In this document: piece after piece, positions 1-53,361 of the stretch | Numbering within the stretch: the first letter of the stretch is position 1 | Layout: the number at the start of each line of letters is the position of its first letter | Source: Bacteriovoracaceae bacterium | Lineage (GTDB): Bacteria > Bdellovibrionota > Bacteriovoracia > Bacteriovoracales > Bacteriovoracaceae | DNA: 53,361 nucleotides | Assembly (NCBI GenBank): GCA_020630335.1 | Contig: JAHDBN010000001.1 | Span: 241,525-294,885, forward strand | Reading direction: 5' to 3' | Made by a program: the position numbers and the translations under genes | Notes under the pieces: model-generated | Told to the model about the DNA's origin: nothing | Seen by the model: only the letters and a program-made list of their open reading frames with translations | Database searches by the model: none

Positions 1-3
1 AAA

Positions 4-91
4 TGGCGGAAACGGCGAGATTCGAACTCGCGGAACCCGAAGGTTCGACGCCTTAGCAAGGCGTTGGTTTCAGCCACTCACCCACGTTTCC
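4..91 (-). tRNA. tRNA-Ser (anticodon GCU)
   Basis: On the minus strand a complete class II tRNA can be folded. The 7-bp acceptor stem is GGAAACG paired with CGTTTCC, followed by discriminator G and an encoded CCA (positions 4-6). The anticodon stem ACGCC/GGCGT encloses loop TTGCTAA, giving anticodon GCU (serine AGC/AGU codons). A long variable arm, typical of tRNA-Ser, precedes the T arm with GTTCGAATC. The identity is read directly from the sequence. A second serine tRNA (UGA) lies at 19.5 kb. Confidence 0.95.
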
Positions 92-213
92 GATGATTTT
101 ATATAACTGAAGTTCACTGATTATAAGAAATATCACTCAATAAATTAAGTCTTTTTTTATATTCATAAAAATTGGAAGGGTTTTAAATACTTTTAATTTG
201 AGAAAGACTACTT

Positions 214-597
214 CTACTCATCAATTTCTAGATTAAAATAAGTCATATCAACAAGCTTGTCTTCACTCATTTCAAGCTCTGTTTCTTTAACTATTTTTTT
301 GCCAATATCTTTATCTATACCTATCGGAGTGATTGATTTATTAGTTTTATATTGCTTTCCGTCAATTATTACAAAACAACGTATATTCAGGTTATTCTTA
401 TTTTTAACATTACATAAACTTGTAGCACAAGATTTCGCATCTTCAATTGATTGATCGGAATTACACACATATTCTTCAGCATTTTTTTTAGCTTTTTTAC
501 CAATCTGAGAACAATCTGAAATACATTTATATTCATCTGTTAAAGAAAAAATATTAAAGGAAATAAATACAATGCCGAATAAAAATAACGCTTTCAT
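214..597 (-). CDS. small secreted cysteine-containing protein, unknown
   Basis: This encodes a 127-residue protein with a clear N-terminal signal peptide (hydrophobic stretch about residues 3-18, ending SFNIFSLT). The mature part is small and lysine/acid-rich. It has about six cysteines in spaced pairs (near 25, 29, 46, 58, 63 and 75), which suggests disulphides in the periplasm or outside the cell. The ATG start is supported by an AAAGGACAG ribosome site a few bases upstream. I do not recognise a family. It sits alone between a tRNA and a DUF374 gene, and no function can be assigned. Confidence 0.6.
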   Translation of the reverse strand: MKALFLFGIVFISFNIFSLTDEYKCISDCSQIGKKAKKNAEEYVCNSDQSIEDAKSCATSLCNVKNKNNLNIRCFVIIDGKQYKTNKSITPIGIDKDIGKKIVKETELEMSEDKLVDMTYFNLEIDE

Positions 598-715
598 AAA
601 CTGTCCTTTTCGCTCAAGTTTATTTTAGCATTATGAAAATTTAGAAAAATTATCTGTAAGTAATAGAAAAAAAAGCTTTATTTTAAGGGTTAATGAGTCG
701 TTTTGTGGGCAATTT

Positions 716-1348
716 TTATGATTCTGTTTTATGAATTCCCAAGACCTCTTCAAGCTCCAAGGTAGTATATTTCTTTATTTTACTAACCACTATCTGAATT
801 TTAGAAAATGGATAAGGAAGAATTGTTTTATCCCATGCTTTATCAAATATATAATATTTCGAAGCTTTAATACTAATTGGAACAATTGCTCTTCCAGTTT
901 CTTTAGAAATAGTAATTATTCCTTCTTTTGGTTTAAAAGCAGGGCCTCTCGGTCCATCAACTGTGATTCCTAAACTATAACCATCATTAACTTCTTTGAA
1001 ACTCTTAAGTAATGTTTTCTTAGGGTTCTTTGAACTAGAACCTCTTATTAGTCTAAAACCTACTTCATTTAATAAAGTAGCTATAATTTCTCCGTCCCTA
1101 GAAGGACTTACCATTACTGTTAAATTTTTTCTCTCAAAATAAGAAACTATTCCTATTTGAGATTGATGAAAAAAACCATAAAGAAGATTATTTTCATGCG
1201 GCCTTTTTCCAAAAATATCATTAAAAAAAATTGGCTTATCAGATTGATCTTCGAAAACTAATTCATATCTAAATGTCGAAGCATAAATTTTATAAAAAAA
1301 AGCGAGAATAAGGCCTATAATTCTTGATTTAAACATAAAAAAGGCCAC
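716..1348 (-). CDS. DUF374-family lysophospholipid acyltransferase-like protein
   Basis: A 210-residue protein with one N-terminal hydrophobic helix (about 8-25), followed by the hallmark motifs of DUF374 (Pfam PF04028), a branch of the LPLAT acyltransferase superfamily. The motifs are FHQSQ near 60-64, SPSRDGE near 81-87, RGSSSK near 102-107 and TVDGPRGP near 129-136. Family members are inner-membrane-associated and thought to act on lipid A or phospholipids; the substrate here is unknown. The start is ambiguous. GTG at 1348 has AGGGGG ten bases upstream, while ATG at 1336 gives 206 residues but has no ribosome site. It lies directly behind etfA, and the etfA terminator hairpin overlaps the start region, so expression could depend on read-through. 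Confidence 0.85.
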   Translation of the reverse strand: MAFFMFKSRIIGLILAFFYKIYASTFRYELVFEDQSDKPIFFNDIFGKRPHENNLLYGFFHQSQIGIVSYFERKNLTVMVSPSRDGEIIATLLNEVGFRLIRGSSSKNPKKTLLKSFKEVNDGYSLGITVDGPRGPAFKPKEGIITISKETGRAIVPISIKASKYYIFDKAWDKTILPYPFSKIQIVVSKIKKYTTLELEEVLGIHKTES

Positions 1349-1360
1349 TTAAAAGTGGCC
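1337..1360 (-). terminator. intrinsic terminator after etfA, overlapping the next gene's start
   Basis: On the minus strand a perfect 7-bp stem GGCCACT/AGTGGCC with a 4-base loop is followed by six T residues, nine bases after the etfA stop codon. This is a canonical rho-independent terminator for the etfBA operon. The GTG candidate start of the DUF374 gene lies inside the 3' arm, and the alternative ATG lies immediately after the T tract. Confidence 0.8.
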
Positions 1361-1369
1361 CCCTATAAC

Positions 1370-2329
1370 TTAGCCTAATAAGGCCTTGAATTCTTCTTTC
1401 AAAATAGGAACTACTTTAAATAAATCACCTACTATTCCATAATCAGCTTTAGTAAAAATTGGTGCATCTGGATCAGTATTAATAGCAACAATAACTTTTG
1501 AAGTTCTCATTCCTGCTAAATGCTGAATTGCTCCAGAAATTCCACAAGCTATATATAATGATGGTGCAACTGTTTTACCAGTTTGACCTACTTGCATAGA
1601 GTGAGGAGCATAACCAGAATCAACCGCTGCTCTTGAAGCACCTACTGTTGCTCCAATAACATCAGCTAGCTCATCTAAAATTTTAAAATTCGCTTCTTCC
1701 TTCATTGCTCTTCCACCTGAAACAATTATATTCGCCTCAGTTAGATCAACTTTTTCACTAGCACCTTTAATAATTTCTTTAATCGCTGCTCTAATGTTTC
1801 CAGCATCACCATTAGCATCTGCTAATGTTCCTGCTTTAGCATTTTCATTTTCAGGCATACCAAGAGCATTTGGTCTAACAGTTATAAATCTTGGTTTTGC
1901 TCCTTCAAAACTTACCTTTGTTAAAGCTTTACCAGCAAACATTGGTTTAGTTCCTGAAAAATCATCACCTTCAAAAATAAAATTAGTCACATCACTAGCA
2001 CAACCTGCTTCAAAACTACCTGCTAATCTTGGAAAAAAATCTTTCCCAGCTGATGTGGCACCCATAAAAACATAGTCATAACTTTTTGAATCGATAAAGT
2101 TTTTCAAAGCGTTTGAATAACCTTCAGGGCTATACTTTTCTAAACCAGATCCTTGAATTTTATGAATATTTTCTGCTCCATATTTTGCTAAACTAGAAAC
2201 TGAATCAGCATCAATTCCTCCAATAGAAACAACATCAACATTTTGACCAGATAGTCTTCCTAGTATTTCATAAGTTACTGGTTTAACTTTTTCATTATTT
2301 GTTTCTGCAAAAACTAATACATTTGCCAT
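1370..2329 (-). CDS. etfA: electron transfer flavoprotein alpha subunit
   Basis: This is the ETF large subunit (319 residues, normal length). It forms a heterodimer with EtfB, carries FAD, and passes electrons from acyl-CoA and other dehydrogenases to ETF:quinone oxidoreductase and the membrane quinone pool. The N-terminal Rossmann-like half starts MANVLVFAE. The C-terminal FAD-binding domain shows the family signature: SGGRAMK (about 205-211), GASRAAVDSGY, QVGQTGKTVAP, ISGAIQHLAGM, and INTDPDAPIF with ADYGIVGD. The ATG has an AAAGGAAA ribosome site. It lies 12 bases behind etfB, so the two are co-transcribed, and it is followed by a strong terminator. Confidence 0.97.
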   Translation of the reverse strand: MANVLVFAETNNEKVKPVTYEILGRLSGQNVDVVSIGGIDADSVSSLAKYGAENIHKIQGSGLEKYSPEGYSNALKNFIDSKSYDYVFMGATSAGKDFFPRLAGSFEAGCASDVTNFIFEGDDFSGTKPMFAGKALTKVSFEGAKPRFITVRPNALGMPENENAKAGTLADANGDAGNIRAAIKEIIKGASEKVDLTEANIIVSGGRAMKEEANFKILDELADVIGATVGASRAAVDSGYAPHSMQVGQTGKTVAPSLYIACGISGAIQHLAGMRTSKVIVAINTDPDAPIFTKADYGIVGDLFKVVPILKEEFKALLG

Positions 2330-2341
2330 AATTTTTTCCTT

Positions 2342-3130
2342 TTATATAACCTTAGCTTCTGTTCTTAATAAACCAACCACCTCTTTAACTACCCCAGAGA
2401 TTGCTCCATCATCCATTGCTTCATATTTTTTCCCCGGAGGTTTTTCTGGAGGTAATTGAAAATTAGAATATTTAACTTTTCTATCTCCATCACTTACTCC
2501 TACATCTGAGAGACTAAGTGTTGTAAGAGGTTTCTTTTTAGCCTTCATAATTCCAGGCAAAGATGCATACCTAGGAGTATTTAATCCTTTATTACAAGCA
2601 ACTACTGCTGGTGCATTTAGTTCATAAACTTCTAAAGCTCCACCTTCAACTTCTCTTTTTAAATTTAATGTGTTTCCGTTTTGCTCAAAACCAACAACTA
2701 CACTAACAGAAGGAAGATCTAACATCTGAGCGAGTAATTGTGGCACTTGTAAAGCATCAGTATCAATTGATTGCTTTCCACATAATATTAAATCTGGATT
2801 TTTTCCTGATTTTTCTATTGCACCTTTAAGTGCTTTTGCTGTCATATAAGCATCAATTGTTTCTGGAGCATCTACTAAAAATGCTTCATCAGCACCCATT
2901 GCCATTGCCGTTCTTAAAGCCTCAGTATCTTTAGCTCCACCAACTCTAACAACCGTAACAGTACTTTCAGCGTTAGCAGCTTTAACTACTAATGCTTGTT
3001 CCACAGCAAATTCATCATAAGGATTCATAATCCATTTAATTGAACTTGTTTCAATATAGTTTCCATCACTAGAAGGTTGTACCTTAGTTTCTGTGTCAGG
3101 TACTTGCTTAACACAAACAAAAATATTCAT
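2342..3130 (-). CDS. etfB: electron transfer flavoprotein beta subunit
   Basis: ETF small subunit (262 residues), the AMP-binding partner of EtfA. The opening MNIFVCVKQVPDTETKV and the central segments ALRTAMAMGADEAFLV, LILCGKQSIDTDALQVPQLLAQ and LKREVEGGALEVYELNAPAVVACNKG are typical, as is PRYASLPGIMKAKKKPL near 190-206, which matches the beta-subunit recognition-loop region used by partner dehydrogenases. The start has a textbook AAGGAG ribosome site. It is the first gene of the etfBA operon; a candidate promoter lies about 30 bases upstream. Length and motifs are normal. Confidence 0.97.
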   Translation of the reverse strand: MNIFVCVKQVPDTETKVQPSSDGNYIETSSIKWIMNPYDEFAVEQALVVKAANAESTVTVVRVGGAKDTEALRTAMAMGADEAFLVDAPETIDAYMTAKALKGAIEKSGKNPDLILCGKQSIDTDALQVPQLLAQMLDLPSVSVVVGFEQNGNTLNLKREVEGGALEVYELNAPAVVACNKGLNTPRYASLPGIMKAKKKPLTTLSLSDVGVSDGDRKVKYSNFQLPPEKPPGKKYEAMDDGAISGVVKEVVGLLRTEAKVI

Positions 3131-3159
3131 CTGCTCTCCTTAAAAAATTTATCATATTC

Positions 3160-3189
3160 TTTATACCCTATTTCACACACTTAGAACAA
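3160..3189 (-). promoter_or_regulatory. candidate sigma-70 promoter for etfBA
   Basis: On the minus strand, TTGTTC (3189-3184) and TATAAA (3165-3160) are separated by 18 bases, with the etfB ATG 30 bases further on. The -10 matches five of six consensus bases and the -35 three of six. The sequence is AT-rich, so chance matches are common and this is a weak call. Confidence 0.35.
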
Positions 3190-3385
3190 TTTATGAAAAA
3201 GTTTCGTCCAACTTGTCTTAGATTTTTCTAGTCTTAAATAGAAAATAAATTTCATTTTTGATTATAGGGAATAAAAAACAGAAAACTTTTCTCCTAAGAA
3301 AAACTTTCCCTCAATCTTAGCTCGACTTAAGCAACTATAATCAATTGACGAGTAAAGTTTATAAGTTTTTTCAGGGAGGAAAACA

Positions 3386-4672
3386 TTGAAATATCTAATT
3401 TTGTTAATGTTGGGACTATTTATTAGTTGTTCAAACATCGATGGAGACGGAGAATTTTTAGAAGACGGAGAATTGGCTTTTGAAGATAGCGAAGAAATTG
3501 TAATTGAAACATCAGAAGACGAGCAAATCGAAATCGTTGATACTGAGGAATCATTAGAGCTAGACTCTTCTGAAGAAGTAGAGATCGCATCTACAAGTTC
3601 TTCAAGTGATTTTGACGAAGAATGGAACGAAGACGATGAATTCTCAGATGAATTAGTAGAAAGAGATGATGATGTTGTCATTGCAGAAGCGATGGATGAT
3701 GAAAGATTTAATGATGAATTTTCAGATGAATTTGATGAAGAATATACCGAAGATGATTTCGAAGTTGCTTATAGTGATTCTGAATTTGAATCAGAAACAG
3801 TTTCAGCAATGGGTTCTTCTTCAAGCGAATCAAATTCAGTAGCTGAATATAGTAATGAAGAACTTTCACTTGATAATTTTGAAGAGGAAACAGTTACAGC
3901 TGATGGATCAATGGCTGATTCTGAAACAGTTGCTTATGATCAAAGCGTTGTAAATACTCTTGAAAGTGGTGAATTAGAAACAAATGTTGAATCTATGAGT
4001 GGTAAAGGAATTGCTGGAATTGAAAATGCAGAAGCTGCTGTGGCTTCAGCGGAATCTTATGTTGAAGAAACTGTTGCTGAGTATGTTCCACAAAATGAAT
4101 ATGTAAATTCTCAAAATACATGTCAGCAAAACCCTGATAGCTTAGATTATTTAGATTTTGTAAACCAGATTGGGCTTGTTTCTGAAGCAGGAACTTCAAA
4201 CTGTGATACTGTAAATATCTGCCAAGGAATCCCTGTTCCTGTTAGAAGATATTCAAATATCGCTCCTTCAAAAAGAGTTTCTCTACCTTCTATCTCAGGA
4301 GATCATAATAGATTTTACTATATTAGAAGTTGTGATAAAACACCTCAAGCAATCGCTCAAGCGATTTTTGGAGATGAGTCTCAAGCTTATAAATTAGGAA
4401 GAAGATTAGCTAGTTCTGATCTAAGACCTGGTAAAAGAATTACTTATAGATCAACGATTGATCCTCATGATACTGTTATGAGAAATTATTTTGACGAGAA
4501 TCCTACAATCGTTAAAAGCTATAGAGTTAGAAGTGGTGAAAGCTTAGCAAGTATCGCTTATAAAGTTTATGGTGATGCTAGATCTTGGAAAGAAATTGCT
4601 CTTCTTAATGATTTAAATAATCCAGATGCTTTAGAGGTTGGACAGAAATTAATTCTTAAATATAGAGAATAA
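3386..4672 (+). CDS. acidic LysM-domain lipoprotein
   Basis: A 428-residue lipoprotein. The signal sequence ends in a lipobox (LFISC, Cys15) followed by S-N. Residues about 18-215 form a very unusual low-complexity region dominated by Asp, Glu, Ser and Val with almost no Lys or Arg. The C-terminal third is basic and folded. Residues about 309-357 look like a degenerate LysM-type unit (FYYIRSCDKTPQAIAQAIFG). Residues 377-427 are a clear LysM domain with SYRVRSGESLASIAYKVYG and NPDALEVGQKLIL, which in this family binds peptidoglycan glycan chains. The TTG start is chosen because AGGGAGG lies seven bases upstream. The protein is probably anchored in the outer membrane, reaching the wall through LysM. 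The role of the acidic region (spacer, cation binding) is inference. Confidence 0.88.
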   Translation: MKYLILLMLGLFISCSNIDGDGEFLEDGELAFEDSEEIVIETSEDEQIEIVDTEESLELDSSEEVEIASTSSSSDFDEEWNEDDEFSDELVERDDDVVIAEAMDDERFNDEFSDEFDEEYTEDDFEVAYSDSEFESETVSAMGSSSSESNSVAEYSNEELSLDNFEEETVTADGSMADSETVAYDQSVVNTLESGELETNVESMSGKGIAGIENAEAAVASAESYVEETVAEYVPQNEYVNSQNTCQQNPDSLDYLDFVNQIGLVSEAGTSNCDTVNICQGIPVPVRRYSNIAPSKRVSLPSISGDHNRFYYIRSCDKTPQAIAQAIFGDESQAYKLGRRLASSDLRPGKRITYRSTIDPHDTVMRNYFDENPTIVKSYRVRSGESLASIAYKVYGDARSWKEIALLNDLNNPDALEVGQKLILKYRE

Positions 4673-4700
4673 TTTTCAATCTTAAAATTTAATAAAACTT

Positions 4701-4729
4701 AAAAGGCCTTTGAATAAAGGCCTTTTTTT
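4701..4729. terminator. bidirectional intrinsic terminator
   Basis: An 11-bp stem AAAAGGCCTTT/AAAGGCCTTTT with loop GAAT lies between the convergent LysM lipoprotein gene and the minus-strand gene ending at 4728. A T run follows on the plus strand. On the minus strand the tail is TTTTAAGTTTT, so it can work both ways. Confidence 0.85.
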
Positions 4730-5525
4730 ATGCCTGGGGTCTAGTTCCGAAAACTTGATCTTGTCCTACAACAGCTTCTTCACTCTCTTCTTTGTATTCT
4801 CCTTCATCAACTGGATCTGGATCAAGTTCTAAATCTTTTTCTTGTTTTTCATCTTCTTTAGCCAATTCTTCGTAAGTTTTTTCATTACTAAGACTTCTAC
4901 CATAATCTTTCTCTAAGGATTCAGCTGTAACGAATTTCATCTTACTTCCCTTTAAAGGCCCATTAACTAGACTCACTGAGTAAGCATTATTTCCAGATTG
5001 ATAGATCAGACCTGAAAACATTACTCCTTCATGATCATAGGTAAAAACATTACCATTCATTTCTGAGAACTGGCCCGTTACCTGTTCTCCATTAGGTAGA
5101 GCTATTTCAAAGCTTTCTATTATCCCATCTTTTGCCCTAAGACTCCCTTCAGCATCATTGGAACTCAATACTTTTTTATAAAGCTTAGGATTAAAAAATT
5201 CTTTTAGAACTAAATCTATTTCATCTTGGATATGTGCTCTTTGATTAACTGGAGAAATTTCTTGTCTTGAATTCTCCGTTGCTTTTTTTACAATTACTTT
5301 TCTTTTTTTCGAATAATTCGCTCTTGCTAAACTTCTTTTTCTTGTTGAGGCATAAGAAACTATTTTCTTATACTTTGTATTCTTAATACTAAATTTATAA
5401 GCATTAAAAGAATCAGTATCAACACTGAAATCTACAATAAAAGTATTGTAAATCCCTGATATTAAAAAAATGCTAAAAGCTATAAGCATAGTCATCGTTA
5501 ATGTCTTGTTAATTCTTTGGTCCAT
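4728..5525 (-). CDS. membrane-anchored protein with acidic C-terminus, unknown
   Basis: An in-frame upstream start exists at 5573 (281 residues), but ATG at 5525 (265 residues) is preferred because AGGTAAG lies just upstream of it. The protein has an N-terminal transmembrane or uncleaved signal helix (TMLIAFSIFLISGIYNTFIV), then a lysine/arginine-rich stretch (KRSLARANYSKKRKVIVKK). A central folded part contains FDYHE-like beta strands (GQFSEMNGNVFTYDHEGVMFSG). The tail is very acidic (about the last 45 residues, rich in Glu/Asp). The topology suggests a short cytoplasmic N-terminus and a periplasmic domain. No family is recognised. It is convergent with the acidic LysM lipoprotein and shares its terminator. 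Confidence 0.7.
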   Translation of the reverse strand: MDQRINKTLTMTMLIAFSIFLISGIYNTFIVDFSVDTDSFNAYKFSIKNTKYKKIVSYASTRKRSLARANYSKKRKVIVKKATENSRQEISPVNQRAHIQDEIDLVLKEFFNPKLYKKVLSSNDAEGSLRAKDGIIESFEIALPNGEQVTGQFSEMNGNVFTYDHEGVMFSGLIYQSGNNAYSVSLVNGPLKGSKMKFVTAESLEKDYGRSLSNEKTYEELAKEDEKQEKDLELDPDPVDEGEYKEESEEAVVGQDQVFGTRPQA

Positions 5526-5717
5526 AAACTTACCTGTATAAAAATTAGTTAAACTCATGAACTTATAGAGCAATCTTTATGCCAAAGATCTTATGTGTGA
5601 TTTTAGATAGTTATATCTTTTCTAAGACTAGAAATTGTCTGTTTTTTATACAGGTGTATTTAGTAGTGTTTAAAAAATATGTATTAAATAGTTTTGAATT
5701 GAAATCTTGTAGAATTC

Positions 5718-5909
5718 TTAATCAAGTTCTGGAACAACCTTCATATAATCAGCATGGCTTGATTCATACCTTTTAAGCGCAATTACAACTATGTCTTCTT
5801 TTGATATTCCTGAGTTTCTAGACATTATATCTAAATTTTCGACAATTTTTTTATCTATTTGAATATTTAAAGATGCTAATTCGCCTTCATTATATTTTTG
5901 AGTCTTCAT
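5718..5909 (-). CDS. small ribbon-helix-helix-like protein
   Basis: A 63-residue protein whose middle (ASLNIQIDKKIVENLD, then SRNSGISKEDIVVIALKRYESS) fits the ribbon-helix-helix fold of CopG/Arc/MetJ-type DNA-binding proteins. A short beta strand with alternating residues is followed by two helices joined by a Gly-containing turn. The ATG has GAAGGTAATT just upstream. It lies 16 bases downstream of the mrp-like gene on the same strand, so the two are probably co-transcribed. It could be an autoregulator of the pair or an antitoxin-type protein, but no toxin gene is adjacent. The fold assignment is from pattern only. Confidence 0.65.
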   Translation of the reverse strand: MKTQKYNEGELASLNIQIDKKIVENLDIMSRNSGISKEDIVVIALKRYESSHADYMKVVPELD

Positions 5910-5925
5910 AATTACCTTCTTTAAT

Positions 5926-7008
5926 CTATTTTAAATCATTTTTTAGAGAGTTTACAATACCAGTGATTGAATCTCTAACAACAGCTCTTGCTGAGCTATT
6001 AGGCGCCATTATAGGAGTCCCAGAGTCTCCAGAGCTTGCTACCATTCCATCCATTGGGATTTTTCCTAAAAATGGGAGACTTAGCTCTTCACAAACTGAT
6101 TTAAGCTTAGAATGACCAAAAATAAAGTGCTCCTTATCACATGAATCACAAATAAATGAACTCATATTTTCGACTAACCCAATAATCGGAAGCTCCATTT
6201 TCTTAAACATTTCCAATGCTCTTCTTGCATCTAAAAAAGCAAGGTCTTGGGGGGTTGAAACAATAACGGCTCCGTCTGTCTGAATTTTTTGGACCATAGA
6301 GAGTTGAACATCTCCTGTTCCTGGTGGAAGATCAATCAATAATACATCTAACTCACCCCATACAACATCGAAGAAAAATTGATTCAATACTTTCCCAAGC
6401 ATCGGGCCTCTCCAAATAACTGGTGACTCTTTATCAATAAATAAACCAAAGCTAATAAACTTTACTCCATGAGCTTCTAGAGGAAGCATTTTATTATCAT
6501 CATTCGCCAATGGTTGAGCACCCATTTTTCCAAGCGCCATTGGGATACTTGGCCCATAAATATCAGCATCTATTATTCCAACCTTAAGCCCTTGATTTTT
6601 AAGTTCCATTGCAAGGTTTACTGTAACTGTAGATTTTCCAACTCCACCCTTACCAGATCCTACCGCAATAACATTTTTCACTCCTGGAATTTTTTTCTTT
6701 GGTGGAATTGTTGAATGAGCTGCGGGATTGTTTTGTTTCTGATTTTTATTAATATTAGAATCAATTTTTTCAGAAATTGATTTTAATAAAATTTTATCTT
6801 CACTGATATGAGCTTTAAGAGTATTTAAAATTTCATTTTCAAGTTTCTTTTTATGTTCTCTATCAATGCCATCTCTTCTATATACTATTTTTAATTCTTC
6901 ATTCTCTAATAAGATTTCTTCCACTCTATTTTCATCAAGAATAGATTTACCTGTTAAAGGATTTAATACCTGAGTAAGTTGTTTTTTTATTTCTTCAGAA
7001 TTTAACAT
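5926..7008 (-). CDS. Mrp/ApbC-family iron-sulfur cluster carrier ATPase
   Basis: A 360-residue P-loop ATPase of the Mrp/NBP35/ApbC family, which carries Fe-S clusters to apo-proteins. It has an N-terminal MIP18/DUF59-like domain (about 1-80), a Lys/Asn linker, and then the deviant Walker A GSGKGGVGKST (117-127). Further family motifs are DADIYGPSIP, WRGPMLG, DLPPGTGDVQLS and VENMSSF. The cluster-binding CxxC is at Cys287/Cys290 (FICDSCDKEH). Length and motif order are normal. The start has AGGGGAAAG upstream. In this window, complex I, with its many Fe-S clusters, would be a likely client; that link is inference. Confidence 0.93.
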   Translation of the reverse strand: MLNSEEIKKQLTQVLNPLTGKSILDENRVEEILLENEELKIVYRRDGIDREHKKKLENEILNTLKAHISEDKILLKSISEKIDSNINKNQKQNNPAAHSTIPPKKKIPGVKNVIAVGSGKGGVGKSTVTVNLAMELKNQGLKVGIIDADIYGPSIPMALGKMGAQPLANDDNKMLPLEAHGVKFISFGLFIDKESPVIWRGPMLGKVLNQFFFDVVWGELDVLLIDLPPGTGDVQLSMVQKIQTDGAVIVSTPQDLAFLDARRALEMFKKMELPIIGLVENMSSFICDSCDKEHFIFGHSKLKSVCEELSLPFLGKIPMDGMVASSGDSGTPIMAPNSSARAVVRDSITGIVNSLKNDLK

Positions 7009-7020
7009 TTCTTTCCCCTA

Positions 7021-7049
7021 TTACTTAGAAAATTCTATGAGCGTATAAT
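7021..7049 (+). promoter_or_regulatory. candidate promoter upstream of the HAMP-like gene
   Basis: A perfect -10 hexamer TATAAT at 7044-7049 lies 27 bases before the ATG at 7076, in a 67-base divergent intergenic region. The hexamer 17 bases upstream (TTACTT) is a poor -35. Only the -10 is persuasive. Confidence 0.3.
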
Positions 7050-7075
7050 ATGACTAAATTAACAAAAGTACGAGT

Positions 7076-7618
7076 ATGGCCAAGAAATATAAAAGAAAAT
7101 TCCTCATAATTGACCCTGCGTTTCAAATCAGAACGACTTTGATTCTCTGTGCTTCTACTGCCATTTTTTTCATCCTTCTTGATTACGTTATTATCGCAGC
7201 TACCAAGAGTCATTTAGATCAATTAAACCTAAATCCAGCTATTTACGAAGAGTTTTTTAGAAAACTCATTATTTATCAAATAGCTATTCTGTTTACATTT
7301 CTTATTTTTCAATTTTTCGCTCTCTTGATGTTTACTCATAAAATTGCAGGTCCAATCGTTAAGGTAAAAAAAATTCTTTCTAATATTATCAGTGGAGTGC
7401 CAAATGAAAGCACTCGTTTCAGAGAAGGGGATTTCTTTTACGAGGCAGCCGATAAACTAACTGATTTAGATAAAATGCTAAATGAGCATGATAAAGAATT
7501 AGAAAAAGTAACCGCTCATCTTGATCAAGTATTCTCTAAATTGCCACAAGAAGCACAAAGCGAAGGGCATATAATTCGCAGTCAAATACAAAACCTTAAA
7601 ATATTTGATAAAATATAG
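7076..7618 (+). CDS. two-TM HAMP-like membrane protein
   Basis: A 180-residue inner-membrane protein with two transmembrane helices (about 19-43 and 66-92). They flank a short periplasmic loop (TKSHLDQLNLNPAIYEEFFRK), and a cytoplasmic segment follows that resembles the start of a HAMP domain (THKIAGPIVKVKKIL, then FREGDFF). A helical tail with heptad-like spacing follows. The AGPI...REGDF signature is known from stand-alone HAMP-like proteins in proteobacteria, but there is no kinase, cyclase or MCP output domain. It could be a membrane scaffold or a partner of the downstream lytic transglycosylase, whose start is 29 bases beyond its stop. No strong ribosome site precedes the ATG. Confidence 0.7.
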   Translation: MAKKYKRKFLIIDPAFQIRTTLILCASTAIFFILLDYVIIAATKSHLDQLNLNPAIYEEFFRKLIIYQIAILFTFLIFQFFALLMFTHKIAGPIVKVKKILSNIISGVPNESTRFREGDFFYEAADKLTDLDKMLNEHDKELEKVTAHLDQVFSKLPQEAQSEGHIIRSQIQNLKIFDKI

Positions 7619-7646
7619 TCTGAATCAGCACGGAGGCTATTTCCAA

Positions 7647-9602
7647 TTGAGATATTTTTTTTATTCTTCATTAACTTTGATGTTAATGTCTTATTCGAAT
7701 TTTTCTCATGGAGCTATTAAGGATGATTCTTATTACAAAATCTTAATATCTAAAATTTTTAATACAAATTTAAAAAAGATCAAAAAGAATGAACTTACAG
7801 AAGTTTCAAAATATTTTAAAAAACAAAAAAATTTCAAAGACTACTCATTATGGGCAAAAAATCTTGAAGTTATAATAAAATCAAAATCATTATCTTTGAA
7901 AATAAAAAACTGCTCAGAAATAGACACTGAAATCTCTTTAAGTTTTTTAATTGATAATATTTCTAAAAAATGTGCAAATTACTTAAAGAAAAATTTAAAA
8001 GAAATCAGTCTTACCGATTCTCAAAAAGCTGTGGAGCTTTTTTTAAAATGGCCCCAAATATATCTTTTTAAAGCAGACAAGAAAGAAAAAGATTTCCTTA
8101 ATAAAATTTCAAAAACTGAACATGGCCAACATTTCAAATCAGCAATATTAGATATTTTTCTAACTGACAAAAAAACACCTTCTCCTGAATTTTCATCTAG
8201 CTTTTTAAATGATTCAAGATTTAAAAAAATGCATACCTTGCTTGGAGATAGATCAACGCAAAAAGAAAAGGAAGCATTAAGATCCTTGAAAAGAAAAATT
8301 AAACCCCTTTATGATTCTGGAGGAAGCTCTAAATTTGAATCAGTGTTTAAAAAGAAATACTCTTTAATTCCTAAAAACCTAGAAGAGAAGAAGTTTTTGC
8401 TAGATAGAAAAAACACTATAAAGGAAATGTTTAACTTACTAGCGTTTTTAGCACGAAATAAAAAAAACAAAGAATCCAGGGCCTTACTTGAAATTTTAGA
8501 TACATATACTTCTATTGAGCAAAAAAGAGCAGACGCACATTTTTATTATCTTTGGAGTTATTTACAAGATGGTGATTTAAAACAAGCTGAAAAGTATATA
8601 AAAGATAAACATATATTAGAAAACTTTGAAAAATTCCCATCTAGACTTCAATTCTGGACAGCAAAAATTCTTAAAAAATCTAAAGGAGAAGATTTTAAAA
8701 ACTCTCTTTTAGTTAAACTTATTAAATCTAATCCCATTTCTTATTATGGAAGTGTTGCTGCTTTAGAATTAAAGGAAAAAGATCAGAAATCTTACAAGGA
8801 AGTTGAGAATTTTTATCTTAAACCTTCTCTTTCTACTTACAGCCAAACTGATTATTTAAATTTCTCTACTCTTGCTTCATCTACTTTAGAAAGAGCAAAC
8901 CAGTGGTCAAAACTCAGTGCAAACACACTTTTGTTTAACGAGGTTAATGAGCTTATAGAAAAAAACGAAGGATCTTTTGATTCTTTTACCAAGTTAATAA
9001 GTTTAAAACTTCATGAAAATGGTTTATTTCTTCATACATTTAGACTCCTCTATCAAAAAATGGAAGCTAAAGAAATTAGTTATGATAAAGATTTACTTTA
9101 TGCTCTTTTCCCTAGTCCTTATAAAAAAGAAATTGAAGGGTTGACGGCAAGTATTGATTCAAAAATTATAATGTCTCTTATTAGACAAGAATCTAGTTTT
9201 AACCCATTTGCCAGATCTCCTGTTGGGGCCCTTGGTCTTATGCAGATGATGCCCTATACAGCGAAAAGATTTGATAAGAAAATTACTAAAGAAAAATTAA
9301 AAGATTATAAAACTAATTTAAAACTTGGTTTAACATATTTCATAGAACTAAATGACAGGTATAAAGGTAACCTAACTAGTATTTTAAGTGCTTACAATGC
9401 TGGCGAAAGAAGAATTGATAATTGGAGAAAAACTTATCTAATCAGCACCAATCCTTTAGTTAATATAGAGCACATTCCTTTTAATGAAACTAGGCAATAT
9501 GTGAAGTTGATTTCTAGGAATAAGTTTTTTTATAGTCTAATTGAAAAAGATCTTAAGAGTACAAGATCTCTAGCTTCTAAACCGTCTAAAAATAAAAAGT
9601 AA
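7647..9602 (+). CDS. Slt-type lytic transglycosylase
   Basis: A periplasmic soluble lytic murein transglycosylase of about 651 residues. It cleaves the MurNAc-GlcNAc bond with 1,6-anhydro product formation. The reading frame is open from 7605, but TTG at 7647 is chosen because GGAGG (7632-7636) lies ten bases upstream and a good signal peptide follows directly, ending SNFSHGA. A long alpha-helical region like the Slt70 superhelix occupies most of the protein. The C-terminal SLT domain has IMSLIRQESSF with the catalytic Glu near residue 515, then SPVGALGLMQMMP and LSAYNAGERRIDNW. The N-terminal part is very lysine-rich. The 3' end overlaps the convergent gene by 33 bases. Confidence 0.93.
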   Translation: MRYFFYSSLTLMLMSYSNFSHGAIKDDSYYKILISKIFNTNLKKIKKNELTEVSKYFKKQKNFKDYSLWAKNLEVIIKSKSLSLKIKNCSEIDTEISLSFLIDNISKKCANYLKKNLKEISLTDSQKAVELFLKWPQIYLFKADKKEKDFLNKISKTEHGQHFKSAILDIFLTDKKTPSPEFSSSFLNDSRFKKMHTLLGDRSTQKEKEALRSLKRKIKPLYDSGGSSKFESVFKKKYSLIPKNLEEKKFLLDRKNTIKEMFNLLAFLARNKKNKESRALLEILDTYTSIEQKRADAHFYYLWSYLQDGDLKQAEKYIKDKHILENFEKFPSRLQFWTAKILKKSKGEDFKNSLLVKLIKSNPISYYGSVAALELKEKDQKSYKEVENFYLKPSLSTYSQTDYLNFSTLASSTLERANQWSKLSANTLLFNEVNELIEKNEGSFDSFTKLISLKLHENGLFLHTFRLLYQKMEAKEISYDKDLLYALFPSPYKKEIEGLTASIDSKIIMSLIRQESSFNPFARSPVGALGLMQMMPYTAKRFDKKITKEKLKDYKTNLKLGLTYFIELNDRYKGNLTSILSAYNAGERRIDNWRKTYLISTNPLVNIEHIPFNETRQYVKLISRNKFFYSLIEKDLKSTRSLASKPSKNKK

Positions 9603-10514
9603 AGAAAAAGAAAGAAGAGTAAATAATATAAAAAATGGATTTAAATACCATTTTGATACTATTTGCTCAGATGAAATTTCTCTTTTCTCTTTCATCATCT
9701 TTTTTTCTCTAGGGCTTACTCTTTTATGTTCACTCTTTTTCTTAACGATATTAACACCTTGATCTTTTAAGGAAACGCTACCGATAGATCTTTTTTTCTT
9801 CTTCAATTTTTCTTTGATTTCTTTTTTTAATAAATCATAACTAGAGAGGTTAATAGCTAAACTTTTTGATTTAATTATTGATTTTTTTTCACTGAATGTT
9901 TTTTCAATTCTTTTGTAAAGAGAGTTTATTTCTTCTCTGTTTAATCTTTCAAAGATACTTTTTTCATTATTACTACCAATTTTTTTGGGTATATAATGCA
10001 TATCACCCGCTACATTGCTTAAATCTAGAGACTTAATAGAATGTGAAATTGCATCAGATAATCCTAAAATTTCTCTTGCATCTTCTGAGGATTCTAAATA
10101 ATCAAGCATTAAATCAATGCTTTTTTTATCTCCAAGATACTTTAAAGAAACAAGCGCGTTTAACTTTTCTTCTTTCGAGCTAGAGTTTTTCACTATATCT
10201 TCTAAAACATCTCTTTGTTCACCTAGCACTTCTTTATTTTTAAATTCTGAAAATATTGCATATCCATTAAGAGCATTATTTTTCGCAATTTTTTTCCCTA
10301 AAACTTCTTTTTCTGAGTAATGCGAATCAATGTTTTGATATATATCTAAAAGATTTAATCTTAATTCTTTTTTAGAAAACCTTTCATTTAAAGACTTCCA
10401 ATCAACCCCATGAATAGAAAGAAGCTTCAATCTTAATTCTTCCATTCTTTGAGGTTCTATTTGAGAATATAAAGGGCAGAAAGCAAATACTATTAAAAAT
10501 AAAAACTTTACCAC
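9570..10514 (-). CDS. secreted/membrane-anchored HEAT-like repeat protein, unknown
   Basis: A 314-residue protein starting at GTG, supported by AAGGAG six bases upstream. It has an N-terminal signal peptide (VKFLFLIVFAFCPLYSQ), then alpha-helical repeats of HEAT-like character (KLNALVSLKYLGDKKSIDLMLDYLES near 115-140). A very basic stretch follows (KKEIKEKLKKKKRS and EKKMMKEKRE), and a C-terminal transmembrane helix (FILFTLLSFSLLFIF) ends in RRFRS. This gives a periplasmic protein anchored by its C-terminus. It starts 17 bases after the metalloprotease gene, so it is probably co-transcribed and could assist or tether that protease. No named family is recognised. Its end overlaps the transglycosylase gene. 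Confidence 0.7.
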   Translation of the reverse strand: MVKFLFLIVFAFCPLYSQIEPQRMEELRLKLLSIHGVDWKSLNERFSKKELRLNLLDIYQNIDSHYSEKEVLGKKIAKNNALNGYAIFSEFKNKEVLGEQRDVLEDIVKNSSSKEEKLNALVSLKYLGDKKSIDLMLDYLESSEDAREILGLSDAISHSIKSLDLSNVAGDMHYIPKKIGSNNEKSIFERLNREEINSLYKRIEKTFSEKKSIIKSKSLAINLSSYDLLKKEIKEKLKKKKRSIGSVSLKDQGVNIVKKKSEHKRVSPREKKMMKEKREISSEQIVSKWYLNPFFILFTLLSFSLLFIFRRFRS

Positions 10515-10531
10515 CCTAAGCTCCTTGAAAA

Positions 10532-11590
10532 TTACTTAATAAACTCTTCGTGATAAACATCAAGAATATTAGAATAAGACCCTGAGTAGGCATTATCTTC
10601 CCCTGTAAACAGAGGTAAAGGTTTTGCAAATTGGAACATTAATGTTCTTGTATCAAAGTTATGTCCTTCTACAGTTCTAGCACCTTGGAAAAAAGTATCT
10701 GGAGCAACATAGATTTCAAAATCACCAAATGTTGAAGCGCTGAATGAATCCTGTAACGGAAGTTCATTATAACTCACTAAACCATTTACTAAAACTCCAT
10801 TTTTTCTTAATGTATTATCTTGTTGTCCATTTCCATCACCTGTATGAGAAGACCCAAGTCCATGTAAAAACTCATGAACTAAAACAGTTGGGTCATTTCC
10901 TTTAGCATATGCATAATCAATAACTAGCATTGATCTTTTTTCTTTATAATTATTTCTTAAACCTGTTGAATAACCAAGAACTCCTCCTGTAGCTTGCCTC
11001 ATTCCATCTACTAAACAAAGAGTGAAGTATTCAGTACTCCCATAATTACGAATCATTGATCCTGAATTCATATATTGAGAAGCAGAAATTGCAGGTTTTC
11101 TTTCTGCCACTTCAAGGCCTAATTTAAAAAACTGATGATCATTAAATTTTAAGACATTGTTTACTTTCTGAACAATTGTAGCACCTGCTTGATCAGGATT
11201 ATCATTTCCACTTGTTAGTAAAATAATTTTAACTGGTAATGTTTTTTTATTAGCATCTGAGTCATATCCTCCATAACAAATTTCTCCAGTTTCTCTTGTA
11301 CATACTCTATCTTTTGGAGGATCATTCTCATCATCTCCTGAATCCTCTCCCCCATCTTCCTCTCCAGAATCTTCTTTGCCATCGTCTTTATCAGTATCAT
11401 CCTCTTCATCATCTTTATCAGTGTCATCTTCACTATTACAATTTCCAGACTCTATTTGTAGAGCAGTACAATTTTTTGATGTTTTTACACCAGGAGCAAA
11501 TTCTCCATCATCTTCTCTAATAGAAGCAGTCTCCTTACTCCCCACACAACTCACTAAAAAAAACATCATTAATAAAACTAAATTTTTCAT
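10532..11590 (-). CDS. metzincin-like zinc metalloprotease lipoprotein
   Basis: A 352-residue lipoprotein with a lipobox ending FFLVSC (Cys15). Residues about 53-90 are an Asp/Glu/Lys-rich linker with repeated DDTDKDD units. The catalytic domain starts near residue 118 and has the extended zinc motif HEFLHGLGSSHTGD. His239, His243 and His249 are the predicted zinc ligands and Glu240 the base. TLMFQF near Met318 could be the metzincin Met-turn. The ATG follows GGGGAGAAGG. The substrate is unknown. It is upstream of the HEAT-like gene in an apparent operon, and a related protease gene lies next door, so the two may be a divergent duplication. Outer-membrane or surface location is inferred. Confidence 0.85.
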   Translation of the reverse strand: MKNLVLLMMFFLVSCVGSKETASIREDDGEFAPGVKTSKNCTALQIESGNCNSEDDTDKDDEEDDTDKDDGKEDSGEEDGGEDSGDDENDPPKDRVCTRETGEICYGGYDSDANKKTLPVKIILLTSGNDNPDQAGATIVQKVNNVLKFNDHQFFKLGLEVAERKPAISASQYMNSGSMIRNYGSTEYFTLCLVDGMRQATGGVLGYSTGLRNNYKEKRSMLVIDYAYAKGNDPTVLVHEFLHGLGSSHTGDGNGQQDNTLRKNGVLVNGLVSYNELPLQDSFSASTFGDFEIYVAPDTFFQGARTVEGHNFDTRTLMFQFAKPLPLFTGEDNAYSGSYSNILDVYHEEFIK

Positions 11591-11757
11591 AAAACCTTCT
11601 CCCCTTTAAACTTTCCCCAAAGTTAATTCTCTCTTTATGATAAGTTCTTGCGAGGTAACGAAAGCCTTTAATTGCAAATTAAACATGATTTCAATTAGTT
11701 ACAAAAATATCTTTATTGAAATCTGCAAAAAAAAGTGGTCGCTCAGATTTCTAATAT

Positions 11758-11782
11758 AAAAAAAGGGCCTCCAAGGGCCCTC
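11758..11782 (-). terminator. intrinsic terminator after the second metalloprotease gene
   Basis: On the minus strand AGGGCC/GGCCCT with a 6-base loop (CTTGGA) is followed by seven T residues. It lies about 33 bases past the stop codon of the gene that ends at 11815 and upstream of the promoter region of the next protease gene, so the two proteases are probably transcribed separately. Confidence 0.8.
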
Positions 11783-11814
11783 TTATAACTATAGATAATT
11801 TAAAAAGTTTTTTT

Positions 11815-12891
11815 CTAGATATCGTTTAAAGCATGCTTATACCAACAATCAAACGCCCAACTCATCGAATAATCATAACCAGAAGTAAAGAAACCATTAT
11901 CCGGCTGACCTCCAAATGAAGGATACATTGTATTATGATAAGAGTTCCAAGTTAAGCCTCCTGCTTGTCCTGCAGTATTTCTTCTAACAGGATCAATGAA
12001 GTAGCTAAATTGCTCACTACACCTTCTTGAATTTCTTCCACCTTGATTTAATATAGAGTTAAAAGTCTTAAGTCCTGTAGTTGGAACAGATCCTTGATAC
12101 TCATTACCTGTATGATGAATTCCAAAACTGTGAGCAAACTCATGAATTACGGGGGTAAACTTTCCTTGCTCAAATGGATACTTATACTCTGCCATAGTCA
12201 CTGAAAATGAATCACTTGGAAATACCCAAAGCCATGAAACTCCAGCACATCCACCTTGTAGATCATTAACTAAAAGCATAACCATCGAATCAGTAGAAGC
12301 ATATTTACTAGAAACACTACTTAAGAAATTACAAGAAGTGTTATGATACGTATTATCTACAACCTCTATTGCTTCTTTTAATTTAAATTGAATATGTGCG
12401 TGTCCTTGATGTCTAAACTTCTCGTTCATTTTTGCCAAAGCTAAATCTGCATCCGCATCAGGATCACTTGATAAAGTTTTAGAACTTGAATTCACGAAAA
12501 CAAATGTAATAGGCACTAACTTGCCATTATCACACTGGCCTCCTTGAGCAACATCTCCGAGGGCGTGGGTTCCTGGGTCACATCCGTCACCATTTGGATC
12601 AGGCGTTCCTCCACTAGATCCTCCCGATGAAGAACCACTAGTAGTTCCTCCTGGTTCTTCTGTTCCTGTATCACTAGTTCCACTAGACGATCCATCCGTA
12701 CCTCCTGCATCTCTACAAATTCCATGATCTTCACAAGCACTATCCGCACCACCGGTTGATGCACCACCAGTACCACCTATGACTGGATCTAAAGACTGAA
12801 AATCTTTGGCTAAAGAAGATGAAAATCTATCTCCACAACTTGATAGTTGCAGTATTAAGGCAATAAAACTTACCAAACTCACGTACCTCAT
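11815..12891 (-). CDS. metzincin-like zinc metalloprotease lipoprotein
   Basis: A 358-residue lipoprotein with lipobox QLSSC (Cys19) followed by G-D. Residues about 38-105 form a Gly/Ser/Thr-rich flexible linker containing cysteines (CEDHGIC). The protease domain carries HEFAHSFGIHHTGN, with His250, His254 and His260 as predicted zinc ligands and Glu251 as base. YHNTMYPSF near Met322 is a good Met-turn candidate. Several cysteines (187, 215, 291, 349) suggest disulphides. The ATG is preceded by a strong GAGGAGG site. Its motif HEFxHxxGxxHTG is shared with the neighbouring lipoprotease, but the linkers are entirely different (neutral here, acidic there). It is divergent from the permuted-papain lipoprotein gene. 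Confidence 0.85.
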   Translation of the reverse strand: MRYVSLVSFIALILQLSSCGDRFSSSLAKDFQSLDPVIGGTGGASTGGADSACEDHGICRDAGGTDGSSSGTSDTGTEEPGGTTSGSSSGGSSGGTPDPNGDGCDPGTHALGDVAQGGQCDNGKLVPITFVFVNSSSKTLSSDPDADADLALAKMNEKFRHQGHAHIQFKLKEAIEVVDNTYHNTSCNFLSSVSSKYASTDSMVMLLVNDLQGGCAGVSWLWVFPSDSFSVTMAEYKYPFEQGKFTPVIHEFAHSFGIHHTGNEYQGSVPTTGLKTFNSILNQGGRNSRRCSEQFSYFIDPVRRNTAGQAGGLTWNSYHNTMYPSFGGQPDNGFFTSGYDYSMSWAFDCWYKHALNDI

Positions 12892-12928
12892 TAATCCTCC
12901 TCGAGTTGGTTATCTCTATTTAGTCTAC

Positions 12929-13066
12929 TGAAAGTTTGAACTTTTATTGGTTTAATAATCAGAACTTATAAATTCCAAGAAGTTACAATGATTATTTTGG
13001 AGTAAAGTTATTTATCAAGTATTCATTTATTGCCCACAATAGTGTGCATCCGCACTCAAACTTTCA
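12929..13066. repeat. 11-bp inverted repeat in a divergent promoter region
   Basis: TGAAAGTTTGA at 12929-12939 recurs exactly in inverted orientation as TCAAACTTTCA at 13056-13066. The copies lie upstream of the metalloprotease gene (start 12891) and the permuted-papain gene (start 13149), each facing its own gene in the same orientation. Between them is a small hairpin (GTGC-ATCC-GCAC). This could be a shared regulatory site or coincidence in AT-rich DNA. Confidence 0.3.
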
Positions 13067-13148
13067 TTTTCCGAGCAAAGAACTCTTTTTTGCATTTAAT
13101 CTTTAATTTAAAAGTAACTTTTTATTAAAAAAAACCGAAAGTATAAAC

Positions 13149-14684
13149 ATGATAAAATCAATTTTTATATTTTTATTAATTTATTCTTGTTCTTTAGAAA
13201 AAAGCTTTGAAAAGAAAAAAGTCAGAATTCCATCTAGTCAATCATTTTCAACGATCACTAACATTCTCTCCACTATAAAAAAAGATACTTCTGTTGATAC
13301 TGAAAAATTATGTAAAAGCAAAACGTTAGAAGATTATTACAAACAACTATTTTCTCTAAATTCCAGTCAAATTGACTTTCTAACTCTAAGCTTAAACGAT
13401 AAAGAAAGACTTATAGATCAAAGCTTTAATCTTAGAATAAAGCTAAGATCTCATTTTGATAAAATTAACAGTAATTATAACGAGAATGCTAAATGTTATT
13501 CAGACATGAGAAATCTTTCTCGTGCTCTAAGGTATTTAGAAGATTACATAGTAGAAAACATTACGAATTCAAATCCTTTTGAAATAAAAAACTCAGAAAG
13601 GTTTAAAACACTAGAAGGAGCAAAAGGTTCTTTCTTTATTGTAAGTAACAAATTCAAGGATACCTTTAAGTCTCACAAAGACTTAAAATCAGGAGATATA
13701 ATTCTCTCTAGAGGGAAAGCATATACTTCTGCAGCTATTTCACGAATAGGCCTTGATGATGCTCAATTCAGCCACCTAAGTTTTGTATATAAAGACGAAC
13801 AAGGAAAACTTCACACTACTGAATCTCATATTGAAATTGGCAATATTGTCATGCCTATACAAGCACACCTTGATCAAAGCAATGCTCGAACTGTTGTTTT
13901 TAGGTATAAAGATTCTAAACCAGCACACTTAGCAAGTAAGTGTGTCTATGAAAAAGTTAAAAAAGAACAAGATAAAGGCAAAGTCATTGAATATGATTTT
14001 GGAATGAATTATGAGAAGAGCGATCGTATTTTCTGCTCAGAAGTTGCTCATATAGGATTTAAATGTCTCGAAGAACCCATTGATATACCACAAGTAAAAA
14101 TGAAATTTCCTAGTGGCCTTCATTCATTCTTAAGTCAAATAGGTGTTGAGGTAACTAAAGAGAACATTGTTGATAAAAAAACTTTTGGGCCCGGTGATCT
14201 TGAGTTTGACTCTAGATTCGAAATTGTTGCCGAATGGAGAAACCCTATCAATCTAAAAGATATACGGCAAAAAGATGCTATATTAAGTAAAATGTTTGAA
14301 TGGATGGAGAGAGAAAACTTTAAATTAAAACCCAAGTTTTTAACAAAAGCTAAATCAAAAGCAGGTTATTGGGCCAGAAGAAACAAAGTACTTCAAAATA
14401 AGCGAATCAACAAAACCTGGAAAAAAATCTTTAAGAAAGATCATCCTTTATACCTAGTGGATCAATTCCCTAAAAACATGACTCAAGTTCAAATGAATAC
14501 TTTTACTACTCTCGATACAGTAGCAATTCCAATGCAAGAAAGATTAGAAAAGGTTGAAAAAAGAGATGAAAAATTACTCTCATTTCAGGAAATGCTTAAT
14601 GAGTTAGATCGATACAAAATTGAAGATAAGTTTAATTTTGAAAATAAAAACACCTCTGATTGGTATGAGCTCTTCTCACCATAA
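13149..14684 (+). CDS. YiiX/YebB-like permuted papain-fold lipoprotein
   Basis: A 511-residue lipoprotein (lipobox IYSC, Cys14). The N-terminal 150 residues are helical and unassigned. From about 180 the sequence matches the circularly permuted NlpC/P60 (YiiX/YaeF, C92-type) fold: LKSGDIILSRG (179-189), FSHLSFVY with His209, TTESHIEIG with Glu225, and YDFGMNYEKSDRIFCSEVA with Cys296 as the predicted nucleophile. All three catalytic positions are present, so an active thiol hydrolase or acyltransferase is expected; the substrate could be peptides, amide bonds or lipids. About 190 basic residues follow the core with no recognised domain. An AT-only hairpin just past the stop (14683-14702) is a weak terminator candidate. 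Confidence 0.82.
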   Translation: MIKSIFIFLLIYSCSLEKSFEKKKVRIPSSQSFSTITNILSTIKKDTSVDTEKLCKSKTLEDYYKQLFSLNSSQIDFLTLSLNDKERLIDQSFNLRIKLRSHFDKINSNYNENAKCYSDMRNLSRALRYLEDYIVENITNSNPFEIKNSERFKTLEGAKGSFFIVSNKFKDTFKSHKDLKSGDIILSRGKAYTSAAISRIGLDDAQFSHLSFVYKDEQGKLHTTESHIEIGNIVMPIQAHLDQSNARTVVFRYKDSKPAHLASKCVYEKVKKEQDKGKVIEYDFGMNYEKSDRIFCSEVAHIGFKCLEEPIDIPQVKMKFPSGLHSFLSQIGVEVTKENIVDKKTFGPGDLEFDSRFEIVAEWRNPINLKDIRQKDAILSKMFEWMERENFKLKPKFLTKAKSKAGYWARRNKVLQNKRINKTWKKIFKKDHPLYLVDQFPKNMTQVQMNTFTTLDTVAIPMQERLEKVEKRDEKLLSFQEMLNELDRYKIEDKFNFENKNTSDWYELFSP

Positions 14685-14766
14685 AAATTATTAGTAATTT
14701 TTACAGTATCTATAAAAATAACAAGGCTTTTCTGCTTTATTTATAAATTTATGCTACAAGTCATTT

Positions 14767-15738
14767 GTGAAATATTTTCTTTTATTATTAATGAGTGTGC
14801 CTCTTTTCCCTGCAGAAGCAGATCATTTCTCAAAGAGATATGAAAGGATAGAAGATTCAAGAAATGTTATAAATTTTAGAATTAACAAATCGATAAAAAA
14901 AGTTCTGAATGATTTAAATATTGAAAAAAACTGTGATTTAAGCCACAAACAAGAAGTTGAATTATATAAAAAACTACAAATATATTTTGCTAACCACAAG
15001 TCCGGAAAAGTAATCCAAAGCATTTTACATCAAGATGATTTCCCAAAACTTGTCATCCCTCTAAAAAATTCTATCTATAAAAAATGGGGTAAAAGAAATG
15101 GATTTCTACTAGGAAGGAAAAAAGCTGTAAAAAGTCCTTTAGCATTAGCTCCTCTTCTCAATATCAATGGAAATATCATAGGAACTGATAAAATAGAACA
15201 TCTTTTCGGAATGGGGTTTAGATATTTTAAAGATCACTACTTAAGAGGTAAGAAAATTAAAACCGTCTTAAGCAAAGGTGTCTTAAAGGAAAAAACTGTT
15301 CTTGGTGGACACTTTTTCGCCACGGGAGTTTTTTCTTATGCTGATTTAAGTGCCAATTTTAATGGAATGAGGTTTTGGAATCACATGCTAGGTAAAAGAA
15401 AAGATTTCTTATCTCAAAATTTAGGCCCTTATATAATATGTACAAATAATAAGTGGGTCCAAAACGAAGAAGTAGACATCTCTAATTATATTGATCCATC
15501 TATGGATGAAAGTATAAACTGCTCTAAATTTGCAACAAGAGGTGGGGTAAAGAAGTTTAAAGCAAGAGTTAACAGTCTTGGTTTTTCATGTCCAATGAAC
15601 GAAAAGCTTTTAGACGAAATGCTCTCCAAATATGATCAAAAACTTTGTGCTAAAGCATCATGCTCCGAGAACCTTTCCCAATGGATCCTTAATCTTAAAG
15701 GAAATGAAAAAGTATCCTATTTCAATGAAATTAAATAG
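14767..15738 (+). CDS. exported protein of unknown function
   Basis: A 323-residue protein starting at GTG. It has a short signal peptide (KYFLLLLMSVPLFPAEA). The core includes GTDKIEHLFGMGFRYF near 139-154 and GGHFFATGVFSYADLSANF near 180-198, stretches with a conserved look and possible short amphipathic or membrane-interacting helices. Four or more cysteines lie in the C-terminal half. I do not recognise the family. It follows the permuted-papain gene on the same strand after 82 bases and overlaps the start of the DUF2256-DUF3253 gene. The ribosome site is weak, so the start is uncertain. Confidence 0.6.
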   Translation: MKYFLLLLMSVPLFPAEADHFSKRYERIEDSRNVINFRINKSIKKVLNDLNIEKNCDLSHKQEVELYKKLQIYFANHKSGKVIQSILHQDDFPKLVIPLKNSIYKKWGKRNGFLLGRKKAVKSPLALAPLLNINGNIIGTDKIEHLFGMGFRYFKDHYLRGKKIKTVLSKGVLKEKTVLGGHFFATGVFSYADLSANFNGMRFWNHMLGKRKDFLSQNLGPYIICTNNKWVQNEEVDISNYIDPSMDESINCSKFATRGGVKKFKARVNSLGFSCPMNEKLLDEMLSKYDQKLCAKASCSENLSQWILNLKGNEKVSYFNEIK

Positions 15739-16080
15739 ACATTGTTGCTCTTGTGGAAGACCTTTTGGTGATCTGAAAAAACTAAAAAGTAATCCTTTAA
15801 TGAAATATTGCCAAAACTCTGCAGAAGAGAAAAACTTGAAGCTAAAAGCAAAACACTTGAATTATATATCTTAAACAAACTACATCAAATACAATCTAAT
15901 ATATGCCCCTCACAGATAAGTCGTGACTTTTATCAAGACGACTGGAGGAAATATCACCAACTAACCGTTAAAGCTTGCCGAAGGCTCTATTTAGCTCAAG
16001 AAATTGTTATAACTCAAAAGAAAGTAATAATTAAAAACTTAAACTTTCGAGGGCCTTTTAGAATTAGTGTGAAAAAATAA
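15725..16080 (+). pseudogene. DUF2256-DUF3253 protein gene, split by a one-base frameshift
   Basis: Two reading frames together make one recognisable protein. The first (ATG at 15725) has a DUF2256-type zinc-ribbon start, CCSCGRPF then KYCQ. The second frame continues with LCRREK, completing the KYCxxxCRR pattern, and then gives a full DUF3253 domain: NICPSQISRDFYQDDWRKYHQL, VKACRRLYLAQEIV and FRGPFRI. The frames join if one A is added to the AAAA run at 15813-15816, restoring 118 residues. No slippery heptamer is visible, so this is a sequencing error or a real frameshift. Without repair, the first frame stops at 15874 without DUF3253. The start overlaps the upstream gene by 14 bases, and the 3' end overlaps the convergent RND gene by 42 bases. 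Confidence 0.8.
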
Positions 16081-18276
16081 GAGTATCGCCGGCAATAACA
16101 ATAAATCTGTAAGAAGGGCCATAACAATACAGACAGAGGTAAAGAAACCAAAATTTCTATTAGGTAAAAATTCAGCAAAAATAAATATCCCAAAACCAAA
16201 AAACAAAACCACTGTAGTTTGAATCAATGCACTAGCACAGTTTTCAAAAGCATATTCTACAGCAAGGTAATTATCATTATACTTTCTTTTCCCATCAACA
16301 TATTTTGATATAAAGTGAATAGTATCATCAATTGCAATTCCTAATGTAATTGTCGCAATCATGCTAGTTCCTATATCGAGAAAAAAACCTGAATGATAAA
16401 TTAAAAAACCAGCAAAACTTATAGGAACAACATTAGGAAGCATTGCTATTAAGGCAATTTTCAAATCTTTAAAGATAAATAAAACTAGAAAAAAAACAAA
16501 TATAACAGCTGTTAGCAATGAAGATATCAAAGTTTCAACAATTTTCTGAACAATGCTGATAAATATAACAAAATCTCCCCCTGGAAATACATCTAATCCT
16601 ATTTTCGAGCTAAATTTTTGTATATCATCAATTTCATCCGCTGATTCAGATGAATTTTTTATATTCCAAAAAACTCTAACCTTAAGATATCTTTTCGAAA
16701 AATCAAACAATTCAAGGTTGTTTTCAGAAGATGCACTTAATTCATAAAGAAACAGCATCTCAGAAATTTCTTTTGTCTTAGTCGGTAAAGAGTCACTATT
16801 ACGCAAAACTTTATTCATCTTCCTAACCACATCTAATAATGATGTCACAGAAGAAACCTTATCTTTCTTCTCGATATACGTTACCAATTTTCTTAGTTTT
16901 TCAATGTTTTTAATATTTGAAATTGAATCACCTTTTTTAAGATCCACAACCAAGTCAACTGTTCTTTGAATGTCCATCTTTTCTGTTAAATGTTCTAAAT
17001 CACTTCTAAACTTATTGCTTTCTTTAAAATAAGAAATAGGATCTGAATCAACTTTCAACTTAGATGAGAAATAAAAAGAAAAAGAAATTAACAAGAAAAA
17101 AGAGAAACATACTACCTTTTTAAATCGAACAACAAAAGACAGTAAAGAACCAAATTTTTTTTCTTCTTTCTTTTCAACCTTTACAAATTTCTCAAGAACT
17201 AATAATAGAGGTGCAAGTAGCGTATAAGTATAAATCCAAGCCACAAATGTTCCCAAACTTACAAGATAGCCTAAGTGTTGGATTGGTTCTATTTCTGTTT
17301 GAGCTATCGAAATAAAACTTATTATTGTTGATATTGTTGTTAGCAATGTAGGTATGAAATTTTCAATCATTGATTCTCTTAGAGAATTCAAGAACGATTG
17401 AGTTCTTAGCTTTAAATAAAGACTACTCATTATATGAATAGAATCTGCTAAGCAAATTGCCAACAAAATTCCTGGTATCGCAGCAAGAATATTATTATAA
17501 GGAATATCACTGAATGCCATTAATGAAATTGTTATATTTATAACCATAACCGACAGAAAAATTGGCAAAAATACAATTACAACGCTTTTAAAAAAGAAAT
17601 ATAGAAACAATACGATTAGTACTGCTGAAACTGGAATTAGTAAATTATCATTTAATGCTAATTCCTTAAAAGCAGTGTTAGAAGCTACTGATCCAATTAT
17701 GTAAAACTTATAATCATCATACTTTAATATAATTTTTTTAATTTGATCTAAAATTAATTCATATTCTTCACTTAAATCACTTTCACTGCTAAACCTTATT
17801 AAAATTTGACCAACGGTATGTTCTTTATTTAGTAAGTGTCTAAAGTCATCACCTTGGTTTTTTAAACTCTCTAACTTCTCTTCTTCTTCTAGTGACAAAA
17901 TTTCTTTTATATAAATGTCATCTTCTTTAGAGCTAATACTAACGGCCCTAGGTATTGCTTCAACACTTGATACATACTTAACTGATTCTAACAAGTTAGC
18001 TAATTCTTCTATTTGAGAAAAGTTAGATACCAAATCACTTTTATCTCTTCTCTCAATACCAATCACTAAAGAATCTATGTTGTGAAATATTCTTTCATAT
18101 TCATCTAACTTAAGAGAAACTTCATGCTTTTCATTGAACCAAATTCTATTTGAAAAACTACTCTCAAACTTCATTAGAGAAATTGAAACTAATCCAGCAA
18201 GGAAAATACTTAAAACAATAAAGGTTTTTGGTTTTTCTAATATTAGATCTATGTATTTTTTATATAAAATCTTCAA
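16039..18276 (-). CDS. RND-superfamily (MMPL/HAE3-type) exporter
   Basis: A 745-residue inner-membrane transporter with the classic RND layout: one N-terminal helix, a large periplasmic loop (about 35-205), five helices, a basic cytoplasmic linker, a second N-helix and loop (about 385-590), and five more helices. Typical motifs are SFSNRIWFNEKHEV at the start of loop 1 and GIAIDDTIHFISKY in the second half, with the charged residues expected for proton relay. Such proteins move lipids or hydrophobic compounds using the proton gradient. It starts at TTG with no good ribosome site. It is paralogous to the exporter at 41664 but has no LolA-like or barrel partner gene beside it. Confidence 0.9.
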   Translation of the reverse strand: MKILYKKYIDLILEKPKTFIVLSIFLAGLVSISLMKFESSFSNRIWFNEKHEVSLKLDEYERIFHNIDSLVIGIERRDKSDLVSNFSQIEELANLLESVKYVSSVEAIPRAVSISSKEDDIYIKEILSLEEEEKLESLKNQGDDFRHLLNKEHTVGQILIRFSSESDLSEEYELILDQIKKIILKYDDYKFYIIGSVASNTAFKELALNDNLLIPVSAVLIVLFLYFFFKSVVIVFLPIFLSVMVINITISLMAFSDIPYNNILAAIPGILLAICLADSIHIMSSLYLKLRTQSFLNSLRESMIENFIPTLLTTISTIISFISIAQTEIEPIQHLGYLVSLGTFVAWIYTYTLLAPLLLVLEKFVKVEKKEEKKFGSLLSFVVRFKKVVCFSFFLLISFSFYFSSKLKVDSDPISYFKESNKFRSDLEHLTEKMDIQRTVDLVVDLKKGDSISNIKNIEKLRKLVTYIEKKDKVSSVTSLLDVVRKMNKVLRNSDSLPTKTKEISEMLFLYELSASSENNLELFDFSKRYLKVRVFWNIKNSSESADEIDDIQKFSSKIGLDVFPGGDFVIFISIVQKIVETLISSLLTAVIFVFFLVLFIFKDLKIALIAMLPNVVPISFAGFLIYHSGFFLDIGTSMIATITLGIAIDDTIHFISKYVDGKRKYNDNYLAVEYAFENCASALIQTTVVLFFGFGIFIFAEFLPNRNFGFFTSVCIVMALLTDLLLLPAILLFFHTNSKRPSKV

Positions 18277-18396
18277 TATTAATTATATAGCAATTTAAAT
18301 TGAACATTCATAAGGTTAAAATTAATCCTACAAATAAATATATTTTTTTAATCTTTCGTTTAAATAACTAAACCACAAAAATTTTAACAGTGATTC

Positions 18397-19263
18397 TTAT
18401 TTAGAAGGTATATCTATTTGACCGTATTGATTGCTTCCCCAGCATTTCAATTCCCCGTTATCTAAAACACAGGTATGTTCATAGTTTGCTTTAACTAAAG
18501 ATGGATTATCCAATGTTCTTGGCACTCCACTTTGTCTCATTCCGTTACTACCAAAGCACTTTACTCCATCATCATCCAGAACGCATGTATAATAAACTCC
18601 CGCAGATACCATTTTGGGATTTTTAATATTTTTAGGGATGTTCATTTGCCCATCTTCATTCCTTCCCCAGCACTTAACTTCGTTTTGATCTATTACGCAA
18701 GTATGGTAACCATTAGTGGAAAGTCCTTTTGGATTTTTTAAGCCACTTGGAACCTTTGTTTTTCCTGAAGAACTATCTCCCCAGCAAATCACTCCTCTTT
18801 CCTCTAAAACACAAGCATGGAAATCACCCACAGAAATTTCTGTGGGATTTTGAAGATTCTTTGGAATTCCAGTTAATATCGAATTTTTTTCTCCCCACTC
18901 ATGTGCCCAGCACTTAATACCTTCTTTATCTAACAAGCAATTCACAAAGTCATTTGTAGATAAAGATTTAAGTTTGCCTACAACCCGTGGAGCTTTATAT
19001 TTTTTTTTAGTTAATCCCAAGGAATGCAAACCATTATCATCCCATACATATAAACCCATCCTTTGACTAACTTTTATTTTTTTTATATTTTTAAATCCTG
19101 TATATTGCTTTTTCATAGATTTAAATAAATATCCAAAACAATTGACTGTTTCACTAGTTGCAAAACATGTAATATGTGATCCTAAAGCTAAATCTTTGAT
19201 CTCACTTGAAAACATCGGGAAAGTGTGAAAGGCAAACAAAGTGTAAAATATAATTTTTTTCAT
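18397..19263 (-). CDS. secreted RCC1-like repeat protein
   Basis: A 288-residue protein with a signal peptide (KKIIFYTLFAFHTFPMFSSE). It consists of about six to seven repeats of roughly 38 residues of the bacterial RCC1_2 type. Each has the pattern HTCVLDxxxVKCWGxNxxGQxxIP followed by NPxxVSAG, so it should fold as a beta-propeller. The repeats are clearest in the last 150 residues; the first two are degenerate. Paired cysteines in each blade (TCV...KCW) suggest periplasmic or extracellular disulphides. The ATG follows GAGGAC. RCC1-type propellers mediate protein binding; the partner is unknown. Flanked by an RND exporter gene and tRNA-Ser. Confidence 0.85.
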   Translation of the reverse strand: MKKIIFYTLFAFHTFPMFSSEIKDLALGSHITCFATSETVNCFGYLFKSMKKQYTGFKNIKKIKVSQRMGLYVWDDNGLHSLGLTKKKYKAPRVVGKLKSLSTNDFVNCLLDKEGIKCWAHEWGEKNSILTGIPKNLQNPTEISVGDFHACVLEERGVICWGDSSSGKTKVPSGLKNPKGLSTNGYHTCVIDQNEVKCWGRNEDGQMNIPKNIKNPKMVSAGVYYTCVLDDDGVKCFGSNGMRQSGVPRTLDNPSLVKANYEHTCVLDNGELKCWGSNQYGQIDIPSK

Positions 19264-19468
19264 TTTCTAGTCCTCATTTATTAAAAATTCATAGTAGTAA
19301 AAAGAAAAAAAATTTACAATTAACAGAAAAAAAACTGGTGCAAATATGCAACACCTAACTTTTAGTTTTAATAAAAAATGTAAGTGATGTCTCTTCTAAT
19401 ACGGACTGAATTTAATTTAATTAGTTCCTCAAAAAAATTATATTAGAAAATTCGAGTGACTTGATAAA

Positions 19469-19556
19469 TGGCGGAGAACGAGGGATTCGAACCCCCGGAA
19501 GCGCAAACCTCAACAGTTTTCAAAACTGCCGCCTTCGACCACTCGGCCAGTTCTCC
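19469..19556 (-). tRNA. tRNA-Ser (anticodon UGA)
   Basis: A complete class II tRNA on the minus strand. The acceptor stem is GGAGAAC/GTTCTCC with discriminator G and encoded CCA (19469-19471). The anticodon stem GCAGT/ACTGT has loop TTTGAAA, giving anticodon UGA (serine UCA family). There is a long variable arm, and the T loop is GTTCGAATC. It lies 51 bases downstream of the serS stop codon on the same strand, so tRNA and synthetase genes are linked. Confidence 0.96.
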
Positions 19557-19578
19557 GTTTTGTATTTCGAGTTCCTAA

Positions 19579-19607
19579 AATATAATGAATCTACTTAAAA
19601 ATGACAA
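19579..19607 (-). promoter_or_regulatory. candidate promoter for tRNA-Ser(UGA)
   Basis: On the minus strand TTGTCA (19607-19602) and TATATT (19584-19579) are separated by exactly 17 bases. The mature tRNA 5' end is 22 bases further on, a normal distance for a short leader removed by RNase P. The -35 begins directly after the serS stop codon, so the tRNA could be transcribed independently as well as by read-through. Confidence 0.5.
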
Positions 19608-20879
19608 TTAAGAAGGCTTAATAACTTCTATTCCACCCATATAATCAACAAGCTTTTCAGGAACTACAATAGAACCATCAGCTTGTTGATAATTTTCTAA
19701 AATAGCGACGACTGTTCTCCCAACCGCTAAACCTGATCCGTTTAGTGTGTGCGCAAAATAGTTCTTTTTATCTTTCTTGTATCTAATTTTTGCTCTTCGG
19801 GCCTGAAAATCCCAACAATTTGAAATACTAGAAATTTCTCTATATTTTTCTTGTGAAGGAAGCCAAACTTCTAAGTCATAAGTCTTTCTAGCACCAAAGC
19901 CAATATCTCCCGTACAAAGCCTAACCGCTCTATAAGGAAGTTTTAATTCCTCTAAAATCATACAACCACTTTCAAGCATTTCTTCATGCGCCTTCAATGA
20001 ACTTTCAGCATCTGTGATTTGAACCATTTCAACTTTACTAAACTGATGCATTCTAATTAAACCTCTAGTATCTTTTCCATAAGATCCAGCTTCACTTCTA
20101 AAGCAAGGTGTAAAAGAAACATATTTTTTTTGAAAGCTCTCCTCTTTTAGAATTGTCTCTCTTAAAAGATTTGTCACAGGAACTTCTGCAGTTGGTATTA
20201 AATACCAATCTCTACCTTCAATTTTAAATAAATCTTCTCCAAACTTAGGAAGTTGCCCTGTACCATAAAGAGTAGATGCTTGAACAATATAAGGAGGAAT
20301 GATTTCTTCATATCCTCGCTCACAATGAAAATTAATCATATAATTGGCTACTGCTCTCTCAAGCCTTGCAAGCATTCCTTTGTAAACAACAAACCTTGCT
20401 CCAGTTAATTTAGCAGCTGTTTCAAAATCTAGCATGCCAAGCTCTTCACCCAAAGTGGCATGATCTTTTATTTTAAATGAAAAACTTGGGATATCTCCAA
20501 ATTTTTTTATTTCTAAATTTGATTCTTCATCATCTCCAATCGGCGTATCTTCTTCAATCAGATTTGGAATTCCTAAAAGAATATCTGATATTTTCTTATC
20601 TACTTCTCCAAGATTTTTTTCTTGCTCTTCTATACTAGCTTTTAATTTTGAAACCGCAGCTTTTTCATCATCTGCATTTTCTCCAGATTTTATTTTTAAT
20701 CCAATCTCTTTTGACTTTGAATTAATCTCAGATCTAGTATCTTCAACTATTGAAATAAGTTTTTTTCTTTCACTGTTTAAATCTATTATTTTATCAATCA
20801 CAGAAGTATCAAACTTTCTCATTTTTAGATTTTGAATTACTTCATCTTTTTTTTCTTCAATTAACCTTACGTCTAACAT
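19608..20879 (-). CDS. serS: seryl-tRNA synthetase
   Basis: This 423-residue class II synthetase attaches serine to tRNA-Ser (and tRNA-Sec where present). The N-terminal long antiparallel coiled coil (about 30-105) grips the long variable arm of tRNA-Ser. The catalytic domain shows PTAEVPVTN (229-237), motif 2 FTPCFRSEAGSYGKDTRG with RMHQFSKVE (257-284), and motif 3 NGSGLAVGRTVVAILENY (380-397). Length is normal. The ATG follows GTGGAG and lies two bases after the TPR gene's stop, indicating tight co-transcription or translational coupling. The cognate tRNA-Ser(UGA) gene lies directly downstream. Confidence 0.97.
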   Translation of the reverse strand: MLDVRLIEEKKDEVIQNLKMRKFDTSVIDKIIDLNSERKKLISIVEDTRSEINSKSKEIGLKIKSGENADDEKAAVSKLKASIEEQEKNLGEVDKKISDILLGIPNLIEEDTPIGDDEESNLEIKKFGDIPSFSFKIKDHATLGEELGMLDFETAAKLTGARFVVYKGMLARLERAVANYMINFHCERGYEEIIPPYIVQASTLYGTGQLPKFGEDLFKIEGRDWYLIPTAEVPVTNLLRETILKEESFQKKYVSFTPCFRSEAGSYGKDTRGLIRMHQFSKVEMVQITDAESSLKAHEEMLESGCMILEELKLPYRAVRLCTGDIGFGARKTYDLEVWLPSQEKYREISSISNCWDFQARRAKIRYKKDKKNYFAHTLNGSGLAVGRTVVAILENYQQADGSIVVPEKLVDYMGGIEVIKPS

Positions 20880-20881
20880 TT

Positions 20882-23779
20882 CTACTCCACTAATTTTAAA
20901 AAACTTAAAATCTCATCTTTTTCTGGCGCATCAGGAAACAGCTCTAAATATGCCTTATACTTAACAACTGCTTCTTTAGATTTACCCATATTTTTATACA
21001 CTTCTCCAAGTTCAAAGTATAGAAAATGCTCATCTCCATCAACCTCTAAAGCTTTTTCAAAAAGCTTTGCTGCATCTGGCAATTGGCCACTCCGGGCTTT
21101 TAATCTTGCAAAAGTCTTGAGCATTTCCATATCTTCAGAGTCATATCTCTTTGCTTTTTCAAGTTGCAAAGCTGCACCACCATAATTTTCTTTTTTTATC
21201 ATGATCTTCGCTAACTCTACATAGCCATAAGTAACTCTAGAATTTGATTCAATTTCTGCCTTGGCATACTCTTCTGCCTTATCTAAATTCCCTTTATTCT
21301 TATAAATCTGAGCCAGTAAAGAATTCACCTCGGGAAAAGAAGATATTCTTGAATGAATTCTTAATAAGGTTTTTTCTGCATCCTCAAACTTCAAAAGCCT
21401 CATATAAGCCTTAGCCAATTCAACGCCAACTTCATGATTTGCTGGATTTACTAATATATATTTTTTAGCATATTCTATAGCGGTCTCATCATTTTCATCC
21501 ATACTAGCTGCATTCATCATAAATAAATAAAAATCTTCATTCTCTTTATCATCGATAACTACTTTTTTAACTAAATCTTCAAAGCTAGATATTTGTCCAC
21601 TTTCATAATAAAAAATTGCAATTTGATTATTTATCTTTGTGCTCTCGATAAATTTCTTTTTAATACTTCTAAGATAACCTATCGCTGTTTCTACACCGTC
21701 TTGTTCTTTAATAATTTTTGCATATAAAATTCTATAATCTATATTAGAAGGATCATATTTAATAGCATCCAAAATTCTTTCTTTAGCTTCTCGTATATGC
21801 CCATTATCAAATCTAATTTGAGAAATTTTATAATGGACATTATCATTGATTCTATTTTCTTTAATAGAAAGATTTAACCAATAGAGTGCTTTTGCATATT
21901 TCTCTTGTTTAAAATGATAGTCTGCAACAACTTCTTTATATCGAGAGTTACTTGAAAGAGGCATTGTATTAATTTTAGATATTAATTCATTTGCTTTTTT
22001 AAATTGATATGAATCAACATAGGTACTTAAAAGGTTTATACTTTGTCCCCCAAGTCCTTTTTCTTCTCTTTGAACTTTTTCAAAGTTTTTAATAGCTTCT
22101 CCGTAAAATCCAAGTTTTTTTTGTATTTCAGCTAAATTTAATTTTGATTCTCTAGAAGCATGAGAGTCCACTGCGTCAATAGCAGCTGAAAGAGATTGTT
22201 CAAACTTTTTTTCTTTTATATATTTCTTTGATTTTCTAATACTATCTATTGATTTAGATCTATTAATTAGCTTGCTTGTCTCAGAATATTTATCACTTAC
22301 ATCTAGATCTGATAAGCTTGTAACAATTTCAGATTCAGGATTCAAAGCAATTGCACTATCAAAATATTTTTTTGCATCTTTAAAACTTCCATTCATTGCA
22401 CTGATAACACCCATAGATTCTAAATAAAAAGCTTTATATTTTTGATGATGATCAAATTCTCTTTTCTTGAAATTCTTTAGTAAATCAAAAGCTTTATCAT
22501 AACTTTTTTCTAATATATAAAATTTTACACCATGCCTTAATATTTCTAAGCTATCTGGATAATTCTTATAAGCGTCTCTGAAAACATCTCCATATTCTCT
22601 AAATCTATTCTCCATTAATAGATACTCTAAGAGAGATGTATAAGCATAAGCCGATTCTTTTCTCGACTTAATAACTTGGTCTTTAATTTCATCTATTTCT
22701 TCATAGTTCCCTAGTATCTGCAATGATCTAAAATAAAAACTAAGCGTTAATGCGGTAACTTTCTTGCTAATTTTGAAATAATTATTTACTAAAAATTTTA
22801 CAGCAGCATGCTTTCCAATATTATGATAAAAAATAACCCATGCTTCAAAGTTCATTGGTTGCTTGTAAATTTTATCTTCTCCTAAAACATCAAGCAAAGA
22901 ATCTATTACATTGGCATCTTTACTTTTTTCTTTTGAGAAAGGAAGTAATAATGAATAAGTTTTCGCGAGGTTTAAAATAGAATCTTTATTATAAAAATAA
23001 TCCAATGACTCTTTGTAAACTTCAGATTTTCTAATCAAATCTTCATACTTATAAAAACTAAATTTTTTGGCTCTTGAAGCAATAGAATTTGATTTATCAA
23101 TATTTCCATTAACGACTTCTTGGATGTCAGTAATTTGAGGGTAGTAGAATTCTTCTTTTATTACTTCTTCTATTTTCTTTTCTTCCGTATCGATAAACAA
23201 GAATCCCAACATGCACAACAGTATGGCCAAAAATAATGTTCTATTAACAGGATCCTTAGCAGCTTTTTTAACTTCATCAACATCTCTTCTTTTTTTTCTT
23301 AAGAGATCTTCAGTTTCTTCTGCTTCGATTAAGGCATCTTGAAATTCTTCTAAATCATAAAATTTAGTTTTATCAATAGAAGATTTTTTGTTTTGGAGTT
23401 GCTTAAAAGTGTTATCTATATTTTTTTTAATTTTTTCTGTTTTTCTTAACAACTCCTTTTGAGTATCAACTGAAATAATTGTTTTATTTAAATCAGCACT
23501 TGAAACTAATTCACTTTCATCATTATCTTGTTTTTTTATAAAAATCTTAGAAGCTTCTTTCTTATTTTTTAGATTTTTAAATACTGAGTTTGTAAGTGTC
23601 TCTTCAGAGTTATTTAAATTTATGTGTTGTGTATAATCATTTAATGACTTCCATTCATCTTCAAATTCACCTTTAATTTTAATAAATCTAGGAAGGAGCT
23701 CTTTTTTTAGCATAGACTCAATATCATCTAATCGATAAGGCCCAAGCTCTTCATTATTATGTTTAACGTAGTATTTCAT
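20882..23779 (-). CDS. GYF2-TM-TPR membrane protein, unknown role
   Basis: A 965-residue protein with three parts. Residues 1-50 resemble a GYF_2 domain (YYVKHNNEELGPYRLDDI, later DEWKSL), a small proline-peptide-binding-like fold. Residues about 51-178 are charged and partly coiled coil. Residues 180-196 form a single transmembrane helix (RTLFLAILLCMLGFLFI). The remaining 760 residues are helical repeats, mainly TPR units (for example AKKYFDSAIALNPES, AKERILDAIKYDPSN, AEEYAKAEIESNS, AAKLFEKALEVDGDE). The predicted topology is GYF2 in the cytoplasm and TPRs in the periplasm. It lies between nuoN (25 bases) and serS (2 bases) on one strand. It may be a scaffold or assembly factor; no direct evidence connects it to complex I. 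Confidence 0.82.
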   Translation of the reverse strand: MKYYVKHNNEELGPYRLDDIESMLKKELLPRFIKIKGEFEDEWKSLNDYTQHINLNNSEETLTNSVFKNLKNKKEASKIFIKKQDNDESELVSSADLNKTIISVDTQKELLRKTEKIKKNIDNTFKQLQNKKSSIDKTKFYDLEEFQDALIEAEETEDLLRKKRRDVDEVKKAAKDPVNRTLFLAILLCMLGFLFIDTEEKKIEEVIKEEFYYPQITDIQEVVNGNIDKSNSIASRAKKFSFYKYEDLIRKSEVYKESLDYFYNKDSILNLAKTYSLLLPFSKEKSKDANVIDSLLDVLGEDKIYKQPMNFEAWVIFYHNIGKHAAVKFLVNNYFKISKKVTALTLSFYFRSLQILGNYEEIDEIKDQVIKSRKESAYAYTSLLEYLLMENRFREYGDVFRDAYKNYPDSLEILRHGVKFYILEKSYDKAFDLLKNFKKREFDHHQKYKAFYLESMGVISAMNGSFKDAKKYFDSAIALNPESEIVTSLSDLDVSDKYSETSKLINRSKSIDSIRKSKKYIKEKKFEQSLSAAIDAVDSHASRESKLNLAEIQKKLGFYGEAIKNFEKVQREEKGLGGQSINLLSTYVDSYQFKKANELISKINTMPLSSNSRYKEVVADYHFKQEKYAKALYWLNLSIKENRINDNVHYKISQIRFDNGHIREAKERILDAIKYDPSNIDYRILYAKIIKEQDGVETAIGYLRSIKKKFIESTKINNQIAIFYYESGQISSFEDLVKKVVIDDKENEDFYLFMMNAASMDENDETAIEYAKKYILVNPANHEVGVELAKAYMRLLKFEDAEKTLLRIHSRISSFPEVNSLLAQIYKNKGNLDKAEEYAKAEIESNSRVTYGYVELAKIMIKKENYGGAALQLEKAKRYDSEDMEMLKTFARLKARSGQLPDAAKLFEKALEVDGDEHFLYFELGEVYKNMGKSKEAVVKYKAYLELFPDAPEKDEILSFLKLVE

Positions 23780-23804
23780 TATATCTAAATAAAAGTTTTA
23801 AAAC

Positions 23805-25268
23805 TTAATTTAGATATATTTTAGCAGAAGAATAGAGATGATAGATATTATTCCAGAAAAGACCAAGGAAAATGATAGGGATTACCATTCCAATGACATA
23901 CACTCTAGAAGCCAAAGAGTAACTTTCAATTTTAGCTTCTCCATCAGCATCATCAAAAACCATCGTTCTTGCGAGTTTTAAATAATATACCAATGAAATA
24001 ACTGAGTTTATCGCTGCTATAACTGATAATGTATATAAACCCTGCCCTACAGCTGAAGAAATAATATTAAACTTAGCAATAAAACCACCAAAAGGAGGCA
24101 AACCAGCTAATGAAAACAATGCAATTAGCATTGAAACCCCAAGGATAGGATGAGTTTTAGCTAACCCTCTAAAATAAATAGCGTCATCACTTCCAGTTCT
24201 ATTAACAATCATTGTCGTTACAAAAAATGCAACCAAAGTCATAAAAGTATAAATTAAAGTATAGAAAAGAATTGAACTCATTCCTTTTCCACCAAAAGTT
24301 AAGACACCAATTAGAATTAATCCAACATGTCCAATAGAAGAAAATGCAAGCATACGCTTAACACTTTTTTGATTAAGAGCTGATAAATTTCCTACAGTCA
24401 TAGTAAGAGCTGCTATTACAGCAATCATGCTATTCCAAACTTGAGTGGTCATATTTTCAGTTCCAAAAAATGAATAAGTCACCCTAGCAACAACTGCTAT
24501 TCCTGCAATCTTTGGAACTATTGAAAAGAATGCTGTTACTGGAACAGGTGATCCCTGATACACATCTGGAGACCACATATGAAAAGGAAAACAAGCTATC
24601 TTGTAACCAATCCCTACAAAAAACATTAATAAAGAAAGAATAACTGCAATATTAAAACCTTCTAAAGCTTTAATTCCCGCAATAATGTCTGGAAACTGAA
24701 TACTTCCAAACAAGCCATAAAGATGACTCATTCCAAATAGCATAATTCCAGCAGTCACTCCTCCATATAAAGCATATTTAATTCCAGCTTCACTAGACAA
24801 GTGATCTCTTCTTTTTAAAGAAGTCATAACATAAGAAAGAATAGAAAGAGTCTCTACTCCTAGATATAGAGTAAGCATATTATTAGAAGACGCTAAAAGC
24901 ATTCCTCCGACCAATACTCCAACTGCCATAATTAAATATTCTGATTTTAATTCATCATAAATATCAATAGATTTATGACTTATATAAAAAGTTCCTAAAG
25001 TTCCAATAACCATAGTCATTTTCATCATCGTGCTAAAAGAATCAATAACTACTGCATTTGCAAATATTCCTTGAGAATCTATTCCTAAGTTTTTATACAA
25101 AGAAAAAAGACAAAGAAGCATTCCAATAAAACCAGTAACATAAACGAAAGTTCTTCTTCTTTCGTTATTAGCATAAGCTGTTTCCATAAATAAAAGCGAA
25201 CACATTGTAACGATTGCTATCATCTCAGGAATATAAAAAGAAAGATTTGTTAATAAGTTTATTGTCAC
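23805..25268 (-). CDS. nuoN: NADH-quinone oxidoreductase subunit N
   Basis: A 487-residue antiporter-like subunit of complex I and one of three proton-pumping modules of the membrane arm, with about 14 transmembrane helices. Characteristic stretches are YLGVETLSILSYVMTSLKRRD, EAGIKYALYGGVTAGIMLFGMS, FKIACFPFHMWSPDVYQGSPVPVTAFFS (near 225-250) and KRMLAFSSIGHVGLILIG. These contain the conserved Glu in helix 5 and the Lys residues used for proton transfer. It starts at GTG with AAGGTATAGAA upstream. It is the last subunit gene of the cluster, nine bases after nuoM. Confidence 0.95.
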   Translation of the reverse strand: MTINLLTNLSFYIPEMIAIVTMCSLLFMETAYANNERRRTFVYVTGFIGMLLCLFSLYKNLGIDSQGIFANAVVIDSFSTMMKMTMVIGTLGTFYISHKSIDIYDELKSEYLIMAVGVLVGGMLLASSNNMLTLYLGVETLSILSYVMTSLKRRDHLSSEAGIKYALYGGVTAGIMLFGMSHLYGLFGSIQFPDIIAGIKALEGFNIAVILSLLMFFVGIGYKIACFPFHMWSPDVYQGSPVPVTAFFSIVPKIAGIAVVARVTYSFFGTENMTTQVWNSMIAVIAALTMTVGNLSALNQKSVKRMLAFSSIGHVGLILIGVLTFGGKGMSSILFYTLIYTFMTLVAFFVTTMIVNRTGSDDAIYFRGLAKTHPILGVSMLIALFSLAGLPPFGGFIAKFNIISSAVGQGLYTLSVIAAINSVISLVYYLKLARTMVFDDADGEAKIESYSLASRVYVIGMVIPIIFLGLFWNNIYHLYSSAKIYLN

Positions 25269-25277
25269 TTCTATACC

Positions 25278-26804
25278 TTATTGAAATTGAGCCATTAACT
25301 CTACAAGCTTACCTACTGAAGCTCTCATAATATTTAGTATGGGTGATGGATACACGCCAAAAACAATAACTGCTACACATAATGGAAGCATATAAGCAAT
25401 TTCTCTATAATTCATATCTGAATAACTAAGAACTTCTTCAGAAGGTTCTCCGAAAAACATTCTTTTATACATCCATAATAGATAAGCCGCTCCAATTAAT
25501 AATCCCATGACAGCAATTACAGTAATAGTTGTAAATCTTTCATAGATCCCTAAAAAGATTAATGCCTCTGAAATAAATCCTGATAATCCTGGAAGACCAA
25601 GAGAAGCAAACATACCAATGATGAAAATCGTTGTATAAGTTGGCATATGCTTAGCTAATCCACCATAACCTTTAGATCCATCTGGTCTTACAATCCATCT
25701 ATGATGAGATCTTTCATAAATAACACCAATCATTAAGAACATCATCGCCGTACTTGTTCCGTGATTAAACATTTGAAGAACAGCACCATTCATTCCTTGA
25801 GTTGTCATTGCTGCCATTCCCATCATCACAAACCCCATGTGAGAAACTGAAGAATAAGCAACCAACTTTTTAACATCACTTTGTGCCATTGCACAAAAAG
25901 CTCCATAAAGAACAGAAATCACACCAAGAACTGCAATGATTGTTGAATACTCAACTGCTGCAGCTGGAAAAATAGGAAAAGCTATTCTTAAAAATCCATA
26001 AGTTCCCATTTTAAGTAAAACACCTGCAAGAATAACTGATACTGCTGTAGGTGCTTGAACGTGAGCATGTGGAAGCCAGGTATGGAAAGGAAATACTGGA
26101 ACTTTAATAGCAAAACCTAAGAACATGGCCCAGAAAAATAACTTATTAAAGGCCCATTCAGATCCAAAAAGCATCACAGTTTTATCTGTAAACTTTCCTC
26201 CCTGGTGAGCAAGAATATTAAAAGCATCAACTGGATTTTCAGCAGAATAATAAAGAGCAATAATACCAATTAGCATTATTATTGATCCAAAAAATGTATA
26301 TAAGAAAAATTTAACAGCTGCGTATTCTCTATTTTCTCCACCCCAAATTCCAATAAGAAAAAACATTGGAAGAAGCATTACTTCCCAATAAACGTAAAAA
26401 AGGAAAAAGTCTAAAGCAAAGAAAACACCAAAAACTGTAGATTGGAGCATTAAGAGTAATGCAAAATAAGCTTTTACATTTTTTTCAACAGTCCAAGAAC
26501 TTAGGATACAAATAAAAAATAATAAACCTGTAAGGATAGTCATTGGCATTGAAATTCCATCAACACCTAGAGAATAAAAAATATTAAAATCTCCAATCCA
26601 AGGTACTTTAACTAAAAAATCAGGCTGCATTCCCGCAACGCTTGTATCAAAGTTACAATAAAGTAAAATTGTCCAAACGAAAGTAACAGCAGTAGTTGCC
26701 AAAGCTGTATACCTAATCGCCATTTTGTTTTTAGAAGGAATTAACAATATAGCTAAAATTCCTATGACAGGTGTCCATAATATCCAATTTAATAATCCGC
26801 TCAA
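25278..26804 (-). CDS. nuoM: NADH-quinone oxidoreductase subunit M
   Basis: A 508-residue antiporter-like proton-pumping subunit with about 14 helices. Signature segments are YVYWEVMLLPMFFLIGIWGG with the conserved Glu, KFFLYTFFGSIIMLIG, FAIKVPVFPFHTWLPHAHVQAPTAVSVILAG with the conserved Lys and LPHAH loop, and KKLVAYSSVSHMGFVMMG. It starts at TTG, supported by AAGGAG five bases before. It lies between nuoL and nuoN. The length is typical. Confidence 0.96.
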   Translation of the reverse strand: MSGLLNWILWTPVIGILAILLIPSKNKMAIRYTALATTAVTFVWTILLYCNFDTSVAGMQPDFLVKVPWIGDFNIFYSLGVDGISMPMTILTGLLFFICILSSWTVEKNVKAYFALLLMLQSTVFGVFFALDFFLFYVYWEVMLLPMFFLIGIWGGENREYAAVKFFLYTFFGSIIMLIGIIALYYSAENPVDAFNILAHQGGKFTDKTVMLFGSEWAFNKLFFWAMFLGFAIKVPVFPFHTWLPHAHVQAPTAVSVILAGVLLKMGTYGFLRIAFPIFPAAAVEYSTIIAVLGVISVLYGAFCAMAQSDVKKLVAYSSVSHMGFVMMGMAAMTTQGMNGAVLQMFNHGTSTAMMFLMIGVIYERSHHRWIVRPDGSKGYGGLAKHMPTYTTIFIIGMFASLGLPGLSGFISEALIFLGIYERFTTITVIAVMGLLIGAAYLLWMYKRMFFGEPSEEVLSYSDMNYREIAYMLPLCVAVIVFGVYPSPILNIMRASVGKLVELMAQFQ

Positions 26805-26819
26805 GATTACTCCTTAAAA

Positions 26820-29003
26820 TTAAAAACCAAGAAACATAGCAAGTGCTACAATCGCTCCAACTAGAGCAATTAAATACTTTTGTATGTATCCAGATTGAAC
26901 TGATTTTGTTACTAAACTAAAAATTTCAGTACCTACAGCTGTTCCATCAACTGCGACACTATCTACAACTACTCGATCAAACCAATGACTAGCTTTAAAG
27001 ATAACTTTATTCACCTTAGCCCATCCATCAATGGCGTAACGATCGTAGATTCCAGAGTCGAACCAAGATAAGAAATTATTAAGTTTTAATAATCCCTTCT
27101 TGATAAACACATCTATATATAACCAATCCATGAAATATTTATTTTTAATAGCTTTTACCCAAAAAGATAATTTGTCGTAAAAAAATGAAGGACTAATCCA
27201 TCCAAAAATATACATTCCAAAAGCTAATAAAATTGAAAAAGCGACAATTATTACTGAAAGAATTGCTCCTTCCACATGGGCATGATGAAGATCATTATAA
27301 GCTTCTTCACTGTTAATATCATAACCAGGGCCAGCAAATCCTGATTGATGTTCATAATTTGTTTGAGGTAAAGGAGTTTTATCTCTGTCATCTATAAAAC
27401 TAAAAATTTGTTTTTTTCTACCTTCAAATTTTTCTAAATTTGTTTGCACAGGAGCTTCAACTAAAACTTTAAACCAATCTTTTCCTTCAGGGCTAACAAC
27501 TTTTATAATTCCCTGACCAGTTAAAGATCCAGAGAAAAATACACCTAAAGTGAAAACTGAAAGAATTAATAATGGAACATTTTGATTCCAAGTTAACTTT
27601 TCTTTATGACAATGATCATATTTATCTTTGTCTCTATTCTTTCCATGAAAGGTTAAGAACATCATTCTAAACATATAAAAAGGTGTTAAGAATGCTCCTA
27701 CAAAACCAAGAATTGCTGGAATAAAAAACGCATTATTTGTATAAAGCATAAAAAGAGCATCACCTAAAATTCTATCTTTTGAAACAAATCCAGAAAAGAA
27801 AGGAACACCAGCAATCGCTAAGGTACAGCACCACATAGCAATCCAAGTATAAGGAAGCTTTTTCTTTAAACCACCCATATTAGGCATATACTTATCATGA
27901 TATGAATGAATCACTGAACCCGCAGATAAAAATAAACACGCTTTAAAAATTGCATGAGTAACTAAATGCATAAAAGCAGCGTTATAAGCTCCAACTCCAA
28001 TTCCTAAAACCATATAACCAAGTTGAGAAATTGTTGAATAAGCAAGAACTGCTTTTAAGTCTTTTTGAATTAATGCAATCGTAGCTGCTCCAAAAGCAGT
28101 AATCCCACCAATATAAGCAATCATTGTATTCAGCTCACCAACATACATAAGTGGATACATTCTCAATGAAAGATAAACCCCAGCTGCAACCATAGTCGCT
28201 GCATGAATAAGAGCTGAACAAGGCGTAGGTCCCATCATCGCATCAGGTAGCCAAACTTGAAGTGGGAATTGAGCTGACTTGCCAATAGTTCCACAAAAAA
28301 TACAAAAACCAGCAAAGCTCGCTAAAGCAATTCCAAAAACACTTTTTCCTTCAAAAGCACCTTCAGCTATAGCTGCATAAATACTTGGAATATCAACACT
28401 TCCCACAACGGCCCAAATAGCTAAGATTCCAAGAAGGAAGAAAACATCTCCAACTCTTGTAGTCATAAAAGCTTTTAATGATGCATTTCCAGCTTCTTCT
28501 TTTTCAAAATAAAAACCAATAAGAGAATAAGAACAAAAACCCATCATCTCCCAAAACATGAATATACTTAACAAGTTATCTGAGAGAACAAGTCCAAGCA
28601 TCGCTGATGTAAATAAAGAAAGATAAACAAAAAACCTCTCCCACCTAACATCGCCCTTCATATACCATGTAGAGAAAATATGAATTAAAGACGCTACTCC
28701 AGTAACCATTAAAAGCATGATTGCTGTCATGTTATCTATATATATACCTAGGTTAATTTTAAATACATTTTCACCGTGACTTAGGTCAATCCAATTAAAA
28801 ATTTTGTGAATATAATAATCAGTATTATAAACACTCATAAAGTCACAAAAAACTGCTAATGCAAAAAAGAAAGATCCAACTATTCCTGCAACACTTACCC
28901 AAGGAACAATCTTTGGGATTTTTTTTATAAAAATACAGTTAAGAACAAATGCAAAGAATGGTAATAAAAAAATCGGTGCAATGGTACTAATAGTATAATT
29001 CAT
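26820..29003 (-). CDS. nuoL: NADH-quinone oxidoreductase subunit L
   Basis: At 727 residues this is longer than the E. coli subunit (about 613). It is the distal proton-pumping antiporter-like module, with the extra C-terminal lateral helix that runs along the membrane arm. Motifs include FWEMMGFCSYSLIGFYFEKEEAGNAS, KSAQFPLQVWLPDAMMGPTPCSALIHAATMVAAG and LKAVLAYSTISQLGYMVLGIG. The extra length is in the C-terminal third, which has a hydrophilic, histidine-containing segment (DKYDHCHKEKLTW) and a charged loop near 540-590 before the last helices. ATG with AGGTAGGAAA upstream. Confidence 0.96.
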   Translation of the reverse strand: MNYTISTIAPIFLLPFFAFVLNCIFIKKIPKIVPWVSVAGIVGSFFFALAVFCDFMSVYNTDYYIHKIFNWIDLSHGENVFKINLGIYIDNMTAIMLLMVTGVASLIHIFSTWYMKGDVRWERFFVYLSLFTSAMLGLVLSDNLLSIFMFWEMMGFCSYSLIGFYFEKEEAGNASLKAFMTTRVGDVFFLLGILAIWAVVGSVDIPSIYAAIAEGAFEGKSVFGIALASFAGFCIFCGTIGKSAQFPLQVWLPDAMMGPTPCSALIHAATMVAAGVYLSLRMYPLMYVGELNTMIAYIGGITAFGAATIALIQKDLKAVLAYSTISQLGYMVLGIGVGAYNAAFMHLVTHAIFKACLFLSAGSVIHSYHDKYMPNMGGLKKKLPYTWIAMWCCTLAIAGVPFFSGFVSKDRILGDALFMLYTNNAFFIPAILGFVGAFLTPFYMFRMMFLTFHGKNRDKDKYDHCHKEKLTWNQNVPLLILSVFTLGVFFSGSLTGQGIIKVVSPEGKDWFKVLVEAPVQTNLEKFEGRKKQIFSFIDDRDKTPLPQTNYEHQSGFAGPGYDINSEEAYNDLHHAHVEGAILSVIIVAFSILLAFGMYIFGWISPSFFYDKLSFWVKAIKNKYFMDWLYIDVFIKKGLLKLNNFLSWFDSGIYDRYAIDGWAKVNKVIFKASHWFDRVVVDSVAVDGTAVGTEIFSLVTKSVQSGYIQKYLIALVGAIVALAMFLGF

Positions 29004-29007
29004 TTTC

Positions 29008-29325
29008 CTACCTAGTTAACTCTTCTCTTAATTCACTTGCTTCATCTATATGAATAGTTTCTTTTACTTGAAAGAATCTAATTACAATTGCCAAGCCAAC
29101 AGCAGCTTCAGCGGCTGCTATCACAATAATAAATAATGAAAAAATATGCCCATCTAAGTTATTTGCAGCATATTTAGAATAAGCTACAAAATTTAATGCA
29201 GCAGAATTTAAAATTAATTCGATCCCTAATAAAATCGCAACAATGTTTTTCCTAGAAATCATCACTACTAATCCGGTAACCATTAGAATCATCGAAACGA
29301 ATAAATAAGCTTTTAAAGATATCAT
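29008..29325 (-). CDS. nuoK: NADH-quinone oxidoreductase subunit K
   Basis: A 105-residue membrane subunit of complex I (MrpC-like), with three transmembrane helices. It contains the conserved glutamates of the proton channel: Glu in IVAILLGIELILNSAALNFVAYS and Glu in AAAEAAVGLAIVIRFFQ. Length is exactly typical. The ATG overlaps the nuoJ stop codon (TGATG), indicating translational coupling. It is four bases upstream of nuoL. Confidence 0.96.
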   Translation of the reverse strand: MISLKAYLFVSMILMVTGLVVMISRKNIVAILLGIELILNSAALNFVAYSKYAANNLDGHIFSLFIIVIAAAEAAVGLAIVIRFFQVKETIHIDEASELREELTR

Positions 29326-29915
29326 CAGTGGTGCTCCTCATCGTGATGATGATCGTCAACAATATCATCTATAAAAGCAGGTCGCTCTTTTCTAGGTCTC
29401 GCAATAATTGCTGCTCCTACTAAAGCTCCTAATAATAAAACTGAAGAAATCTCAAAAGCTACTAAATGATCAGTCACTAGCAACTCACCAAGCCTTTCTA
29501 TTGTTGGAGTGTAAGAATCATCTGATTCTATTACTTTTATAACTGAGAAAAGATTTCTGAAAAAATAAATAAGAGTGCATCCAAAAACAAAAGCTACACC
29601 AACTCCCCACATAAAAGTATATTTGTTACCCATAGATGGAAATAAATTTAAGATTTTTTGAGTCTGGCTTTGATAATCTTTTCCACCTGTAAGCATTACT
29701 GCAAAAAGCATCAATATAACTACACCACCAACATAAACCATTATTTGAGTAGCTGCTACAAAATCAGCACCAAGAGTTAAGTATAAACCTGCAACACCAA
29801 TTAAAACTCCAAGAAGATAGACACAAGAATGCATTAGATTTTTTGTCCACATCATTAAAATACATGAACTAATAACTAATAAAGACGAAACTGAAAATAA
29901 AATATTAGCAAACAT
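29325..29915 (-). CDS. nuoJ: NADH-quinone oxidoreductase subunit J
   Basis: A 196-residue membrane subunit with five helices. MHSCVYLLGVLIGVAGLYLTLGADFVAATQIMVYVGGVVILMLFAVMLT is the diagnostic first half, containing the pi-bulge helix linked to quinone-coupled switching. The C-terminus is unusual: after the last helix the tail becomes Asp/His/Glu-rich (DDIVDDHHHDEEHH), which could bind divalent metal or simply be variable. The start overlaps the nuoH stop (TAATG) and the stop overlaps the nuoK start (TGATG). Confidence 0.95.
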   Translation of the reverse strand: MFANILFSVSSLLVISSCILMMWTKNLMHSCVYLLGVLIGVAGLYLTLGADFVAATQIMVYVGGVVILMLFAVMLTGGKDYQSQTQKILNLFPSMGNKYTFMWGVGVAFVFGCTLIYFFRNLFSVIKVIESDDSYTPTIERLGELLVTDHLVAFEISSVLLLGALVGAAIIARPRKERPAFIDDIVDDHHHDEEHH

Positions 29916-31033
29916 TAATGCACACCACTTCCAAAAAATAAATCAAACATCGATCGGCCATCAAAAGCCACTATCCAAATTGCAGTTCCCACTAAATTAA
30001 AAATTGCAATAGGCGTTAGATATTTCCAACAAATACTCATAAGCTGATCAACTCTTAATCTTGGAAAAGTCCATCTAACCCAAATTACTACATAATAAAG
30101 AGCACATGTTTTTAAAAACAATGATCCAAATTGAAGAATCTCATTTGAAAAAGTTCCCTCTAATAGACCAAAAGGAATATGGTATCCTCCAAGAAATAAG
30201 CTAACAGAAACAGCACTAACTACAAAAATTTCTATATATTCTGCTAAAGCAAATAAACCAAATCTAATTCCAGTATATTCAGTATGATAGCCTGAAACTA
30301 ATTCAGACTCAGCTTCTGGTAAATCAAAAGGTGCTCTGTTTGTTTCTGCTAAAGTTGAAATAAAAAATACAAAAAAACCAATAAAGGTAAATGGGTTATG
30401 AAAGATATACCAATTCCAAGGCATACCCGCTTGCTCAGCAACCAAAGTATTAAAAGACAAACCTCCAGCAATTAAAACAATCATCATAATTGTTAGAGTC
30501 ACAGGAATTTCATATGAAATAATTTGTGATGCTCCCCTCATTCCCCCAAGCAATGACCACTTCGAATTTGAAGCATAACCACCAAGAAAAATTCCAACTC
30601 CAACCAATGAAGAAATTGCAATCGCATAAAAAACACCAACATTTAAATCTGTTAATATTAAATTTTTTGAAAATGGCATTACTGCAATCGTGCAAACAAC
30701 CCCAAATAGAGATAAGAAAGGTGCAAGATAGTAAAGAAACTTGTCTGCACTTCGTGGCATAATATCTTCTTTAGAGATCATCTTAATACCATCTGCGATT
30801 AATTGAAATAATCCATATGGCCCAACCCTATTCGGTCCAATCCTAGCTTGAAGATCTGCTGAAATTTTTCTCTCTGCAATAGTTCCAAAGCCACCAACAG
30901 TAGCAAGTATGACTAAAAATAAAGTACAAAAAGCGAAGAAAATTAAAAATGAAGTAAACCCAACCCCGAGAGAATCAGCAAGGTGCTGCACGGGAGCAAA
31001 ACTTAAAAAATATCCAGCAATTGTGTTTTCCAT
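29915..31033 (-). CDS. nuoH: NADH-quinone oxidoreductase subunit H
   Basis: A 372-residue subunit with eight helices that forms the quinone chamber at the junction of the membrane and peripheral arms. Diagnostic sequences are ERKISADLQARIGPNRVGPYGLFQLIADGIKMISKED (about 53-89), GWASNSKW-type GGYASNSKWSLLGGMRGASQIISYE, and AETNRAPFDLPEAESELVSGYHTEYTGIRFG near 235-264 with the conserved glutamates, then the C-terminal RLRVDQLM. Start and stop each overlap neighbouring genes by one base (TAATG). It normally follows nuoG or nuoD; here it directly follows nuoA. Confidence 0.97.
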   Translation of the reverse strand: MENTIAGYFLSFAPVQHLADSLGVGFTSFLIFFAFCTLFLVILATVGGFGTIAERKISADLQARIGPNRVGPYGLFQLIADGIKMISKEDIMPRSADKFLYYLAPFLSLFGVVCTIAVMPFSKNLILTDLNVGVFYAIAISSLVGVGIFLGGYASNSKWSLLGGMRGASQIISYEIPVTLTIMMIVLIAGGLSFNTLVAEQAGMPWNWYIFHNPFTFIGFFVFFISTLAETNRAPFDLPEAESELVSGYHTEYTGIRFGLFALAEYIEIFVVSAVSVSLFLGGYHIPFGLLEGTFSNEILQFGSLFLKTCALYYVVIWVRWTFPRLRVDQLMSICWKYLTPIAIFNLVGTAIWIVAFDGRSMFDLFFGSGVH

Positions 31034-31446
31034 TATTTAATCTTTGTTGTTCTTTTATAACTTTTTACCCAATCTAAATCACCTTTTTTCCAACAATAAG
31101 CAATGCCTTCTAAAAGAACTGAAATAAAACTTAAAAAGATAATTAAAATATAAGTTCCGTTTCCAAGAGCATTCATTTTTTTAAAAATTGCAGCAACAGG
31201 AAACATTAATACTGACTCAACATCAAAAATAATAAATATAAGGCCAACAACATAAAACCTAACATTAAACATAGACCATGCAGAACCTTCTGGAACTTCA
31301 CCACATTCGTAAGGAAGATCTTTATCTCCTCCAGGTTTTTTAGGACTTAATAAATGTGCAGCCAATAAAGCACCACCAAATAACAATGCTGCAAGAAGCA
31401 TCATAATAGCGATTGGCATAAACACGTTGAGTGTTTGATTTGACAT
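31033..31446 (-). CDS. nuoA: NADH-quinone oxidoreductase subunit A
   Basis: A 137-residue membrane subunit with three helices. The conserved loop is KDLPYECGEVPEGSAWSMFNVRFYVVGLIFIIFDVESVLMFP. This Cys-containing loop contacts the quinone site, and the acidic residues of helix 2 are conserved. TTG (31449) and ATG (31446) are adjacent candidate starts behind GGAGA; ATG is preferred. It is the first gene of the nuo cluster, with a divergent promoter region shared with mfd. In usual operons nuoB follows nuoA; here nuoH does, with a TAATG overlap. Confidence 0.95.
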   Translation of the reverse strand: MSNQTLNVFMPIAIMMLLAALLFGGALLAAHLLSPKKPGGDKDLPYECGEVPEGSAWSMFNVRFYVVGLIFIIFDVESVLMFPVAAIFKKMNALGNGTYILIIFLSFISVLLEGIAYCWKKGDLDWVKSYKRTTKIK

Positions 31447-31578
31447 CAATGAAAATTCTCCATAAATGTTGTTAAACTGATGTTTGTCAGATTACACCAA
31501 CTCTATAATGTTGAAAACACTTAGAGTGACTTTAAAACACTATAGAATCAACAGATGTCTATTTAATACTATTTGTTT

Positions 31579-34500
31579 ATGAGTGATTATTTATCTAAAT
31601 TCCAGGAATGGCTAAAAGTTGATCAACTTGAATCTTTTGAATTTAATGGTATTTCACTAGAAGAATGGATTATTACTCATTTATTTACGCCCGAAGATTC
31701 AGATTCCTTTTCTGGTAAAAATTTTTTATTTATATGCAAAAACCAATCTTCTGCTTTCAAACATTATAATAGATTCAAAGATAAATCTTTTTTATTTTAC
31801 CAACCTGACTATTCTCCTTATGAACAATTTATTGTTAGTGATTCCGATTTTTCTCAATATTTAGATAAGCTTCATAAAATTAGTAATACCAAAAAGACAA
31901 TTATCTTCACGACATTTCGATCTATTTTTCAAAAGCTCCCTCCGAAATCATTTTTCCAAGATTCAACCTTTGAAATAAAACAAGGAGAAACTCTTCGAAT
32001 TTCTGATTTAAAAGACATGCTTCACTTAATTGGATTTAAAGAAAGTTTCAACAGTTCGAGCAACCAAACATATTGTCAAAAAGGAGAAATCTTTGACATC
32101 AGAGTTAATGACAATTCATTTTATCGTTTACAGTTTTTTGATGATGAAGTTGAAAAAATTTATAACGTTGATCCATTAAGTTTTAAATCTATTAAAGATC
32201 TACCTCTTCAAAATATAACTCTTGGGTCAAACCTAAATTCAATTTATGACAAGTCTCTTTTAACGAATTTAAGAGAAAATATACCACTTCCAAAAACTAG
32301 TTTTAAAAATAAACTTCTAACAAGAAATGATTTATTTTCAAAATTACAAAATTCTGAATTAGTTGAAAATATTCACTATTTACTACCACTTTTTTTCAAA
32401 GAACAATCTAATCTTCTTAATTATTTACCTAGCTATCACCTTGTCTTTGAAAACTTTGAATTAAGCAAAAGTGATTATTTATACGAACATGATTTAATAA
32501 AAGAATCTTATGAAATTTCTCAAAGTGATATTTCACATGATTCAATTTTTCCAAAACCTGAAGAGCTATTTGATTCTCTTAAAGTTTTGAACAAGAAGTT
32601 TGTAAGTATAAATTCCCTTTCTATGGAAAGTACTCAAGGTTCTTTAAATCAAAATAAAATTTACATAGATTCAAAAAATCTAAAAGAATTTCTAGGTTTA
32701 AAAGGGCAATACGAAAAATCAGATTTTATTAATACTTTATTTGATAAAATCAAAAATCAAAAAGAAAATTTGCGAAAAATATATTTTACAGGAAAACGAT
32801 TTGAAGAAATAAAAGAATTTTTCGAGAATCATGACATCTCTATTACTAACTTAGTTCATATAAAAAAAGATTACGAAAAAAGCTTTGTAAACTCTTTAAA
32901 TAATTCTCTTTATCTTTCCTCTAAAGATATTTTCTATTCAAAAAAAACAAGGAAAGTTTCTAAGAAAAAACAAAATATTGATTTTTTCGCAGAACAACTA
33001 TCTAGCCTAAAAGCTGGAGATTTCATTGTTCATAAAAACTTTGGAGTTGGTAAATTCGTACAAGTAACTAATCTTCAAAACAACAATGGTTCTGATTTTA
33101 TTGAAATAGAATACAAAGATAAGGATAAGGTTTATGTTCCTGTTTATAACCTTGATCTTATACAAAAATATGCTGATGCAAACTCAAGTTGTACTATTTC
33201 TGATTTAAAATCTAAGAAATTTAATTTAAAGAAATCAAAAGCTAGACTTTCTGCTAAAAAGCTTGCATTTGATATTATCAAATTACAGGCTGAAAGAAAT
33301 GCCCATAAAGGACACGCCTTTTCTCAACCTGGATCTGATTACATAGAGTTTGAGAATGATTTTCCATACGAGCTAACAAAAGATCAAGCAAGTGCAGTTG
33401 ATGAAATTCTAACTGACATGTGTAGTGATAAACCAATGGATAGATTAGTTTGTGGTGATGTTGGTTTTGGTAAAACAGAAGTTGCTATGAGGGCGGCTTT
33501 TAAGGCCATCGAAGATGGGAAGCAAGTAGCTGTCTTGGTTCCAACAACAATTTTATCTCTACAGCATTTTATGAATTTTAAAGAACGTTTTAAAAAGTTT
33601 GCTGTAAATATTGATTATATATCTAGATTTAAATCTACAAAAGAATCTAATGAAATTTTTGAAAAAATTCAAAATGCTAATTTAGATATTATTGTTGGGA
33701 CTCATAAATTATTATCAAATAAAGTAAAGTTTAATAATCTCGGCCTTGTAATAATAGATGAAGAGCACAGATTTGGAGTTGCTCAAAAAGAAAAACTAAA
33801 ACTTCTGAAAGCAAGTACTGATTTCTTAACATTAACTGCTACACCTATACCAAGAACTTTGCAGCTTGCATTTCTTGGAGTTAAAGATGTTTCTCTTATT
33901 CAAACACCTCCACCAAAAAGACAATCGATTAATACATTTATGGTAAGAGATGACCACTTAACAATAAAAAATGCCATAGAAAAAGAATTAAAAAGAAATG
34001 GGCAAGTTTTTATTATTCATAACAAGGTTCAAGATATTGAAATTTTAGTTTCAAAAATACGATCATTAGTTCCTGAAGCAAAGATTGTTTATGCCCACGG
34101 ACAATTAAACGAAAAAGATCTTGAAAAAAGAATTCAAAGTTTTTTTGATAAAAAATTTGATATTTTAATTTCTACAACAATTGTAGAATCAGGAATTGAT
34201 ATTCCAACTGCAAACACTATGATTATTAATAATTCACATACTTTTGGTTTGGCTCAACTGCACCAACTACGAGGAAGAATTGGAAGATCGACAAGAAAGG
34301 CCTTTTGCTATTTTCTGATTCCTAAATCTAAAAAACTCAGCAAAGTAGCAGAAAAAAGATTAGAGGCCTTACAACGATATAGTGACCTTGGTTCTGGTTT
34401 TGCTCTAGCTAGTTCTGATTTAGAAATAAGAGGGGCGGGCGATATTTTAGGTGCGGAACAATCAGGGCATATTCAAAATATTGGAATGGAGCTTTATAGT

Positions 34501-35007
34501 GAAATGCTCAATGATGCCATCCAAGAAATTAAAGGTGAAAAAACTTCTATTGAAAAATTTGATATAGATGTAAATTTAACTTTCCCAAGCTATATTTCTA
34601 AAAATTATATTCAAGATCAAAACACAAGACTTAAGTACTATAAAAAAATATCCAATGCTCAAAAAGATGAGGTTCTAAATTCTTTAAATGAAGAACTTAT
34701 TGATATATACGGGAGTGTTCCTGAAGAAACGCAAAACTTGTTTAATTTAATTAAAATTAGAAATTTACTTTCACATCTACCTGTAACTCAGATCAAAATA
34801 AACGAAAAGTTTATAAGCTTAAAACTTAACGAGAGATTCTTATCTGAAAACCCTGAAAAACGAAACAAAATAGTCAACTTTTTCATGTCAGACTTAGGTA
34901 AATTTCAGCTGAAACCAAATTTTTTAGTAAGAATTAATACCCAACAAAAAAGCTCTGAGAAATCTTTTGATAATTTAAAGTCAATTTTTTCGACCTTATT
35001 GGTTTAA
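31579..35007 (+). CDS. mfd: transcription-repair coupling factor
   Basis: This 1142-residue DNA translocase removes stalled RNA polymerase and recruits UvrA for repair. The N-terminal UvrB-like region (about 1-350) is divergent. The CarD-like RNA-polymerase-interaction domain is near 475-545 (LKAGDFIVHKNFGVGKFVQV, then KVYVPVYNLDLIQKY). The RecG-like helicase has Walker A CGDVGFGKTEVAMRAAF (near 628-640), IIDEEHRFGV (DEEH box), LTATPIPRTL and QLRGRIGRS. The C-terminal TRCF domain starts near 980 (DVNLTFPSYI). TTG at 31573 is an alternative start two codons upstream; ATG is chosen. A TATAAT at 31504-31509 may be its -10 region. Confidence 0.96.
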   Translation: MSDYLSKFQEWLKVDQLESFEFNGISLEEWIITHLFTPEDSDSFSGKNFLFICKNQSSAFKHYNRFKDKSFLFYQPDYSPYEQFIVSDSDFSQYLDKLHKISNTKKTIIFTTFRSIFQKLPPKSFFQDSTFEIKQGETLRISDLKDMLHLIGFKESFNSSSNQTYCQKGEIFDIRVNDNSFYRLQFFDDEVEKIYNVDPLSFKSIKDLPLQNITLGSNLNSIYDKSLLTNLRENIPLPKTSFKNKLLTRNDLFSKLQNSELVENIHYLLPLFFKEQSNLLNYLPSYHLVFENFELSKSDYLYEHDLIKESYEISQSDISHDSIFPKPEELFDSLKVLNKKFVSINSLSMESTQGSLNQNKIYIDSKNLKEFLGLKGQYEKSDFINTLFDKIKNQKENLRKIYFTGKRFEEIKEFFENHDISITNLVHIKKDYEKSFVNSLNNSLYLSSKDIFYSKKTRKVSKKKQNIDFFAEQLSSLKAGDFIVHKNFGVGKFVQVTNLQNNNGSDFIEIEYKDKDKVYVPVYNLDLIQKYADANSSCTISDLKSKKFNLKKSKARLSAKKLAFDIIKLQAERNAHKGHAFSQPGSDYIEFENDFPYELTKDQASAVDEILTDMCSDKPMDRLVCGDVGFGKTEVAMRAAFKAIEDGKQVAVLVPTTILSLQHFMNFKERFKKFAVNIDYISRFKSTKESNEIFEKIQNANLDIIVGTHKLLSNKVKFNNLGLVIIDEEHRFGVAQKEKLKLLKASTDFLTLTATPIPRTLQLAFLGVKDVSLIQTPPPKRQSINTFMVRDDHLTIKNAIEKELKRNGQVFIIHNKVQDIEILVSKIRSLVPEAKIVYAHGQLNEKDLEKRIQSFFDKKFDILISTTIVESGIDIPTANTMIINNSHTFGLAQLHQLRGRIGRSTRKAFCYFLIPKSKKLSKVAEKRLEALQRYSDLGSGFALASSDLEIRGAGDILGAEQSGHIQNIGMELYSEMLNDAIQEIKGEKTSIEKFDIDVNLTFPSYISKNYIQDQNTRLKYYKKISNAQKDEVLNSLNEELIDIYGSVPEETQNLFNLIKIRNLLSHLPVTQIKINEKFISLKLNERFLSENPEKRNKIVNFFMSDLGKFQLKPNFLVRINTQQKSSEKSFDNLKSIFSTLLV

Positions 35008-35058
35008 ATAATAAAAATCATTATAATTTATCTAAGTTTATCAAATAAGGATAATTAT

Positions 35059-35859
35059 ATGAAAAATTTAATTTTAACTCTTTTTATCGCTCTACCTTTA
35101 GTTTCTTTTAGTCAAAAAATTGTAGCAGAAATTGATGGTGAGAAAATAACATCAGAAGAACTTAATACTGTTTATGCTGATAGGCTTTTATATCCATCAC
35201 ATAAGAAAATTTCTAAAGAAGGTGTTTTACAAGATATTATAAATAGAAGAATTGCTAAAAAAGCAGCCGCTAAAGAAAAACTCAATGAAGATAGAATCAT
35301 TAAAGAAAGAATTGATAGCATTCTTCATGATGAATTAATTAATAAAAATTTAAGTGATAAGTTTGAAAAAATTAAAATAACTGATGCTGAAGTAAAAAAG
35401 TATTACAAGTCACATCCAGAATATAAAACAAGTCATGTTCTTTTTAGAGTAAAAGCAATTCCTACGAAAAAGGAATTAGAAAAAGCTTATGAGTTTATGT
35501 ACAAAGTTTATAAAGAAATAGAAAAAGTACCTTCTAAATTTGAAGAAGTTGCAAAAAAATATTCACAAATTTCAACAAATGAAAGTGGTGGAAATATAGG
35601 ATATCTTCCTCATACTTCGATGGCGCCAGAGTATTATGAAGCAATAAAAAATAAAAAAATTGGTTTTATTTCGCAGCCTGTTAGAACACAATTTGGATAT
35701 CACATTATCAAGGTAACTGGTCAAAAAGATTATAAATCTATTGATAAAAATCTATACAAAAGAATCATCTTTGATCAAAAAAGAGATCAGATCGTTCAAG
35801 ACTATTATGCATCACTTGGTAAAGGTGCTAAAATCAAAATCTATAAGAAAAACCTATAA
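35059..35859 (+). CDS. periplasmic parvulin-type peptidyl-prolyl isomerase
   Basis: A 266-residue exported PpiC/parvulin protein. It has a signal peptide (KNLILTLFIALPLVSFSQ), an N-terminal SurA/PrsA-like helical chaperone region (about 20-115), and one parvulin domain (about 120-225): KTSHVLFRVKAIP, FEEVAKKYSQISTNESGGNIGYLPHTSMAPEYYEAI and QPVRTQFGYHIIKVTG. The conserved active-site-type positions (H in SHVLF, GYHIIKV) are present, so it should be catalytically competent. It lies 51 bases after mfd and 15 bases before a SurA-like gene, so it likely acts in outer-membrane protein folding. Confidence 0.92.
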   Translation: MKNLILTLFIALPLVSFSQKIVAEIDGEKITSEELNTVYADRLLYPSHKKISKEGVLQDIINRRIAKKAAAKEKLNEDRIIKERIDSILHDELINKNLSDKFEKIKITDAEVKKYYKSHPEYKTSHVLFRVKAIPTKKELEKAYEFMYKVYKEIEKVPSKFEEVAKKYSQISTNESGGNIGYLPHTSMAPEYYEAIKNKKIGFISQPVRTQFGYHIIKVTGQKDYKSIDKNLYKRIIFDQKRDQIVQDYYASLGKGAKIKIYKKNL

Positions 35860-35874
35860 ACTTAGAGAATTAAA

Positions 35875-36777
35875 ATGAAATTACTACTGCCTATTCTACT
35901 TTCCTCAATAATTGCGCAAGCATCTTTAATTGATAAAATTGCTGCAGTAATTGATAAAAAATCAATAACCCTATCTCAAGTTCAAAGAGTAAAAAAGAAC
36001 TTTAAAGCAAGAAATATGATTGCTCCTTTAATTTATCAACAAGGAAAAAATAATCAAAACGATATAATTAAAACAATAATACAAACTCATCTAGTTAGAA
36101 AAAAATTAAAAGAATTAGGAATATCTGTAGATAATTCAATTGTTACAAAAAGAATTAATGAAATAAGAAGCTCTCAAAAAGTAACTGAGAAGTTTTTATA
36201 TAATTACCTAGCGAAACAAGGATTAAGCAAACAAGAATATTTTCAACTCATTAAGGAAATGATGGAAATTTCTTATTTTAATCAAAAAATTATTGCACCT
36301 TTAATTTCAGTTAAAAACAGTGAAGTTGATGAAAAAAGAACAGAAATTAATAAAAAAATACCTAAAATGATGATTTACAATGTTACAAGTTATTCATTTA
36401 ATCCTGAAATACAAAAAAAATATTCTAATAATGAGCTTTTAAAAATTTTAAAAGAATTTAGAAAAAATCCAAATTCACTTCCTCAAGACCTTCAAGGTTT
36501 ATCTGGAACAGATATTTCTTTAAATGGTTTTGAATTAAATCCTGAAGTAAAAAAAGTACTAGTTTCCACAAGATCAAAAAGGTTTTCTAAACCTAAAATT
36601 TTAAATAATAATTTGAGTATTTTTTATGTACGTTCAAAGCAAATAGATAGGAAAAGAACCCCTAAGATTAATGATCAAATGGTAAAGCAAGAAATTGCTA
36701 TTTCTAAATCAACCGAGCAAATACAAAAGTGGGTAGATACTGAAATAGAAGATTCACACGTTCAAATCTTTATTTAA
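35875..36777 (+). CDS. SurA-like periplasmic chaperone with degenerate isomerase domain
   Basis: A 300-residue exported protein. Its signal peptide ends about residue 17 (SIIAQA), followed by the SurA_N-like opening LIDKIAAVIDKKSITLSQVQRV and a helical region (VRKKLKELGISVDNSIVTKRINEI, FLYNYLAKQGLSKQEYFQLIKEMM). The C-terminal half is in the position of a parvulin domain but lacks recognisable HILV and GYHI motifs. A chaperone-only role is therefore more likely than catalysis. Pairing with the upstream active parvulin suggests a division of labour in outer-membrane protein delivery. It ends 122 bases before uvrA. Confidence 0.82.
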   Translation: MKLLLPILLSSIIAQASLIDKIAAVIDKKSITLSQVQRVKKNFKARNMIAPLIYQQGKNNQNDIIKTIIQTHLVRKKLKELGISVDNSIVTKRINEIRSSQKVTEKFLYNYLAKQGLSKQEYFQLIKEMMEISYFNQKIIAPLISVKNSEVDEKRTEINKKIPKMMIYNVTSYSFNPEIQKKYSNNELLKILKEFRKNPNSLPQDLQGLSGTDISLNGFELNPEVKKVLVSTRSKRFSKPKILNNNLSIFYVRSKQIDRKRTPKINDQMVKQEIAISKSTEQIQKWVDTEIEDSHVQIFI

Positions 36778-36899
36778 TTTTCTGCCCTGCACAAAAACTG
36801 GCAACTTTGTATATTTTACATTACTTGCACTTATCTTAGCTCTTATAAGATTAATTACTATTAATAGTTTATAATTCAAAAAACTTAAAAGAAGTAACG

Positions 36900-39632
36900 A
36901 TGGATTATATTAAGCTAAAAAATGCAAGATCGAATAATCTAAAAAATTTAGATATACAAATACCAAGAAATAAATTTGTTGTTATTACAGGCCCATCTGG
37001 ATCTGGAAAAAGTTCACTTGCTTTTGATACTATTTATAAAGAAGGACAAAGAAGATTTCTAGAATCCCTATCAAGCTATGGAAAATCTTATCTTCAATCT
37101 ATCGATTTTCCTAAAGTTGATTCTATTCAAGGTCTAAGCCCTACCGTTGCAATTGATCAAAAAACAACAGCTATTAACCCAAGATCAACTGTAGGCACGC
37201 TAACTGAAATCTATACTTATCTAAGAATGCTATATGCAAAGATTGGAATAGCTCATAGCCCAGCTACAGGAAAACCTATTTCGCCTCTGAGTGAATCTGA
37301 AATTATTGATAAAATTTTATCACTTAAAAATAATACTAAGCTTGTTATCCTCTCACCTATACTGGTCCATAAGAAAGGTGAGCATAGAGATCTTTTGCAA
37401 AAGTATGAATCTTTAGGATTTACAAGAATTAGAGTTAATAATGAAATTCAATATATAGACGAACCACTCAAAGCAAATATTAAACAATTTAATAACGTAG
37501 ATCTTGTTATTGACCGAGTTAAACTAAAGAAAGAATCTTTTGAGAGAATTGAAAACTCTATAAAAAAATCTCTTCAATATTCAAGAGGATCAATAAGTAT
37601 TTTAGCCAATGAAAAAGAATACTATTTTAGTAAAAATTTTTATTGTGCTGATACTAATACTTCTTATCCAAAAGTAGATGAATCATTATTTTCTTTTAAC
37701 TCCCCTCGAGGGTATTGTGAGAATTGCCTAGGCTTGGGAGAATTTAGATCTATTAGTGAAAAAAATGTTTTTTTTGATAAAAAAGTTTCTCTAAAAGAAG
37801 GTCCTTTAGGAAATTTCATAGAAAAAGATTCTTTGCTTAAAACCGTTATAGAGAAAATTTTAGGGAAAAATGGAATCACTATACCTATTGAAGATATATC
37901 TAAGCAAAAATTAAAACACTTGTTGTATGGAAAAGAAAACACTTTTTTTAAAGGCCTAATTAGTTATCTAAATAATTACATAGAAGAAGGTGGTAGTGAT
38001 AGTCTTTTAAATCACATTATTTCCATAAATCCATGTGAAAAATGTAACGGAAATAAACTTAATCAATATGCTCTTTATGTTACCATTTTAAATAAATCAA
38101 TAAGTGATCTTTGTAATGAATCTATTGAAGATTTTTTAGTTTTTTCTAAAAAGATACAGAAAAAATTCAATAATAGTATAATTGCTCAAAAAATTTTAAA
38201 AGAAATTATCGAAAGAGCAGAGTATTTAAATAATATTGGCCTTTACTATCTAACAATAAATAGAAAAGCATCAACATTGTCTGGTGGTGAATACCAAAGA
38301 ATAAGGCTTTCTTCCCAGCTCGGATCAATGATGAGTGGATTAATTTATGTTTTAGATGAGCCAAGTATTGGATTACATCAAAGAGATAATATTAAACTCA
38401 TAAATACTCTTAAATCACTTCAAAAACGAGATAATACAGTTTTGGTCGTTGAACATGATGAAGAAACAATGGCCGCAGCTGATTATATTATTGATATAGG
38501 GCCTGGATCAGGGGAAAGTGGTGGAGAAGTAGTTTTTGCTGGAAAAGTTTCTAATATAAAAAAAGATAAGAAATCAATCACTGGAAAATATCTTTCTGGA
38601 AAGATGACTATCAAAATAAATGAAAAAAGAAAGCAAGATAAATTTATTTCTTTAACTGGTGCTACAGAAAACAATCTAGAAAATGTTTCTATTGATATTC
38701 CTATCAACAACTTCACTTGCATAACAGGAGTTAGTGGTTCAGGGAAATCAACTTTAATTCATAAAGTGTTTATTCCTGCTCTCTTAAATTCTATAACTAG
38801 GCGATATCCCAAAAAGCTAAACTTTAAAAAAATAAAGGGTTATCAAGCAATTAATTCACTTATCAAAATAGATCAAAGTCCAATAGGAAGAACTCCAAAA
38901 TCTATTCCTTTAACTTATTGTGGCATCTTTACTCATATTAGAACTATTCTTGCTGGAACTAATGAATCTAAATTACAAGGCCTTAAAGCTGGGGATTTTA
39001 GTTTTAATGTTAAATCTGGACAATGTGAGTCTTGTTCTGGAAATGGATATGTAAAACTAGAAATGCCTTTTTTATCTGAAGTTTATAATACGTGTAATAT
39101 TTGTGAAGGAAAAAGATATAAAGATAAAGTCTTAAATATTTATTACAGAGGCCTTAATATACATGATATTTTAGAATTGTCTGTCGAAGAAGGATTAGAG
39201 TTTTTTAAAAATCATAAAAAAATACATTTAACTTTAAAAACTCTAAAAGATGTTGGACTTGGATATTTAAAACTTGGTCAACCTTCACCAACTCTTTCTG
39301 GTGGAGAAGCACAGAGAGTTAAACTTTCTCGAGAACTTTCTAAGATCAAAAAAGGCCATTGTCTCTATGTTCTTGATGAACCAACTACAGGTCTTCATTT
39401 TCAAGATATTAGTTTATTAATTGATTCTCTTCAGAGACTTGTAGACGCAGGGCATACGGTAGTTGTAATAGAACATAATCTAGACGTTGTTAAATGTTCT
39501 GATTATATCATTGATTTGGGCCCAGAAGGCGGCAAACATGGAGGAAAAGTCATTTATCAAGGAATTACCGATAATATAGTAAAAGAAAAAAAATCTTTAA
39601 CTGGTACATATGTTAAGAACTATTTGAAATAA
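36900..39632 (+). CDS. uvrA: excinuclease ABC subunit A
   Basis: A 910-residue damage-recognition ATPase of nucleotide excision repair, dimeric, loading UvrB. Two ABC modules are present: Walker A GPSGSGKSSL (31-40) and GVSGSGKST in the second half, with signatures LSGGEYQRIRLSSQLG and LSGGEAQRVKLSREL and Walker B VLDEPSIGLHQRD and VLDEPTTGLHFQD. The C-terminal zinc module is intact (CESCSGNGYVKLEM, CNICEGKRY), and CEKCNGNKL is present. The first zinc module is not: where two Cys are usual, Cys249 is followed by ADT, so one ligand is missing, while Cys273/Cys276 remain. The usual CPxxG after LYAKIG is SPATG. Probably functional. It is on the same strand as mfd. Confidence 0.95.
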   Translation: MDYIKLKNARSNNLKNLDIQIPRNKFVVITGPSGSGKSSLAFDTIYKEGQRRFLESLSSYGKSYLQSIDFPKVDSIQGLSPTVAIDQKTTAINPRSTVGTLTEIYTYLRMLYAKIGIAHSPATGKPISPLSESEIIDKILSLKNNTKLVILSPILVHKKGEHRDLLQKYESLGFTRIRVNNEIQYIDEPLKANIKQFNNVDLVIDRVKLKKESFERIENSIKKSLQYSRGSISILANEKEYYFSKNFYCADTNTSYPKVDESLFSFNSPRGYCENCLGLGEFRSISEKNVFFDKKVSLKEGPLGNFIEKDSLLKTVIEKILGKNGITIPIEDISKQKLKHLLYGKENTFFKGLISYLNNYIEEGGSDSLLNHIISINPCEKCNGNKLNQYALYVTILNKSISDLCNESIEDFLVFSKKIQKKFNNSIIAQKILKEIIERAEYLNNIGLYYLTINRKASTLSGGEYQRIRLSSQLGSMMSGLIYVLDEPSIGLHQRDNIKLINTLKSLQKRDNTVLVVEHDEETMAAADYIIDIGPGSGESGGEVVFAGKVSNIKKDKKSITGKYLSGKMTIKINEKRKQDKFISLTGATENNLENVSIDIPINNFTCITGVSGSGKSTLIHKVFIPALLNSITRRYPKKLNFKKIKGYQAINSLIKIDQSPIGRTPKSIPLTYCGIFTHIRTILAGTNESKLQGLKAGDFSFNVKSGQCESCSGNGYVKLEMPFLSEVYNTCNICEGKRYKDKVLNIYYRGLNIHDILELSVEEGLEFFKNHKKIHLTLKTLKDVGLGYLKLGQPSPTLSGGEAQRVKLSRELSKIKKGHCLYVLDEPTTGLHFQDISLLIDSLQRLVDAGHTVVVIEHNLDVVKCSDYIIDLGPEGGKHGGKVIYQGITDNIVKEKKSLTGTYVKNYLK

Positions 39633-39671
39633 ATCTAGTATAATTACTATCGTTAAATATGAGGAGAACTT

Positions 39672-40418
39672 ATGAAATTTTTAATCTTACTTTTACCTTT
39701 TCTTGGATTTGCAAATAAAGGCCTAGAAATTACAAAAAAAGTTGATCAGCACAACGATGGATTTATTGGTGATAAATCTAAAATGGAAATGATATTAATT
39801 AATGCACAGGGAGATAAGATTACTAGAAAATTATTATCTTACACAAAAGAAATTAAAAAAGATGGTGATAAATCATTGATTATTTTTAAAATTCCAAAAG
39901 ATGTTGAAGGTACAAAAATGCTTACTTGGTCTCATAAAAAAGATGATGATGATCAGTGGTTATTCTTACCTTCTCTGAAAAAAGTTAAAAGAATTCATTC
40001 TAGTAATAAAACAAGCTCTTTTATGGGTAGTGAATTTTCTTATGAAGACCTAGGAAGTCAGGAAATTGAAAAATATACTTACAAGTTTATTAGTGAAGAT
40101 GATAAATCTTGGAAAATTGAAAGAATTCCTGTTAAAAAAAGTGGTTACTCTAAGCAAATCTCTACAATTTCAAAGAAATACATGAATCCTATAAAGGTTG
40201 AATATTTTAACAAAAGAAAAGAATTAATGAAGATTGCTACTTTTGATAATTACAAAGAATTTAGTGTTTCTGGTAAAAAAATATATAGAGCAGGAAAAAT
40301 TCATATGAAAAATCTTTTAACAAAGAAAGAATCTATATTAAACTGGTCAGATAGATCTGTAGGGATTAAGCATAAAGATAGTTTTTTTAAAAAAGAAGCA
40401 TTAAATGAAAGTTTTTAG
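39672..40418 (+). CDS. LolA-like outer-membrane lipoprotein-sorting family protein
   Basis: A 248-residue exported protein with a short signal peptide (KFLILLLPFLGFA). The remainder matches the family of LolA-like proteins linked to RND exporters (Pfam PF17131 type). Matching stretches are MEMILINAQGDKITRKLLSYTKE, DGDKSLIIFKIPKDVEGTKMLTW, DDDQWLFLPSLKKVKRI (near 96-112) and SSFMGSEFSYEDLGS (near 117-131). The fold is an open beta-barrel that binds lipid or hydrophobic ligand in the periplasm. The ATG follows GAGGAGAAC. Its stop overlaps the start of the outer-membrane barrel gene by 14 bases, so translation is coupled. It should hand substrate between the RND pump and the outer membrane. Confidence 0.88.
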   Translation: MKFLILLLPFLGFANKGLEITKKVDQHNDGFIGDKSKMEMILINAQGDKITRKLLSYTKEIKKDGDKSLIIFKIPKDVEGTKMLTWSHKKDDDDQWLFLPSLKKVKRIHSSNKTSSFMGSEFSYEDLGSQEIEKYTYKFISEDDKSWKIERIPVKKSGYSKQISTISKKYMNPIKVEYFNKRKELMKIATFDNYKEFSVSGKKIYRAGKIHMKNLLTKKESILNWSDRSVGIKHKDSFFKKEALNESF

Positions 40419-41649
40419 TTTATTATTTATAGCATTATCGGGATTCTCTCTTACTGAATTTTCTGCCGAAACTGGTTTTTTTCAAAGATTATTTAAAAAT
40501 GATGGTAACCCTATAACCGAAAGTTACAATCCAGCAATTGGATTAAAGTTAAAATTCAAGCACAAAAATGAAAGTTTCAAAGCAAAAGTGATTATTGATT
40601 CACTTTATGACTTTGTAGATAAAGATAGATTTTATCTTTATCCAGAAGAAGCTTGGATTGGTTTTGATGATGGCGATGATATAATTAAACTAGGATTTCA
40701 ACATTTAAACTGGTCATCTACAGAAGCTTTCAGACCTTCTGATATTATAAACTCAAGAAACTTTGATGGAATGATTAAAAATGCAAATAAGATAGGAGAA
40801 CCAATGATCTCTTATAAAAGTATTTTTGATAATTCTAGTATAATGGCTTTTTACGCTCCAACATTTATCAAGCCACTATTACCTGGAAGCAAAAATTCTT
40901 TTGGAGCTTTTCCAGATTTTAATAAAACAGAAGTAATCAAATCAAAAACAGAAGTTGATGATGATATCTTCCATCATCAATTCGGTGCAATTTTTAATTT
41001 TACATTAGGAAAATCAGATATTGCTATTCATTATGCAAATCACATAGATCGATCCGAGCCCATTTTTCCAATTATATTTTTAAACCCATTTGTGCCAATT
41101 GAAGTAATTCCAACTTATTATAGAGTTAGCCAAGTTGGACTAACATCTCAAACTGCAATATTTGAAAGTATTTTAAAAACAGAGTTTGTATATAGAAACT
41201 ACTTAGATTATGAAGGATTTATAAAAAATTCTACATTTTTTAATAAAAGTACTCTCGATAAAAAAGATCATTTTATAGGAACTATGGGAATTGAGAAAAA
41301 CTTTTCATTAGGCGAAGGAGAATTAACAATTTTAGCTGAAGCTATTTCTACGTTCTCAGCCTCAAATTCTCAGAGAAATTCTGCTATCTTTGATAGAGAT
41401 GCTCTTTTAGGATTTAGATATGCTTTTAACGATACTCAAGGTAAAGAAATTAACTTTTCCATTATTTCTGATTTAAAAGATTTTCATCAACATATTATTA
41501 ACCTCGATTATTCACAAAGAATTTATGAAAACTGGAAAATAGAAACAGGTATAAATTTTGTTGATTCAATAGTTAAAGATAATTACTTTGGTGCTGAGGG
41601 AATTGATACCGCAGATTATGTATATCTTAACCTAAAAAGATTTTTTTAG
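40405..41649 (+). CDS. predicted outer-membrane beta-barrel protein of the RND cassette
   Basis: A 414-residue protein with a signal peptide (KVFSLLFIALSGFSLTEFSA). The mature part is rich in alternating hydrophobic/aromatic beta strands and ends YLNLKRFF, with a C-terminal aromatic as expected for a Bam-assembled barrel. Motifs such as EEAWIGFDDGDDIIKLGFQHLNWSSTEAFRPSDIINSRNF resemble the DUF1302-like porins that accompany LolA-like and RND genes. It would provide the outer-membrane step of transport. Start codon ATG lies inside the previous gene's end, and the RND gene begins 14 bases after its stop. Confidence 0.8.
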   Translation: MKVFSLLFIALSGFSLTEFSAETGFFQRLFKNDGNPITESYNPAIGLKLKFKHKNESFKAKVIIDSLYDFVDKDRFYLYPEEAWIGFDDGDDIIKLGFQHLNWSSTEAFRPSDIINSRNFDGMIKNANKIGEPMISYKSIFDNSSIMAFYAPTFIKPLLPGSKNSFGAFPDFNKTEVIKSKTEVDDDIFHHQFGAIFNFTLGKSDIAIHYANHIDRSEPIFPIIFLNPFVPIEVIPTYYRVSQVGLTSQTAIFESILKTEFVYRNYLDYEGFIKNSTFFNKSTLDKKDHFIGTMGIEKNFSLGEGELTILAEAISTFSASNSQRNSAIFDRDALLGFRYAFNDTQGKEINFSIISDLKDFHQHIINLDYSQRIYENWKIETGINFVDSIVKDNYFGAEGIDTADYVYLNLKRFF

Positions 41650-41663
41650 TATAAAGTATTACT

Positions 41664-43946
41664 ATGAAAATTTTCGCTGAACGATTATCAAAGATTTTGA
41701 TTAATCACCCTATTAAACTTTTACTAGTAAGTATTATAGGTTCTTTACTTCTTGCTCAAGGACTAAAATATTTCGAAGCTGATTTTAGCTACAGAATCTG
41801 GTTTAGGACAACAGATCCATTAATTAAAACTTATGATGAATTTGAAAGAAAATTTGGTAATGACGATACAGTTGTATTATTAGTTCATAGCCCATCTGGA
41901 ATTTTTGACACAGACTCTATTAATACTATTAGACAATTAACAGAAAATTTATGGCAAGTTCCTGATATTATCAAGGTAGATTCTCTGACTAACTATCAAT
42001 GGACTCATGCAGTTGAAGATGACATTGAAATAGAAGATTTTATCCCTGAAGATTTCTCTTACGATGAGTTAGAAGAAAGAAAAAAAATTGCACTCGCTCA
42101 CGAAGTTATTCCTGATTATTTAATAAACAAAGATGCTACAGTTTCCTTGTTATATGCAAAAGTTAAACCTTACCCAGGTGGAGCGCCTGATGATAGCTTG
42201 CTTATCAATAAATCAAGGGAAGCAATAGAATCTATAGTTAATAAATCTGATCACAAATTTTATATAAATGGTGCTACTGCTATAAATTATACTTTCAGGG
42301 ATGTCGCTGAGAGTGATTCAAAAACAATGGTTCCTGCGGTATTGTTAATTATAATTATCTTTTTAATTATTTTCTTCAGAAGATTTCTCGGGATATTCAT
42401 TCCTTTTATTGTAATATTTTTGTCTTTAGTTTCTACTCTCGGTTTTGCGGGGTTTGTAGGAATAAAGTTTAACAATATGATTACAATGATCCCAATCATA
42501 TTAATTGCAATATCCATAGCTGACACTGTGCATGTACTTGTTACTTATTTTCAGTATCGAAAAATGGGACACGATTCTAAGGAAGCAACTTTTCTTTCAT
42601 ATAAAAAAAATATTATTCCAACTCTTTTAACTAGTGTAAGTACCAGTATTGGATTTTTAAGCTTTTCTCAAGCTGACCTACTTCCTTTAGCTGATTTAGG
42701 AATACTAGCCGCTTTTGGAACTATGTATGCATGGCTTATCACACTAACTATTGTTGCTCCTCTTTTGGTATTATTCCCAGTGAAAGTAAAGATAGAAGAA
42801 AATCAAAAAAAGAAATCTTTGCTTTCTGAAAGGATAACTCCTAAGTATTTTAAATATTTGTTTAAATACAGAAAACCTGTTTTTTTCACAACACTAGTTC
42901 TTTTTATTTTAAGTGTTTATGTAGGATTACAAAATGAAGTAAACTCCAACCCTTACGCTTATTTCAGTAAAGATGTTCCACTCAGTATTGCTAATGATTT
43001 TGGACTTGAAAAAATGGGAGGAGTGACAGGACCAGAGATTATTATTCATTCAGGAAGAGAGGATGGAATTAAAAACTTAGAATTTCTAAAAAAAGTTGAA
43101 AAATATGAAAAATGGCTTCTTCAAAATAGTGAGGTATCTAAAATAATTTCAATTATTGATATTATTAAATCTATGAATAAAAGTTTTAACGGAGATAGAA
43201 AAGAGTTTTACAGACTTCCAGACTCTGATAATGCCGTTGCTGAACTTTTGTTTTTGTATACGATGAGTCTTCCACAAGGAATGGATATAAATGATAGAAT
43301 TAGCTTAGATTATGAATCAATGAGAATAACTATGCTATGGTCCTCTCAAGATTCTCTTTCTGCTCTTTCTAATATTGAAAAATATAAAAAAGCAGCTAAA
43401 GATCAATTTAATTTAAATATGACCCTTACTGGTAAAATTCCTATCTACCAAGGAATGAATGATCTTGTAGTAAGCACCTTTTTTACTTCTATTTCTTTGG
43501 CCATTATTGGAATTTCAATTTTATTAATACTTGCCTTTCTTTCATTTAAAATTGGCTTTGCCAGCATGTTACCTAATGTTATTCCACTTGGTTTTGGCGC
43601 TGCTATTATGACCATTTTAAGTAAACCTATTGATATTGGGACTGCATTAGTGACAAGTGTCTGTCTTGGTATTGTTGTTGATGATACTATTCATTTTCTT
43701 GCTAATTATAATAAATATAAAAAGCAAGGAATGAGTAATAAGGATGCAGTAGAAAAAGTAATCACCTACACAGGCCCTGCTCTTTTTACGACTACATTTA
43801 TCTTAATGGCAGGGTTTGGCATAATGGCATTTTCAAGCTTTATCCCAAATGTGAATTTTGGAATCCTTTCTTCTGTAGTTCTAGGGATGGCCCTATTAGT
43901 AGATTTAACCTTTTTGCCCGCTATGCTCCTTATGAAAGAAAAATAA
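41664..43946 (+). CDS. RND-superfamily (MMPL/HAE3-type) exporter
   Basis: A 760-residue inner-membrane RND transporter with about 12 helices and two periplasmic loops. The N-terminal helix leads to FEADFSYRIWFRTTDPLIKTYDEF, parallel to the paralogue at 16039 (FESSFSNRIWFNEKHEV). The second half has SVCLGIVVDDTIHFLANYNKY. The last of three tightly packed genes after the LolA-like and barrel genes, it presumably supplies proton-driven movement of a lipid or hydrophobic compound across the envelope. The substrate cannot be told from sequence. A weak hairpin (AAGTAT/ATACTT) follows its stop. Confidence 0.92.
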   Translation: MKIFAERLSKILINHPIKLLLVSIIGSLLLAQGLKYFEADFSYRIWFRTTDPLIKTYDEFERKFGNDDTVVLLVHSPSGIFDTDSINTIRQLTENLWQVPDIIKVDSLTNYQWTHAVEDDIEIEDFIPEDFSYDELEERKKIALAHEVIPDYLINKDATVSLLYAKVKPYPGGAPDDSLLINKSREAIESIVNKSDHKFYINGATAINYTFRDVAESDSKTMVPAVLLIIIIFLIIFFRRFLGIFIPFIVIFLSLVSTLGFAGFVGIKFNNMITMIPIILIAISIADTVHVLVTYFQYRKMGHDSKEATFLSYKKNIIPTLLTSVSTSIGFLSFSQADLLPLADLGILAAFGTMYAWLITLTIVAPLLVLFPVKVKIEENQKKKSLLSERITPKYFKYLFKYRKPVFFTTLVLFILSVYVGLQNEVNSNPYAYFSKDVPLSIANDFGLEKMGGVTGPEIIIHSGREDGIKNLEFLKKVEKYEKWLLQNSEVSKIISIIDIIKSMNKSFNGDRKEFYRLPDSDNAVAELLFLYTMSLPQGMDINDRISLDYESMRITMLWSSQDSLSALSNIEKYKKAAKDQFNLNMTLTGKIPIYQGMNDLVVSTFFTSISLAIIGISILLILAFLSFKIGFASMLPNVIPLGFGAAIMTILSKPIDIGTALVTSVCLGIVVDDTIHFLANYNKYKKQGMSNKDAVEKVITYTGPALFTTTFILMAGFGIMAFSSFIPNVNFGILSSVVLGMALLVDLTFLPAMLLMKEK

Positions 43947-44021
43947 GTATAAATTTTTCATACTTTTAAATTTCAAGCTGCTTTCATGTTAAATAACCTA
44001 TTATTTAACGAAGGAATTTTT

Positions 44022-44411
44022 ATGAAATTAACACTCTTTTTAGCTCTAATTAGCTTGAATAGCTTCTCAGATTGCCAAACTAAGAAGGTGATCTGTAATT
44101 CTCAGGATCAAAAAAACGACTACGTTCTTACCAACAAAGAATGCTTATATGGAGAAATGGATCAATATTCATCTAAAATTTATAAATACACCAAAACGTT
44201 TTCTTATTTTACTGAAATTAATAAAATAGATAATACTGAAAATACTATAAATTTCTCTGAGCATGAATTTTATAAAGATGACTATCAAAATATTCTAGTA
44301 AGTTATCAAATAAATCAATTTTCTCTTTATAACAGAGATCTACAAAAAATGATTTATATAGATTTGAGAGATCATAATTGTAAAGTTACTAAAACAAATA
44401 CTCGAAAATAA
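44022..44411 (+). CDS. small secreted cysteine-containing protein, unknown
   Basis: The frame is open from 43986, but ATG at 44022 has GAAGGA six bases upstream and is followed at once by a signal peptide (KLTLFLALISLNSFS), giving 129 residues. The mature protein has four cysteines (near 18, 25, 42 and 121), a polar Asn/Asp/Tyr-rich body and a basic end. It resembles the small protein at 214-597 in size and style but no clear homology is visible. It stands alone, 75 bases after the RND exporter and convergent with the atp genes. No function can be assigned. Confidence 0.6.
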   Translation: MKLTLFLALISLNSFSDCQTKKVICNSQDQKNDYVLTNKECLYGEMDQYSSKIYKYTKTFSYFTEINKIDNTENTINFSEHEFYKDDYQNILVSYQINQFSLYNRDLQKMIYIDLRDHNCKVTKTNTRK

Positions 44412-44413
44412 GC

Positions 44414-44440
44414 ATAAAAAAAGCCCCCAATTCTGGGGGC
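44414..44440 (-). terminator. intrinsic terminator after atpE
   Basis: On the minus strand GCCCCC/GGGGGC with a six-base loop (AGAATT) is followed by seven T residues, about 47 bases beyond the atpE stop. It is a strong rho-independent terminator for the atpIBE end of the leftward operon. On the plus strand the hairpin has no immediate T run, so it would act weakly for the convergent gene. Confidence 0.8.
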
Positions 44441-44486
44441 AAGCTTTTTATAAATAATCTAAGATTAATTTCTTAGAATAGATGTC

Positions 44487-44780
44487 TTACATACCAAAGT
44501 TACAGATAACCATTGTGAAAAGTACAAGACCTTCCATAAGAGCTAGTGCGATAATCATTGGAGTTTGAATTTTCCCAGCAGCAGATGGGTTTCTTGCGAT
44601 ACCATCAAGAGCTGTAGAAGCTGCTTTACCTTGACCAGTTGCAACTGCAGCAACTGCTAAAGCCATACAAAGACCTTTTGCAATAGCAATCCAAGATGCG
44701 TCTGTGATGTTACTTGCGTGAGAATCAGCTAAAGCTGGTCCTGCGATTAAAACTAATGCGATTAATGCTAAATTTTTCAT
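44487..44780 (-). CDS. atpE: ATP synthase F0 subunit c
   Basis: A 97-residue subunit with a signal-like N-terminal extension (KNLALIALVLIAGPALA) that is found in several deltaproteobacterial lineages. The two-helix hairpin follows: glycine/alanine-rich helix 1 (GLCMALAVAAVATGQGKAASTALDG), polar loop ARNP (62-65), and helix 2 with the ion-binding Glu83 in ALALMEGLVLFTMV. Residues around Glu83 (MEGL) lack the Ser/Thr after Glu used by sodium-binding rings, so a proton ring is expected. It lies 18 bases after atpB with a ribosome site AAGGAG. Confidence 0.96.
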   Translation of the reverse strand: MKNLALIALVLIAGPALADSHASNITDASWIAIAKGLCMALAVAAVATGQGKAASTALDGIARNPSAAGKIQTPMIIALALMEGLVLFTMVICNFGM

Positions 44781-44798
44781 TTTTTCTCCTTATGAAAA

Positions 44799-45611
44799 TT
44801 AATGTGCGTGCCCATGCTCTTCACCGTGTTCATGGCCATGATCGTGATCATGAACTTCGGTAGCAAGTGCTACATAAACTATACTTAAAATCGTAAATAC
44901 AAATGCCTGCATAAAACATACAAACACTCCAAATAAAATAATTGGAATAGGAAAAGCAATCGGGTAATCAGCCATTCCCATAATTGCGCCTAATACTTTG
45001 TGATCTCCACTAATGTTCCCTTGCAATCTAAGACCAAGAGATAAAGGTCTAACAAAACTACTTAAAACTTCTAGTAAAAATATTAAAGGAGCTAACCAAA
45101 GAATTGGTCCCATAAAGTGTGCAACGTAATCTTTAAGGCCCTGAGCTTTTACTCCATGGATATTAAAATAAATAAAAGAAAAAATACCAAGTCCTACTGC
45201 CGTATTCATATTTGAAGTTGCTGAACTAAATCCAGGAACTAATCCAAATAAATTTGTAATAAAAATAAAAAGAAATAGAAAGCATGAAAAAACAAAGTAC
45301 TGCTTTGCTCTTTTTTCATCCATAACTTGTTCACATAATCCATAAATTCCGCTACCAATTTCTTCTATAATATTTCTAAAACTAATTTTCTTATCAGGTA
45401 AAACTAATTGGTCATCACTAAGTTTTGAGATTTTCTTTTTATAAATAAGTCCTAAAACTAAAACCACTATTGCTACTAGAGCAAACTGAAGAATATGTTC
45501 TTTTATATGTAATGAGTGTTCTAAGTTTTCAAGCCACAAAAATCCAGCAGCATGCAAATTTAATGATAAAAAAGAAATAACGCTAAGCGCTAAGGTTTTA
45601 GTATTTTTCAT
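44799..45611 (-). CDS. atpB: ATP synthase F0 subunit a
   Basis: A 270-residue stator subunit that forms the two proton half-channels next to the c-ring. The essential arginine is Arg195 in RPLSLGLRLQGNISGDHK, where many bacteria have RLFGN; here Phe is Gln. The N-terminus has a signal-like helix. The C-terminal tail (about 253-270) is unusually histidine-rich (HDHDHGHEHGEEHGHAH), possibly metal-binding. It follows atpI by 81 bases and is not preceded by a strong ribosome site. Other F1F0 genes are not in this window. Confidence 0.95.
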   Translation of the reverse strand: MKNTKTLALSVISFLSLNLHAAGFLWLENLEHSLHIKEHILQFALVAIVVLVLGLIYKKKISKLSDDQLVLPDKKISFRNIIEEIGSGIYGLCEQVMDEKRAKQYFVFSCFLFLFIFITNLFGLVPGFSSATSNMNTAVGLGIFSFIYFNIHGVKAQGLKDYVAHFMGPILWLAPLIFLLEVLSSFVRPLSLGLRLQGNISGDHKVLGAIMGMADYPIAFPIPIILFGVFVCFMQAFVFTILSIVYVALATEVHDHDHGHEHGEEHGHAH

Positions 45612-45692
45612 TCTTCCTCAATTTATTTTTTCTAATTTGTAATACTACTGAGCTCAGTTATCAAGATTTTTTTGATGATATTAAGAGATTGA

Positions 45693-46037
45693 TTAGTCTT
45701 TTTTCAAGCTCACTGTGAGAGCAACAACTTGCACTATAAAAATACCAACAAAGGCCCATAAATACTGATTATTAGCTTTTAAAAAGTAAAAAATAGCTCC
45801 TAATACAGCTAATTTTAATAAAAGATAAATATAAAGTTTAGCACTACTAGGTTTTTCTTTAGAATTCGCCAATCCAGTAACCATTCCTATCAAGGTAAAA
45901 TGGTTAACAATCACTAAGGTGAATAAAATCACTGTATCTTCAAAGCTTTTTAGATAATAAAACGCTCCTGCAAAACACAAAAGCGTTAATGGAATATAAT
46001 AAGTTAAATTAAGCTTCTTCAGAATCTGAATCATCAT
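45693..46037 (-). CDS. AtpI-like membrane protein (ATP synthase assembly/subunit I type)
   Basis: A 114-residue protein with four transmembrane helices ([60 protein letters not shown] and [19 protein letters not shown]). The layout and position directly upstream of atpB and atpE fit the small AtpI/ATP-synthase-associated proteins that help c-ring assembly, though sequence alone is weak. The start is ATG at 46037 (or 46034) with GAGAG upstream, inside the last 29 bases of gyrA, implying translational coupling to gyrase. A longer upstream start within gyrA is unlikely. Confidence 0.72.
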
Positions 46038-48492
46038 TATTACTCTCTTCACTTTCCATGAGTTTTTCAACAGCAACAACTGATTCATCAGCATTCACAT
46101 TCATAACTCGGACACCTTGAGTATTTCTTCCAACTACTGAAATTCCATCAACTCCAGTTCTAATAACTTGTCCCTTATCTGAAATAATAATAATGTCATC
46201 ATTATCAGCAACTGGAAGAACTTGAATAATATCTCCATTTTTCTCAGTTAACTTCATTGCAATAACACCTTTACCACCTCTTGATTGAACTTTATATTCA
46301 GAAGCTTCAGTTCTTTTTCCAAATCCTTTAGAAGTAACAGAAAGAATTTTCATTGAATCATCTACTATAATCATACAAACAAGATGTTCATCACTAGTTA
46401 AGTTAATCCCTTTAACACCCTGACTAACTCTTCCCATATTTCTACATTGAGATTCTTCAAATCTAATAGCTTTTCCTGAACTTGCACAAAGAAGAATATT
46501 CTTGCCCTCATCAACAATCTTACAACTTACAATCTCATCACCATCATTAATCTTGATAGCTTTCTTACCATTTTGGTTAATTCTAATATATTCACTTAAA
46601 GAAGTTTTCTTAATAATTCCTCTTTTGGTTGCAATAACTAAAGACTTGCCTTCTGTTTCACTTGGCATTGAAATGACTTGCTTTACTTTTTGGCCTTGAG
46701 GTATAGAAAGAAGATTTACAATATTTCTTCCTTTAGCAGTTCTACTTGCTTCAGGGATTTCATAAACCTTTAAGTTAAAGACAATACCTTTATCCGTAAA
46801 AAACATAATTGTATCGTGAGTATCGGCAGTAAAAATATTAGTGAAGAAATCTTCATCACTTCCACTTCCTTTAACACCTTTTCCACCACGTTTTTGAGCT
46901 TTATAAGTATCAGTAGCCATTCGTTTTACATACCCTTTATGAGTAGTGGTAACAATAACTTCTTCATTTTTAACTGTATCAATAAAACTAATCTCATCTT
47001 CTCTAGCTAAAATTTCAGTCTTTCTTTCATCACCATAAGACTCAAGGATAGTTTCAAACTCATTTTTAATAATTGATTTTACTTTGCCCTCATCAGCTAA
47101 AATTCCTTCTAGCCTTTCAATTTCTTCTTTAATTTCTTTGTATTGAGCAAGAATCTTATCTCTCTCAAGACCAGTTAATCTTTGAAGTTTCATATCTAAA
47201 ATAGCTTGCGCCTGAATTCTAGATAATGAATATGTACTGATTAAATTTTGCCTTGCTTCGTCAGGCCCTTTAGATCTTTTAATCATCTCAACAATTGCAT
47301 CAATATTTTCAACTGCAATTTTAAGACCTTCTAAGATGTGTGCTCTTTCTTTTGCTTTTCTTAATTCAAACCGAGTTCTTCTAACAACAACTTCTTTTCT
47401 ATGATCAATAAAACACTGAAGTTGTTCTTTGATCGTCATAACTTTTGGTTGCCCATTATGAATTGATAAAAAGATAATACCAAAACTCACCTGAAGCTGA
47501 GTTGCTTTATAAAGTCTATTTAAAACAACGTTCGCTGGGTGTGCTCTTTTAATATCAACAACGATTCTAATTCCAAGTCTGTTTGACTCATCTTTAATAT
47601 CAGAAATACCTTCAAGCTCTTTTTGATTAACAAGATAAGCAATCTTTTCAATTAATCTTGATTTATTAACCTGGTAAGGAATTTCAGTAATAATTATTCT
47701 TTCTCTTTCTTGTTTTCCATAAACTTCAATTTCTGCTTTCGCTCTAATTTGAAGAATACCTTTTCCAGTATGATAAGCTTGTCTAATTCCAGCTGTACCA
47801 TGAATAGATCCACCTGTTGGAAAATCTGGTCCTGGGATAATTTCCATTAAATCAGGAATCGTAATTTCTGAATTATCAATTAAAGCAACTAAACCATTCA
47901 TAATTTCTGATAAATTATGTGGCGGTATATTCGTTGCCATACCAACAGCAATACCAGTTGAACCATTAATTAATAAATTAGGAATTTTAGTTGGTAAAAC
48001 CACTGGTTCTTTTAAAGAGTCATCATAATTGGGCTGCCATTCAACAGTATCTTTATCAATATCTCTTAATAATTCTTCAGCAAGTTTTTGCATCCGAATC
48101 TCTGTATACCTCATCGCTGCTGCATTATCCCCATCAATAGAACCAAAGTTTCCTTGGCCATCAACGATTTGATATCTCATTGAGAAATCTTGAGCTAAAC
48201 GAACAATAGAATTATAAACAGCACTATCACCATGTGGGTGATACTTACCAATAACATCACCAACAACTCTAGCAGACTTTAAAAAAGGTCTATTGTGATA
48301 GTTATTAAGCATATGCATTGCATATAAAATTCTTCTATGAACAGGCTTAAGCCCATCTCTAACATCAGGAAGTGCTCTACCAATGATTACCGACATCGCG
48401 TAATCAAGGTAGCAGTTTTTCATCTCATCACGAATTGCCAAAGGGGCTATATCCTTTCCTGAGTTTTGATTATTTTCTGTATTATCAGTCAT
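46009..48492 (-). CDS. gyrA: DNA gyrase subunit A
   Basis: An 827-residue GyrA. The catalytic tyrosine is Tyr129 in AAAMRYTE. The GyrA box QKRGGKG marks it as gyrase rather than topoisomerase IV, and the C-terminal beta-pinwheel is complete. The tail is acidic ([14 protein letters not shown]). The quinolone-determining region reads [11 protein letters not shown]. Ser90 (E. coli Ser83) is kept, but the usual acidic residue at E. coli 87 is Asn94. ATG has AGGAAAAAAG upstream and follows gyrB by 13 bases. It introduces negative supercoils with GyrB. Confidence 0.97.
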
Positions 48493-48505
48493 ACTTTTTT
48501 CCTAA

Positions 48506-50980
<2,475 letters not shown>

Positions 50981-52090
50981 TTAGATCTCCGTCACAACTC
51001 CTTTCTCTACAACATATTGTTTTGAACCAAGAATAGAATTAATTTTATTTGCAAATTCTTGGTTTGCCGTAGTGATAAAGACTTGTATTCTTTTTATTTC
51101 AAGGTATTTTAGTAAATTATCTAGGCATAGGCTATCTAATTCCCCTGAAATATCGTCTATTAGAAGAATTGGAGTGATTTTTTCGACTGTTTCTAGGTAC
51201 CCTACGTAGGAGAACAAAAGACTCAAAAAACTTATCTTTTGTTGGCCTACTGATCCGTATTCATGACAATAATTATTATTTATCAAGATATTGAAATCAT
51301 CTAGATGAATTCCACGCTTAGTAGTTTTCATTATTCGATCTTTATCTAGATTTTTTTGATAAAAATTAAAAATATCTTCTTCGCTAGAATCATTAGGTAG
51401 TGAACTCTCATAAACAATTTTTAAATCCATTGGTTCTCTAAAAATATTTTTAAAAGTTTTACACAAAAGTGGATTGAGTTTCTCAACGAAATTATATCTT
51501 TTATTTAATAATATTTTAGCATTTTTTGAAATTAGCTGATCATAAACTTTAATTTGTTTTTCAAAATGTTCTTTCGGTCCAAAAAATTTTGAAAGTAAAA
51601 CGTTTCTACTTCTCAAGGCTTTATTAAAATCTCTTAAAGCTATTTTATAATCTTTATCAATATCAGAAATAAAACTATCAAATAAATCTCTTCTATTTTT
51701 TTTATTACTAAAAAAGGTATGACAATCATACGGATTTATAGGGATTGATTTAATATTTTCTAATTTTTTAGATTTTTGATTATTTACATAAATAAGTTTT
51801 TCATTTTCATCAATTTTCATTGAGTGATTAAACTTAGAGCCAAACTTAAAAAAATTAGTTTTAAGTATAAAATATTTTTCTTCATCTAACTGAGAAAAAA
51901 TTAAATTATCTTTTGTGTTTTTCCTAAATGATTTTTTATAAATAGAATAATAGATAGCTTCAAGTAAATTAGTTTTTCCATTAGCATTGTTTCCGGTAAT
52001 TAAATTAATATTTTTAGAAAAACTTATATTTGCTTCTTTTAAATTCCTGTAATTTTTAAAGTAAATATCTTCTAGATATGTATCAGACAT
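50981..52090 (-). CDS. recF: DNA replication and repair protein RecF
   Basis: A 369-residue SMC-like ATPase that with RecO and RecR loads RecA at gaps. Walker A is GNNANGKTNLLEA (33-45), after YFKNYRNL. The signature-like segment is SVGQQKISFLSLLFS, and Walker B with the D-loop is ILLIDDISGELD. It is seven bases from dnaN on one side and four from gyrB on the other. The order dnaN-recF-gyrB-gyrA is a common origin-proximal arrangement. Confidence 0.95.
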   Translation of the reverse strand: MSDTYLEDIYFKNYRNLKEANISFSKNINLITGNNANGKTNLLEAIYYSIYKKSFRKNTKDNLIFSQLDEEKYFILKTNFFKFGSKFNHSMKIDENEKLIYVNNQKSKKLENIKSIPINPYDCHTFFSNKKNRRDLFDSFISDIDKDYKIALRDFNKALRSRNVLLSKFFGPKEHFEKQIKVYDQLISKNAKILLNKRYNFVEKLNPLLCKTFKNIFREPMDLKIVYESSLPNDSSEEDIFNFYQKNLDKDRIMKTTKRGIHLDDFNILINNNYCHEYGSVGQQKISFLSLLFSYVGYLETVEKITPILLIDDISGELDSLCLDNLLKYLEIKRIQVFITTANQEFANKINSILGSKQYVVEKGVVTEI

Positions 52091-52096
52091 GGATCA

Positions 52097-53218
52097 TCAG
52101 ATCCTAAGAGGCATAATTATACCTAAAAAATCAGGAGTAGATTGAGATTTAATAACTAAAGGACTTAAAGAATTATTTAGTTCAAAAGAAATATCATTAG
52201 ATCCAATTGCAGTGAGAGTATCTAATACATACCCAGCATTGAGACTCATTTCTATTTCTTCACCTTTATAGCTAGCATTTATGGTTTCATATGCTTCACC
52301 ATAAGCTTCATTATTTGCTCTTAATTCTATTTTATCATTTTTAAAACTAAATCTAACACCTTTTGTATTTTCATTAGAAAGTATTTTAATTCTTTTGATA
52401 GCATCATAGAGATCTTCTCTATTAAAATTTGCAGAGAAATTTGTTTTAGAAGGTATAACTGTTTCATATTTTGGATATTCTCTAGCGATTAATCTAATTG
52501 ATAACCAAGTACCTTCTGAATTAGAAGCTATTAAAAATGAATCATTAAAGCTAATTGTTATTTTTTGAGATTTTCCACTTTCACAAATCTTTTTTAATTC
52601 TGTAACACCTTTTCTAGGAATGATAATTCCTTTCTCTAGACTTGAATTACTATTAAACTCAGAAATGTTTTTATCTATTAAAGCTAATCTGTGGCCATCA
52701 ATAGCAACTGCTCTAACTTTCTTATCTAATTCTTGAAGATAAATTCCATTCAAAAACATTCGTGTTTCATCATTACTCATTGCATAGCTAGTTTTTGAAA
52801 TTATTTCTTTAAGTAATTCAGATTCTACTTCGATTTTTTGAGTATCATTGTGATTAAATGAGGTTTCAGGAAAATCTTCACTTGAAGCTATTAATAATGA
52901 ATATTCAACATTTTTACATTTGAGTTGAATAATATTTTTAGAATCATCTAAAGTTAATTCTAAAACATCTTCTGGTAACTCTCTAAGAATATCGTGAATA
53001 TTTTTTGTATTAAGACAAAATTTAATATCGTTTTCAGATTGAACATCTAAAACTGCCTTTGCTGATATATCTAAATCAGTGGCCATAATTTCTAATTTAT
53101 TTTTTTGAATTTTAAACAAAGTATTTGATAAAATAGGTCTATTAGTTTTTTTAGCTACAACAGTAACTATCGCATTAACTGCATCAAATAAATGTTTTGA
53201 ATTCACACTAAACTTCAT
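52097..53218 (-). CDS. dnaN: DNA polymerase III beta sliding clamp
   Basis: A 373-residue clamp with three repeated clamp domains. It opens MKFSVNSKHLFDAVNAIV, with KTNRPILSNTLFKI in domain 1, the peptide-binding-pocket region AIDGHRLALIDK, and ends IIMPLRI. The frame stays open 27 codons upstream, but those residues (isoleucine-rich) are not clamp-like, so ATG at 53218 is chosen. Its leader is almost pure A/T with only AAAG as a possible ribosome site. dnaA is expected beyond the right edge of the window. Confidence 0.96.
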   Translation of the reverse strand: MKFSVNSKHLFDAVNAIVTVVAKKTNRPILSNTLFKIQKNKLEIMATDLDISAKAVLDVQSENDIKFCLNTKNIHDILRELPEDVLELTLDDSKNIIQLKCKNVEYSLLIASSEDFPETSFNHNDTQKIEVESELLKEIISKTSYAMSNDETRMFLNGIYLQELDKKVRAVAIDGHRLALIDKNISEFNSNSSLEKGIIIPRKGVTELKKICESGKSQKITISFNDSFLIASNSEGTWLSIRLIAREYPKYETVIPSKTNFSANFNREDLYDAIKRIKILSNENTKGVRFSFKNDKIELRANNEAYGEAYETINASYKGEEIEMSLNAGYVLDTLTAIGSNDISFELNNSLSPLVIKSQSTPDFLGIIMPLRI

Positions 53219-53228
53219 AATAATCTTT

Positions 53229-53253
53229 AATATATATATAATAATAATAATAA
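53229..53253. repeat. AT-only dinucleotide/trinucleotide tract before dnaN
   Basis: About five TA units are followed by four to five AAT-type units, with no G or C, 11 bases upstream of the dnaN ATG. It occupies the usual ribosome-binding and promoter distance. It may be an easily melted leader or simply local composition. No DnaA box was found beside it. Confidence 0.5.
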
Positions 53254-53361
53254 CCTTGGAAACTGTGATTAAAATAAATAATCTAACAATTTCAAGCACT
53301 TGAACTATGTAAATATTTTTTATATATGTATAAATTAGAAATTATTATCCTATATTCTTCG

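Follow-up and report, generated by a model that had tools for sequence, protein, structure and literature searches.

A headless complex I accompanied by Na+-NQR is already known from Bacteroidetes: according to the extracts of PMC7002350 and PMC6560451 used here, the Bacteroides fragilis NUO and the Prevotella enzyme lack NuoEFG and occur in genomes that also encode NQR, with the B. fragilis genes forming one operon minus nuoE, nuoF, and nuoG (PMC7002350). The same 11 subunits are encoded by single contiguous nuoABCDHIJKLMN operons in Desulfitobacterium hafniense and in Ignavibacteria and Marinimicrobia. The direct electron donor of headless complex I is stated to be an open question in the part of PMC11238625 drawn on here, where the donor of the D. 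hafniense enzyme is also unsettled and where Sulfurospirillum multivorans is described as encoding its complex I, for which ferredoxin or flavodoxin is the likely donor, in two clusters, nuoGHIJKLMN and nuoABCDEF. The Campylobacter jejuni enzyme is flavodoxin linked and also not NADH fed (Weerakoon and Olson 2008, as cited in that part of PMC11238625), and it retains NuoG (PMC7002350, same extract).

Here, we describe complex I genes of a Bacteriovoracaceae bacterium, found in a stretch of 53,361 nucleotides (positions 241,525–294,885 of contig JAHDBN010000001.1, assembly GCA_020630335.1) that is called the window throughout and provides the coordinates of the cluster below. The source bacteria are relatives of known bacterial predators. 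As in Bacteroidetes, NuoEFG were not found and NQR is encoded in the same genome, but the genes form a membrane-arm and a peripheral-arm cluster rather than one operon; likewise, the subunit set is that of D. hafniense, Ignavibacteria, and Marinimicrobia, in two clusters instead of one. The S. multivorans division, in contrast, does not follow the arms, because nuoA lies with nuoB–F and both nuoG and nuoI with nuoH–N, and nuoE, nuoF, and nuoG are present (PMC11238625, same part); unlike in C. jejuni, NuoG had no match. We consider it very likely that the two arm-wise clusters encode an 11-subunit headless complex I that would transfer electrons from a soluble donor other than NADH to quinone and pump protons, with NADH being oxidized through Na+-NQR.

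Results

The membrane-arm genes form a seven-gene cluster, nuoA-H-J-K-L-M-N, at 23805–31449 on the minus strand, with no other gene between them:

31033–31449, minus strand: nuoA, 138 aa; TTG start listed, with ATG as the next codon; best matches are NuoA models, below their cut-offs; K/D/E positions kept
29915–31033, minus strand: nuoH, 372 aa; five E. coli glutamates kept; one-base overlap with nuoA
29325–29915, minus strand: nuoJ, 196 aa; Y59 conserved, E80 replaced by Asp; one-base overlap with nuoH
29008–29325, minus strand: nuoK, 105 aa; equivalents of E36 and E72 kept; one-base overlap with nuoJ
26820–29003, minus strand: nuoL, 727 aa; antiporter-like pump subunit; 7 of 7 checked residues kept
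25278–26804, minus strand: nuoM, 508 aa; antiporter-like pump subunit; 6 of 6 checked residues kept
23805–25268, minus strand: nuoN, 487 aa, GTG start; antiporter-like pump subunit; 6 of 6 checked residues kept
31573–35007, plus strand: mfd, 1144 aa; Pfam TRCF/CarD_TRCF_RID; divergent neighbor of nuoA, not part of the complex
20882–23779, minus strand: gene for a TPR protein, 965 aa; 25 bases downstream of nuoN, same strand

The top NCBIfam match of each of the seven proteins is its own Nuo family, with scores below the curated cut-off for NuoA, NuoJ, and the best-matching NuoK model. The original prediction, made from the sequence of the window, that the membrane-arm order is complete and that nuoA-H, nuoH-J, and nuoJ-K overlap by one base is borne out by the junction letters (TAATG at A/H and H/J, TGATG at J/K); spacers of 4, 15, and 9 bases separate K/L, L/M, and M/N. 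It had also placed a gap of seven genes between nuoA and nuoH: none of nuoB, C, D, E, F, G, and I is among the open reading frames listed in or near the cluster (18000–36000), but the usual position of nuoI, judging from the order in E. coli and Ignavibacteria loci, is between nuoH and nuoJ. The divergent mfd gene serves as a landmark of the locus among relatives, lying divergently from nuoA in 20 of 20 fetched loci (at 95–341 bases in 19 and at ∼2.5 kb in one, L215). The TPR protein was matched in only 6 of these 20 loci and is therefore probably no core part.

Searching the genome for the peripheral genes, as had been proposed, identified nuoB-C-D-I as four adjacent genes on another contig (G000:C2; locus L002, 10955–13697), and all 11 subunits NuoA, B, C, D, H, I, J, K, L, M, and N are thus encoded in the genome. 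Transcription of the peripheral genes together with the membrane arm can be discounted, with none among the neighboring open reading frames and their cluster on a different contig. NuoB (PF01058) and NuoD (PF00346) are each encoded by one gene in the genome, both in this cluster; the identity of NuoI is based on a dicluster domain, alignment with the E. coli protein, and the position of its gene after nuoD. With these four genes in the same genome, the Q-module is the normal one. Alignment to E. coli (reference letters checked against the MG1655 proteins) shows that the N2 cysteines, the ligands of the two NuoI [4Fe-4S] clusters, the quinone His and Tyr, and the pump Lys, Glu, and His residues are all kept, that is, the Q-module and pump residues expected of a headless complex I are intact; catalytic positions follow the standard E. 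coli numbering. The quinone His and Tyr are present in 16 of 16 NuoD sequences of the headless type. A group 4 [NiFe] hydrogenase with an antiporter-like arm, the large subunit of which would carry Ni-binding cysteine pairs, was rejected, since the sole PF00346 protein of the genome is this NuoD, which has the GPQHPATHG motif of the quinone type and lacks a C-terminal CxxC.

At E ≤ 0.001, all 4 genomes of the genus were without a match to NuoF (PF01512, TIGR01959) or NuoG (TIGR01973), and NuoE (PF01257) had none at the same threshold in the genome itself (0/1), whereas the 14 control genomes were matched by PF01512 in 9, TIGR01959 in 8, TIGR01973 in 12, and PF01257 in 7 cases. Neither the NADH-oxidizing N-module NuoEFG of the 14-subunit enzyme nor the NuoG kept by the flavodoxin-linked complex I of the Campylobacterota type was thus found in profile searches at E ≤ 0.001. 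It should be noted that the absence of NuoG rests on the lack of any match at E ≤ 0.001 because the TIGR01973 cut-off is reached by 0 of 129 genomes of the order, and that the absence of NuoE, F, and G is strong rather than absolute because the genome is a draft in 39 contigs with 98.35% completeness. PF01512 proved too broad a marker of NuoF across the order (61 of 129 genomes, with several matches of other size or with poor NuoF-model scores), and TIGR01959 with its own cut-off was used instead (40 of 129). Of the two possibilities raised originally, a peripheral arm encoded elsewhere or a different electron-input module, each is therefore partly right: B, C, D, and I lie elsewhere, and E, F, and G were not found, so that the electron source is probably other than NADH.

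What this source might be is constrained by the 2-oxoacid:ferredoxin oxidoreductases. None of the 4 genomes of the genus gave a POR_N match, in contrast to the Bacteroidetes system. Across the order, 81 of 129 genomes exceed the POR_N cut-off, some of them weakly and with frames of ∼1,100 aa that possibly encode other enzymes. For the genus, a supply of reduced ferredoxin from pyruvate or 2-oxoglutarate:ferredoxin oxidoreductase was rejected on this basis; with the usual source of reduced ferredoxin gone, the ferredoxin part of the proposal is weakened. A 133-aa NuoI-like ferredoxin is encoded on contig G000:C5, and our guess is that this dicluster ferredoxin or a flavodoxin is the donor. The missing POR_N match also favors a donor of another kind, NADPH or NADH, whose electrons would reach NuoI through a separate diaphorase, FNR-like or of another type, docking there either directly or via ferredoxin, and NADPH is thermodynamically able to feed a headless-type complex I. 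However, a PF01512 flavoprotein was not found in the genome, and the extract of PMC7002350 describes the B. fragilis NUO as inactive with NADH, leaving the diaphorase an unlikely alternative.

The genome contains its own nqrABCDEF operon (locus L238, 8182–13911), in which NqrA, B, and F were matched by family and C, D, and E were named from position and size only; NQR has also been noted in Bacteriovorax marinus (PMC4014512, in part). Among 129 genomes of the order, 4 have both NuoF and NqrA, 40 NuoF only, 73 NqrA only, and 12 neither, when NuoF comprises the 40 over the cut-off plus four truncated copies (G084, G092, G093, and G096). NqrA and NuoF are hence almost mutually exclusive across the order. 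The rule is imperfect, since 8 of the 103 genomes with a strong NuoH (a set that omits the weakly matching G062, G064, G126, and G127) lack both. NADH is probably oxidized via Na+-NQR, judging from these genes, and NQR may share this role with an NDH-2. The near-exclusion suggests that the headless enzyme is no substitute for NADH oxidation.

The presence of both NQR and the membrane arm in one genome would also be in accordance with a different use, in which the membrane arm, alone or loosely with NuoBCDI, acts as an Mrp-like Na+/H+ exchanger that converts the Na+ gradient of NQR into a proton gradient. NuoL, M, and N are Mrp homologs whose models also match Mrp families, separate expression of the two arms would permit such a use, and the extract of PMC6560451 used here considers something similar for the Prevotella headless enzyme. 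Nevertheless, we regard the exchanger as improbable, as the cluster and quinone ligands are retained in NuoB, D, and I and these subunits are inherited together with the membrane arm, which would not be expected of dispensable proteins.

Gene order across relatives, the second of the proposed checks, places both halves of the headless enzyme in a conserved arrangement. In loci chosen non-randomly from search matches (with NuoH or with NuoD), the membrane locus has the order A-H-J-K-L-M-N in 20 of 20 cases and a separate B-C-D-I cluster without membrane genes was seen in 15 of 15. Within the DNA covered, A, H, J–N, E, F, and G are absent from all 42 named loci with NuoD at 67%–94% identity, 40 of which have B-C-D-I and 2 of which are cut at a contig end. 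In the one-contig genome of a relative (G104), the headless-type nuoH is found at 0.28 Mb and nuoD at 3.27 Mb. The order shared by the 20 loci rules out a mis-join of nuoA to nuoH, and the initial view that no assembly gap separates the two genes holds, the split being common to relatives, including the one-contig genome. Near nuoBCDI, a gene for a 302-aa protein with a weak, sub-cut-off Peptidase_M78 match lies upstream of nuoB in 52 of 57 loci; this is the only neighbor found in most loci, and with no redox motif seen, it was rejected as an input subunit.

Trees of B, D, and I and of H, L, M, and N (36 sequence sets, with only three 14-subunit enzymes, from G104, G004, and E. coli, and 17 outside relatives found by NuoD search only) group both halves with the same 12 contiguous 11-subunit relatives and not with the 14-subunit enzymes; in this limited sample, the nearest relatives of both are the contiguous 11-subunit operons of Ignavibacteria and Marinimicrobia. 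Node supports of these trees, written out following re-rooting, may be off by one node. The distances of the two halves correlate (r = 0.82, 16 genomes, 0 of 2000 permutations), a co-inheritance that could reflect vertical descent alone. Some relatives have a second, 14-subunit complex I that is likewise split by arm (eleven tandem loci were picked for two NuoH ∼7.6 kb apart), and NuoF and NuoG in the genomes looked into belong to this second, phylogenetically distinct enzyme. In other genomes of genus g4, two NuoH are found on different contigs. An ordinary 14-subunit complex I with nuoE, F, and G in an unassembled gap, for which the draft state of the genome and the NuoF of 40 genomes of the order might speak, is extremely improbable given the uniform lack of NuoF and NuoG matches in the genus, the absence of the near-complete G043, G045, and G046 among the NuoF and NuoG matches listed, and the assignment of NuoF and NuoG elsewhere to the second enzyme.

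Sixteen sampled relatives carry a lone peripheral arm (lipoprotein–NuoB′–NuoCD′–NuoI′, sometimes with NuoF′/G′) in which the quinone histidine is lost and beside which membrane-arm genes are absent; these loci were picked by frame length (∼540–590 aa) and are an incomplete census. L281 and L282, fetched together with them, are of another kind. The lone peripheral arm is probably a repurposed module.

Discussion

In the headless complex I proposed here, the seven genes of the window would provide the membrane arm and the second cluster the NuoB-C-D-I Q-module, the two assembling into one enzyme. Electrons from a reduced soluble carrier would enter at the Fe-S clusters of NuoI and pass via the NuoB cluster N2 to the NuoB/NuoD/NuoH site, where they would reduce quinone and thereby drive proton pumping by the membrane arm. 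As no NADH-input genes were found, the pump is probably fed otherwise; lacking NuoE, F, and G, the enzyme would not oxidize NADH, which would enter the chain via Na+-NQR.

We found no description of an arm-wise split of complex I genes in the open-licence literature, and by term search Bdellovibrio is not mentioned in the main text of a 2025 complex I survey (PMC12361115), the part of that source considered. A headless enzyme beside NQR in at least one genus in which a POR_N-type enzyme was not found narrows the candidates for the donor. More tentatively, and with less confidence than the two-cluster enzyme itself, the complex I of the order may have split at least twice into separately inherited arm modules, with arms evolving alone, two or more peripheral arms able to serve a membrane arm, and lone peripheral arms, without quinone ligand and membrane partner gene, taking on a new, non-respiratory use. 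A gene division exactly by structural arm, occurring twice, amounts to a natural experiment on how the arms of complex I are made and joined, and on the possibility of exchanging them.

The Genes of the 11-Subunit Enzyme Lie in Two Clusters

The genes of the two arms of complex I lie in separate clusters in the genome that contains the window, a 2.36-Mb draft in 39 contigs (98.35% complete) whose closest named relatives by NuoD are Bacteriovoracaceae and Halobacteriovorax; a predatory lifestyle is suggested for the organism by these names only.

Window, 31449 to 23805, minus strand: nuoA, H, J, K, L, M and N (seven genes)
Contig C2, stretch L002, 10955-13697: nuoB, C, D and I (four-gene cluster)
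Contig C2, stretch L002, 9973-10881: 302-aa gene, matching Peptidase_M78 weakly and below cut-off

Re-examination of gene identities and junctions in the window bore out the original prediction of a seven-gene membrane-arm cluster, except that the usual place of nuoI is between nuoH and nuoJ and not, as had been stated, between nuoA and nuoH. Because three junctions overlap by one base and the remaining gaps are of 4, 15 and 9 bases, the cluster looks like a tight operon; mfd stands head to head with it, 123 bases away, and a TPR protein gene comes after it. Elsewhere in the window (18397-19263, minus strand) is a gene for a small protein with RCC1-type repeats and a signal peptide judged by eye.

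Of the peripheral-arm genes that the original prediction had found lacking from the cluster, nuoB, C, D and I were located together on contig C2, with NuoB and NuoD each present as a single copy. In the same genome, NuoE (PF01257), NuoF (PF01512 and TIGR01959) and NuoG (TIGR01973) gave no match at E ≤ 0.001, with these models positive in 7, 9, 8 and 12 of 14 control genomes, respectively, and the three remaining genomes of the genus likewise gave no match to NuoF or NuoG. Since every NuoG in the order scores below the TIGR01973 cut-off, only a complete lack of match is informative for NuoG and was what we counted. With both clusters present and NuoE, F and G unmatched, the genome encodes all 11 subunits of a headless complex I. 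The 302-aa gene lies close to nuoB in 52 of 57 loci and may be linked to nuoBCDI in assembly or regulation.

The Division Is Conserved across the Order

NuoH is matched in 107 of the 129 genomes of the order Bacteriovoracales (103 of these matches strong). Comparison of gene order with relatives, as the original prediction had proposed, gave A-H-J-K-L-M-N in 20/20 membrane-arm loci picked from NuoH matches in other genomes of the order, with mfd divergent from nuoA in every one (95-341 bases off in 19, about 2.5 kb in L215). The peripheral loci are equally uniform, 15/15 being B-C-D-I without membrane genes. Among named genomes with NuoD at 67-94% identity, none of the 42 loci has genes of the membrane arm or the N-module in the DNA examined (40 with B-C-D-I, two cut by a contig end). 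In G104, whose genome is a single contig, over 1 Mb separates the two clusters (nuoH at 280 kb, nuoD at 3,269 kb).

Outside the order, the best matches come from Ignavibacteria and Marinimicrobia; these are 11-subunit enzymes, many encoded by a single operon A-B-C-D-H-I-J-K-L-M-N without E, F and G. We built trees of B+D+I and of H+L+M+N from 36 sets (16 of the split 11-subunit type, three 14-subunit enzymes and 17 outside relatives). The 16 split-type sets form one clade in both trees, with support of 100 (B+D+I) and 85 (H+L+M+N), adjoined in both by the same 12 outside relatives; because these relatives were collected via NuoD, for the membrane arm by itself a closer relative could be missed. 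The distance matrices of the two halves correlate (r = 0.82; 0/2000 permutations as high), which shows common inheritance of the halves and is not proof of contact between them. Each cluster keeps the ancestral order minus the other arm's genes, and operon duplication followed by complementary loss would be a simple route to the split. By our arithmetic, random sorting of five movable blocks (A; BCD; H; I; JKLMN) gives an exact arm-wise division about once in 15, so that a single such split is weak evidence for selection.

The Arm-Wise Split Recurs in a 14-Subunit Complex I

A second complex I, with 14 subunits and, according to the trees, separate ancestry, occurs in other genomes of the order. 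A single contiguous operon encodes it in G104, G040 and G063 (L236, L263 and L264; L236 and L264 are truncated where the stretch ends); it is split by arm in the genus g4 and in three more genera (G057, G065, G069). In 11/11 tandem loci (L219, L220, L245-L253), all selected for two NuoH close together and several cut by the stretch end, its A-H-J-K-L-M-N comes immediately after the membrane arm of the 11-subunit enzyme, on the same strand; J and K of this second arm were not detected in L247. The corresponding B-CD-E-F-G-I lies elsewhere, in seven complete loci (L237, L254, L256-L260) and one cut by a contig end (L255). Taken with the 11-subunit enzyme, these gene orders indicate that the arm-wise split happened twice in the order. 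The combination of a headless complex I and NQR is already known; in our searches of open-licence papers we found no description of an exact arm-wise split of the headless enzyme conserved across an order, nor of such a split occurring repeatedly.

In G057 the peripheral cluster of the 14-subunit type is reduced.

L261, 1025-3820: B-CD-I, without nuoE, F and G

Here the CD stop codon overlaps the start of I, and nuoE, F and G are thus gone from the cluster; the quinone His of its NuoCD is Gln, and NqrA is present in the genome. G007 has two tandem membrane arms (L220, 5390-19979; second NuoN cut by the stretch end), the second with checked pump residues equal to those of G004, and the only NuoD found in it is that of the B-C-D-I type; profile searches of G012 and G017 matched two NuoH and one NuoD each. 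This pattern may reflect a gap in genomes that are 84-91% complete or one peripheral arm for two membrane arms.

Peripheral arms also occur alone, in clusters met among NuoD matches, of which 16 (L265-L280) were picked by frame length.

L266, 11085-15425: lone peripheral arm
L265, 5896-12923: lone peripheral arm

Each encodes NuoB', NuoCD', usually NuoI' (14/16), in three cases F' and/or G', and a protein without a Pfam match, called lipoprotein-like from the appearance of two N-termini. In none of the 16 loci did the surrounding DNA examined show a membrane-arm gene. The quinone histidine of NuoCD' is replaced in 16/16, and the four N2 cysteines of NuoB' are kept in 13 and missing in three, in which NuoB' is poorly aligned and weakly matching. 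By match ranking, the query that matches NuoCD' best is the split 14-subunit g4 type in 13/16 and the lone type itself in three; G040 has a similar B-CD-I cluster with the motif retained. These clusters look like peripheral arms turned to a different function. A lone-type NuoCD is absent from the genome that contains the window.

Catalytic Residues, a Candidate Electron Donor and Probable NADH Entry

Compared with E. coli, nearly all residues checked are conserved: NuoB has the four N2 cysteines, NuoI both cluster motifs, NuoD the histidine and tyrosine for quinone, and NuoL, M, N, K and H their Lys/Glu/His series. The sole change among those listed is NuoJ E80 to Asp (E. coli numbering). NuoI would be the entry point for electrons, which would pass on to quinone and drive proton pumping as in other complex I. 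The genome also contains a stand-alone ferredoxin, a ferredoxin fusion and an nqr operon.

Contig C5, stretch L262, 8827-9228, minus strand: 133-aa NuoI-like dicluster ferredoxin
Contig C23, stretch L243, 1477-3141, minus strand: 554-aa pyruvate kinase with a C-terminal [4Fe-4S] dicluster ferredoxin domain
Contig C3, stretch L238, 8182-13911: nqr operon (A, B and F by family; C, D and E by place and size)

The 133-aa protein, the one stand-alone dicluster ferredoxin found with PF12838, is encoded divergently from the adjoining icmF (fused isobutyryl-CoA mutase). Its nearest NCBIfam model is NuoI, well under cut-off (51.7 versus 113 bits), and among solved structures formylmethanofuran dehydrogenase polyferredoxins match best, followed by Thermus complex I subunit 9. 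On this resemblance only, it is the first candidate for a docking ferredoxin; its reductant is a puzzle, because POR_N is unmatched in 4/4 genomes of the genus. The pyruvate kinase-ferredoxin fusion is, to our knowledge, unusual.

Across the 129 genomes, 4 have both NqrA and NuoF, 40 have only NuoF, 73 have only NqrA and 12 have neither, with NuoF counted as 40 copies above cut-off plus four truncated ones. Genomes of the order thus tend to have NQR or the 14-subunit complex I, and the 11-subunit enzyme goes with either. The pattern fits an 11-subunit enzyme without NADH-oxidizing activity, and a lack of this activity was measured for the B. fragilis NUO (PMC7002350). In the window's genome, with its nqr operon, NADH would probably enter elsewhere than at this enzyme.
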